This document shows positions 1-38,786 of a stretch of DNA of 38,786 bases, piece after piece. Position numbers and translations under genes: made by a program. The stretch covers positions 1 through 38,786 of the IMG/VR virus record IMGVR_UViG_3300031989_000021. One strand, given 5' to 3'. Source of the DNA: a virus. The notes under the pieces were generated by a model. The model was not told the origin of the DNA, made no database searches, and was given only the letters and a program-made list of their open reading frames with translations. The stretch's first letter is position 1. The number at the start of each line of letters is the position of its first letter.

Positions 1-968
1 CACCCGGTGCCTGCGCTGTAGATGATCTGCGGGGCAGGGGCGGCCGCGCCGACCGTGATTCCGCCGCTGTCCGCGGTTCCCGCGCCCGCAGGATGCGACC
101 AGGTGGCGCGGCCGACCAGCGACTGCCCCGCGATCGCGGCGTGGGGCAGGGACACCGGCGCGCCATTGGCGCGCAGCGACAGGACCAGGTCGCCCAGCAG
201 CAAGGGCGGGTAGCCCGGGCTGGTGATTGTCGGCTCGATGTCGGATGCGTCCAGCGTCTGGCCCGCGGTATAGGCGGCTTCGGCCAGCGCGACGGTGACG
301 GTCGGGGCGACGGCCACGGGCACCGTGCGCGTCGCGCTCTGGACGCTGCCAGCGCCCGCCGGGTGCGACCAGGACGCCACCGCCCGTACGATATCGCCGA
401 ACGTCACCAGCTGGCCCGCTGCACGCGGCGCGTTGTTGACCCGCCAGCTGATCGCGATGTCGCCGATGACCAGCGCGGGCGACCCGGCCACCGTGATGCT
501 CGGGGTCGCGGTGATGTCCGTGCCCAGCACATCGCCCACGTCGATGCTGCCCTGGTTGATCGCCACACTTACGGTCGGCGCGATGGCGGGCACCGCGACG
601 GGTCCATAGGTCCAGATGCGCGCCGGGGTGCCGACGCTGTCGGTCACGCTCTCGGTCAGATCGACGGTCTGGGCGCCGATCAGCGTGACGGTCCCGGCGA
701 CCAAGCTGCCGTTCACGCGCCAGCTGGCCGTGCGGATGCTGGTGCCCGCGGTCGAGGCGTAGGTGCCCGGCGTGTAGGCGTCGATTGGCCGCTGGCCTGC
801 GGCGTAGGGACCGATGGTCGCCGGGGCGGTTCGGGTGATGATCTGCGGGGCCGGTGGCGTCCCGCCGCCGGTGGCAGGCGGATAGATTGAGGTGGGATAG
901 GCGGGTTGCGACACCCCGAACAGGTTGTAGAGGAACCTCAGCAGGGAACGCTGGCGCCGCCTCGTCAT
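1..968 (-). CDS. Ig-like repeat protein, probable virion adhesin (3' end outside window)
   Basis: At least 322 codons are open from ATG 968 to the left edge, so the C-terminus is missing. The start overlaps the stop of the upstream gene (TGATG). A basic, hydrophobic N-terminus (MTRRRQRSLLRFLYNLFG) and a short Pro-rich linker lead into about three tandem beta-rich modules of 85-95 residues. These share W-R-V-N-G/N-type strands and a repeated WSHPAGAG motif, and a fourth module begins at the edge with PAPQII. Such tandem Ig-like modules are common in phage and bacterial surface adhesins. Its position behind the integrase, under a late-type promoter, suggests an appended receptor-binding or decoration protein. 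The fold and function are inferred; the repeats are seen directly. Confidence 0.7.
   Translation of the reverse strand, partial: MTRRRQRSLLRFLYNLFGVSQPAYPTSIYPPATGGGTPPAPQIITRTAPATIGPYAAGQRPIDAYTPGTYASTAGTSIRTASWRVNGSLVAGTVTLIGAQTVDLTESVTDSVGTPARIWTYGPVAVPAIAPTVSVAINQGSIDVGDVLGTDITATPSITVAGSPALVIGDIAISWRVNNAPRAAGQLVTFGDIVRAVASWSHPAGAGSVQSATRTVPVAVAPTVTVALAEAAYTAGQTLDASDIEPTITSPGYPPLLLGDLVLSLRANGAPVSLPHAAIAGQSLVGRATWSHPAGAGTADSGGITVGAAAPAPQIIYSAGTG
21..851 (-). repeat. Internal repeats within the Ig-like gene
   Basis: The 15-nt sequence gatgatctgcggggc occurs at 21-35 and again at 837-851, at the start of equivalent protein modules (PQII). The DNA around 80-115 and 345-375 is also near-repeated (tgcgaccagg), encoding the WSHPAGAG motif on the minus strand. 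The repeats follow the modular protein architecture and could allow module gain or loss by recombination. Confidence 0.7.
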
Positions 969-1237
969 CACTGCGCCACGTTGATGACGGTGCCGACGAT
1001 GCCCCGGACATACAGCTTGCTGCCCGAGGGAATGAGAACCGGGTGCGGCGTCCCCGCCGGGACCGGAATGGCCGAGGCCGCGAGGGTCGGGGGCGCATCG
1101 GCAACGGTCAGCGTGAAATCGTAGAGTTCCGACGACAGGACATAGGGCCCATCGACCAGGGGTGTGCCTCCGTTGAGAACCTCGGTCCAGATCCCCGCGG
1201 CGGCTGAGGGGATGACAAACGGGGGGATCGCGGGCAT
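968..1237 (-). CDS. Small hypothetical protein (89 aa), probable virion component
   Basis: The gene starts at ATG 1237 behind a clear AGGAG seven bases upstream, and its stop overlaps the start of the Ig-like gene by one base (TGATG), so the two are probably translationally coupled. The protein is rich in Pro, Val, Thr and Gly, has no transmembrane segment or signal peptide, and looks like a small beta-sheet protein. It is the first gene after a leader that shares its promoter and hairpin with the capsid, giant-protein and holin operons, which points to late expression. I do not recognise a family; an adaptor or base protein for the adhesin is one possibility. Confidence 0.65.
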   Translation of the reverse strand: MPAIPPFVIPSAAAGIWTEVLNGGTPLVDGPYVLSSELYDFTLTVADAPPTLAASAIPVPAGTPHPVLIPSGSKLYVRGIVGTVINVAQ

Positions 1238-1266
1238 GGACGGGCTCCTGTGACGACCACAGCGAG

Positions 1267-1279
1267 CGCGTCCTGCGCA
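1267..1279 (-). promoter_or_regulatory. Leader hairpin A with CAGGA loop
   Basis: The minus-strand RNA reads UGCG-CAGGA-CGCG, a four-base-pair stem (one G-U pair) around a five-base loop that contains GGA. It begins about 7 nt after the predicted transcription start and ends 29 nt before ATG 1237. An 18-nt block holding this hairpin (1262-1279) is identical to 4697-4714. It belongs to a set of four, with the others at 4702, 19059 and 30606. Confidence 0.55.
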
Positions 1280-1291
1280 GGCGATGCACAG

Positions 1292-1321
1292 GATGTAGCA
1301 CGGACAGGCCGCGCCTGGCTA
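1292..1321 (-). promoter_or_regulatory. Putative late promoter A (weakest of four)
   Basis: On the minus strand TAGCCA (1316-1321) is followed after 18 nt by TACATC (1292-1297). It matches the TTGCCG-18-TATC pattern of the other three sites only partly. The predicted start near 1285 gives a leader of about 48 nt before ATG 1237, in line with the other three. The assignment rests mainly on this spacing and on the downstream hairpin. Confidence 0.4.
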
Positions 1322-1349
1322 GATCAGGTCGCCGGGAAGCAGATTCTTG

Positions 1350-2588
1350 CTACAGGGCGATGGACGCGATCACGCGCGCCTTGTGTTCGAGGCTGGCACC
1401 CTTGCCGTATCTCTCCCGGTTCAGGGCGTGTCCGAACAGGTCGCGCCGGATCCGCTCATCCACCTCCGCCTCCAGCATCCGATCCTCGAAGCTGTGGCGC
1501 AGGGAATAGAGGCTGTGTTCGGGTGTCTCCAGCAACCGGTTTTCGCGCAGGAACTTGTTGATGGTGTCGGACAGCCCGGCGTTGTCCCTGTAACGCGGGA
1601 AGCCGTCCGGGAACTCCCGGAAAGCGGCGAGACTTACCCCGGCCAGCGGGATCACCCGGCGCGAATACTGGCTCTTGAGGGTGCGGCCGACGGGTTCGAT
1701 CGAGATGTGCGGGATCTCCGCATCCAGCCGGATGTGCTGGGGCAGGAGCCCGGCACCCTCGGAGGGACGGTAGCCGGTGTTCACCATCCCCAGCAGGATG
1801 CATCTCGCCTCCCGGTTCAGTCCGTCCAGCGCGCCCGGGGCAAGGATCTTGTCGCGGATCCACTCGGTCGAGAACGGCGGGCGAGTCCGCTTCTCACCCT
1901 CGCGCAGCGCAAGATCGCCCAAGGGCAGTTTCAGCCCCATGCGCTTCTTCGTGTTCACGGTCTTCAGGATGTTGCCGAGATGCGTGATGTCCTTGTTGGC
2001 GGAGTTCGGCGTCAGACCCTCGGCGCGGATCCGGCCCATCCACCAGTCGACGAAATCGAGCATGTCGTCCTGCGTGATCTCGCCGATCGGCTTGTCCCCG
2101 ACGACCTTCACGAAGTTGGTGACGGCCTTGATGCGCGGGTTGCGCCAGCGCCGGATCTGGTCCGCACTTTTTCCCAGGGTGCGATCCTGGGCGAGATCCC
2201 AGAACTGTTCGAGGGCCTTGGTCACGGTCACAGCCGGGGGCGTAATGGTTCCCAGAACTGCGGCGGCAACCTTCATGTCAAGGCGCCCACGACGCTCGGG
2301 GATCGCCTCGACTCGGTCCAAAATCTCGGACATCGGAGATCTGGCCACCTCGCGGGCGGCCTGGAACCGGGCCTCGGCGTGGTCTGCATCCCCGGACTTC
2401 ATCGCCTCCCAGACTGCGAGTGTTTCCTGCCATGCCGCATCGGCGCGGCGGCGCGCCTCGGTTTCACTGTCGGTCTTCAAGCTGATCCAGACCTCACGGC
2501 GCGGTTCGATGCCGTGGTAGCGTCGCGGCACCGTCTTTCGGAGATGGTAGATGCCGCTGTCGCCACGCTGCCGGATCGTCAGTTTCAT
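1350..2588 (-). CDS. int: Tyrosine-family site-specific integrase
   Basis: This 412-aa phage integrase would catalyse recombination between attP and attB. The start at ATG 2588 is supported by GAGG five bases upstream and by the typical opening MKLTIRQRGDSGIYHLRK; upstream in-frame sequence looks non-coding. The N-terminal half carries the arm-binding and core-binding helices (a SAM-like region around the TLGKSADQIRRWRNP segment). The C-terminal catalytic domain shows the first Arg in NTGYRPSE, the LRHSF box, GHALN as the second His position, and the Tyr nucleophile in RERYGKG close to the C-terminus. All catalytic positions appear intact. It lies between the lysis cassette and the Ig-like genes. 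No excisionase is recognisable nearby. Confidence 0.92.
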   Translation of the reverse strand: MKLTIRQRGDSGIYHLRKTVPRRYHGIEPRREVWISLKTDSETEARRRADAAWQETLAVWEAMKSGDADHAEARFQAAREVARSPMSEILDRVEAIPERRGRLDMKVAAAVLGTITPPAVTVTKALEQFWDLAQDRTLGKSADQIRRWRNPRIKAVTNFVKVVGDKPIGEITQDDMLDFVDWWMGRIRAEGLTPNSANKDITHLGNILKTVNTKKRMGLKLPLGDLALREGEKRTRPPFSTEWIRDKILAPGALDGLNREARCILLGMVNTGYRPSEGAGLLPQHIRLDAEIPHISIEPVGRTLKSQYSRRVIPLAGVSLAAFREFPDGFPRYRDNAGLSDTINKFLRENRLLETPEHSLYSLRHSFEDRMLEAEVDERIRRDLFGHALNRERYGKGASLEHKARVIASIAL

Positions 2589-2882
2589 GGATTCCTCGCC
2601 CGAATCGTGCCGGTGCGGATTCCGTAGCAAAATCTGTAGCAGAAGCCACGGATTTCCGGCATATCCGGGGGCTGGCTCGACCATCGCGAAGGCAGGGCAT
2701 TGGAATATAGGCGATTTTGACGTCGGCCGCCTCGGAGTTCTGGCGCACTCTCTGGTCCGCCAAGCGACCCCGAGGAAATCGTCACGGAATCCCGTATCCT
2801 GACGGCCAGACATGCGATTACAGCCGGTGTCGTCGCCGGTCGTGTCGCAGGTGTTCTGGGGCAAAAGACGTAGCAGAATCCG
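2589..2882. other. Non-coding region upstream of integrase; candidate attP
   Basis: About 294 nt between the lysis-cassette hairpin and the integrase hold no convincing gene; the short open frames here have no supported start and composition unlike the neighbours. The region contains the GTAGCARAA-type repeats. It also holds a possible minus-strand -10 box TATATT (2704-2709) without a clear -35. An intergenic stretch beside an integrase is the usual site of attP, but no core can be named without the bacterial junctions. Confidence 0.45.
2623..2878. repeat. GTAGCARAA direct repeats near the integrase
   Basis: Three similar decamers lie on the plus strand: cgtagcaaaa (2623-2632), tgtagcagaa (2635-2644) and cgtagcagaa (2869-2878). 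A related sequence, CTGTAGCAAG on the minus strand, spans the integrase stop codon near 1343-1352. Short direct repeats beside an integrase are typical of integrase arm sites, so these are candidate binding sites. The assignment is an inference from position and similarity. Confidence 0.4.
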
Positions 2883-2916
2883 GGGTGGCGGGTTCCCGCT
2901 CAGGGAATCGCCACCC
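2883..2916 (-). terminator. Hairpin closing the lysis cassette
   Basis: GGGTGGCG (2883-2890) pairs with CGCCACCC (2909-2916), and inside it TTCCC (2893-2897) pairs with GGGAA (2903-2907) around a five-base loop, with a small internal bulge. On the minus strand it overlaps the stop codon of the Rz1-like gene. A TCTTTT run follows about 17 nt downstream, so it could act as an imperfect intrinsic terminator between lysis genes and integrase. Confidence 0.6.
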
Positions 2917-3154
2917 ATTCAACAAGCCCGACGTGACGGCTTCCACAGGCTCGCAGGGACGACCGGTCCCGGCCCCACAGCACCTCGACCTCGCCCTGTG
3001 TCAGTCCGCGATCTGGCAGAGCCACGGGCCCCGCACAGGGCAGCGTCAGCGACGGCGGCGGCGCCGGTCGCTCAACCTCAACGGGCCTGGAGCCTGCGCA
3101 CGCTGTCAGCACCAAGAGCAGGAGCATCAGCCCCGGGATCCGCGCGCGCCGCAT
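2900..3154 (-). CDS. Rz1-like outer-membrane spanin lipoprotein
   Basis: The 84-aa protein begins with a basic-hydrophobic signal (MRRARIPGLMLLLLVL) and a lipobox LTAC with the acylated Cys at about residue 19. A Pro-rich stretch (VERPAPPPSLTLPC) follows. Signal, lipobox and Pro-rich periplasmic part are the hallmarks of Rz1 proteins, which pair with the inner-membrane Rz to disrupt the outer membrane after the wall is cut. The gene starts inside the end of the Rz-like gene in another frame, the classic overlapping Rz/Rz1 arrangement, with AGGAG seven bases before ATG 3154. It is the last gene of the lysis cassette. Confidence 0.85.
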   Translation of the reverse strand: MRRARIPGLMLLLLVLTACAGSRPVEVERPAPPPSLTLPCAGPVALPDRGLTQGEVEVLWGRDRSSLRACGSRHVGLVEWVAIP

Positions 3155-3398
3155 CTTCCAACTCCTGTGCCAGTCGGGTCGCTGCTTCCTCGGCCGCCAG
3201 ACGGGCCGCCTCCCTCTGTGAGGCGACGCGCAGGGCCTTGTCGCGCTCTGCCCGCAGTTCCGCAGCCTCGCGCTCGTAGCGGGCCTCTACGCGGTCAGCC
3301 CCTGCGCGGTAGGCGGCTGCGTGGCTCCAGATCAGGGCGCCAGCGACCACGGCCGCGCCGACCTTGATCGCCCAGCCGCGGACCCACGCGCCGATCAC
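3078..3398 (-). CDS. Rz-like inner-membrane spanin
   Basis: The protein has 106 aa from a GTG at 3398, chosen because it overlaps the amidase stop (GTGA) and places the membrane segment at the N-terminus. One transmembrane helix (about residues 10-28, IKVGAAVVAGALIW) is followed by a long Ala/Arg/Glu-rich coiled coil to about residue 85. This matches the i-spanin plan: membrane anchor, periplasmic coiled coil, contact with the lipoprotein partner. The Rz1-like gene is nested over its last 77 bases. A longer version starting at 3440 is open but has no ribosome site and would lie wholly inside the amidase gene. Confidence 0.82.
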   Translation of the reverse strand: MIGAWVRGWAIKVGAAVVAGALIWSHAAAYRAGADRVEARYEREAAELRAERDKALRVASQREAARLAAEEAATRLAQELEDAARADPGADAPALGADSVRRLQAR

Positions 3399-3892
3399 AT
3401 CACGCCTTGCAGCCACTCGGGCACGAAGAACCCCGGGCAAGCCCTGGCCGCATACTCGTTGTGGCCGCTGATCTTCGTGATGGGCGTTGCCGCCTTGATC
3501 TGCTGGATGAGCCTGCGCGCGGCCGTGTCCTGTTCGCGGGTGAAGTTCTCCAGAAAGCGATCACGCTTGGAGGAACCGCCTCCGCCGATCAGGCAGATGC
3601 CAATGCTGCCCGCGTTGTGACCGACCACATGCGCCCCGATCTCGGTCATCTGCCGCCCGCGCGCCAGCGTGCCGTCGCGGTCGATGATCCAGTGGTAGCC
3701 GATGGCCCGCCAGCCGCGCCCCTTGGGCTTCGGGTCGGTATGCCAGCGCGTGATCTCCGCGATCTTCTCCGCGAACGACAGGTCATCGAACCAGCCGGTC
3801 GTCATGGTCGCCGAGCAATGCAGGATGATCTCGGTGACGAGATGCCGGGCCTTGCCCTGCCTGATCCCCGAGGGTTTCGACTTCGCGCTCAC
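3395..3892 (-). CDS. N-acetylmuramoyl-L-alanine amidase endolysin (T7-lysozyme type)
   Basis: This 165-aa amidase-2 family enzyme is predicted to cut the amide bond between N-acetylmuramic acid and L-alanine in peptidoglycan. GTG 3892 is the start, seven bases after GGAGG and overlapping the stop of the upstream small gene. Zinc-ligand candidates are His25 in LHCSAT, and His144 and Cys152 in GHNEYAARACPGF, with the same His-x7-Cys spacing as T7 lysozyme. The core motifs YHWIIDRDG, GAHVVGHN and SIGICLIGG are present. There is no signal peptide, so export should depend on a holin. It is followed by the overlapping spanin pair. Confidence 0.93.
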   Translation of the reverse strand: MSAKSKPSGIRQGKARHLVTEIILHCSATMTTGWFDDLSFAEKIAEITRWHTDPKPKGRGWRAIGYHWIIDRDGTLARGRQMTEIGAHVVGHNAGSIGICLIGGGGSSKRDRFLENFTREQDTAARRLIQQIKAATPITKISGHNEYAARACPGFFVPEWLQGVM

Positions 3893-4008
3893 AGGAAAAC
3901 CTCCGCGGCGATCCAGACTGCTGCCCCGATCAGGAAGACGATGACGCCGACCTTCAGTGTGTCGGCGGCGTCCTTCCTCGGGCATTGCTTTTCACGCCGC
4001 AGGACCAT
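3889..4008 (-). CDS. 39-aa single-span membrane peptide in lysis cassette
   Basis: ATG 4008 lies five bases after GGAGG, inside the end of the holin-like gene in another frame, and the stop overlaps the amidase GTG (GTGA). The product has a basic N-terminus (VLRREKQCPRKDAAD) and one strong transmembrane helix (VGVIVFLIGAAVWIAAEVFL) reaching the C-terminus. Overlap at both ends and a good ribosome site make it a real gene despite its size. It could be an antiholin, a holin partner or a small lysis modulator; the sequence does not say which. Confidence 0.65.
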   Translation of the reverse strand: MVLRREKQCPRKDAADTLKVGVIVFLIGAAVWIAAEVFL

Positions 4009-4342
4009 CTCGCCCTCCACCCTGGGAACGCTCGATCAGGTATTCGACCAACACCACCGCGATCAGACCGACGATGAACGCCATTGCCGCGATGAAGCCG
4101 ACCGCTGTGCTGGCCGATTCCGGGATCGCGGCCTCGCCGAAGATCCACCGAAGGATGGTCGGCGACACCTCGCCCAGCCCGAAAGCGGTGGCCGAGCCGA
4201 TGAAGATGATGCGCAGGCTTTCACGCCACGTCGTCCGCAGCGTCGCGGACCGGACTGCACCGCCCAAGGCACCGAAGAACGCAAGCACCGCCCCCTTTTC
4301 GGTCAGCACTTGCGACCACATCCCGAGATCATTCTCACTCAC
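3992..4342 (-). CDS. Holin-like membrane protein (116 aa)
   Basis: The protein has two to three hydrophobic segments: GAVLAFFGALGGAV at about 18-31, IIFIGSATAFGLGEVSPTIL at about 45-65, and a strong helix STAVGFIAAMAFIVGLIAVV near 78-100. A polar, Gly/Asp-rich tail follows. Size, membrane layout and position directly before an endolysin and spanins fit a phage holin, which would open the inner membrane to release the amidase. The start ATG 4342 overlaps the upstream stop by four bases (ATGA). The neighbouring 111-aa membrane protein is an alternative candidate for the holin. Confidence 0.75.
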   Translation of the reverse strand: MSENDLGMWSQVLTEKGAVLAFFGALGGAVRSATLRTTWRESLRIIFIGSATAFGLGEVSPTILRWIFGEAAIPESASTAVGFIAAMAFIVGLIAVVLVEYLIERSQGGGRDGPAA

Positions 4343-4674
4343 CAGCCCGCCCTCCTCGCGTATCCCGACAGCAGGAATGCGGCGCTGGACACCAGCACGA
4401 CCGGAGCAAAGGCGATCGCGAGGCCGACGGTGACGAAGTGCGCGAAGTCCTCGACGCAGTCCCAGAACTCGCCGTCACGGGCGCGCCATTGCCAGACCTC
4501 GAAGATGGCGTAGCCTGGGATCGTGACCACGAGCGCGAGGGGCCCCCAGATCAGGACCGGCAGGCCGCCGATGAGCCATCCATGGCCGATCTGGTTGCGG
4601 AGAAACCCGCAAGGGTCATCATCGAACGCCGATGGTGTGAGCGCGAGGTTGCGGAGAAAGCGCAGGAAGCGCAT
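4339..4674 (-). CDS. Membrane protein at head of lysis operon (111 aa)
   Basis: The protein has two long hydrophobic regions (about residues 32-58, WLIGGLPVLIWGPLALVV onwards, and about 82-105, VTVGLAIAFAPVVLVSSAAF) and a basic N-terminus. It is the first gene after a predicted late promoter and hairpin leader, and its stop overlaps the start of the holin-like gene. The ribosome site is modest (AAGG about 12 bases upstream). An internal DGEFWDCVEDFAHF segment separates the membrane helices. It may be a second holin, a pinholin or an antiholin; I do not recognise a named family. Confidence 0.65.
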   Translation of the reverse strand: MRFLRFLRNLALTPSAFDDDPCGFLRNQIGHGWLIGGLPVLIWGPLALVVTIPGYAIFEVWQWRARDGEFWDCVEDFAHFVTVGLAIAFAPVVLVSSAAFLLSGYARRAGW

Positions 4675-4701
4675 AGGCTCGACCGTCCTTGTGGCGGCGA
4701 G

Positions 4702-4714
4702 CGCGTCCTGCGCA
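4702..4714 (-). promoter_or_regulatory. Leader hairpin B with CAGGA loop
   Basis: The minus-strand RNA is UGCG-CAGGA-CGCG, with GGA in the loop, starting about 11 nt after the predicted transcription start and ending 27 nt before ATG 4674. The 18-nt block 4697-4714 is identical to 1262-1279, although the surrounding sequence differs. Confidence 0.6.
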
Positions 4715-4730
4715 AGCGGTTGTCCCCTCG

Positions 4731-4760
4731 TCTATACCACGGGCGAGGCGCTGACAGCAA
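4731..4760 (-). promoter_or_regulatory. Putative late promoter B (lysis operon)
   Basis: On the minus strand TTGCTG (4755-4760) is followed after exactly 18 nt by TATAGA (4731-4736). It lies in the short gap between the giant gene's stop and the first lysis gene. The predicted start near 4724 gives a leader of about 50 nt. It shares spacing and box sequence with the promoters at 19086 and 30630. Confidence 0.6.
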
Positions 4761-4768
4761 CGCCCGGG

Positions 4769-7700
4769 CTAGTTGTAGATCGTCGCACCGGCGTCGGCCC
4801 GGATTCTGTCGTTCAGCCGCGGGTTCAGGGCCACACCGAACTCGTTCCGCGCGCTGGCCTGCTCTCGGCTGCGCACAGACGCCCGGATCGTTTCCGCGGT
4901 GATCGGATACTCGGGGTAGCGGCGGTTGAACTCCGACACCTTTTCCCACAGGCCCGCGGGAACGGGCTCGCCCGCACGGATCGCATCGCCGACCCGCCGT
5001 TGCAGGCGCGTCCGCTCTCCTTCGATGCGTTCCTCGGCGTTCATCATTCGGGAGTTGGTGGCATACCGTTCCGACAGTCGCGCCGGCGTGAAGCCCGAGG
5101 CCTGCGCCAACGCCTCCAGCGGGGTGACGTTCTCGATGATGGTGTCGCCGTTGATCGTCTCGACGCCCTCGGAAGCGAACCGGCCGCCCCTCATTACGTC
5201 CCGGACGAACTTGGGCACCGCGGCCTCAGTCGCCCGCCACCATTCGCCACGCCCGAGCAGGTCGGCGGCCCGCGCCCAATTGGCCCCAAGCCCGGCGATC
5301 GGCCCCAAGAACTCGCCGACCAGGTATTGCCAGGTCTCAGCGCCGCTCATGTCCCGTTCTTCATTGCGGAACCAGAGGTCAGGCATCCCGATGCGGTTGG
5401 TGAGGTCGATTCCGGTGGCGTGGCCCGGGATCCCTTTGAAGGCCATGCCCATCGCATAGTTCCAGGCCGACACGCCCGCCCCGTCGCCCTCCAGAAGGGC
5501 GGCGTCGATGATCGCGGCTTCCAGATCGTCGTCGTCCATGTCCGGGAAGAACATGGCCGCCAGCGTCATCGCCAGACCCCAGCCCCAGACGCCGGTTATG
5601 CCCGCGTGCGCCATCATCGAGATGGTGATGCCCACAAGCTGCGTCCTCGCCTCCCGGCGCGTTTCCGGCGATTTGCCCTTCACCATCTGGTGGGTGTCGC
5701 GGAACAGCCGCCACAGCATGTTCACGGTGAACGACTTGAAGATGAAGATCACCTTCGGGATGTCGCCCTGCATGAACCGGGCCCGGCTGGTGTTCTGGTA
5801 GTCGAAGTGCGTCTTCCAGGTGATCGAGGCCGCGTTTTCGATCGCGGCCTTGGCATCCATGCCCGCCTCGACGCCGATACGATAGGCGGCGAGGAACGTG
5901 ACCTCGCGGTTCATCACCTCGGCCTTGTGGAACAGCCAGGCGATGCCGCGCATGATCTTCTCGCGGCGTGCCCGATACTCGATGCCGTTCTCGGCCACGC
6001 TGGCGAGGTCGTGGCTTTGGGTCTTGTCGACCACTCCCATCTCGTAGGCGTCATCGAGCGCCGCCTTCTCGGCGGCGGTCAGCCTCGCACTGGCGCCTGC
6101 GGTCATTCCACGGTTGGCGAAGTCCCTCATCGCGCGGCCCAGATGCCGGGTGATGTCCGCATACGACGCCTTCGGGAACGCCGCCTTCATGATCGGCGGC
6201 CCCATGATCGTGGTCTGCGAGATGTTGACCAGTGCCGCGGCCGGCGAGACGCCCAGATACCAGATGAAGGCCAAGGAGGTCGCCATCGCCGACCACTGGC
6301 TTCCTGCCGGGTTCATGGTGAAGGCGTGACGCCTCTGCATCTCGTCCACCACCAAGCCCGCCCGGTTCGAATCGTCGGCCTTGGCGGCCTCAAGCCGGGC
6401 CTCGTCCAGAGCATCCTCCATCCGCAGCCCGAACTTGAGGCGCGCAAGCTGGTGAGCCCCATGGAACTGGTGATGGGCAAAGGCACGAACCGCATCGGTG
6501 CTGAAGCCATCGCGGTTCTTGCGATGGATCTGGGAGAGACGAATGGACGAGTCCGGCAGGGTTTCCAGCCACCGCTGCCACACCGCCTCCATCATCTCCG
6601 GGCTGGCATTCTCGCCCAGCATGTCCATGACATCGGCGACGAAGTCGGCGCTGACATGCTGGGACAGGTCGGTGTCCTTGTCGCCGAGAACGCCGGTGTC
6701 GACGGTCACACCCTTCTCGCGCGCCAGCGCGGACGCTGCCTTCTTCTGCTCCCGTTCGGTCTCGAACCGGGAGAACGAGACGACCTTGCCGTCGCCGTCC
6801 CTGACGGTCACGAAATACTTGCCGAAGCGCGCCAGAGGGAAATAGGGGCCCTGGAGGCGGTTGCTCTCGAAGACCTGGCGCAGTTTCGCCATCCGCGCCT
6901 TCTTCGACCAGCCGTTGCGGGCAATCGCCGTCGCCAGATTCTTCTCGGCCTCGGCAATCGCCTCGTCCCGTTCCGGGCCGATCAGCCCGTCATCCTCGAT
7001 CTCGCGCAGCCGGGCCGCGTGTTCCCGCCGCGCCCGGCGCGCTTGGATCTCCATGGCGGTGTCGATGTTCTCGATCACCGCCTTCTCCATCTCGTCGGCG
7101 ATCGCGGTGTAGCCGTCGCGGACGCGACGATACATCGCCTGCATCTCCGCGGGCAGGGCATCGTAGCGGGCCTTGAAGGTGTCGTAGGTGGCCCGACGCG
7201 CCGCCTCTCCGGCGATGATTGTCTGGGCGGCGTCACGCCAGTAGTCGGCGGCGCGGCTGTTGCTGACGGTCTTCTTCGCCCATTCCAGCGACGGGTGCGG
7301 CTGATAGGCGGCGCTGGGATCGAACCCCGCCCTGGTGGTGTCGTGCATCAGCTGCATCAGGCCGGCGTTCTCGCGCGGCTTCTTGCGGGCAAGGCTGGTC
7401 CAGTCGTCCACGACAGCCGCAGTCTTCGCCTGCCAGTCGTTGCGCAGGGCGTCCATCTTGCCCTTGAGGTCGAGATAGGTGGCCGCGCTCATCAGATCCC
7501 GACCAAGTTCCTCGAACAGGGCGCGGCCGGGCACCAGGGCGAGCGTGTTGATGGCCCCGCCGGTGCCCATGGCGTCGGTCAGCATCGAGGACGCCAAATC
7601 GCCGGCTTTGGTGATCCAGTTCCGGGCCCCGCGATCGGCCTCGGGCTCCATGATCCGGGCTTCCCTCTCGCCCGCATACCGGGCGAAGCGGCCGGTCCCG

Positions 7701-10700
7701 GGATCCCGCGCGGTCGCCCGGCGCCGCGCACCGATGCGCCCGTCTGCCATCGCCTGCATGGTCCGCGCCGCACTCTGGAAGCCCCGGCCACGGAAGGCGT
7801 TGGCGGCCGCCGTCAGGAACGCCGCCATCTTCTGCAGAGCCCGCAGGACCGGCCCCTGAGCGTCCCAATCGCGCCTCCACGCCCGGTAGAGTTCGGCGAC
7901 CCTCTCCTCGGACTTGATCGCTTCGCTTTCGCCCTCATAGGCGGCCTCGATGCGGGCCGAGATCTGCGCGTCGGCCCGACCGGCGCGGACCAGACCAGTC
8001 CATTCCGCCCGGGTGAACAGGCCCCATTCCGACCCCCACAGGTTCGGATCGCGCATCGCATGGACGATCTCATGCCGGGCGATGCCAGCGGCGCCCGCGG
8101 GGTCGAGTTTCCCCGACAGGGTGATGGTCCGCTCGCTCCCGCTGGAGACGTAGCGGCCGGAGATCTCGCGGCCGTGGCGGTTCAGGAGAGTGCGGACGAC
8201 CTTGCCCGTCACAACACTGGCAAGCCCGGCGTCGGCGAGTTCGCGGTTCAGAACGCTCGTCAACTCCGCGATGTCGTCGCGAGTGGGCTGGGGGTCGGCT
8301 TCAATGGCACCCCATCCTGCTGGCGTCTTGTCGGCGCGATCGACGATCGCTATGTTCAGGGTGTCGGCTCCCGCTGACGACGGCCTCGCACTGGCTTCTT
8401 TGCCCGGAGAGCTGGCCGAACCTTGGCGGGAGCCGTCTTCACTCATGTGCCTGAGATCGTAGTGGTAGGTGCCGTTGGGCGCTTCCCGGAGGATCACGAC
8501 CACGTTGTGCTTGGCACCGGCCAAATCGACGGTGACGGCGAAGCGATGGACGGCCTTGATCTGGGTGTCGGTGCCGCGCGGCGGCTCACTGGACACAAAA
8601 CGGGCCTTGGCGATCATGCCGAGCAGTCCCGGCACCATCCGAAGGAGATCTTCGCCCTTGCCTCCGCTGGTTTTCGCGGCTCCACGCCGAGAGAACCGGA
8701 CCTCCCAACCCGTTTCCTCGTTGACCACGACCTGGCTGACCAAGTTCTCCCGATACCAGCGGAACGCGCGCTTCCCCAAGTCCAGGACGTCGGCATACTC
8801 GCCGAGTTCGTCGCCGGTCAGCACCACATCGGCGCCCACCGGATCCCGGCTTTCGCGCTCGGTGGTGTCGTCGCCCGGGTCTTCGCCGCGCTTCGCCCCG
8901 TCGCGCAGTTTCGACCCTTCCTCGATCGTGGGGGCGACAAAGGGGCGTTCCTGATACAGCGGCACACCGGTTTCGCTGGCGGCCTGCATGTAGGGGACGT
9001 CGCCTTTGTCGGTGACGACAAACCAGTCCTCGGCGGTCCAGCGATGCCCGGTGACGGCCCGCTCCTTGTCACCGACATAGATCAGGCTGTCCACGGGTGC
9101 GCCCTGGCGCAGCCACGACGGCGGCGGGACCGGGTTCATCTGCAGGTCGCGATCGATCTCCGTGCGTTGCGCAATCTTCTTGGCGAGTTCGTCGGCCTGA
9201 TGGAAGGGCTCGGCCTTAGCGCGGTCGAGGCGCTGCATCTGGACCGCAAGGCTGGCCAGTTCATCCTCGCGCTGTTGCAGCCTTTCGGGGACGCGCCGGA
9301 TGTTCTGCTCCACCGACGGCAGGCTGGGCTGGTTGATGACCATCTCGCTGCGCCGCATGATGGAGATGGTGGTGTCTTCGAAGCCAGGACGCAGCGACCA
9401 TTTCGAGCGTTCGAGCTTGATGCCAAAGCCCTGCACCTCGACCGGCAGGACGCGGGTTTCGCCTTTGCCCATGCGGGTCATCTGGGCTTCCAGGAAGGCT
9501 TTCAGGGCCTCGGCGGCGTCGGGGCGGTTGTCGTAGGTGGTGCCGTCGATGGTGGCGGTGAACGTGCCTGCCTCACGCAGGGCCGCCACATGGGCGGCGT
9601 CGTCCCGCAGCGGCGGCATCTGCTCGTTGATGGACTCGATGCGGCGGGTGATCTCCTTGGTCCTGCGGACCGCATCCGCGATGCCGGAGGTGTGGATGCG
9701 CTCGCGCTCGCGGAGACGCTTGATGCCCTTGTCCAGCTTCGTCATCTGCATCAGGCGCGGGTCGCCCGCGGCCTCGGACAGGGTTTCGGCGAGGCTGGCG
9801 CCGTCCATGGTTTCCGCATCATCGACGGCGTCGCCCTCGATGACCCGCTGACCGTCCTTGGCCTTGAGGAAGGCCTTGATGAAGCGGTCCTTGATCGCCA
9901 GCACCTGCCAGCGGCGGCCGTCGAGCCTCTCGGTGAGATACCGATACTCCAGCACCGTGTTCCAGGTGTTGCCCTGCCGTTCACCACGCCCGTTGCGCTG
10001 TTCAAGGTCGCCCGGCATCCACGGCGCATCGAGGTGGTGCATCGCCCGCAGATGCTTCTGCATGTTGACGCCGACACCAAGCGTCCGGGTCTGGCCAATC
10101 ACGACCCTGATCCGGCGCTCGTTCATGGCATCGGCAACCGCCTTCTTCTGGTCGGCGGTGACGCCCCCGGCGACGATAGCGATTTCCTCGCGCTTCACAC
10201 CCTGCGCGACCAGCTTTTCGACGATGTCGTTGGCGAGGTTGAACTGTTTCTTCTTCGTCCGGGTCTTGTTGCCCTGCTCGTCGGTCTTGGTCGAGACAGT
10301 CTCATCGCTGTAGCCCTCGTCCATGAACAGGACTTGGGTCGCCATGGGCTCGTCGTTGTAGATCCGCGCGATGTTGCGCACCGCCCGGTTCGCCTTGCTG
10401 GCGGGATGATCCTCGGCCTCGGGTTCCTGCAGCCTCGCATCCATGGAGGCGCGGTTGGGCACGTTGTTGTAGACGATCGGCGCGTTCGGCCCACCGCCCA
10501 GCATGATCTCGCGCCGGGTCTTCCCATCGGCCTCCTTGAACTCCTGGGCGTAGTAGCGGACCTCGTTGAGGATGCGGCGCTGATCCTCGCCCATGGGCCC
10601 GATGTCGTGGATCACCTTCTTGTAGGGCCGACCGATCGGCTTTTCCGCACGACCGTTCTCCAGATAGTCGCGTTCCTCGGCCGTGAGGTCAGGCGCCTTG

Positions 10701-13700
10701 AGGTTCTTGCCCGACGGCGTCTCGCGCGGCTTGAACTCAGGCATCTCGGTCGCGAACACGATGTCCAGAAATTGGCCAGCCATGCGGCGCAGTTCGGAGA
10801 CGTTGATAAACGCGGCCAGGCGTTCCACGTTTTCGAAATCACCGGTGGAGGTCAGTTCGACATCAGCGACGGTGTCGGCGAAGGTCTTGAAGAAGCCGTC
10901 CCAGGTGTCGACGCGGTTTTCCCGCATCACGTCGTCCATGACGTAATACATCTGGTGGTAGATTTCGGAGAGGGTGTTGGTGATGGGCGTCCCGGTGAAG
11001 ACGTGGACACCGGTTCCGCCACGCAGGCCCTTGACGTAGGAGGTCAGGAACCGCAGCGCCAGCGACTTGTTGGATGTCCCGGTGTTGAGGCCCTTGACCT
11101 GCATCCGCGTCGCCAGCGGGGGCTTCTTGAACTCGTGGCTCTCGTCGACAAGGATCATGTCGATCCCCAGCTTCTCGAACGTGATCGCACCTTCGCGGCT
11201 GGCGCGCTGCGCCTGCTTCTCGATGTTCTCGATCAGGCGTTGCCGCGCTTTCACCATCTCCTTGGCGGTGATGGGAAGCCGCATCTTCTTCAGCTTCGCC
11301 TCGTCATCGAGGTCGTCCACGGTCAGGTTGACGCCCTCGGCCTCGGCCGCCTCGATCGCTTCCCTCTCGTAGGCGGCGATGTCTTCGGCGGCCAAGGCGT
11401 CTAGCGTCTCGCGAGACAGCGCCATGCGATCCAGAAGCGAATGCGGGATCACGATCAGATCCCAATCCTCGGTCGCGATCCGCGCCATCTGCGCCGGAAG
11501 TTCGGCCGTGGCCAAGTTGTTGATGTAAAGGATCTTGGCGCCCGGATAGGTGTCCTGCGCCTCGGAGGCGACAGCCGCGGAGTTGGCGTTGTGTGCGATC
11601 AGGAGCGGCTTCCGGGCGAGACCGTAGCGGCGGCTTTCCACGGCGATGCCGGTCATCGTGATGGTCTTGCCGGTGCCGACCTCGTGGCCGTAGATGCCCC
11701 GCTGGTTCAGGATGCCCTTCCAGATCGCGTCGGACTGATGCTTGCGCAGGCTGAACGGGTCGTCGCCGCGCTTCAACGCCATGCCCGGGAACTCCAGGAA
11801 CGACCCATCGAATGCGGGCAGCGCCACCGCGTTCATCACCTCGTTGTAGGCGATCTCCATTTCGGCCCGGCGCTCGGGATCCTGCCACAGCCAAGCCCCG
11901 AACTTTTGGCGCAGGTCGGCGGCCTTCTGGTTGGCCTGTTCAGTCGCCTTGGTATCCTTGAACGTGCCGTCCTCGCCGGCGTCATAGGTGACGGTCAGGG
12001 TCTGTGTGTTCAGCGTCGCCTCAAGGAAGCGACGCAGGCTGAGGCCGGTGCCGCGCCGGCCTGGCCCGGGCGCGCCGGTGATGTCGCTGATACCGGCCAT
12101 GTGCGCGATCCGGTCGGAGAGATCGACGCGCCAGCCCGTGGCACCGCGGACCAACACCACATCGTCGTCTCGCGGGTTCTGGATCTGCAGGGTCTCGACA
12201 ATGAACTGCCGGTTGGCTTCGACGCCGACCCAATCCGCGCCGAACCTGGCCTCGATCTGGAAGTATGGGACATCCGGGGGCTGCACCGCGACCAAGGCGT
12301 CGACCGAAGCCTGCATGTCCTCGCCGTTGGCAAGCGCGTCCTTCGCATCGCGGAGTTTTTGACGGACGTTGCCGGAGAGATAGATGTCCGCGGCCTCATA
12401 CCCGCCCCCTGGCGTCCGGTAGATTGCCTTGGACTCGGCGAGGTCGGCAACAACCTCGGCCACGGGCTTCCCCGCGATTTCGGAGGTGCGGTCGAGATCC
12501 AGCACGACCGACTCGTTGCGCGCCATCACGAAGGCATCCCGGATGCTGGGGTTTTCCAGCTTTCGCGACGCCCTAACCGTGGCCTGTTCCATGATCGGAG
12601 ACGGCTCGCCGGTGCGCGTCTCCAGCGCCGCCACGAACCCGGCATTGGGGTCGCGCAGCTTCACCATCGTCTTGAGGGCGAAACTGTCCGCGATCTTGCC
12701 GTGGTCCTTGACGAAGGCGCGGTAGAGCTTCTTGAGGTCGGCGCGCTTGGTGTCAGCATCCGCGGCCCCGGCCCGGTCTGCTTCCATGACGGCATCCGCG
12801 GCCTTGCGCAGCGCGACCAGCGTGCGCATCTGGTTCATCCGCCGCGTCGTCTCCGATGCGTCGCTGGTCTTGATCTTGGCGACATCCTCGATCGGCGCCA
12901 TCTGGTCGCCGAGAACGTGGAAGACCTCGCCCTTTTCATCGACCGTCACCGAGAAGATGCGATCGGTGGTGGTGTTGGCGGTAAAGCGGGGCTCGCTCCC
13001 GCGCCGGATCGGCTTGTAGGCGTCCTTGGGGACACGGTTCGCGATGTTCTCCAGCAACTCCCCGATGTTTTCGGGGCGCTGCACGATCATCCCGGGCTTG
13101 CCGTAGGTGGTGCCGTGGCCCTTGTCCAACTTGCCCAGGATGCGGCTGGCGTCGCGCTGGAAGTAGTCGTTGACGTTGAATCTGCCGTCGCCCCAGACCG
13201 AGGAGTTCACCCACGTCTCCCCGGTCACATCGAGGATGGGGGCTTCACGCTTGCGCAGGATGATGATGTCGGTGACGACCCGCGTTCCCGCGTATTTCTC
13301 GAATGCCCCCGAGGGCAGGCGGAATGCGGCAACCAGTTCCGCGTTCTTGGCGAGGTGCTGCCGGATCCCGGCGTTCTTCTGGCCGTCCATGGTGAAGGCC
13401 GAGGTGATGCCGACGACGAGACCACCGGCGCGGACCTGATCCAGCGCCTTGACGAAGAAGTAGTCGTGCAACGACGGATTCAGGCGATCGTAGCGCCGAT
13501 CCGCGACCTTCACGTTCGCGAACGGCCAGTTCCCGATGACGAGGTCATAGAAACCATCGGGCACCCGGCTTTTCTCGTAGCCCATGATGCGGATGTTGGC
13601 GTCCGGGTAGAGCATCTTCGCGATACCCCCGGTGGTCGCCTCCAGTTCGATGCCGGTCAGGGCCGAATTGGCGGCGATTTCGGTTGGCATCAGGCCGAAG

Positions 13701-16700
13701 AAGTTGCCGACCCCCATGGCGGGCTCAAGAATGCGTCCGCCCTTGAAGCCCATGGCTCGGACCGCGTCCCACATCGCCTTGACAGTCGGCGGGTCGGTGT
13801 AGTGGGCGTTGATGATCGAGGTCTGCGCGCTGATCCAGGCATCCTTGCCGAGGTGGTCGCGCAGCCACGCGCTTTCCTCCTTCCACTCCTCTTTCGGCCG
13901 GGGATTGTCCCAGGTGCCTTGAAACAGTTCTTGCCCGAAGGAGCCCCAGCCGATGAAGGCGGCCATGGCGTCCAGTTCTTCCGGGGTCGGCTCGCGGTGT
14001 TCGTCGCGGACGCGCTGAAACGCTTCCATCGCGGCGCGGTTCTTGGTGAACCGCGCCTTGGGACCGCCCGCGAACAGCTTCTCGGGGTCGGTTATGCGGT
14101 AGTTGCCGCGTCCAGCGCCTTGGGGTTGCTTTCGGCGGGATCGAGCATCGCCCAATCCCTCCACGCCATCTCCGTCGCCTCGCCCTGGCTCATCCCCTCG
14201 CGGAGAAAAGAGATCACCGTCTGCGCGATCCGATCGGCGACGACGTGGGCGAGCGCGACCAGCGCCCCCCACTCGGTCATCGACTGCATCAGGTCCGGGC
14301 GCTGCCCCTTCCACGCCTCGATCAGTTGCGTCTCCAGCGGGCTCCCCGGTGGTTCCCCGGCCTGCGTCAGTTTCCGGCTCTCCGCCTTCGCCCACCTGGC
14401 CAGCGTTTGCGCCGTCTCCCTGGGGATCCGCATCCTCGACCTCCGTGGTGTCAGAGGCCATTGTATCAGGTTCCGGCGCCTTCTTCGATGCCTCTGCGCG
14501 CATCTTGCGGATTTCGGCAATCACGTCCTGATCGCTGTCCATGTCAGCGATGTCTTCGCCGTCCAGTTCGAAGTTCCCGCGGATCTGGTTGTAGGCGTTC
14601 CGGGCGTAGGGCTGCGCTTGTTCCAGGGTCAGCCCCATGCGCTCCATCATCGCGTCGATCAGTTGCCGGAAGCGGCGGCGGCCGGCGCGGACGTAGAGCG
14701 ACCCGATCTTGAAGGCCATGCCTACCATCTCGGGATCTAGTCCGGTGTTGGTCTGGCTTTTCAGGCGTGCTGCGAACTCGGCTTCCAACGCCGCCAGTTC
14801 CGCGTTCTCGGCCTCGGAGAGGCCCTTGAGGGCCTTCGGGGAGGGCGCGGCGAGCGTGGGCTGCGTCACCTGCGTCACCCCTGCGCCACCGGCATCGGCG
14901 GGATCTGGCGGCAGCGGGCCGGTAGGTTTCGATCGGGACGTGGCCGCGATCCGTTCCTCGGCAGTGGAGAAGTCACCGCCGCGCCGCGAGGTGTCGACCG
15001 TGATCGCGCCGTCAGGCGCGACCTTCACGTTCTCGGAGACGCGGACGCCGCTTTCGACGTAGGACCGGACTCCCCGCCCATCCTCGAACAGAGGGAGGCC
15101 ATTCGCATTGGTGCCGATGCGGCGCCGCGCATCCTTGGGGCGCTGCGGGCCGTCCTCGCGCGCCTTCGTCTTCGCCCGCCATCCCTCGATGGCTTCCTCG
15201 ATCTTGGTCTCGGGCACATCATAGGCGCCGGAGAAGAACCCGGAGCCATCGGGGGCATAGACCTCGGTGAGATTGGTCCTGCGCTTGACGACAAACCCGT
15301 CTTCGGTCGTTTGGGTTTGCTTGGTGGTCGGCTGGCCGCGGACCACCACCCTCTCGTAGCCGGGCCGCAGCGGCCCCAGCGGGTCGATCTTCGTGGTCTT
15401 GCCGGTTCCCAAGGAGGTGACGGTCAGGGGCTCGTCGGTCAGCCCCAGGGCGTCCTTGACCTTGTCGAAGTGCTTGCGGGAGAACACCCAGCCTTTGGCG
15501 CTCGCGTCCCAGGTAAAGGAGACACCGTCGACCTCGGGTTTCTCCGTGCCGGGGACGCCACGCAGCACCGCGGCCTTCTCGCGGATCGGGAAGATCGCGG
15601 CTTGGGGATTGCGAGCCCGGTAGATTTGCCCCGAGGTCATCCCTGCGCCTGCGGGGCCCTTCTTGGCGCTGGGAAGCCAGGACTTGAACTCGGGGACCGT
15701 CATCGCGCGGATTTGCATCAGGCGCTTGGGCCCGGAGCCATCGCTAAAGCCATCGGTGTAGGTCAGTGCCGCGTCCGCGCTGTCCTTGAAGCCCAGCATG
15801 ACCTTGTGTTCGTCAAAGGCGCCGGTCTCGGGATCCTTCTGGTCGATGATCCACACGGTTTCGCTAGACGGGTCTGGGCCCATGTAGAAGTCGACGTGAT
15901 CGCCGTCGGCGCCCTCGGTTCCCAGGATGCGCCCGTAGTCGGCTGGCATCTTAACCGACCACTCTGTGCCATCGGGCGCCGTTCCGCGCCTGGTGCTGCC
16001 CTTGGCGTTCTCGATCGACAGGGTGAGGCCACGCCATTCGATCTTGCCGGTCTTGTAGTTCTCGGCCTCGGCCTGCGCGGGGGTGGGCGACGGGTTGGTT
16101 TCGGATGCTGCGGCCTCGAACTCCTCGCGCGTCGGAGTCTCCTCCTCGCGCGGCGGTGGCGCATCCTGCGCGCCCGGGGGCGCGTCTGGCGCCGGGCTGG
16201 TGGGTGCAGCCGGTGCCGCACCGGGCGCGGGAGGCGCGGCCGCCTCGGGCGTGACCGTGCCGGTCTTCTTGGCCTGCGACCACAGCGCCACGGTCTTGTC
16301 GTTGGCCGGGAACACCTTGGAATCGGGCATTGGCGGTGCCTCGGCGTCGTTCCCGGGGCGCGGTGCATCGGTGGTTTCGGTTTTGTCGGTGGGGAAGCCA
16401 TAGGCCTCGAAGTTGTCGATCCACTGCAGCGCGTTGCCCAAGGGCCCGCCGTCGTTCACAAGTTCGCCGGTTTCCTCGTCCCGTTCCGGCATGTTCAGAT
16501 TGGTGTCGTCGTCAATGATCGCTTCCAGGAGCGCCTGCGCCTCGGCGACCGCCACCGCGCCTTGGTCATACGTCCCGTCAGGGCCCTTTCCGGTCGCATC
16601 GAACTGTCGGATGTCGCCGCCCTTGGCGCGGGTGGCCATTTCGGCGCGACGGGCGAGGCCGTCGAGTTCGGCGATCACCTCGCCCGCGATGCTGTCACGC

Positions 16701-19027
16701 AGCTTCGCCATCCGCTTCTGCTGGCGCGGGGAGAGACGATCCGCGATCTTGAAGGTGTAGCCGGTGACGGCGGGGGGGCGGGGGCCCACGGGGGCCGGTT
16801 GCGGCACCGGCGGCGTCACATCTGTCACATCTGTCACATCTGTCACATCTGCGACGCGCTGGCCGGGCTGCAGAACCAGCGGGCTGGACGGTCGTGCGGC
16901 ACCATCGAGGCGCGCCTTGACTGCACCCGAAAGGTCAGCCCATGCCGCGCCGATCGCCTTTCTTCCCGCGGGATTCAGGTTGCCTTTCGGCGTGCTGAAA
17001 CCCGCGCGTTGAAGCGCGTCCTCACGTTCATCCGCCGACATCTGGTCCCACGACGACCCGATGCCTTCCGCTTCCATCGCAGCGCCTTGAGCGGCGGGCG
17101 CGGCGGTCGTGACCGGACCGGTCGGCTGCGCGCCGACAGGATCCACGGGAGCGCCACCAGAAACGGCGGCAGGATCGGAGCGGGCAGGAGGCGCAAGAGA
17201 GTCAGCAAGGGAGGTATCATCTCCTTCCGTCAGCGATTGCAGTTTGGCCACGGCCTCATCGCGTCGCCGTGTCAGGGCCGGATTCCATCCGGCCTGCTTC
17301 GCCGCGGCGTTGATGGTCTCGATCTGCCGGGTGATCGCCGCGATCTGGTCGGTGTCGGCCTTGATCTGGGCGGTCGCCTCGGACTTGGCGTTGATCCCGC
17401 CCGGATCATTTACCGCGGCGCGGTCCCTGGCGATGTCGAACTCCGCTGCGGAAAGCGCGACCTCCTCGCCCCCGATGCGCAGGACGACACCCATATCGTC
17501 TTCACGCAAAACCACGGCGTTGTAGACCACTTCGTCCTGGTCCGCGATTTCGACCGTTCCGCCGGGCTTCAGGTCCGGGAACTGGCTGGGCGGCGGCGCC
17601 TCTCGCATCGGCAGTGGCGGGGCCGCGGCAACCGCCGCCTCCAGCGGACCCATGGGCGGGGGCGCGGGGAGTTGAACCCCCGCCGCCGGGCCTTGGGGGA
17701 AGCCAGGCTCACCAACGACGGGGGCGACCCCAGGCGCCGCCACGCCCGGGGTGAGGTTGGCCGCTTCCGCGGCCCGGGCGCGATCTTCCTGACGCTCCCG
17801 ATACTGTGCGACGGGCTCGACCGGGGCGCGCAGGCCCGCACCGGCACCGGCGCCGGCGGCAAAGGCCGTGGTCAGCCGCTCGATCACCTCGTCGCGGCTA
17901 TACTGCCCCCCTGCGGCGCCGGTGACGCCCATCACGATGCCTTCCTGGAGGAGTTCGGTCGACCCCTCGGCAATCGCGGCCTCGATCACCCGGGCGGCGC
18001 CGCGCGAAAGGCCGTTCTTCATCAAGGTCGAAGACAGAGACCCATCAACGGCGCGAAGCGCGACCTGGGAAGGCAAGAGCCCGCCGAACACCTTGTTCAG
18101 GCCGAACAAATCGAGGGCCGCCATTGCGGCACCGCCGCCGTATGCAAGCCTCATCCTTTGCTCCAGCGGCAGGTCTGGAAGCCGTTCCTTCACCTCCTCG
18201 TTGATTTCAGCCCCGCCGAACACAAACCCAACGGCAGGAGATGCACCCCCGGACGCGAGAAGCGCGCCCATGTAGGGAAGCGAAGCGGCGATGTTCTCGC
18301 CGACGAACTGCACCGCGGATCCGAACCCCTCAATGTCGCCGAGGCCCTTGATCTCGAACCCAGCCGCAGCCAGTTCGGCCATGTTTTGCGTGGCGCGTTG
18401 CTGAACAGCGCTCAACGGCGCGGTGCGAATGGCCTCGGCGCGTTGCTCTGCCGTTCCGGCGTCAACTCCTGCGACCTTGCGAAGGCGCTCGAAGGTCTGC
18501 CCGAGCCAACTGCGCTCCGCATTTTCCGCCATGTCGCGGGAAAAGTCGTGTCCCGACCTCATCGCTTGCGACGTTGCCCGCCCAAAAGCCAGCCCCAGCC
18601 GGGACAACGCACCGGTGGCTTGTGCTTCGGTCGCAGCGCCCTCGCGCGGATAGAGCGTGGCCTTGAACTCGGCGGCGCGGCCGAGGATGCGATCCCTGGC
18701 ACGGGTATCGCCACCCAGCACATCGAGGATGGCCTGATCCGGCGTCCTGCCCGCGGCGACCCTCGCAGCAAGATCCCGGGCCCGCTGGTCAGCCCGTGCG
18801 GCAGCGCCTTCGATCCCTCCGGCAGGGTTTTCCAGCTCGTTTTCCTGCATGGCAAGCAGGACGTTGACGCCGACGTTGTGGCGGCGAGCGGCGTCCTCGA
18901 ACGCGGATTTCAGGGTCGGCGCTTGTGCCGTCGGGGTTGCGGGCGGTGTCGCCGTGTTTTGAGGGGTCACACCCGGGGGAATGGCGCCGAGGGCGGCGGT
19001 CGGACGGAAGACGTTTCGATCGGACAT
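4769..19027 (-). CDS. Giant polyvalent protein: transglycosylase-like, PPase-like, DNA methylase, SNF2 helicase, zincin motif
   Basis: This 4,752-aa protein starts at ATG 19027 after GGGGAG. Residues 40-125 look like a lytic-transglycosylase start (HNVGVNVLLAMQENE), with hydrophobic stretches near 232-320. An inorganic-pyrophosphatase-like domain follows at about 993-1115 (EWRGLTLSIENAKGS, GADGDHVDFYMG). A methylase-like domain has EPAMGVGNF at 1768 and the motif IV variant NWPF at 1833. A SNF2-type helicase has GHEVGTGKT at 2447, DESH at 2628, FTGTP, and QRNGRGERQG at 3010. A HEIVH zinc-protease-like motif is at 3652, and the C-terminus has a membrane segment near 4450. The architecture matches phage polyvalent and DarB-like proteins that enter the cell with the DNA and shield it from host defence. 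Neighbours are ejection proteins, so injection with the genome is inferred. Confidence 0.88.
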   Translation of the reverse strand: MSDRNVFRPTAALGAIPPGVTPQNTATPPATPTAQAPTLKSAFEDAARRHNVGVNVLLAMQENELENPAGGIEGAAARADQRARDLAARVAAGRTPDQAILDVLGGDTRARDRILGRAAEFKATLYPREGAATEAQATGALSRLGLAFGRATSQAMRSGHDFSRDMAENAERSWLGQTFERLRKVAGVDAGTAEQRAEAIRTAPLSAVQQRATQNMAELAAAGFEIKGLGDIEGFGSAVQFVGENIAASLPYMGALLASGGASPAVGFVFGGAEINEEVKERLPDLPLEQRMRLAYGGGAAMAALDLFGLNKVFGGLLPSQVALRAVDGSLSSTLMKNGLSRGAARVIEAAIAEGSTELLQEGIVMGVTGAAGGQYSRDEVIERLTTAFAAGAGAGAGLRAPVEPVAQYRERQEDRARAAEAANLTPGVAAPGVAPVVGEPGFPQGPAAGVQLPAPPPMGPLEAAVAAAPPLPMREAPPPSQFPDLKPGGTVEIADQDEVVYNAVVLREDDMGVVLRIGGEEVALSAAEFDIARDRAAVNDPGGINAKSEATAQIKADTDQIAAITRQIETINAAAKQAGWNPALTRRRDEAVAKLQSLTEGDDTSLADSLAPPARSDPAAVSGGAPVDPVGAQPTGPVTTAAPAAQGAAMEAEGIGSSWDQMSADEREDALQRAGFSTPKGNLNPAGRKAIGAAWADLSGAVKARLDGAARPSSPLVLQPGQRVADVTDVTDVTDVTPPVPQPAPVGPRPPAVTGYTFKIADRLSPRQQKRMAKLRDSIAGEVIAELDGLARRAEMATRAKGGDIRQFDATGKGPDGTYDQGAVAVAEAQALLEAIIDDDTNLNMPERDEETGELVNDGGPLGNALQWIDNFEAYGFPTDKTETTDAPRPGNDAEAPPMPDSKVFPANDKTVALWSQAKKTGTVTPEAAAPPAPGAAPAAPTSPAPDAPPGAQDAPPPREEETPTREEFEAAASETNPSPTPAQAEAENYKTGKIEWRGLTLSIENAKGSTRRGTAPDGTEWSVKMPADYGRILGTEGADGDHVDFYMGPDPSSETVWIIDQKDPETGAFDEHKVMLGFKDSADAALTYTDGFSDGSGPKRLMQIRAMTVPEFKSWLPSAKKGPAGAGMTSGQIYRARNPQAAIFPIREKAAVLRGVPGTEKPEVDGVSFTWDASAKGWVFSRKHFDKVKDALGLTDEPLTVTSLGTGKTTKIDPLGPLRPGYERVVVRGQPTTKQTQTTEDGFVVKRRTNLTEVYAPDGSGFFSGAYDVPETKIEEAIEGWRAKTKAREDGPQRPKDARRRIGTNANGLPLFEDGRGVRSYVESGVRVSENVKVAPDGAITVDTSRRGGDFSTAEERIAATSRSKPTGPLPPDPADAGGAGVTQVTQPTLAAPSPKALKGLSEAENAELAALEAEFAARLKSQTNTGLDPEMVGMAFKIGSLYVRAGRRRFRQLIDAMMERMGLTLEQAQPYARNAYNQIRGNFELDGEDIADMDSDQDVIAEIRKMRAEASKKAPEPDTMASDTTEVEDADPQGDGANAGQVGEGGEPETDAGRGTTGEPAGDATDRGVEGAAPGPDAVDDRVGGAGRARPRRRRSDRADGDLFSPRGDEPGRGDGDGVEGLGDARSRRKQPQGAGRGNYRITDPEKLFAGGPKARFTKNRAAMEAFQRVRDEHREPTPEELDAMAAFIGWGSFGQELFQGTWDNPRPKEEWKEESAWLRDHLGKDAWISAQTSIINAHYTDPPTVKAMWDAVRAMGFKGGRILEPAMGVGNFFGLMPTEIAANSALTGIELEATTGGIAKMLYPDANIRIMGYEKSRVPDGFYDLVIGNWPFANVKVADRRYDRLNPSLHDYFFVKALDQVRAGGLVVGITSAFTMDGQKNAGIRQHLAKNAELVAAFRLPSGAFEKYAGTRVVTDIIILRKREAPILDVTGETWVNSSVWGDGRFNVNDYFQRDASRILGKLDKGHGTTYGKPGMIVQRPENIGELLENIANRVPKDAYKPIRRGSEPRFTANTTTDRIFSVTVDEKGEVFHVLGDQMAPIEDVAKIKTSDASETTRRMNQMRTLVALRKAADAVMEADRAGAADADTKRADLKKLYRAFVKDHGKIADSFALKTMVKLRDPNAGFVAALETRTGEPSPIMEQATVRASRKLENPSIRDAFVMARNESVVLDLDRTSEIAGKPVAEVVADLAESKAIYRTPGGGYEAADIYLSGNVRQKLRDAKDALANGEDMQASVDALVAVQPPDVPYFQIEARFGADWVGVEANRQFIVETLQIQNPRDDDVVLVRGATGWRVDLSDRIAHMAGISDITGAPGPGRRGTGLSLRRFLEATLNTQTLTVTYDAGEDGTFKDTKATEQANQKAADLRQKFGAWLWQDPERRAEMEIAYNEVMNAVALPAFDGSFLEFPGMALKRGDDPFSLRKHQSDAIWKGILNQRGIYGHEVGTGKTITMTGIAVESRRYGLARKPLLIAHNANSAAVASEAQDTYPGAKILYINNLATAELPAQMARIATEDWDLIVIPHSLLDRMALSRETLDALAAEDIAAYEREAIEAAEAEGVNLTVDDLDDEAKLKKMRLPITAKEMVKARQRLIENIEKQAQRASREGAITFEKLGIDMILVDESHEFKKPPLATRMQVKGLNTGTSNKSLALRFLTSYVKGLRGGTGVHVFTGTPITNTLSEIYHQMYYVMDDVMRENRVDTWDGFFKTFADTVADVELTSTGDFENVERLAAFINVSELRRMAGQFLDIVFATEMPEFKPRETPSGKNLKAPDLTAEERDYLENGRAEKPIGRPYKKVIHDIGPMGEDQRRILNEVRYYAQEFKEADGKTRREIMLGGGPNAPIVYNNVPNRASMDARLQEPEAEDHPASKANRAVRNIARIYNDEPMATQVLFMDEGYSDETVSTKTDEQGNKTRTKKKQFNLANDIVEKLVAQGVKREEIAIVAGGVTADQKKAVADAMNERRIRVVIGQTRTLGVGVNMQKHLRAMHHLDAPWMPGDLEQRNGRGERQGNTWNTVLEYRYLTERLDGRRWQVLAIKDRFIKAFLKAKDGQRVIEGDAVDDAETMDGASLAETLSEAAGDPRLMQMTKLDKGIKRLRERERIHTSGIADAVRRTKEITRRIESINEQMPPLRDDAAHVAALREAGTFTATIDGTTYDNRPDAAEALKAFLEAQMTRMGKGETRVLPVEVQGFGIKLERSKWSLRPGFEDTTISIMRRSEMVINQPSLPSVEQNIRRVPERLQQREDELASLAVQMQRLDRAKAEPFHQADELAKKIAQRTEIDRDLQMNPVPPPSWLRQGAPVDSLIYVGDKERAVTGHRWTAEDWFVVTDKGDVPYMQAASETGVPLYQERPFVAPTIEEGSKLRDGAKRGEDPGDDTTERESRDPVGADVVLTGDELGEYADVLDLGKRAFRWYRENLVSQVVVNEETGWEVRFSRRGAAKTSGGKGEDLLRMVPGLLGMIAKARFVSSEPPRGTDTQIKAVHRFAVTVDLAGAKHNVVVILREAPNGTYHYDLRHMSEDGSRQGSASSPGKEASARPSSAGADTLNIAIVDRADKTPAGWGAIEADPQPTRDDIAELTSVLNRELADAGLASVVTGKVVRTLLNRHGREISGRYVSSGSERTITLSGKLDPAGAAGIARHEIVHAMRDPNLWGSEWGLFTRAEWTGLVRAGRADAQISARIEAAYEGESEAIKSEERVAELYRAWRRDWDAQGPVLRALQKMAAFLTAAANAFRGRGFQSAARTMQAMADGRIGARRRATARDPGTGRFARYAGEREARIMEPEADRGARNWITKAGDLASSMLTDAMGTGGAINTLALVPGRALFEELGRDLMSAATYLDLKGKMDALRNDWQAKTAAVVDDWTSLARKKPRENAGLMQLMHDTTRAGFDPSAAYQPHPSLEWAKKTVSNSRAADYWRDAAQTIIAGEAARRATYDTFKARYDALPAEMQAMYRRVRDGYTAIADEMEKAVIENIDTAMEIQARRARREHAARLREIEDDGLIGPERDEAIAEAEKNLATAIARNGWSKKARMAKLRQVFESNRLQGPYFPLARFGKYFVTVRDGDGKVVSFSRFETEREQKKAASALAREKGVTVDTGVLGDKDTDLSQHVSADFVADVMDMLGENASPEMMEAVWQRWLETLPDSSIRLSQIHRKNRDGFSTDAVRAFAHHQFHGAHQLARLKFGLRMEDALDEARLEAAKADDSNRAGLVVDEMQRRHAFTMNPAGSQWSAMATSLAFIWYLGVSPAAALVNISQTTIMGPPIMKAAFPKASYADITRHLGRAMRDFANRGMTAGASARLTAAEKAALDDAYEMGVVDKTQSHDLASVAENGIEYRARREKIMRGIAWLFHKAEVMNREVTFLAAYRIGVEAGMDAKAAIENAASITWKTHFDYQNTSRARFMQGDIPKVIFIFKSFTVNMLWRLFRDTHQMVKGKSPETRREARTQLVGITISMMAHAGITGVWGWGLAMTLAAMFFPDMDDDDLEAAIIDAALLEGDGAGVSAWNYAMGMAFKGIPGHATGIDLTNRIGMPDLWFRNEERDMSGAETWQYLVGEFLGPIAGLGANWARAADLLGRGEWWRATEAAVPKFVRDVMRGGRFASEGVETINGDTIIENVTPLEALAQASGFTPARLSERYATNSRMMNAEERIEGERTRLQRRVGDAIRAGEPVPAGLWEKVSEFNRRYPEYPITAETIRASVRSREQASARNEFGVALNPRLNDRIRADAGATIYN
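16815..16850. repeat. Four perfect 9-bp tandem repeats in the giant gene
   Basis: The unit gtcacatct occurs four times in a row and encodes an in-frame Asp-Val-Thr run (DVTDVTDVT) on the minus strand, in a Pro-rich linker before the pyrophosphatase-like domain. Because the unit is nine bases, copy changes would preserve the frame. Confidence 0.9.
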
Positions 19028-19058
19028 CTGGGCTCCCCGGGTTTCCCCGTCAGAGCCA

Positions 19059-19071
19059 CACGTCCTGCGCG
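19059..19071 (-). promoter_or_regulatory. Leader hairpin C with CAGGA loop
   Basis: The minus-strand RNA is CGCG-CAGGA-CGUG. Compared with copies A and B, one stem pair is G-U instead of G-C and the outer pair is C-G instead of U-G, so pairing is kept while bases change. It begins about 9 nt after the predicted start and ends 31 nt before ATG 19027. Confidence 0.6.
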
Positions 19072-19085
19072 GCCTATGTCGCCAA

Positions 19086-19115
19086 CAGATACCGCGAGAG
19101 ACGGCCTACCGGCAA
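19086..19115 (-). promoter_or_regulatory. Putative late promoter C (giant-protein gene)
   Basis: On the minus strand TTGCCG (19110-19115) is followed after exactly 18 nt by TATCTG (19086-19091), in the gap between the 641-aa gene and the giant gene. The predicted start near 19079 gives a leader of about 52 nt. Confidence 0.6.
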
Positions 19116-19122
19116 GCAGCGA

Positions 19123-21048
19123 TCACCACAGCGGCGGTGCGGCCGCTGGTCCGGTTGGCGTCGAGCCCGGCGGGATCGCGCCTGGCGGCCCGCCCGCGGC
19201 GGCCTGGTCCAGAAGCCGAATGAACTCCACGGCGGTGGCGATCTGCTGGTCCATGGGCAATTGCGCGAAGGCGAGATCGGTCTTTGATTTCTCCGCGATG
19301 GCATCGCTGATCCGTTTCGCCATGGGAGGCGCGGTCCCGGCGTCAAGCTGGGCCTTGAAGATCGCTTGCTGGCGTTCCGCAACTGCAGCGGCCTGGGCCT
19401 CGATCTGTTTCAGCCGATACTCGAACGCCTGTTCCGGGGCGAGCATGTTGATGCCCTGCATCAGAAGGTCGCCCGGCCCGCTGAACTCCTGGACGATTTC
19501 CCGGCCGGTGGCCTCGTCCCTGAAGGTGACGCGGGCGCCGACGATGGCGTCGCCGTCGCGGATGAAATCGCTCTTGTCTTCCACGATCGTCATGCCGTCG
19601 CCGAAGTAGTCGAGGGTGTTGTAGGCGCGGGAGATCGCGGACTTGAAGCCCTCGAAGTCTCCGAGTTCGGCGGCAAATACCGCTTGCCCCCAAGCCCTCA
19701 TGCCCTCGCGCGTCTTCTCCGCTTCCGCCCACTCGTTGAGCGCAGTCAGCTTCTCGATCTGCCCGGTCTGCAGGTAGAATTGCTGCATCTGAGGCAGACC
19801 AGTCTCCATCCAGTGCTGCACCGCGGAGTCGGCGACCCTGCGGACGGTGTTGGGGGGGTAGTCTGCCACGGTCGGCGCCTGCCCGCGCGGGGTGCCCGCG
19901 GGGGGAGTCGACGGTGCGGCATCGCGGACGACGCCGCGGGCGGCGGTCGTGCTGGGCGGTTCAGCGGGCGATGTCGGGACGGGCGCGCCGTCAACGGGCT
20001 GCACGCCGGGGCTTCTGGCGTAGGGATTCACGTCGCCCTGCTGCTGGGGGAGCGCTGCATCCAGATCGCGTGCAGGCGGGCGAGGGGCGCCAGATGCGTC
20101 TTGGCGCATGGGTGCGGCATCGGGCGAGCCGGAACCGCGCGCAGCCAATCCGCGGTTCAGCGCCAAAGCGGCGGAGGTCGGCGGCCCTCCGGCGCCCGGG
20201 CCCGTTGGTGCTGGCATTGGGCCCGGTCCCGCGGCAACATCCGGCGGCACGATGCCCGGCGGCGTGATGATCCTCTGCGTCAGCGCCGCGGAGTCGGCGA
20301 CCGACGTGACCGGCATCTGCCTCGGACCCGCGGGCGGCGCTGCGACGGACGCAGCGGCCAGAAGCGCCTGGTATTCGAGGTCGCGCATGTTTTGCCCGGG
20401 CGCGGGCATCGCCACCGCGGGATCAGCGGCGCTCGGCGGGATCACCCCCATCGGCACATGGGTTCGCGCGGTTCCATCGGCGAACGGCACAGGGACGTTT
20501 CCGGCCATCGTCGGCGGGATCTGCGACACGAAACCCATACCGGGCATTTGCGCCATCACAGACGGCGGCGGGGCTACCGGCGGCCCTTGCATCGGGGGCA
20601 GCGGCATCGGCCCTTGCGCCGGGGGCAGCGCCGGGCGCGGCGGGGGCGGTTCCATGGTTGGCAGCGGGACCGCGCCCATCGGTGCCGCGGGCGCCACCGG
20701 CGGCGCTGCGCTGGACGGCGGCGGTGCGGCGGGCGCGGGCGGCGTTGCGACACCTGCGACGCCTGCGACACCGGGCGCGGCGGGCGGGATGACGCCCTGC
20801 ATGGCGGCGGCCCAAGCCGCACGTTCCTGCTCGGCAAGGCTGGCGGCCTGGACCCTTTGCCCATGTTCCCAAGCCGCGCGCCCCTCGCGCGCGTCTTCTT
20901 GCGAATGGCGTCTGGCACGGTCCTCGAACCACGCCTCATCCATGCGTTCCTGCCGTTCCCGATCCAGCTTGCGATCCTGGCGGCGGGTCTTCCATTCGTC
21001 GCCCCGGAAGAAGCCTTCGACGAACGACCCAAGGGCTACTCCGCTCAT
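19123..21048 (-). CDS. Probable internal virion/ejection protein (641 aa)
   Basis: The start ATG 21048 overlaps the stop of the lysozyme-like gene (ATGA) and sits six bases after GGGAGG. The N-terminus MSGVALGSFVEGF followed by Arg/Glu-rich helix closely resembles that of the next protein (MAGIAMGAFAEGF), pointing to a shared virion role. Residues of about 80-390 are a long Pro/Ala/Gly/Met-rich low-complexity region. About 390-610 looks folded and alpha-helical (VADSAVQHWMETGLPQMQQF, a coiled coil near IEAQAAAVAERQ). A Pro/Gly tail ends it. No catalytic motif is visible. Position between a lysozyme-like protein and the giant polyvalent protein suggests an ejected or core protein comparable in place to T7 gp15. 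The function is inferred from context only. Confidence 0.7.
   Translation of the reverse strand: MSGVALGSFVEGFFRGDEWKTRRQDRKLDRERQERMDEAWFEDRARRHSQEDAREGRAAWEHGQRVQAASLAEQERAAWAAAMQGVIPPAAPGVAGVAGVATPPAPAAPPPSSAAPPVAPAAPMGAVPLPTMEPPPPRPALPPAQGPMPLPPMQGPPVAPPPSVMAQMPGMGFVSQIPPTMAGNVPVPFADGTARTHVPMGVIPPSAADPAVAMPAPGQNMRDLEYQALLAAASVAAPPAGPRQMPVTSVADSAALTQRIITPPGIVPPDVAAGPGPMPAPTGPGAGGPPTSAALALNRGLAARGSGSPDAAPMRQDASGAPRPPARDLDAALPQQQGDVNPYARSPGVQPVDGAPVPTSPAEPPSTTAARGVVRDAAPSTPPAGTPRGQAPTVADYPPNTVRRVADSAVQHWMETGLPQMQQFYLQTGQIEKLTALNEWAEAEKTREGMRAWGQAVFAAELGDFEGFKSAISRAYNTLDYFGDGMTIVEDKSDFIRDGDAIVGARVTFRDEATGREIVQEFSGPGDLLMQGINMLAPEQAFEYRLKQIEAQAAAVAERQQAIFKAQLDAGTAPPMAKRISDAIAEKSKTDLAFAQLPMDQQIATAVEFIRLLDQAAAGGPPGAIPPGSTPTGPAAAPPLW
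20746..20772. repeat. Three 9-bp tandem repeats
   Basis: tgcgacacc, tgcgacgcc and tgcgacacc follow one another and encode a Gly-Val-Ala repeat (GVAGVAGVA) on the minus strand in the low-complexity part of the 641-aa protein. Confidence 0.8.
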
Positions 21049-21770
21049 GACGGTCCTCCCGGACGAATTGCCCCCATGGGCGCCGCAGATGCGACCTGCT
21101 GGGGCGGGTTCAGGTAGTTGGCGATCGCGGTGTCGAGGATTGCATCAGGGACATTGCGGAAGCCATGCCATTCGGAACGAAGGGCGGCCCGGCGCGCCTC
21201 TGGTGTCCGCGCCCCGGCGAGACGGCGCCCGGCGAGGTGATGGAACAGCCGGGTCTGTGTGTTGCCGTCGAACACGGTGTTACCGGGCAGGCCAAGTTCG
21301 CCCGCGGCACCCCGCAAAGTCGACCCCACGATCTGGTAGTAGCCAAGAGGGGTGGCAACCTCGCGCCGCGGGTTCACCGATTTCACCCACTGCCCATATT
21401 CGCCTGAGGGGTTGGTGAACTCGGCAAGCTGATCCAGCGTCATGGTGGAAACATCGACGCCCGCGAACCGGCCGCCTTCTCGTTGCGCGTGCCCGAACAG
21501 GGTCGAATAATCGCCCGCCCCTTCGGTCGCCCGGATCAGCCCGTCCAGTGTCGCATCCGGCCCGTAGACTGCGGATCGGCTGGGCGGCGGCACCGCAGCG
21601 CCCGGCGGGACAGCCCCGCGCGCCAGCGACACCGCGTTTGGCGGCATCTGGCCGTTGGCCATGGCGGCCTCGGCTTCGGCGCGACGACGATCCATCTCCT
21701 CGCGTTCGATCCGCCGATCCCGGGAAGCCCCGAACCCCTCGGCGAACGCGCCCATGGCGATCCCGGCCAT
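21045..21770 (-). CDS. Virion-associated lysozyme-like protein (241 aa)
   Basis: ATG 21770 was chosen because MAGIAMGAFAEGF matches the N-terminus of the next protein; there is no clear ribosome site, so translation is probably coupled to the gene ending at 21772. After an Arg/Glu-rich helix and a Pro-rich linker, residues of about 72-225 form a lysozyme-like domain. IRATEGAGDYSTLFG carries the candidate catalytic Glu83, VATPLGYYQIVGSTL resembles the conserved G-YQ strand of transglycosylases and lysozymes, and RLFHHLAGRRL is a helical part. It probably opens the cell wall locally during DNA injection rather than at lysis, since it lies among ejection proteins. The lysozyme fold is inferred from motifs. 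Confidence 0.75.
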   Translation of the reverse strand: MAGIAMGAFAEGFGASRDRRIEREEMDRRRAEAEAAMANGQMPPNAVSLARGAVPPGAAVPPPSRSAVYGPDATLDGLIRATEGAGDYSTLFGHAQREGGRFAGVDVSTMTLDQLAEFTNPSGEYGQWVKSVNPRREVATPLGYYQIVGSTLRGAAGELGLPGNTVFDGNTQTRLFHHLAGRRLAGARTPEARRAALRSEWHGFRNVPDAILDTAIANYLNPPQQVASAAPMGAIRPGGPS

Positions 21771-21771
21771 G

Positions 21772-22725
21772 TCAGGCCGCCTTGGCAGTCGCTCGCGGCG
21801 TGATGGCATTCTCCAGTTGCGCCACCTTCGCCGCGAGTTCCTTCACTGCCCCCAGCGCCATGCCGGTCATGTCCGACAACGCGATGGTCTTGCCGTCTCC
21901 CATTCCGGTGATCCGCTGCATGTCTTCGGCGTAGGGGCCGATATGGGTGCCGGGCGGCCCCATGCCTTCCTTGTAGCGCCAGGTATCCACCGGCATCTCC
22001 TCGACCGCGCGCAGCACGCCCTTGGGTTCGGCCTTGTCGGTTTTCGCCTCCTTGGACGACAGCATCGACGCCCACGGCAGCGCGCCGGCGACAGCACCGA
22101 GGGCCCCGAACATGCCGCCGGTGTTCGCGGACCAGGCGTTGTAGCGGTTCTGGTAGTCCTGGTTCAGGATGCTGGCCTGCTGGTTGTATCCCTGCATCGC
22201 CGCGGATCCACCGGCTTGCACCGCCCCGGACCCCGCCGACATCGCGGACAGAGGGTTGACGCCCAGACCTGCACCAAGCCCGATGGCGGCACCGGTGCGG
22301 CTCACACCTTCGGCCTCGACACCGCGTCGGGCAAGGTTGACCGCCCCCGCCTGCGCCAGTGCCGTATCCATGCCCGCCTTGGCTTCCATCGCCTGATACT
22401 GCCCGGATGAGGGGTCTACTCCCCGCGCCATGGCGTCCCGGCGGCGCGCCCCGGCGGCGGCAGCTGCGGCGACACCGACGTCGGCGGAAGCCTCGGCCCC
22501 GCGCGCCGCGCGCCTTTCCGGGCTATCCCAGGCGCGGGCGTCGGCAATGAACTGATCTTGCAGCGGACGGAAGACAGTCAGATCGCGGGCACGATCCTCG
22601 GCCGCCCATGCGTTGGTGGTTTCGGCCTGCCCCTTCATGAAAGCAAGCATGTCCTGACCTGTCTGGGCCGACAGAAGGGCGGCGCGCCCCATGTTCGGGT
22701 CTTGCTTCGGGGCCGATCCGCCCAT
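21772..22725 (-). CDS. Internal virion-like protein with C-terminal S74-type chaperone domain (317 aa)
   Basis: ATG 22725 is the start, nine bases after GAGG. The first two thirds are helical and Ala/Gly-rich (QDPNMGRAALLSAQTGQDML, ADVGVAAAAAAGARRRDAMA), like short internal core proteins of podoviruses. A hydrophobic Gly/Ala segment (GGMFGALGAVAGALPW) precedes the C-terminal part from about residue 232. There SSKEAKTDKAEPKGVL, VDTWRYKEG, GTHIGPYAED and ISLEU-like GKTIALSDMTGMALGAVKEL, ending in a coiled coil, resemble the peptidase S74 intramolecular chaperone of tail spikes. In spikes that domain helps trimer folding and may cut itself off. No spike beta-helix precedes it here, which is unusual. 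Core-protein assignment is inferred. Confidence 0.65.
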   Translation of the reverse strand: MGGSAPKQDPNMGRAALLSAQTGQDMLAFMKGQAETTNAWAAEDRARDLTVFRPLQDQFIADARAWDSPERRAARGAEASADVGVAAAAAAGARRRDAMARGVDPSSGQYQAMEAKAGMDTALAQAGAVNLARRGVEAEGVSRTGAAIGLGAGLGVNPLSAMSAGSGAVQAGGSAAMQGYNQQASILNQDYQNRYNAWSANTGGMFGALGAVAGALPWASMLSSKEAKTDKAEPKGVLRAVEEMPVDTWRYKEGMGPPGTHIGPYAEDMQRITGMGDGKTIALSDMTGMALGAVKELAAKVAQLENAITPRATAKAA

Positions 22726-22748
22726 GGCCGCAGTCCTCTTGGTCGCCG

Positions 22749-23219
22749 CTACGCGGGAACCGGGGCTGCGTCCTGCATCCACCGACAACGCTCGGGAGTG
22801 AGCATCATCAGGATAGCATCGGAGCCATCTGCGGCGCCAGCACTCAGTTTCGCCTCGAAACGGAAGCCAGTCCGCAGCGCCACCACCTGCGCCTGGATGT
22901 GCCATTCGGGGATAGGCGACCGCAGCCGTTTGATCCCCATGGCGTCCTTGTGGAAGACGAAGGTGAAGAAGATCCTTGCCAGTTCCGGGTGGAACCAGTC
23001 GTCGGTGACGCCGCAGAAGTGCATCCATGCGTCGTGAATCGAGCGGTTCTCGATCACGGCGATGCTGCGCAGTCGCGGGATCTCGCTCGGATCGTCGGGG
23101 TTGTTGATCGAATAGCCCGCGATTGCCTCGGCGTCGCTCTTGAAGTCCTTGGACCGCGTGAGATTGCGGGCGATGTTGAGGTGGGCGAGTTGCTCGGCCC
23201 GGGTGAGAAAGACTTTCAT
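22749..23219 (-). CDS. Hypothetical protein (156 aa) before ejection genes
   Basis: ATG 23219 follows GAGGGA at normal distance. The product is a compact mixed alpha/beta protein (KVFLTRAEQLAHLNIARNL at the start, then RSIAVIENRSIHDAWMHFC, WFHPELARIFFTFVFHKD, and a C-terminal strand-rich part with DAILMMLTPERCRW). It has no membrane segment or signal. In T7-like phages a small protein (gp13) precedes the internal core genes, and this gene holds the same relative place, but I see no motif that proves the relation. The function remains unknown. Confidence 0.6.
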   Translation of the reverse strand: MKVFLTRAEQLAHLNIARNLTRSKDFKSDAEAIAGYSINNPDDPSEIPRLRSIAVIENRSIHDAWMHFCGVTDDWFHPELARIFFTFVFHKDAMGIKRLRSPIPEWHIQAQVVALRTGFRFEAKLSAGAADGSDAILMMLTPERCRWMQDAAPVPA

Positions 23220-23240
23220 GGCGGTGTCCCTCTGGTGGCG

Positions 23241-23774
23241 TCAGGAAGGTGACACGATCCCGAACACCTGGTCCATCTGTTCGGGCGTCATGCCTTTGAC
23301 CACCCGGATCAGTTCGGTGCCCGGGTGCATCCGGTCGATTTCGGAACCGCGCGCCCAGGTGCCGCGGAGCAGTGTGCGATCGGGTTCCGGCAACTGGTCG
23401 ACGGCGTCGCTCAAAGGCCCGGCGGGGATGTAGCCCAGGCACGAGGTCAGATACTCTTGAGAGGTGAGGTGCCCGAGACGAACGCCGTTGTTCAGGAACA
23501 CCGTCATGCGGATGGTCGTGGTCGCTCGCAAATCCTCGATGTCGACCGGCGGCGGTTCTTGCGGGGTAGTGGCAGGCGGCACGGGCGCGACCACCCATGT
23601 CCCGTTCTGCAGGAGGCGCGCGACCATCCCCTGCGCCGCGTTCGGCGGCGGCGTCGTCGTCGCGCCCGCGGGGATCAGCCAGCGATCAGGCTCGCGCGGG
23701 CTTGGCTGCGCGATGACAGGCCCGGTGTAGTAACCGGCGGCATCGGTCTGGTAGACGGTGATGGGGTCAGGCAT
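23241..23774 (-). CDS. Tail-fibre assembly-like protein (177 aa)
   Basis: ATG 23774 follows GAGG with short spacing. The N-terminal part (ITVYQTDAAGYYTGPVIAQ, then EPDRWLIPAGATTTPPP and NGTWVVAP) is the pattern seen in small proteins next to fibre genes: a strand-rich pseudo-repeat in which a tyrosine-glycine strand, a Pro-rich turn and G-x-W-V are repeated. The C-terminal part is helical (LTSQEYLTSCLGYIPAG, TPEQMDQVFGIVS). It directly follows the collar-domain fibre gene, so it may be an assembly chaperone or a small fibre component. The family call is tentative. Confidence 0.55.
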   Translation of the reverse strand: MPDPITVYQTDAAGYYTGPVIAQPSPREPDRWLIPAGATTTPPPNAAQGMVARLLQNGTWVVAPVPPATTPQEPPPVDIEDLRATTTIRMTVFLNNGVRLGHLTSQEYLTSCLGYIPAGPLSDAVDQLPEPDRTLLRGTWARGSEIDRMHPGTELIRVVKGMTPEQMDQVFGIVSPS

Positions 23775-23781
23775 CTCGACC

Positions 23782-24618
23782 TCAGTATTTAATGCAGTAC
23801 AGCAGAGCGATGTTACGAGGACGATTTTCAGAAGCAGTTGGCACGACGAGCGATGCGTCGAAGCTCACTACCTGAGTGCTGCGATTGACTGAGCTGTCCT
23901 CAATCGAGCCGACATTGCCCATGAAGAAACTTGTGGCCGAGATGGCGCCGGACCAAGACAACAGCGGGTTAAGGTCACCAAACTCAAGGTGACGCTGGGA
24001 AAAGAACCCCGTGATGTTGCGGATAGCGTCACCTTGCGCGCTGCCGTGGGCACGTCCGACATCGACGCCGCGGCCACCATCGGCGCCGCGGATAAACTCG
24101 CCGCGAACGTCGGGCACAGCGAATGTGGTCGACCCATCCCCGGCACCAAAGGTGGTTCCGATGGCGGAGAACAACTCGGCATAGGCGACCCGCCCGATCA
24201 GGGCGCCATTGCACGGAAGCCAGCCCGCCGGTGCCGTGCTGCGAGCCATGGCACAGACGGTGCCCGGAGGAAGAAGGTCGGTCAGGATCGCGGGGGCGAG
24301 GTGATCGAAGTCGATAGCTGCCGCAGCAACCTTGTCACCGGTCACGGAGTCATCGGCCAGCGCGTCGGTGTCGATCGCTCCGTTGGGCAGCACAGGCGCG
24401 ACCGTGAACGTCCAGATCCCGTTCAGCGTGAAGTTCCCGGAGGTGATGTTCGCCGGATACTTTGGCAGCGCCGAATAGGTCGAGGTGCCGTTGCCGACGA
24501 ACAGCGTGGACTGATTGGTGACGACACCGATTTCGCCAGCGGCCAGAACGGGGTTTGCGGCCGCCCATTGGGCCGCGGTGCCCCGGCGAGCGAGAAGTCG
24601 GACGGGAATGGTTGCCAT
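23782..24618 (-). CDS. Tail fibre with phage collar domain (278 aa)
   Basis: ATG 24618 follows GGAGG by five bases. The N-terminus (PVRLLARRGTAAQWAAANPV, LAAGEIGVVTN) is the short attachment module found at the start of many phage fibre and tropism proteins. Residues of about 118-180 are a tail-collar domain: PAGWLPCNGALIGR, YAELFSAIGTTFGAGDG, STTFAVPDVRGEFIRGADG. The end, ENRPRNIALLYCIKY, is the usual C-terminus of collar-type fibre proteins. It is expected to sit at the tip of a tail fibre and contribute to receptor contact. No C-type lectin variable region and no reverse transcriptase are present, so this is not a diversity-generating system. Confidence 0.88.
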   Translation of the reverse strand: MATIPVRLLARRGTAAQWAAANPVLAAGEIGVVTNQSTLFVGNGTSTYSALPKYPANITSGNFTLNGIWTFTVAPVLPNGAIDTDALADDSVTGDKVAAAAIDFDHLAPAILTDLLPPGTVCAMARSTAPAGWLPCNGALIGRVAYAELFSAIGTTFGAGDGSTTFAVPDVRGEFIRGADGGRGVDVGRAHGSAQGDAIRNITGFFSQRHLEFGDLNPLLSWSGAISATSFFMGNVGSIEDSSVNRSTQVVSFDASLVVPTASENRPRNIALLYCIKY

Positions 24619-24627
24619 GTCGGCCTC

Positions 24628-25176
24628 CTACTCGATGCGCCAGGCGCGCAGGATCGTGGCACGCGGACCGCCGGTGATGCCGTTGAGTTGCGGGGTGATT
24701 GATGTGTCGGTTGCCGTCCCCGAAACGATGGCGGCTTGCAGCGTCAGCACCCGCAACTGGTTTGCGCCAGTCACGCGAACAACTGCTGCCAGCGGAATCG
24801 ACTGGTTGCGGTTCGCGGCCAACGGCGCGCAGGTCGCCGCCGAGGCGTGGATGACCGCTCCACCTTCGTCAGCGATGCGCGCGGCAAGATCGAGGGTCGC
24901 CGCACTCGCCCGCGTGATCGTGCAGATCGCATCGACCGCCCACGTCCCGAAGGGCAGCCCCAGGCGCAGGGCTTCTACCCACGTCCCGGCGGCCGCCATG
25001 GCGACACCGGATGTGAGTTCGGCAATCTGAAACGGCCGCGGCAGAAACTCCGCTCGCAACGCATCCTTGTCGCCGACCAAAAGGGCGCGGCGTGGCTCGG
25101 CTTGCGGCCCACGGTCGCCCAGAAGCACCTCGATGCGTTCCAGAAGCCGGGTGTTGAAGCCTTCGCCCTCCATCAT
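24628..25176 (-). CDS. Hypothetical tail-region protein (182 aa)
   Basis: The start ATG 25176 overlaps the stop of the nozzle-like gene (GGATGATGG) and gives MMEGEGFNTRLLERIEVLLG; upstream in-frame sequence is the neighbour read out of frame. The middle and end are Ala/Val/Thr-rich and strand-forming (GTWVEALRLGLPFGTWAVD, ITRASAATLDLAARIADEGG, VVRVTGANQLRVLTLQAAIV), typical of beta-rich virion proteins. It lies between a nozzle-like protein and the fibre, so it may connect fibre and tail. No family is recognised. Confidence 0.65.
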   Translation of the reverse strand: MMEGEGFNTRLLERIEVLLGDRGPQAEPRRALLVGDKDALRAEFLPRPFQIAELTSGVAMAAAGTWVEALRLGLPFGTWAVDAICTITRASAATLDLAARIADEGGAVIHASAATCAPLAANRNQSIPLAAVVRVTGANQLRVLTLQAAIVSGTATDTSITPQLNGITGGPRATILRAWRIE

Positions 25177-26894
25177 CCCGTCATCCCCAACTGATCGAAG
25201 GATTGGGCGAGGATGAAGCGTGTGAGGGTCGCGGTCCCAGTGATCTCGACTTCCCAAGTGCGGGCGAGAAAGCCAGAGGGCAAGCGCACCGGCACGTTGG
25301 CTCGCGTAGCGGTGTGACGCTCGACCCCATCGGCGATGATGGTAACGCTGACCGGGCTGGTCACTGGATCACCGGAAACTTCGACTTGCATCCCCGCGAA
25401 GTTGACGGGAGCCGTGAATATGAGGGGACCGCTGCGCCAGACATACAGGGCTGGCCCGGACAGTCTGGCGTCGAACTCCAGGATCTCGTTCTGCAGGCTT
25501 GCGATGTAGAGGCGGCCGTCGCGCTCGTCTTGCCATAGTGCCGAGGGAAGCGCGGCGATGGCGCCATCCAGCCGGGTAAAGAACGGCCGCTGCGGGTTGC
25601 GGAAGTCGATGGCGGCAAGTGCGCTCGTTTCTGACGCGCGAGACGGCGATCCGCCGTCCAGAACTGCGGCCAAAGGCGATGGCTCCGACGGGTCGCCACC
25701 GTCATAGAGGTCCAGCCCGGTGAACGTGGCGTCATGTGCGCCGCCGGAGATGGTCTCGATGTCGGCGGCGGGATAGCCAAAGATGTAGAGGCCGTTGTGG
25801 TGATGGGCGAAGAAGTCGGCGGGCCGAAGCGCCTCCCACTGGTCCATGGTAAACAAGGGTTCCGACACAACTTGCACACCCGAGGGGCTGATGACGGCAA
25901 GCCCGCGGTGTGTCGGATAGGCCGCAGCATACCCCATGTTGGCGATGCCGGCGCGGCTCAGGCACGGCAGGCCATCCTCGATCTTGGTCTGCACCATCGT
26001 GTCAGGCGTCGATCCCTGCACGATGTAGGGGCGTTCCTCGGTCAGGACTGCCACCGACTGCCCGAACGCGGCCAGCCCGACAATCGGGGAGTCGACGTTG
26101 CGCCGGTAGCGGATGGGCCAGGCATGGGGGATGTAAGGTTCGGAGAAGCACACGGTCTTGCCGTCGAAGCCGACCATGATGCCGTTGGCCATGGCCCGCA
26201 GACCCCGCAGGTTGGCGGGCGGGGGGTCGTAGTCGGTGGAGTCGATGACCTCGCCAAGAGGTGTCGTCGCGATATCATGGGCGAAGCTGGTGGTGGCGAC
26301 CGGGATCTCGGTCACGAAGAACAGCGCAGTGATGCCCTGCTGGCTGGTCTGGGTCCGATAGATGCGGCGGGCGACGATGCTGCGCGAGGCCGGGGTTGCG
26401 GCGAACCCGCCGACGGTCGCCACACGGCCGGGCGACCACTCCACAGCCGCGGAAAGCGCCGACGGCGGGCTTTCCTCGCCCAGCGATGTCACATAGGTGT
26501 AGACGTATTGCACGGCCTGGGCGAGGCGGGCGTCAAGGGCGCCGCCCATGCTGACCGTGGGAGCCGACACCGGCGCGGGCAGCGCAAGAGCATAGACGGT
26601 GCCGCCTGCGAGCCTGACGAAGGCTCCGGCGCCGTCTTGGGTGTAGTAGATGCGGTCCTCAGCAATCGGCGCGCGCACCACATCGGTGAGGACATCGAAG
26701 GTCAGCCAGGCGCCGTTGAAGCGGTAGATCGACACCGGGACCGACGGTGTCGAGAACACCGGGTTCGCGGCCCGATAGGGTTCCAGCGACCCCCGTTCGA
26801 GACGGCAGTTGCGCGCGACCTGTGCGGCCCCCGCGGGCAGGTATCGCGGTTGCAGCCGCGGCATCTCTCCGGTGAAGGCGCGGATGTCGATCAT
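25173..26894 (-). CDS. Tail nozzle-like protein (573 aa)
   Basis: The start ATG 26894 overlaps the preceding stop (TGATG). The opening (FTGEMPRLQPRYLPAGAAQV, ARNCRLERGSLEPYR) resembles the N-terminus of tubular nozzle proteins of podoviruses, in which many beta strands build a propeller-like tube. Throughout there are repeated strand-turn units (SIYRFNGAWLTF, RIYYTQDGAGAFVRL, GIMVGFDGKTVCFSEPYIPHAW, VAVLTEERPYIVQG). It probably forms the distal part of the short tail. The assignment uses opening motif, strand pattern, size and position between adaptor genes and fibre. Confidence 0.72.
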   Translation of the reverse strand: MIDIRAFTGEMPRLQPRYLPAGAAQVARNCRLERGSLEPYRAANPVFSTPSVPVSIYRFNGAWLTFDVLTDVVRAPIAEDRIYYTQDGAGAFVRLAGGTVYALALPAPVSAPTVSMGGALDARLAQAVQYVYTYVTSLGEESPPSALSAAVEWSPGRVATVGGFAATPASRSIVARRIYRTQTSQQGITALFFVTEIPVATTSFAHDIATTPLGEVIDSTDYDPPPANLRGLRAMANGIMVGFDGKTVCFSEPYIPHAWPIRYRRNVDSPIVGLAAFGQSVAVLTEERPYIVQGSTPDTMVQTKIEDGLPCLSRAGIANMGYAAAYPTHRGLAVISPSGVQVVSEPLFTMDQWEALRPADFFAHHHNGLYIFGYPAADIETISGGAHDATFTGLDLYDGGDPSEPSPLAAVLDGGSPSRASETSALAAIDFRNPQRPFFTRLDGAIAALPSALWQDERDGRLYIASLQNEILEFDARLSGPALYVWRSGPLIFTAPVNFAGMQVEVSGDPVTSPVSVTIIADGVERHTATRANVPVRLPSGFLARTWEVEITGTATLTRFILAQSFDQLGMTG

Positions 26895-27568
26895 CAGAAG
26901 AACTGCGCCTTGATGCGGGGGCGCGCGCTCTGTTGACCGCTGAACCCGTGGCTGGCCCGCTCGCGCTTTGCGGCGTCGAATGCGGCGAGGTGATAGGCCG
27001 CAGCCGCGGGGTCGGTGAACGACTGCCGCGGCATCATCATCAGTTTCGACACCGCCCCATGGGCAATGGTGTCGGCGTGGTTGTCGAACAGGAACCTGGG
27101 CACCCGGTTCTGTTCGGTTTGCAGGGTCGTGGCCCCGCTGACGCCGAACCTCGCGCCGACGACAGGCTTGAGGATCAGGCTCAGGAACAGCGACCCGCCG
27201 GGCTCGGTCGGCCATGGGGCGATGATCGCCGTGTTCTCGGTGATCTGCGTGATCGAGTGCGGGATCCCGCGGAGGCCATCGGCGCCGATGTCCTGCGACG
27301 ACACATCGACAAGCGCGGTGGGGGCAAGCATGAGACCGTCGTATTCCGCTCTCTCGATCCGCACGATGGTGCTGGACTCCTGGGCGATTTCGAGCGCCAC
27401 CGGATCGTCGGGCAGGTCGACGGTGACGATCTCGCGCCACAGGGCGGTGGCCTCACAGAACTCGGCCGCGGCGAGTCTCAGCATCATCAGCGCCGCGGGC
27501 TGGGGGGCGTCGGGGACATAGACCGAGACGTGAGGCAGGAACGAGGCCAGGGGCTCCCATGCCGTCAT
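26894..27568 (-). CDS. Neck/tail hypothetical protein (224 aa)
   Basis: ATG 27568 overlaps the stop of the adaptor gene (ATGA). The protein opens with MTAWEPLASFLPHVSVYVPD and has helical stretches (ALMMLRLAAAEFCEATALWR), a strand-rich middle (EIVTVDLPDDPVALEIAQ, STIVRIERAEYDG) and a helical, basic C-terminus (AFDAAKRERASHGFSGQQ). It sits between the adaptor and the nozzle-like gene, so a tail-tube or second adaptor role is likely by position. I do not recognise a named domain. Confidence 0.65.
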   Translation of the reverse strand: MTAWEPLASFLPHVSVYVPDAPQPAALMMLRLAAAEFCEATALWREIVTVDLPDDPVALEIAQESSTIVRIERAEYDGLMLAPTALVDVSSQDIGADGLRGIPHSITQITENTAIIAPWPTEPGGSLFLSLILKPVVGARFGVSGATTLQTEQNRVPRFLFDNHADTIAHGAVSKLMMMPRQSFTDPAAAAYHLAAFDAAKRERASHGFSGQQSARPRIKAQFF

Positions 27569-28248
27569 TGCGCTGCCTCCGGTGCATAGGCCGCGCGCGG
27601 CGTCGTGATCTTTTCGTTCACCCGTTTCAGCCCAAGGGCGGACCGCGCCTCGTTCATGTGCGCGATCGCCCGTTCCGCCGATCCCGGCAGTGCCATGTCC
27701 TTGCGGAGGGCAAAGGAGATGACGAGGTCGACGACGACATTGAAGTAGATGTCGGGCACCGGGACATTCGCGGAAAACGGAGCCCCGCCAAGAGGAGCAG
27801 GATACCGGACCACGGACACCTCGATGCGGCCGGTGCCGTCGTTGCCGGGAAAGACGTAGTAGTCGCGCGGCTCGGCCGGGTCGGCCATGACGTGCATCAC
27901 CGTCGACGCATACGGCTGGATCGCGGGGTTCGACCATCCGGGCATCGAGGCGTCCAGCGCGGTGCGGTTGACGGCGGTGATGGCGGCGCGGGGCGTGTTG
28001 TTGGGCGCGGGGCCGACATTGCGCGTCGCCCTTGCCATCGCGATCCAGGTGTCGGGGAGTGTCTGGTAGGCGCCAGCCTGCAGCGACAGGAACGTGGTTT
28101 CGGCCATCGCCGACGGCTTTTCGGTCGCGATGTAGACAAGGGCGCGGTGGAGGTAGCCGTTCAGTTCGGCGAGCGGCCATCGGACGTTGTCGATGTCGCT
28201 CAGGATCACCGAGACCTGAGCGAACACCTGGGACTGCGTGAACGGCAT
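27565..28248 (-). CDS. Head-tail adaptor-like protein (227 aa)
   Basis: ATG 28248 lies six bases after GGGGAG. The helical N-terminus (FTQSQVFAQVSVILSDIDN, RWPLAELNGYLHRALVYIAT) is typical of podoviral adaptor proteins that bind the portal and extend the neck. A strand-rich insert follows (YQTLPDTWIAMARATRNVG, RDYYVFPGNDGTGRIEVSVV), then C-terminal helices (FNVVVDLVISFALRKDMALP, RAIAHMNEARSALGLKRVN). Position after the capsid genes and before the nozzle-like gene supports an adaptor role. It resembles proteins annotated as phage adaptors, but I cannot run a profile search. Confidence 0.68.
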   Translation of the reverse strand: MPFTQSQVFAQVSVILSDIDNVRWPLAELNGYLHRALVYIATEKPSAMAETTFLSLQAGAYQTLPDTWIAMARATRNVGPAPNNTPRAAITAVNRTALDASMPGWSNPAIQPYASTVMHVMADPAEPRDYYVFPGNDGTGRIEVSVVRYPAPLGGAPFSANVPVPDIYFNVVVDLVISFALRKDMALPGSAERAIAHMNEARSALGLKRVNEKITTPRAAYAPEAAQ

Positions 28249-28265
28249 CGGCTACTCCCCGGCGC

Positions 28266-28889
28266 TCACGCGCCTGCGGCGCGCTCCCGGCGCCCCTGCA
28301 CGATCTGCGCGATGATGGTTTCCGGCTTCGCGCGCGGGCTCGGCGAGCGGCCGAGTTCCGCCTCCATGATCGACCCCAGCTGTTCCCGCGGCATGTCCGG
28401 GGTCAGCCCGTCATCGACTGCCTGCCCGACGAGTTGGGCGGGCACGGGCGCATCTTCGGGGTTTCGGGTGTCATCGCCATCCTGCGCCACCGGCACCTGC
28501 GCGACGACCGGCGCGACGCCGCCCTTGCGGATCGCTTCTTCCGCTGCGCGCTTCGCGTCTTCCTCGGCATCGCGGGCGGCGTTGGCGGCGGCAACCGCGA
28601 CGGGGTCGATGTCGCTGTTCATGGTGCTGACCGCAAGCAAGGGGTCGACACCAGGCGCTGCAAGGCCCGGTGCGGCGCCAAGCGCGGGCGGGGGCGCGGC
28701 TTCGCCCTCGACCGCGCCCAGGAACCGGTAGCCCTCCTTGATCGCCAGAAGGGTCTGCATGTGCGAGGTGTTGGCGACCGCACAGGTGTGCCGCCCAACG
28801 GAGTCCGGCGTGAAATGGTAGGCCACACCATCGAGATGCACGGTGGTGCCGCCCGGGCGCTGGATCAGGGATTCGATGATGACAGGCAT
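28266..28889 (-). CDS. Hypothetical virion protein with low-complexity middle (207 aa)
   Basis: ATG 28889 follows AAGGA by eight bases. Residues 1-60 look folded and strand-rich (GGTTVHLDGVAYHFTPD, MQTLLAIKEGYRFLG). Residues of about 62-110 are Ala/Pro-rich, followed by an Ala/Glu/Lys helix (ARDAEEDAKRAAEEAIRKGG). The C-terminal part is disordered with one helix (PETIIAQIVQGRRERAAG). It lies between the small capsid-region protein and the adaptor, so it may be a head-completion or minor head protein. The family is unknown. Confidence 0.6.
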   Translation of the reverse strand: MPVIIESLIQRPGGTTVHLDGVAYHFTPDSVGRHTCAVANTSHMQTLLAIKEGYRFLGAVEGEAAPPPALGAAPGLAAPGVDPLLAVSTMNSDIDPVAVAAANAARDAEEDAKRAAEEAIRKGGVAPVVAQVPVAQDGDDTRNPEDAPVPAQLVGQAVDDGLTPDMPREQLGSIMEAELGRSPSPRAKPETIIAQIVQGRRERAAGA

Positions 28890-28920
28890 TGGTCGCGTCC
28901 TTCCCTACGCTGGATGTGAG

Positions 28921-28950
28921 GCCACGGGCGTGGTGCGGGGCGCCCGTGGC
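28921..28950 (-). terminator. Perfect 10-bp GC hairpin between head genes
   Basis: gccacgggcg (28921-28930) pairs perfectly with cgcccgtggc (28941-28950) around a ten-base loop, in the gap between the 149-aa and 207-aa genes. There is no U-tract, so it may be a factor-dependent or partial terminator, an mRNA-stabilising structure or a processing site. Confidence 0.5.
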
Positions 28951-28963
28951 GTCTGCGGCTGGA

Positions 28964-29413
28964 TCAGTAGCGCCAGCGGCAGGTCAGATGGATGCGCTTC
29001 GACCCGTTGGCGGCGGCGGCCTCGTTGGCCGACAGAATGCACCCGATGGACCGGACCAGCCCGGATTTCGGCAGGTTCCAGTAGGTGTGGGGCGGGACGC
29101 GCACGAGGGTGTTGATGACCTGGGCGGTCAGGAGTTCGTTGCCCACGGTGCGGGTGTCGAGCAGGGACGAGAACTCGCCGGTCATGAAGCCGAACGCGAA
29201 GGTCGTGCCCGCAGTCATGCCGATCTGGATGGCCTCGATTTCGAGAAGCTGGGCATGGGCGGGCAGCGCCCCCATCTCGATCTTGTCGGCGGCGGCCGTG
29301 ATGTTTGCACCGCTGTGGACGAAGGTGAAGGTCTGTTGGAACATCGGCCCCGCCACCGCGATGTCGAGGATCGGGGCGAGGCGGGCGGCTTCGGGGGTCT
29401 GAAGGATCGGCAT
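28964..29413 (-). CDS. Small capsid-region virion protein (149 aa)
   Basis: ATG 29413 follows GAGG by nine bases. The protein is strand-rich with no membrane segment (PILDIAVAGPMFQQTFTFVH, KIEMGALPAHAQLLEIEAIQ, TAGTTFAFGFMTGEFSSLL, RIHLTCRWRY at the end). It directly follows the capsid gene and is bracketed by two perfect GC hairpins, suggesting that its dosage relative to capsid is set separately. A head decoration or cement protein is plausible from position, size and beta content. Confidence 0.62.
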   Translation of the reverse strand: MPILQTPEAARLAPILDIAVAGPMFQQTFTFVHSGANITAAADKIEMGALPAHAQLLEIEAIQIGMTAGTTFAFGFMTGEFSSLLDTRTVGNELLTAQVINTLVRVPPHTYWNLPKSGLVRSIGCILSANEAAAANGSKRIHLTCRWRY

Positions 29414-29445
29414 GGCCTGTGTCCTCTATCGGGGTTGCGGGGTGC

Positions 29446-29469
29446 GCCGCGCCCTGCGTCGGGCGCGGC
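29446..29469 (-). terminator. Perfect 9-bp GC hairpin after capsid gene
   Basis: GCCGCGCCC (29446-29454) pairs perfectly with GGGCGCGGC (29461-29469) around a six-base loop, just after the capsid stop. No U-tract follows on the minus strand. It may lower read-through or protect the capsid mRNA. Confidence 0.55.
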
Positions 29470-29477
29470 AGGCCGGA

Positions 29478-30569
29478 TCAGTTGACCGGGACGGCGTAGG
29501 TGTCGATGGAGATGACGCCGAAGTCGCGGTCGTTAAACCGCGTCTTCTTGATGCCCACGATCGCCCCGGCCGCCATGGCGACCTTGTTGCCGAAGTCGCG
29601 CAGTTCCTCGTTCCAGAAATACCGCTGCTTCGTGGTCGTGCCGTAGGCGATGGCGCCAGCCTGGGCGCCGAGGAACAGCGCCCGCGCTCCGGGCAGGTTG
29701 GCGCCAGCCCCAAAGTTGTTGTAGCGGATGATCGAGGCGTCGGTATGGATGACGATGCCGTTGATCATCCCGGTGCCGCCGCGCACGAAGTCGGACTTGT
29801 TGCCCACGGCCGTCGCCAGCGCGCGGGTCATCTCCAGCCAGCCACCTTCGCCGGTCTGCTGCCGCATCCCGGTTTCCTGCCAGGGGTTGATGATGGAGAG
29901 GTAGCGTTCCTCGCCCTCGACCGTGACGGGGTTGATCTGCGGGGTGTTCAGGTCGATGGCGTTCATCATCCGCGCCCGGGCCCCGACGCGCTCGAACACC
30001 TGCTTGGTCAGGCCGTCGGCGGTGGTGATGGTGGCGATCGAGGTCGCCGACCCACCGAACATCTGGTGTGCGGCATCCGGCGCCTGGAACGGATTCCCGG
30101 CAAAGGCGCGACGGAACTTGAAGTCTTGGTTGATGCCGAGGCCGCCGGACAGGTAGGCGAAGATGGCCTGGTCGCTCCACTCGGCCAGGAACTTTCCGAT
30201 CAGTTCCTTGTTGAGCTTGCGGAGGTCGTGGACCTGCCGCTTCCGCGACATCCGCCCGCCCGCGGACCCGGGTTTGCGGACCTGGTCGATGCGCACCTCG
30301 TCGGTGTAGAACTGCATGTCTTCTTCGCGGCCCTCGGCAACATCGTCGCCCTCGATGACATCGCCGCGGAAGGACATGAGGAGGTCAAAGCTGACACGGT
30401 CGCCGGGGTCGGATTCCAGCTGCGTCTTCTCGTGGATGATCGCGTTGGGATCGGTGCCGATCCACTTGCGGTTCGCCCACTTCATCTTCTTCTTGACGTC
30501 GACTGCCAGCGTGGTCGCCCACGCCTTGACTGCCTTGACGTCGCCGACTCCAACGATGGTGGTCGCCAT
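29478..30569 (-). CDS. Major capsid protein, N4-gp56 family type
   Basis: This 363-aa protein starts at ATG 30569, chosen because AGGAA lies eight bases upstream and the upstream in-frame extension covers the promoter and leader. The sequence fits the N4-gp56 capsid family: an N-terminal arm (VGDVKAVKAWATTLAVDVKK), a basic loop (GSAGGRMSRKRQVHDLRKLN), a long spine region (KELIGKFLAEWSDQAIFAYL), and a C-terminal part with GGTGMINGIVIHTD and FGVISIDTYAVPVN. It forms the icosahedral shell on the scaffold. It has its own predicted promoter and hairpin leader and is followed by a GC hairpin, suggesting high and separately controlled expression. Confidence 0.9.
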   Translation of the reverse strand: MATTIVGVGDVKAVKAWATTLAVDVKKKMKWANRKWIGTDPNAIIHEKTQLESDPGDRVSFDLLMSFRGDVIEGDDVAEGREEDMQFYTDEVRIDQVRKPGSAGGRMSRKRQVHDLRKLNKELIGKFLAEWSDQAIFAYLSGGLGINQDFKFRRAFAGNPFQAPDAAHQMFGGSATSIATITTADGLTKQVFERVGARARMMNAIDLNTPQINPVTVEGEERYLSIINPWQETGMRQQTGEGGWLEMTRALATAVGNKSDFVRGGTGMINGIVIHTDASIIRYNNFGAGANLPGARALFLGAQAGAIAYGTTTKQRYFWNEELRDFGNKVAMAAGAIVGIKKTRFNDRDFGVISIDTYAVPVN

Positions 30570-30605
30570 GATGTGCGTTCCTGCCTCAAGAGGGGGGAAC
30601 CAGGC

Positions 30606-30616
30606 ACATCCTGCGT
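30606..30616 (-). promoter_or_regulatory. Leader hairpin D with CAGGA loop (capsid)
   Basis: The minus-strand RNA is ACG-CAGGA-UGU: G-U, C-G and A-U pairs where copies A and B have G-C, C-G and G-C. The loop CAGGA is unchanged, and the loop plus flank (CAGGAUGU) resembles the known CsrA-selected consensus. It begins about 8 nt after the predicted start and ends 36 nt before ATG 30569, directly after the CsrA-like gene. Confidence 0.6.
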
Positions 30617-30831
30617 CAAGGTCTGGGTGGTGATACCACGGATCGCGCGTTTTCGGCAAGCCCGCTGGAGTCTTGTCCAGCGTCGGCGTCGAGAACCCGC
30701 ACTTTCACGTCGTCAGGGGCGTCGATGACCATGGTGGCGCGCCCATTCGCCTTCTTGATCCTGATGCGGATCAGACCGTCACCGATGATGACGGTCTGAT
30801 CCCTTCCGGTCAGTTGCTTGACCAACGGCAC
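30616..30831 (-). CDS. CsrA-like RNA-binding protein (71 aa)
   Basis: GTG 30831 starts five bases after the scaffold stop with no strong ribosome site, so translation is probably coupled. Residues 4-46 follow the CsrA/RsmA layout. LTGR corresponds to LTRR of strand 1, TVIIGDGLIRIRI to T-x-M-I-G-D and strands 2-3, and ATMVIDAPDDVKVRV to V-R-I-G-V-x-A-P-x-x-V-S-V. CsrA dimers bind GGA in RNA hairpin loops and usually block ribosomes. Residue R44 of E. coli CsrA aligns with Val, although an Arg is adjacent, so binding could be altered. The C-terminal 22 residues are a polar tail. The next operon leader carries a CAGGA-loop hairpin. The call rests on motif alignment by eye. Confidence 0.62.
   Translation of the reverse strand: MPLVKQLTGRDQTVIIGDGLIRIRIKKANGRATMVIDAPDDVKVRVLDADAGQDSSGLAENARSVVSPPRP
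30630..30659 (-). promoter_or_regulatory. Putative late promoter D (capsid)
   Basis: On the minus strand TTGCCG (30654-30659) is followed after exactly 18 nt by TATCAC (30630-30635). It lies inside the end of the CsrA-like gene. The predicted start near 30623 gives a leader of about 54 nt before the capsid ATG. Confidence 0.58.
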
Positions 30832-30835
30832 GAGA

Positions 30836-31762
30836 TTACTGGCTCGCCAGCCAGGCTTCGAGGGCTTCGGGTGACAGCTTCTCGATTGCGGCCTCTGCGA
30901 TGTAGGGGTTGTCGCTTTCGAGAAGCCGATCCAAGGCCGCGAATGTGCCATCCACTGCGGCGCCGGTGTCGGACTGCGGGACAAAGGCCAGCGTCGGCTG
31001 TGGCGCCTTGGGAGCGGCCGCGGGCGCCGTTGCTCCCGGTGCGGGGCGAGCCTGCCCGGGCGTCACCGGCGCCGGGAGTTCGACACCTGCGGCCGCAAAG
31101 GTCTGGCGGTAGGTGTTCATGGCCGCGGTGAAGACCTGGTCGACGGTCATCGACTTGGCTTCCGGGCTTCTCTGGATCGCCAACACGCGCTCGTTGAAGC
31201 CGGTGACGTGGACCGGAGCCCAGAAGGTTGGGTTCGCCTCCTTGATTTGTTCGACGCGCGACCAGTAGGCGGCGACAGTCTGCTGCTGATAGGCCTGTGC
31301 CGCCTCGTCGGCCCGCGTCAACTCCAACTGCGCGGCGACGCGGGCCTGGTCGATTTCCGCCTGCTTCGTCCGCAATTCCTCGCGGCTGATCTCGCCGTTG
31401 TCATACTGGTCGAGAAGGGCATCCTTCTGCCCATCCAGTTCCGCAATCCTCGTCTGCACCGCGGTGCGGTCGATCGGCGGCGGCGGTTCCGCAGGCGCGG
31501 CGGGCGCGGGAGGCTCTGCGGGCGCGGGCGGATCGTTGGCGGTCGGTGCCGTCACATCCGGGGGCGGCGGGTCGGCGCCATCACCATCGAGGTCCACCGG
31601 GCCATCGGGCGCCTCGGCGATGCTGATGTTGGCCTCTGCCATCTCGCGGATCGCCATCGCTTCCTCGGCGTTGAGCCCGGCGATGGCTTCGGCCGTGATC
31701 TGGTCGCCCAGAACGGCCTTGTAGTCGATGCCGTCGAGGACTTCGGTTGCGGTCTTGGGCAC
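30836..31762 (-). CDS. Capsid scaffolding protein (308 aa)
   Basis: GTG 31762 is the start, eight bases after GGAG. The acidic N-terminal helix region (about 1-55) is followed by a long Pro/Ala-rich segment (about 60-97), then a highly charged coiled coil (about 98-165: RTAVQTRIAELDGQKDALLD, EISREELRTKQAEIDQARVA). The C-terminus is another Pro/Ala linker and a short terminal helix (SPEALEAWLASQ). Low sequence complexity, coiled coil, acidity and position between portal and capsid are typical of podoviral scaffold proteins, which guide capsid assembly and leave before DNA packaging. Confidence 0.8.
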   Translation of the reverse strand: MPKTATEVLDGIDYKAVLGDQITAEAIAGLNAEEAMAIREMAEANISIAEAPDGPVDLDGDGADPPPPDVTAPTANDPPAPAEPPAPAAPAEPPPPIDRTAVQTRIAELDGQKDALLDQYDNGEISREELRTKQAEIDQARVAAQLELTRADEAAQAYQQQTVAAYWSRVEQIKEANPTFWAPVHVTGFNERVLAIQRSPEAKSMTVDQVFTAAMNTYRQTFAAAGVELPAPVTPGQARPAPGATAPAAAPKAPQPTLAFVPQSDTGAAVDGTFAALDRLLESDNPYIAEAAIEKLSPEALEAWLASQ

Positions 31763-31775
31763 GGGTCTCGCTCCT

Positions 31776-34010
31776 TCACATCAGGGCGGGTTGAGGGGCG
31801 GCCGAGGCCGCGGTGGGAAGGTTCTGCGGCAGCGGAGCAGCCGAGGCCTGCGCCGTTGCCATGACGCGGTCGGTGACGGGCGCCGCCTGCGGCATCTGCA
31901 TGAGGTTGGTGGCAATGGTCAGCGCGGTCTGGATTTGCGCCAGGATTTCCATGGCTTTGCTCGCCTCGGTCTTGTCGGCATCGAGTTGCGTCTTCCGGGC
32001 CTTGGCGGCCAGTTCCATGGCCTGGGCCTCTTTCGCCGCCAGTTCCGCCTCCATCGCGCGCTGCTGCATCTGGGCCTCGGCCTGCTTGACCGCCTGCTGC
32101 TCGATCATCTCGGGGGTCGGGTTGTCGGGATCGGCGTCGGGGTCGGTCTGACCACTGATCTGCCGGATTCGCTTCACGATCTCGTCGCCGTTGGGCAGGT
32201 TCATCATCTCGACGACCAGATCGAGGATGGCGAGGGCGATCATCGGCGCCTGTGGGGCGATCTGTGCCAGCACCTCCATCAGGATCGCCAGATCGGCCTG
32301 CCGTTGCGATGCCCGCCATTCCTCCTCGCCGATGATGAAATCGGCCTTGAACGCTGCGATGTTGACGGCCTCGGGGCTGGTGCCGTTTATGACCACATAG
32401 TCGGGATTGCCACGCTGGTCGGTGATGCGGAACTCGCGTTCCTTGGTGATGAATTGCTCGACGTTCACCACCAGCTTTTCGCCGTGGATCATTCGGGCGA
32501 ACCGGTAGTTGTCGAACAGGATCGCCGTGGCCAGTTCGCCCTGATCCTGTCTGGCAACGATCGCTCGTCCCGATGTCGCGTTGGTCTGGCGCCCCATGTT
32601 CTCGTCGGTGACGCCGCCGACGGACTGGATCATCTTGGCGTCGGATTCCATCAGTTGCAGATGCGCGGCGGCAAGCTGCAGGTCGGTCTCGATCTTCGGC
32701 GCCATCCCGGCGACCGGCGTGAACTCGATCACCGCGTCCGGTCGCGCGGCTTCTTCACGGAACTCGTCCATGTCCCGGACCGACCCCTTGGGCACGAAGG
32801 CGCGGCGCGTGGACAGAAGGTAGAGGGCCTTGGACGCGCGCTTGTTCAGGTCGCGCTGCGGGTCGCGGACACCCCGGATGTAACCGTAGGGCATCCCGTC
32901 CTCGGCCCTGCGATAGCCCCAGATCGGCGTCAGCGGGAACCGGTTGTGCCGGTAGATCGAGGGGCCCAGGTAGATCAGGCCTGCACTGGTGAAGATCGCG
33001 ACATGCGTTCGCATCCGGGTCTTGGCGACGACGGTGGCGCGGCCGGCGGCGATGTCACCGAGATGCCCCGGCGATCTTTCATCGAACACCTCGCCCGAGA
33101 ACTGCCCCCCGGCGACCCATTTCTCCAGCACCGGCCGCCGATACCACGCCTCGATCAGGCGCACCCGCTCCCGATAGTTCAGGGTGCTGTCGGCGTAGAG
33201 GCCGCCGCCCTGCGTCATCATCCGCTCGTGGCTGTCCATGGCGGCGTCTCCGTAGCTGTCGAGACCGCCCAAGCCGAACTCGTAGATGCCAGATGTCGCC
33301 CTGGAGATCACCCCTGCGCGCTCCGGGAACAACGCCATCGCGAGGTCCACATCGGTCCAGCGGGTGCGGAACAGGTAGCGGGCGTCCGAATAGTCGGGTT
33401 CCCGGCTGGCGCTGTCGTGGATGACGTTTCGCCAGGATTCGTGACGATCATAGACCGGCTCGCCATCGTCTTCGGACCGGTATCCGGCCTCCAGCCATGA
33501 GAGCCCGGCCTTGACCATCTCCGCGAAGGCCGCGGAGTAGGCCATGTGGCTGTGGTTGGCGTCTCTGAGGTAGCGAAGGAACTCGGTCTTGCGGTGTGCC
33601 GTGTGCGCCCCATCCTTGCGCCTCGGCATCAGCTTGAAGTCCTTCCGCGACCGCCTCTCCTTGCCCAAGAGCCAATTCACGGAGGTGTGGATGAGGTTGA
33701 AAACGAGATCGAGTTGCCCGCGCTCGTTCAGGATCGCGCTTTCTTCTTGGGACCAGTGGCGGTGGTCGTAGAAGGCTTCATCAACCTCCATTTCCATGCG
33801 GCCGGGGGCCTGCTTGTCCATCTCGTAGAGGTAGTTGCCCAGCAGGCGCTTGTGGGTGTTCACCGCGGCTTCTTCATCCAGCGCGTTGCCCATCGGTTTG
33901 CGGGCCGCGGCCTTCGACACCTCGCCCAAGAAGCGTTTCGCGGCTTCCTCCGGCGACTTCGATGAGCCGAAGTGCCATTCGCCCGCCCGGAAATCACTGG
34001 CCTCAGACAC
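31776..34010 (-). CDS. Portal protein, P22 type (744 aa)
   Basis: GTG 34010 starts nine bases after GGAGG and overlaps the preceding stop. Length and motifs match the large P22-like portals: FYDHRHWSQEESAILNERGQ and FNLIHTSVNWLLGKERRSR near the start, then FAEMVKAGLSWLEAGYRSED, RHESWRNVIHDSASREPDYS, and YGYIRGVRDPQRDLNKRASK in the stem and wing region. A Gln/Ala-rich coiled coil occupies about residues 625-700 (the barrel-like C-terminus), ending in an Ala-rich tail. Twelve copies form the ring through which DNA is packaged and ejected, with the terminase on one side and the adaptor on the other. Confidence 0.92.
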   Translation of the reverse strand: MSEASDFRAGEWHFGSSKSPEEAAKRFLGEVSKAAARKPMGNALDEEAAVNTHKRLLGNYLYEMDKQAPGRMEMEVDEAFYDHRHWSQEESAILNERGQLDLVFNLIHTSVNWLLGKERRSRKDFKLMPRRKDGAHTAHRKTEFLRYLRDANHSHMAYSAAFAEMVKAGLSWLEAGYRSEDDGEPVYDRHESWRNVIHDSASREPDYSDARYLFRTRWTDVDLAMALFPERAGVISRATSGIYEFGLGGLDSYGDAAMDSHERMMTQGGGLYADSTLNYRERVRLIEAWYRRPVLEKWVAGGQFSGEVFDERSPGHLGDIAAGRATVVAKTRMRTHVAIFTSAGLIYLGPSIYRHNRFPLTPIWGYRRAEDGMPYGYIRGVRDPQRDLNKRASKALYLLSTRRAFVPKGSVRDMDEFREEAARPDAVIEFTPVAGMAPKIETDLQLAAAHLQLMESDAKMIQSVGGVTDENMGRQTNATSGRAIVARQDQGELATAILFDNYRFARMIHGEKLVVNVEQFITKEREFRITDQRGNPDYVVINGTSPEAVNIAAFKADFIIGEEEWRASQRQADLAILMEVLAQIAPQAPMIALAILDLVVEMMNLPNGDEIVKRIRQISGQTDPDADPDNPTPEMIEQQAVKQAEAQMQQRAMEAELAAKEAQAMELAAKARKTQLDADKTEASKAMEILAQIQTALTIATNLMQMPQAAPVTDRVMATAQASAAPLPQNLPTAASAAPQPALM

Positions 34011-34470
34011 GATCCGTCACCTCCTGATGTTCGATGACGCGGCCGGAGGTGGTGTCCACCATCTTGGCGTCTCCGATCGACTTGGTTTCCAGTGGCGGTT
34101 CTGCGGGCATGTTCTTGAGATCGGCGAGGCAGTCGCGGATCGCGGAAAGGATCTTGATGAGGTCGTTGCTGTCGAACTGGTTCCAGCCCATCGCCTCGGC
34201 GTATTCCATGAGTTCGACGGTGGCGCGGTCGGCGTCGCCAACCTCCTCTGAGAACATCCAGGCGCTATCGAGGCGCACCACACAGGGCTCCCAGCGTCGC
34301 ACCGGCTCGTTTGCGGGACCGAAGGCGAGGCAGGGGCGATAGTCGCCCATGGGGTTTCGCAGCCAAGTCCCGAAGACAAGGATGCCCTTGTGCTGCCGCC
34401 GGAACGCATGTTTCCGCAGGTCCAGCGCCGGGCGCTCGGTGTAGTTGCGGGGCAGGATCAGTCGGCTCAC
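34003..34470 (-). CDS. Conserved-type phage hypothetical protein (155 aa)
   Basis: GTG 34470 was chosen because it overlaps the upstream stop by four bases (GTGA) and follows GAGG by seven; a GTG 15 bases earlier lacks a ribosome site. The protein has a folded, strand-rich first half (LILPRNYTERPALDLRKHAF, GILVFGTWLRNPMGDYRPCL, RRWEPCVVRLDSAWMFSEE). A helical second half follows (ATVELMEYAEAMGWNQFDSN, LIKILSAIRDCLADLKNMP), then a polar tail. It lies between terminase and portal in a tightly overlapping operon, which suggests a packaging or portal-assembly role. No domain is recognised. Confidence 0.65.
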   Translation of the reverse strand: MSRLILPRNYTERPALDLRKHAFRRQHKGILVFGTWLRNPMGDYRPCLAFGPANEPVRRWEPCVVRLDSAWMFSEEVGDADRATVELMEYAEAMGWNQFDSNDLIKILSAIRDCLADLKNMPAEPPLETKSIGDAKMVDTTSGRVIEHQEVTDRV

Positions 34471-34715
34471 GGCGAGGCCTCGCACTGGTGTGCGGATTGT
34501 GCCAGCATCCGCGGGATGCTACTGCGGTCGGCCATCCGCATGTCGGTGAATTGCGAGCGGCTGGTTGCGCCGGCGCGGCGGCAGCGCAGTGTCAGGTCAT
34601 AGGTCATGGCCTCGTCGTTGCGCGCGACCGTCAGTTCGATGGCGTCCAGGGCATCGAGGCCGAGGCGGTCGATTATGGCCTTTCGCAGGAAGGCAGTCCG
34701 TTCGGACTCGGTCAT
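34467..34715 (-). CDS. Small hypothetical protein between terL and portal (82 aa)
   Basis: ATG 34715 overlaps the terL stop (ATGA) and the gene's own stop overlaps the next GTG (GTGA). The opening helix (TESERTAFLRKAIIDRLGLD) is followed by a strand-rich part (AIELTVARNDEAMTYDLTLR) and a polar C-terminus. Tight overlap on both sides supports a genuine gene. Its composition and place suggest a small packaging-region protein; I cannot assign a function. Confidence 0.6.
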   Translation of the reverse strand: MTESERTAFLRKAIIDRLGLDALDAIELTVARNDEAMTYDLTLRCRRAGATSRSQFTDMRMADRSSIPRMLAQSAHQCEASP

Positions 34716-37108
34716 ACCGTGACTCCTGATCTGCGGATGTTGCGTGGCCCGGCGCGCCGGTTGGCCTTCTTCTTGGCGTCCAGCGCGGGATCGAAGGCGG
34801 ACAGATCGAAGCCTTGGGCGTGCTGGCGGATGGCATCCGGGGCGTGTTCGTGACCGTCTTCGAGATGGCCGCTTGCCCAGGTCTGCAAGGTGCGGTTCCA
34901 TGGGCGGCTGTAGGCGTCGAGGTGAACGATGCCTTGCTTGGTCGTTTCCTCGTGGAACTGGTAGGTGTCGCACGCGAGACGCAGCTGGTCGATGCCGTGC
35001 TGGAGGTCGTGGACCCTGGGCACGATCTGCCAGTTCCACATCGGCCGGATGTCTCTCAGCACGTCGATGGGGCGATACACGCTTTCGGCGCCCTGCCGGG
35101 TATTACCGCCGTCGTGGGGGAGGTAGTGGGTGTCCCAGACGCAGCCCAGACGGTCGAGCCAGAGGATGAACGGAAGATACCCCTCCCCGGTGGCCTCGCG
35201 ATAGTTGACCCACCGGTCCATCCCGCCGATGCGCTGGTGAACCCAGACCACCGTGGAGTCGGTCGCCCCCAAGTCCCAGAACGTGTTGCAGGGGACGTGC
35301 CGGATCAGCGGGAAGTGCCCGATGCGGCCTTCGCGGCGCGCTTTGGCCATTTGTTCGGCCAGAATCTTCCCGCGGGTCGACGCCTGCCAGCACTCGCCGG
35401 GTGTCGACGGGTATTCCCGCCACATCAGTTCGGGCTCGGTGCGGAAGTCGGTGTCGCGCTTCGCCACATACCAGGTGCGCTGATCGAGGTCGATTTCGCA
35501 CCCCATCTCGCCCTCGATCTTGTCGAAGTAGGCGTGATCGGCGGTGGTGATGATGACGCGGCCGGGCGCGGAGCGATAGGACGGGTCCTGCCACCAAGGG
35601 AAGAAGTGGAACCGGTATTCCGAGGGGTCGAGTTGGCGTGTCACGCCGTCGGCCCCCTGCTTCTGGAGGTTCTCGGCGGTGCTCGCGATGTCGTAGAACT
35701 CGCCTGCCTGCCCTTCGGCGGTGGACTCGATGATGGCGATGCCGGTCGACGGGACCGCCTGCAGCGAGCCGGTGGTGATTTCCCTGGCCTTGTGCGGGAA
35801 CTGCGCCGCGATCTTGCCCATCTCCGAGACGTGGAGGAACTGCACGGTGGCGGATCGCGCCGATGTGGTCACACGGATCGAGGAGCCGTTGGCGAAGATC
35901 AGCTGCGAATCGTTGGACTTCACCAGCGGGCAGTATGCGCGGATCGCGTCGGGCAGGTTGTCGTAGGCCAGCTTGATCTTGTCGCGGAACAGGTTCTCGG
36001 CGTCATCCAAAGTGTGTGCGATCAGCACCACGTTCTGGTCGGCGTTCCAGAGGGCGTGATCGAGGGCGAGAATCGCGATTGCGGTAGAGTTGTGCGAGAT
36101 GAGGCCGCTTGCCACGAAGGTGCCGGTAGAGGTCTGGATGTCGATCAGGTCGTGCGGAGTGTCCACGCGCTCGATGCGCACGATTTCGTCCCAATTGGCG
36201 CCGGTGCGCTTCCCGGGGATGGCCTTGCCGTCGTAGATCATGCGTTCGCGGAATCGGGTTGTTGGGCAGGCGGCCAGCACGTCGATGACAGTGTCCAGCC
36301 TTCCGAATACAATCTTGTGGACGGCGCGCAGACCTAGCTTCGATCCACCCTCTCGGTGATCTTCCTCGATGCGATGGGGCAGGCCGCGGCGCGTCGCCCA
36401 TGCCACCATGCGGTCGAAAACGGGGCCTGGGCGCTGGAAAGCGCAAAGGGAGGCGCCGGTGCGCGTGGCGAGGGCTAAAGACCCCTCTCCGTCGAGAATT
36501 CCCGCCATCCATCCGTCATCTGGATCGGCCGCGGACGGCGAGGCGCAGGCACGCCGGATCGCGCAGCCCACTTTTAGGCGCGCCTTTGAGGGTTCTTCGA
36601 TCATCCGCCACCGGCCTTCCGCTTGGCCGGGAGAGCGGGACAGCCATCGGTGATTGCCGGAGCAGGTGACGACAGCGCCAGAGGCCAGATGCAGGCGATA
36701 GGCGTGGTCGTGGCGCGTGACGGCGGTGGCGACGACATCAGCGATGCGAAGCGATCTTGTCGGGCCCTTGCCGCCCGGCGGGAACTCGTCGCAGGCCACG
36801 ACACGGTCGCCGGGGCGCACATCAGCGAGGCGGCGCCAGGTCAGATCGGCCATGAGGATTGGCGTGGCCGGGTCGAGGCAAAAGCCCATCTGGCGCGCCT
36901 TCAGCAGGACGTTGCGATGCCAGAGGCGGGACAGCAGCTTCTTCTGTGCGGGGTTGGGGATGAACGGCACGATCATGCCGGGGTCGCTTGCCGACGTGCC
37001 GGGGCTCTTGACCTTGATCTTGTAGAGGCACCCCGAATGGATGCGCCAATGCCAGTCGCCCAGCATGGGGATCAGCGCGTTGGCTGAGGTCATCCCTCCG
37101 TCAGGCAT
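34712..37108 (-). CDS. terL: Large terminase subunit split by an intein (798-aa precursor)
   Basis: TerL is the ATPase and nuclease that packages DNA into the prohead through the portal. ATG 37108 is used (GGAGG 12 bases upstream); ATG 37093, only four codons in, is the alternative. The ATPase has the Walker A-like KARQMGF|S (residues 70-76 and 341), Walker B FLHVSEM at about 424-430, and motif III ESTAEG at 461-466. The nuclease shows WDLGATDSTV (Asp612), LPHDGG (Asp666) and HAPDA (Asp758). Residues 77-340 are an intein, so the mature protein should be 534 aa, the usual size. Without splicing the Walker A loop is interrupted and the enzyme should be inactive. Confidence 0.95.
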   Translation of the reverse strand: MPDGGMTSANALIPMLGDWHWRIHSGCLYKIKVKSPGTSASDPGMIVPFIPNPAQKKLLSRLWHRNVLLKARQMGFCLDPATPILMADLTWRRLADVRPGDRVVACDEFPPGGKGPTRSLRIADVVATAVTRHDHAYRLHLASGAVVTCSGNHRWLSRSPGQAEGRWRMIEEPSKARLKVGCAIRRACASPSAADPDDGWMAGILDGEGSLALATRTGASLCAFQRPGPVFDRMVAWATRRGLPHRIEEDHREGGSKLGLRAVHKIVFGRLDTVIDVLAACPTTRFRERMIYDGKAIPGKRTGANWDEIVRIERVDTPHDLIDIQTSTGTFVASGLISHNSTAIAILALDHALWNADQNVVLIAHTLDDAENLFRDKIKLAYDNLPDAIRAYCPLVKSNDSQLIFANGSSIRVTTSARSATVQFLHVSEMGKIAAQFPHKAREITTGSLQAVPSTGIAIIESTAEGQAGEFYDIASTAENLQKQGADGVTRQLDPSEYRFHFFPWWQDPSYRSAPGRVIITTADHAYFDKIEGEMGCEIDLDQRTWYVAKRDTDFRTEPELMWREYPSTPGECWQASTRGKILAEQMAKARREGRIGHFPLIRHVPCNTFWDLGATDSTVVWVHQRIGGMDRWVNYREATGEGYLPFILWLDRLGCVWDTHYLPHDGGNTRQGAESVYRPIDVLRDIRPMWNWQIVPRVHDLQHGIDQLRLACDTYQFHEETTKQGIVHLDAYSRPWNRTLQTWASGHLEDGHEHAPDAIRQHAQGFDLSAFDPALDAKKKANRRAGPRNIRRSGVTV
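36089..36880 (-). mobile_element. Intein with LAGLIDADG-like motif inside the terL Walker A loop (264 aa)
   Basis: The intein starts with Cys (CLDPATPILM), ends with His-Asn (LISHN), and is followed by Ser as the +1 residue, the full set needed for splicing. Block A is CLDP...DVRPGDRVVA, block B is VTCSGNHRWLS at about intein residue 71, and the C-terminal blocks are DLIDIQTSTGTFVASGLISHN. In the middle, GWMAGILDGEGSL (intein residues 123-135) matches a LAGLIDADG homing-endonuclease motif; a second copy is not obvious, so endonuclease activity is uncertain. Placement between MGF and STAI of the ATPase loop is a conserved site, the kind inteins typically target. Confidence 0.93.
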
Positions 37109-37419
37109 GATAGCGACGCACCTCCTTGACCGGGGCGTCGTCCTCGTCGGTTACACCCATCCAGACCGTGGCAACGGCAGCGGCCATCGTGAACAGGTTC
37201 GCCATGTGCGGGATTACGAATGCGCAGAGGATGCCGTGGCGCGGGACCGTGAACGAGGCAAACGCCATCCTGTCCGCAAGCCTGCCGCGGGCGGTCAGGC
37301 CTGCGGACAGGATGGCGTTTGCCCTTGGGCAGGTGGGGCAGGGCCAGTTCCGCGACGGCGTCGACGCTGACGGGCAGGAAGGCGTGGCGCTTGGGGGGCG
37401 GCGGGAATGGCGCGGTCAC
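37101..37419 (-). pseudogene. Frame-interrupted small membrane-type gene
   Basis: From GTG 37419 the first frame reads TAPFPPPPKRHAFLPVSVDA, then VAELALPHLPKG, a sensible protein. At about 37323 that frame becomes Arg/His/Gly-rich noise running to a stop at 37090. The +1 frame is sensible from there: ANAILSAGLTARGRLADRMA, FASFTVPRHGILCAFVIPHM, then a hydrophobic helix and stop at 37101, overlapping the terL start. The break coincides with the edge of a 28-bp inverted repeat. It could be a true frameshift mutation, a sequence error, programmed +1 frameshifting at CCC-AAG, or two genes, the second beginning at ATG 37268 (55 aa). The function is unknown. Confidence 0.6.
37257..37323. repeat. 28-bp inverted repeat with 11-nt loop
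   Basis: The arms 37257-37284 and 37296-37323 are reverse complements with one mismatch. In minus-strand RNA that position is a G-U pair, so the transcript can form 28 uninterrupted pairs. The loop is ccgcgggcggt. The repeat lies inside coding sequence at the frame break and has no U-tract, so it is not a classic terminator. Confidence 0.95.
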
Positions 37420-37422
37420 GTC

Positions 37423-37647
37423 CTAGAATTCCCACGGGGACAGCAGGGTGCGGGGCCAGCGCGCGTCGCCATCGCTGGGCGCCTGGTTCGCGCCTTTTGC
37501 TTGCTGCGGCACCGGCCCAAGCCCCACGCGCATCACCTCCTCGATGTCGGCCGCGATGCGCAGGAGGGTTTCCGCGCTGGCGTCCCCATTGCTCAGATCA
37601 CGCCCGCGCCGCCAGGCTTCGTCGTGCAGGAATGGGTCGTCGGTCAT
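37423..37647 (-). CDS. Small hypothetical protein after terS (74 aa)
   Basis: ATG 37647 overlaps the terS stop (ATGA), and the frame ends at TAG 37423, four bases before the next GTG. The product is acidic-helical (TDDPFLHDEAWRRGRDLSNG, SAETLLRIAADIEEVMRVGL) with a polar, Gln/Pro-containing C-terminus ending in SPWEF. The gene is recovered by trimming a longer open frame whose first part is terS read out of frame. It may be a terminase accessory protein by position only. Confidence 0.65.
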   Translation of the reverse strand: MTDDPFLHDEAWRRGRDLSNGDASAETLLRIAADIEEVMRVGLGPVPQQAKGANQAPSDGDARWPRTLLSPWEF

Positions 37648-38438
37648 GAGCTGGCGGGCTCCTGTGGGGGGACCGGCACGATTGGCGCGCGCGATCCGGT
37701 GGTCTGGATGTGGCGGATCAGATCGCCGAGGGCGTCGGCGACGGGGCGGCCTGCATTCTCGCGGTCGAACATTCCGAGGTGGCGGGCGACCTGGTCGAGG
37801 GCGTGCATCCGGTCCAGCGTCTTGATCTTGGTGCCCTTGTCGGTTTCCTCGACGGCGTCGAACAGGATCGCGGCCTCTGGCGGCAGGGATGCGGTGTCGG
37901 CCAGCACGGTGAAGCCGATGCCGTAGCCGTCGCACTCCGGGCAGAAGGGGTTGGGGGAGAGGTTGCGGGAGTAGCCATAGCCGCCGCTCTCGACGGGCTC
38001 TGTGGCGCGCAGGCGGGCCATGACAGCGGGGCGCGGCGTCTCCCGGTCCGCTTCGGCCGCGTATTCAGCTTCCCATGCCGACCGGGCGTCGTCGTATTCC
38101 CGGGGGGTGCGCCACTGGTAGGCGTGGTCGATGCCGTGACAGAAGCGGCAGGCGCCGCGCCGGTGCTGCATCAGCGCGCGCGGGTCTGCGGTGGCGATCT
38201 GGGAGTAGCGTCGCAGGACATCGTCGGCTTCGAGGCTGACGCGCGCGCTCCGCTCGGCCATGAGTTCGCGGATGCGCTCGCCCACTTCGGGATAGCCCAT
38301 CAGCTGGTTTGCCATGTTGGCGGCGGTGCTGCGCTTCGTGGGCTTGTATCCGGCCCGGAAAAGGGCCTTCGTAGCGTCGAGGTCCACCAAGTATTCCTGG
38401 CAGAACGCTTCCCTCTTGGCGTTGCGCAGCGCGGGCAT
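37644..38438 (-). CDS. terS: Small terminase subunit with zinc-ribbon insert (264 aa)
   Basis: ATG 38438 is chosen over the longer frame because GGAGG lies eight bases upstream and the protein opens with PALRNAKREAFCQEYLVDLD, the helix-turn-helix start of terminase small subunits that recognise packaging sites (ATKALFRAGYKPTKRS is the second helix region). LSLE-type helices follow (RVSLEADDVLRRYSQIATAD). A zinc-ribbon-like insert has Cys97-x2-Cys100 (CRFC) and Cys166-x2-Cys169 (CPEC), as in other small terminases of this class. The C-terminal part is the oligomerisation and TerL-contact region. It is the first gene after a predicted promoter and leads the packaging operon. Confidence 0.88.
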   Translation of the reverse strand: MPALRNAKREAFCQEYLVDLDATKALFRAGYKPTKRSTAANMANQLMGYPEVGERIRELMAERSARVSLEADDVLRRYSQIATADPRALMQHRRGACRFCHGIDHAYQWRTPREYDDARSAWEAEYAAEADRETPRPAVMARLRATEPVESGGYGYSRNLSPNPFCPECDGYGIGFTVLADTASLPPEAAILFDAVEETDKGTKIKTLDRMHALDQVARHLGMFDRENAGRPVADALGDLIRHIQTTGSRAPIVPVPPQEPASS

Positions 38439-38459
38439 GGGACGATCCTCCAGCGCGCG

Positions 38460-38493
38460 CATTGTCGCAATGTAGAATCTTCCAGTCAACTGG
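38460..38493. promoter_or_regulatory. Two palindromes over the terS promoter, operator candidates
   Basis: CATTGTCGCAATG (38460-38472; arms CATTG and CAATG) covers the -10 box, and CCAGTCAACTGG (38482-38493; arms CCAGT and ACTGG) covers the -35 box. Each looks like a site for a dimeric regulator. They are different from each other, so two proteins or two modes of control are possible. Confidence 0.5.
38461..38489 (-). promoter_or_regulatory. Sigma70-like promoter for terS
   Basis: On the minus strand TTGACT (38484-38489, five of six matches to consensus) is followed after 17 nt by GACAAT (38461-38466, four of six). The predicted start lies near 38454, giving a short leader of about 16 nt that contains the GGAGG site. 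It differs from the four TTGCCG-type promoters downstream. Confidence 0.55.
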
Positions 38494-38528
38494 CAGTCGA
38501 ATATGCCGCTGATACCCCCAGATGTGGG

Positions 38529-38645
38529 TCAGCGACCGCGGATGTAGGCGATCAACCGGACCAGTCCGTAGCCTGCCGCGACGACTGCGACGAAGGCGAG
38601 GAAGCCGGGATCAAGCATCCAGAAGATGGGGGTGTTGTTGCCCAT
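38529..38645 (-). CDS. 38-aa membrane peptide
   Basis: From ATG 38645 the product is GNNTPIFWMLDPGFLA, then FVAVVAAGYGLVRLIAYIRGR: a short polar start, one hydrophobic helix and a basic end, as in small phage membrane proteins. The longer in-frame version upstream overlaps the 22-aa gene and reads like out-of-frame sequence. No ribosome site is clear, and the start codon lies in the stem of a 10-bp hairpin. It may be a real small membrane protein; the function is unknown. Confidence 0.45.
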   Translation of the reverse strand: MGNNTPIFWMLDPGFLAFVAVVAAGYGLVRLIAYIRGR

Positions 38646-38668
38646 GCCGCTGTGTGGTGCGGCATGGG
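38641..38668 (-). promoter_or_regulatory. Perfect 10-bp hairpin over a start codon
   Basis: CCCATGCCGC (38641-38650) pairs perfectly with GCGGCATGGG (38659-38668) around an eight-base loop. On the minus strand the ATG of the 38-aa membrane peptide is inside the stem, so the structure could hide the start or act as a weak terminator. Confidence 0.5.
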
Positions 38669-38676
38669 TGAGCGTG

Positions 38677-38745
38677 TCAAGCCACGTCCTGCTTTTGCCG
38701 GGCGCGGACCGCCTCACGGGCTTCTTGGGTGATGCGCTTGGTCAT
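38677..38745 (-). CDS. Possible 22-aa peptide
   Basis: ATG 38745 overlaps the stop of a gene cut by the right edge (ATGA), with a run of G (GGGGGTGGC) before it. The product is basic and helical (TKRITQEAREAVRARQKQDV). Overlap with the upstream stop supports translation, but its size makes it uncertain. Confidence 0.35.
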   Translation of the reverse strand: MTKRITQEAREAVRARQKQDVA

Positions 38746-38786
38746 CTGCCACCCCCGAACTGCCGCTGCGCCTCGCTCCTGACCGC
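38742..38786 (-). CDS. C-terminal end of a gene cut by the right edge
   Basis: Fourteen codons are visible on the minus strand (ending SEAQRQFGGGR, then TGA), and the stop overlaps the following ATG. No function can be read from this fragment. Confidence 0.3.
   Translation of the reverse strand, partial: AVRSEAQRQFGGGR

Follow-up and report, generated by a model that had tools for sequence, protein, structure and literature searches.

The window analysed here, a stretch of viral DNA 38,786 nucleotides long, encodes a CsrA-like protein of 71 aa between its scaffold and capsid genes, and carries in the leaders of its late genes a hairpin, P1, that has changed together with this protein in the evolution of a large phage group, which suggests, as far as sequence comparison can tell, that the virus uses the protein on its own late genes. 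Our preferred reading, to which we assign a probability of roughly 0.68, is that this phage variant of CsrA binds to the leaders of the phage's own late genes and opens them for translation. We observed homology to CsrA, covariation in P1, covariation in a second helix (P3), co-occurrence of hairpin and gene, and a correlation between loop type and residue 44 of the protein; a phage-encoded circuit of the CsrA type is the best explanation because hairpin and protein co-occur and co-evolve. The genes concerned are as follows.

30616..30831, minus strand: CsrA-like protein, 71 codons, GTG start at 30831, stop ending at 30616; it begins 5 nt past the scaffold stop and lies between scaffold and capsid, the same site as in relatives
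30836..31762, minus strand: scaffold-like protein (phrog_8246; family match and synteny), upstream of the csrA-like gene, its scaffold role inferred from position
31776..34010, minus strand: P22-type portal protein (family match)
29478..30569, minus strand: major capsid protein (PF13252), AUG at 30569
4769..19027, minus strand: giant polyvalent protein of 4752 aa (LPD39, inorganic pyrophosphatase-like/InPase, LPD3, helicase), under its own leader
3395..4674, minus strand: lysis operon of two ORFs (4339-4674 and 3992-4342, function unassigned) and an amidase endolysin (3395-3985)
968..1237, minus strand: 89-aa ORF heading the tail/adhesin end of the window; a family search with it gave no match

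The window phage is a Bcep22-like podovirus, with a PF13252 capsid protein, a P22-type portal, a giant polyvalent protein and the gene order portal-scaffold-csrA-capsid, and its capsid protein is 44-48% identical to those of BcepIL02, PEp14, Itty13 and others. An integrase with DUF6538 lies on the minus strand at 1350-2918, just upstream of the leader at 1278, and the element is therefore probably a temperate phage. The tail protein at 23782-24618 combines Mtd_N (major tropism determinant N-terminal) and Collar domains.

A preliminary description of this DNA had placed a CsrA-like gene at 30606-30831; the open reading frame is real, with its limit at 30616, the span given being 10 nt too long, and the CsrA-type motifs claimed for the protein are present (LT-G-R, IGDG and APDDVKV). 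Direct searches with the 71-aa protein alone recovered just one near-identical contig and no informative phage match, and phmmer against the PDB gave chance matches only. Profiles were required because such single-sequence searches were uninformative. On its own, the window protein scored 15.1 bits against PF02599 (E 0.024, under the gathering score of 27) and E 0.09 against PHROG 8397, 'CsrA-like regulator'. Annotated CsrA-like regulators occupy the same scaffold-capsid site in BcepIL02, PEp14, Itty13, SopranoGao and Parlo, and a profile built from these relatives and the window protein matched RsmE (E 1.8e-7). PF02599 matched 6/6 members of the family, with the Itty13 member above the cut-off, and a wider family profile searched against the PDB matched RsmE (2jpp, E 3.4e-13) and CsrA (1y00, E 6e-12). 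The match to the CsrA family that the preliminary description had anticipated thus falls below the cut-off for the window protein by itself and is obtained by the family profile, at E values of about 1e-12 to 1e-13 to CsrA/RsmE. The iterated phage profile recovered the window protein (31.6 bits, E 2.3e-7) and found a CsrA-like gene at almost every locus of the group, nearly always flanked by scaffold and capsid; PBC5 and Atu_ph08 also carry a CsrA-like ORF, though their gene order differs. Taken with its relatives, the 71-aa protein can be securely assigned by sequence as a divergent CsrA homologue. Other virus contigs (L060-L065) have more canonical CsrA genes with no such leader nearby, and were treated as a separate acquisition.

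Structure prediction, proposed earlier as a check, gave a modelled CsrA fold. The AlphaFold2 model of the window protein (pLDDT 78, pTM 0.50) was compared with solved structures using VIA, and CsrA/Rsm chains filled all of the top eight places, at modest scores (Z 5.1-2.9); the Foldseek search with the model gave E values that were not significant, though its top match was a CsrA. The monomer model has a short helix at residues 49-52. The phage family has largely lost R6, lacks the C-terminal HREEIY helix and varies at R44, and the window protein has Val44 next to Arg43. The absence of the RNA contact R44 weakens the case for canonical CsrA activity but leaves that for homology intact. Residues are numbered on an E. 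coli CsrA and an RsmE-type sequence; the PDB searches are independent of these two. The C-terminal tails of the phage family (e.g. L067, L166 and L172) often carry a short G-I/L-T-G-like motif, possibly for virion association.

The RNA elements of the window are listed below.

30604..30616, minus strand: P1 hairpin of the capsid leader, ACGC-AGGAU-GUGC, overlapping the stop codon of the csrA-like gene; its fourth stem pair is an A.C mismatch
30604..30610, minus strand: GAUGUGC, 5' arm of P3, a long-range helix that shares this arm with P1
30570..30576, minus strand: GCACAUC, 3' arm of P3, immediately preceding the capsid AUG (30569)
19054..19074, minus strand: P1 hairpin of the giant-protein leader, GGCCGCGC-AGGAC-GUGUGGCU, with an 8-bp stem (core 19058-19070, GCGC AGGAC GUGU)
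4701..4713, minus strand: P1 hairpin of the lysis operon, GCGC-AGGAC-GCGC
1266..1278, minus strand: P1 hairpin ahead of the ORF at 968-1237, GCGC-AGGAC-GCGC

A model trained only on the capsid leaders of other phages ranked these four leaders 1st, 2nd, 4th and joint 6th across the whole window, and together they are more than chance, with single E-values of only 0.035-0.38. The loops, CAGGA(C/U)G, are identical in pattern to the CsrB repeats, CAGGA(U/A/C)G (PMC7652899). That four late leaders carry GGA in CAGGA loops, and that one of them adjoins the CsrA-like gene, was part of the preliminary description; the hairpins exist, on the minus strand, and that of the capsid leader does adjoin the gene. 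Their supposed exposure does not fit the folding predictions, in which the loops are mostly unexposed in free RNA because the 3' arm of P1 is paired to the start-codon region in a longer helix. Rfam gave no leader match at gathering score in the window, L004, L011 or L050, and relaxing the limit to E 1 yielded none in the window either. A sub-threshold match to Rfam mir-3660 at 37246-37334 was taken as chance.

We then examined P1 before capsid genes throughout the group, where its consensus is GCGC-ANGAY-GYGC or GCGC-ANGA-GUGC. The strict hairpin with an ANGA loop was present in 96/129 unique capsid leaders, compared to 5.8 in shuffles and 6/147 far-upstream controls, and in 208/256 capsid leaders of an enlarged set; near variants were found at 31 of 41 loci that encode the protein but lack the strict hairpin. 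In L095, L100, L116 and L123, other stems bear ANGGAN hexaloops, the canonical Rsm loop. Covariation of the P1 stem exceeded 500/500 shuffles for leaders with a 5-nt loop, and all but one for those with a 4-nt loop. RNAalifold reported no pairs and no single consensus structure on the mixed-leader alignment, a null that was expected (and is not a confirmation) because two exclusive folds and two loop lengths were mixed; stem pairs were counted per loop class in place of that alignment. A -10-like box peaks 12-18 nt upstream of P1, which therefore is predicted to lie at the 5' end of the mRNA. The complete genomes examined have P1 ahead of endolysin and tail genes as well, and ahead of the gene for the giant protein, which has 4841 aa in POI1126 and 4877 aa in Atu_ph08; no P1 was seen in front of terminase or portal.

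Capsid-related phages that lack the CsrA-like gene had no P1 (KLEP18-1, RHph_Y1_10, Mae-JY35, phiARM81mr, Vibrio 1.205.O, L188, L189 and L192); L188 carries an unrelated ACGA hairpin. At about 19 loci where the hairpin is present and the upstream DNA extends beyond 0.9 kb, no CsrA match was found within that available sequence. About half of these are rhizobial-type phages, whose gene, in the examples checked, is located elsewhere, and some of the loci are an unexplained exception to the co-occurrence. Rhizobial relatives (L158, L159, L161 and L163) have two back-to-back leader hairpins for endolysin and capsid transcripts, with divergent promoters.

In an alternative fold, the 3' arm of P1 can pair with the nucleotides that immediately precede the start codon, giving the helix P3, as in BcepIL02 (GGAUGUGC with GCACAUCC) and L050 (GGAAGUGC with GCACUUCC). 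Among capsid leaders (one per distinct arm), the match of each arm to its own pre-AUG bases was 5.78, compared to 4.27 ± 0.16 for swapped partners, and for 18 non-capsid leaders 0/500 swaps reached the match of arms with their own partners. Within the window, the giant-protein and lysis leaders show a weak P3 arm match. Folding prediction gave P1 a mean probability of 0.05 in free RNA, with the ribosome site mostly paired; predicted openness of the ribosome binding site rose from 0.30 in free RNA to 0.50 with P1 held, compared to about 0.40 to 0.51 for swapped segments. All four leaders of the window are predicted to open likewise, from 0.12-0.30 to 0.45-0.52 on holding P1. The predicted default fold thus hides the ribosome site because the P1 3' arm pairs, with covariation, just before the start codon, and the leaders look more like anti-sequestration switches, that is, sites of activation, than simple CsrA repression sites.

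Loop sequence varies with the protein. GGA, which the preliminary description took as the shared feature of the leaders, was rejected as a conserved feature of the group, since GGA occurs in the loops of 37 of 80 unique capsid leaders and the other 43 carry AUGA or AAGA. Arg44 was found in 38/46 phages with GGA loops and in only 1/38 without (84 phages); in the enlarged set, R44 occurred in 75/118 GGA-loop phages versus 6/61 others, and R or K at this position in 106/118 versus 13/61. Position 44 has the strongest association with loop type among all protein positions, and remained first of 50 in a ranking controlled for the tree: a Pagel test on the capsid tree preferred the dependent model for position 44 (LR 33.5, p about 1e-6), compared to LR 21.2 for the next position, E10, and a median LR of 4.5. 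Independent pairs were concordant but not significant, there being too few of them (4.2 same versus 0.2 opposite), and in a telling close case L134, with an AAGA loop and Lys44, sits inside a clade with AGGA loops and Arg44, its close counterparts being L125 and L135. In E. coli CsrA, R44 is critical and changing it abolishes RNA binding (PMC7652899). The lack of a universal GGA, which at first seemed contrary to CsrA, turned supportive because loop type follows the protein. The window itself breaks the rule, with Val44 although its loops contain GGA, an exception that is unexplained. A distant clade (L175, L176, L179 and L184) retains the P1 stem but has different loops (AGCA, AGUA, AGAA and UGGA).

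In the circuit that we propose, the main targets of the CsrA-type protein would be the late mRNAs of the phage itself, each starting with P1, whose ANGA(Y) loop would be the recognition site. Without the protein the leader would refold, its P1 3' arm pairing with the bases before the start codon (P3) and hiding the ribosome binding site. The CsrA-like protein would be made from the earlier portal-scaffold-csrA operon, itself without a leader, and once accumulated would hold P1 and block P3, allowing translation of the capsid, giant-protein, lysis and tail genes; late proteins would thereby be delayed until the protein has built up, and protection of mRNA 5' ends may add to the effect. Physical binding of the protein to the leaders is probable on the sequence evidence, and activation is the likelier direction over repression. 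That the phage group as a whole times its late genes by a CsrA variant trapping a 5' hairpin, and that part of it shifted from GGA to AUGA/AAGA as residue 44 changed, is a more tentative proposal, for which the odds fall a little short of even. Of the circuit first suggested for the window, a homologue, a selected hairpin and their co-evolution give partial support, while the GGA rule does not stand.

Repression is the strongest competing account: the protein would bind the leaders and repress late translation early in infection or in lysogeny, or mainly protect the mRNA 5' end. CsrA is most often a translation repressor and can protect 5' ends, as on flhDC (PMC7652899), where the site, like P1 at its predicted position, is close to the 5' end of the mRNA. 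However, P1 sits far upstream of the Shine-Dalgarno sequence and the covarying P3 uses the same arm, and holding P1 is therefore predicted to expose the ribosome site rather than to hide it; we consider this account unlikely, at somewhat over one chance in five. There is a precedent for the activation that we prefer in the E. coli ymdA leader, where CsrA, bound upstream, disrupts a fold that keeps ribosomes from binding (PMC7492729), although ymdA is a host gene with two sites, whereas here a single 5' hairpin precedes several late genes of a phage that encodes the protein.

Two further accounts separate the hairpin from the protein. The hairpin could be a switch read by a host protein, a transcription antiterminator or the ribosome, with the CsrA-like protein a moron acting on host RNAs (CRISPR, metabolism). 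The CsrA genes of JC1 (PMC9144972) and CSP3 (PMC10269572) have indeed been called morons, and phage RsmA homologues have been proposed to suppress host CRISPR-Cas (PMC8450108). Unlike a moron, however, the gene is almost universal in the group and conserved in position; moreover, residue 44 varies with the loop type, and related phages without the gene lack the hairpin. A search of the 3.5-Mb host assembly (G000) and 18 same-family genomes found no CsrA, so that action on host CsrA targets, which had also been raised for this protein, is unlikely to be its main role, and the moron account is improbable. Alternatively, the protein could be a virion or assembly component reusing the CsrA fold, sharing with the leader only inheritance with the capsid cassette. 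Its gene lies between scaffold and capsid, family tails often end in the short motif described above, and one peptide was detected in JC1 virions (PMC9144972), so the protein may also have a structural role. Shared inheritance does not account for the finding that, with the tree controlled for, position 44 follows the loop more closely than any other of the 50 positions, and this account appears slightly less probable still than the moron one.

Phage CsrA homologues, including those of Bcep22-like phages, have been tabulated (PMC7366521), and BcepIL02 gp49, JC1 gp47, CSP3 orf23 and those of PEp14, Parlo and SopranoGao (PHROG 8397) are the same gene at the same scaffold-capsid site, published as moron or auxiliary genes. 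No RNA target or leader element is described in the published accounts of Bcep22-like phage CsrA that we examined, with an earlier mention in the Gill 2011 Bcep22 paper possible. The protein family is thus already known, and its likely targets and group-wide leader switch appear new. Compared to CsrA/RsmA/RsmE (PF02599), the phage proteins have a homologous core, the same predicted fold and the IGD and AP-x-x-V motifs, and the window loops equal CsrB repeats; they differ in having mostly lost R6, in many cases R44, and the HREEIY helix, and many of their target loops are without GGA, the putative targets being late genes of phages whose hosts may have no CsrA. Phage CsrA proteins have long been listed without a known target, and a concrete candidate set is now available across a large phage group, as a likely example of late genes under post-transcriptional control by a phage's own homologue of a global regulator. 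Unlike the moron view, the circuit would explain why almost all members have the gene in their structural cassette, and the group offers a natural series of protein-RNA pairs for studying specificity change at residue 44 of CsrA. In Ochrobactrum phage POI1126 (L011, 5088-5561), two tRNA genes on the opposite strand lie between the csrA-like gene and the capsid leader.
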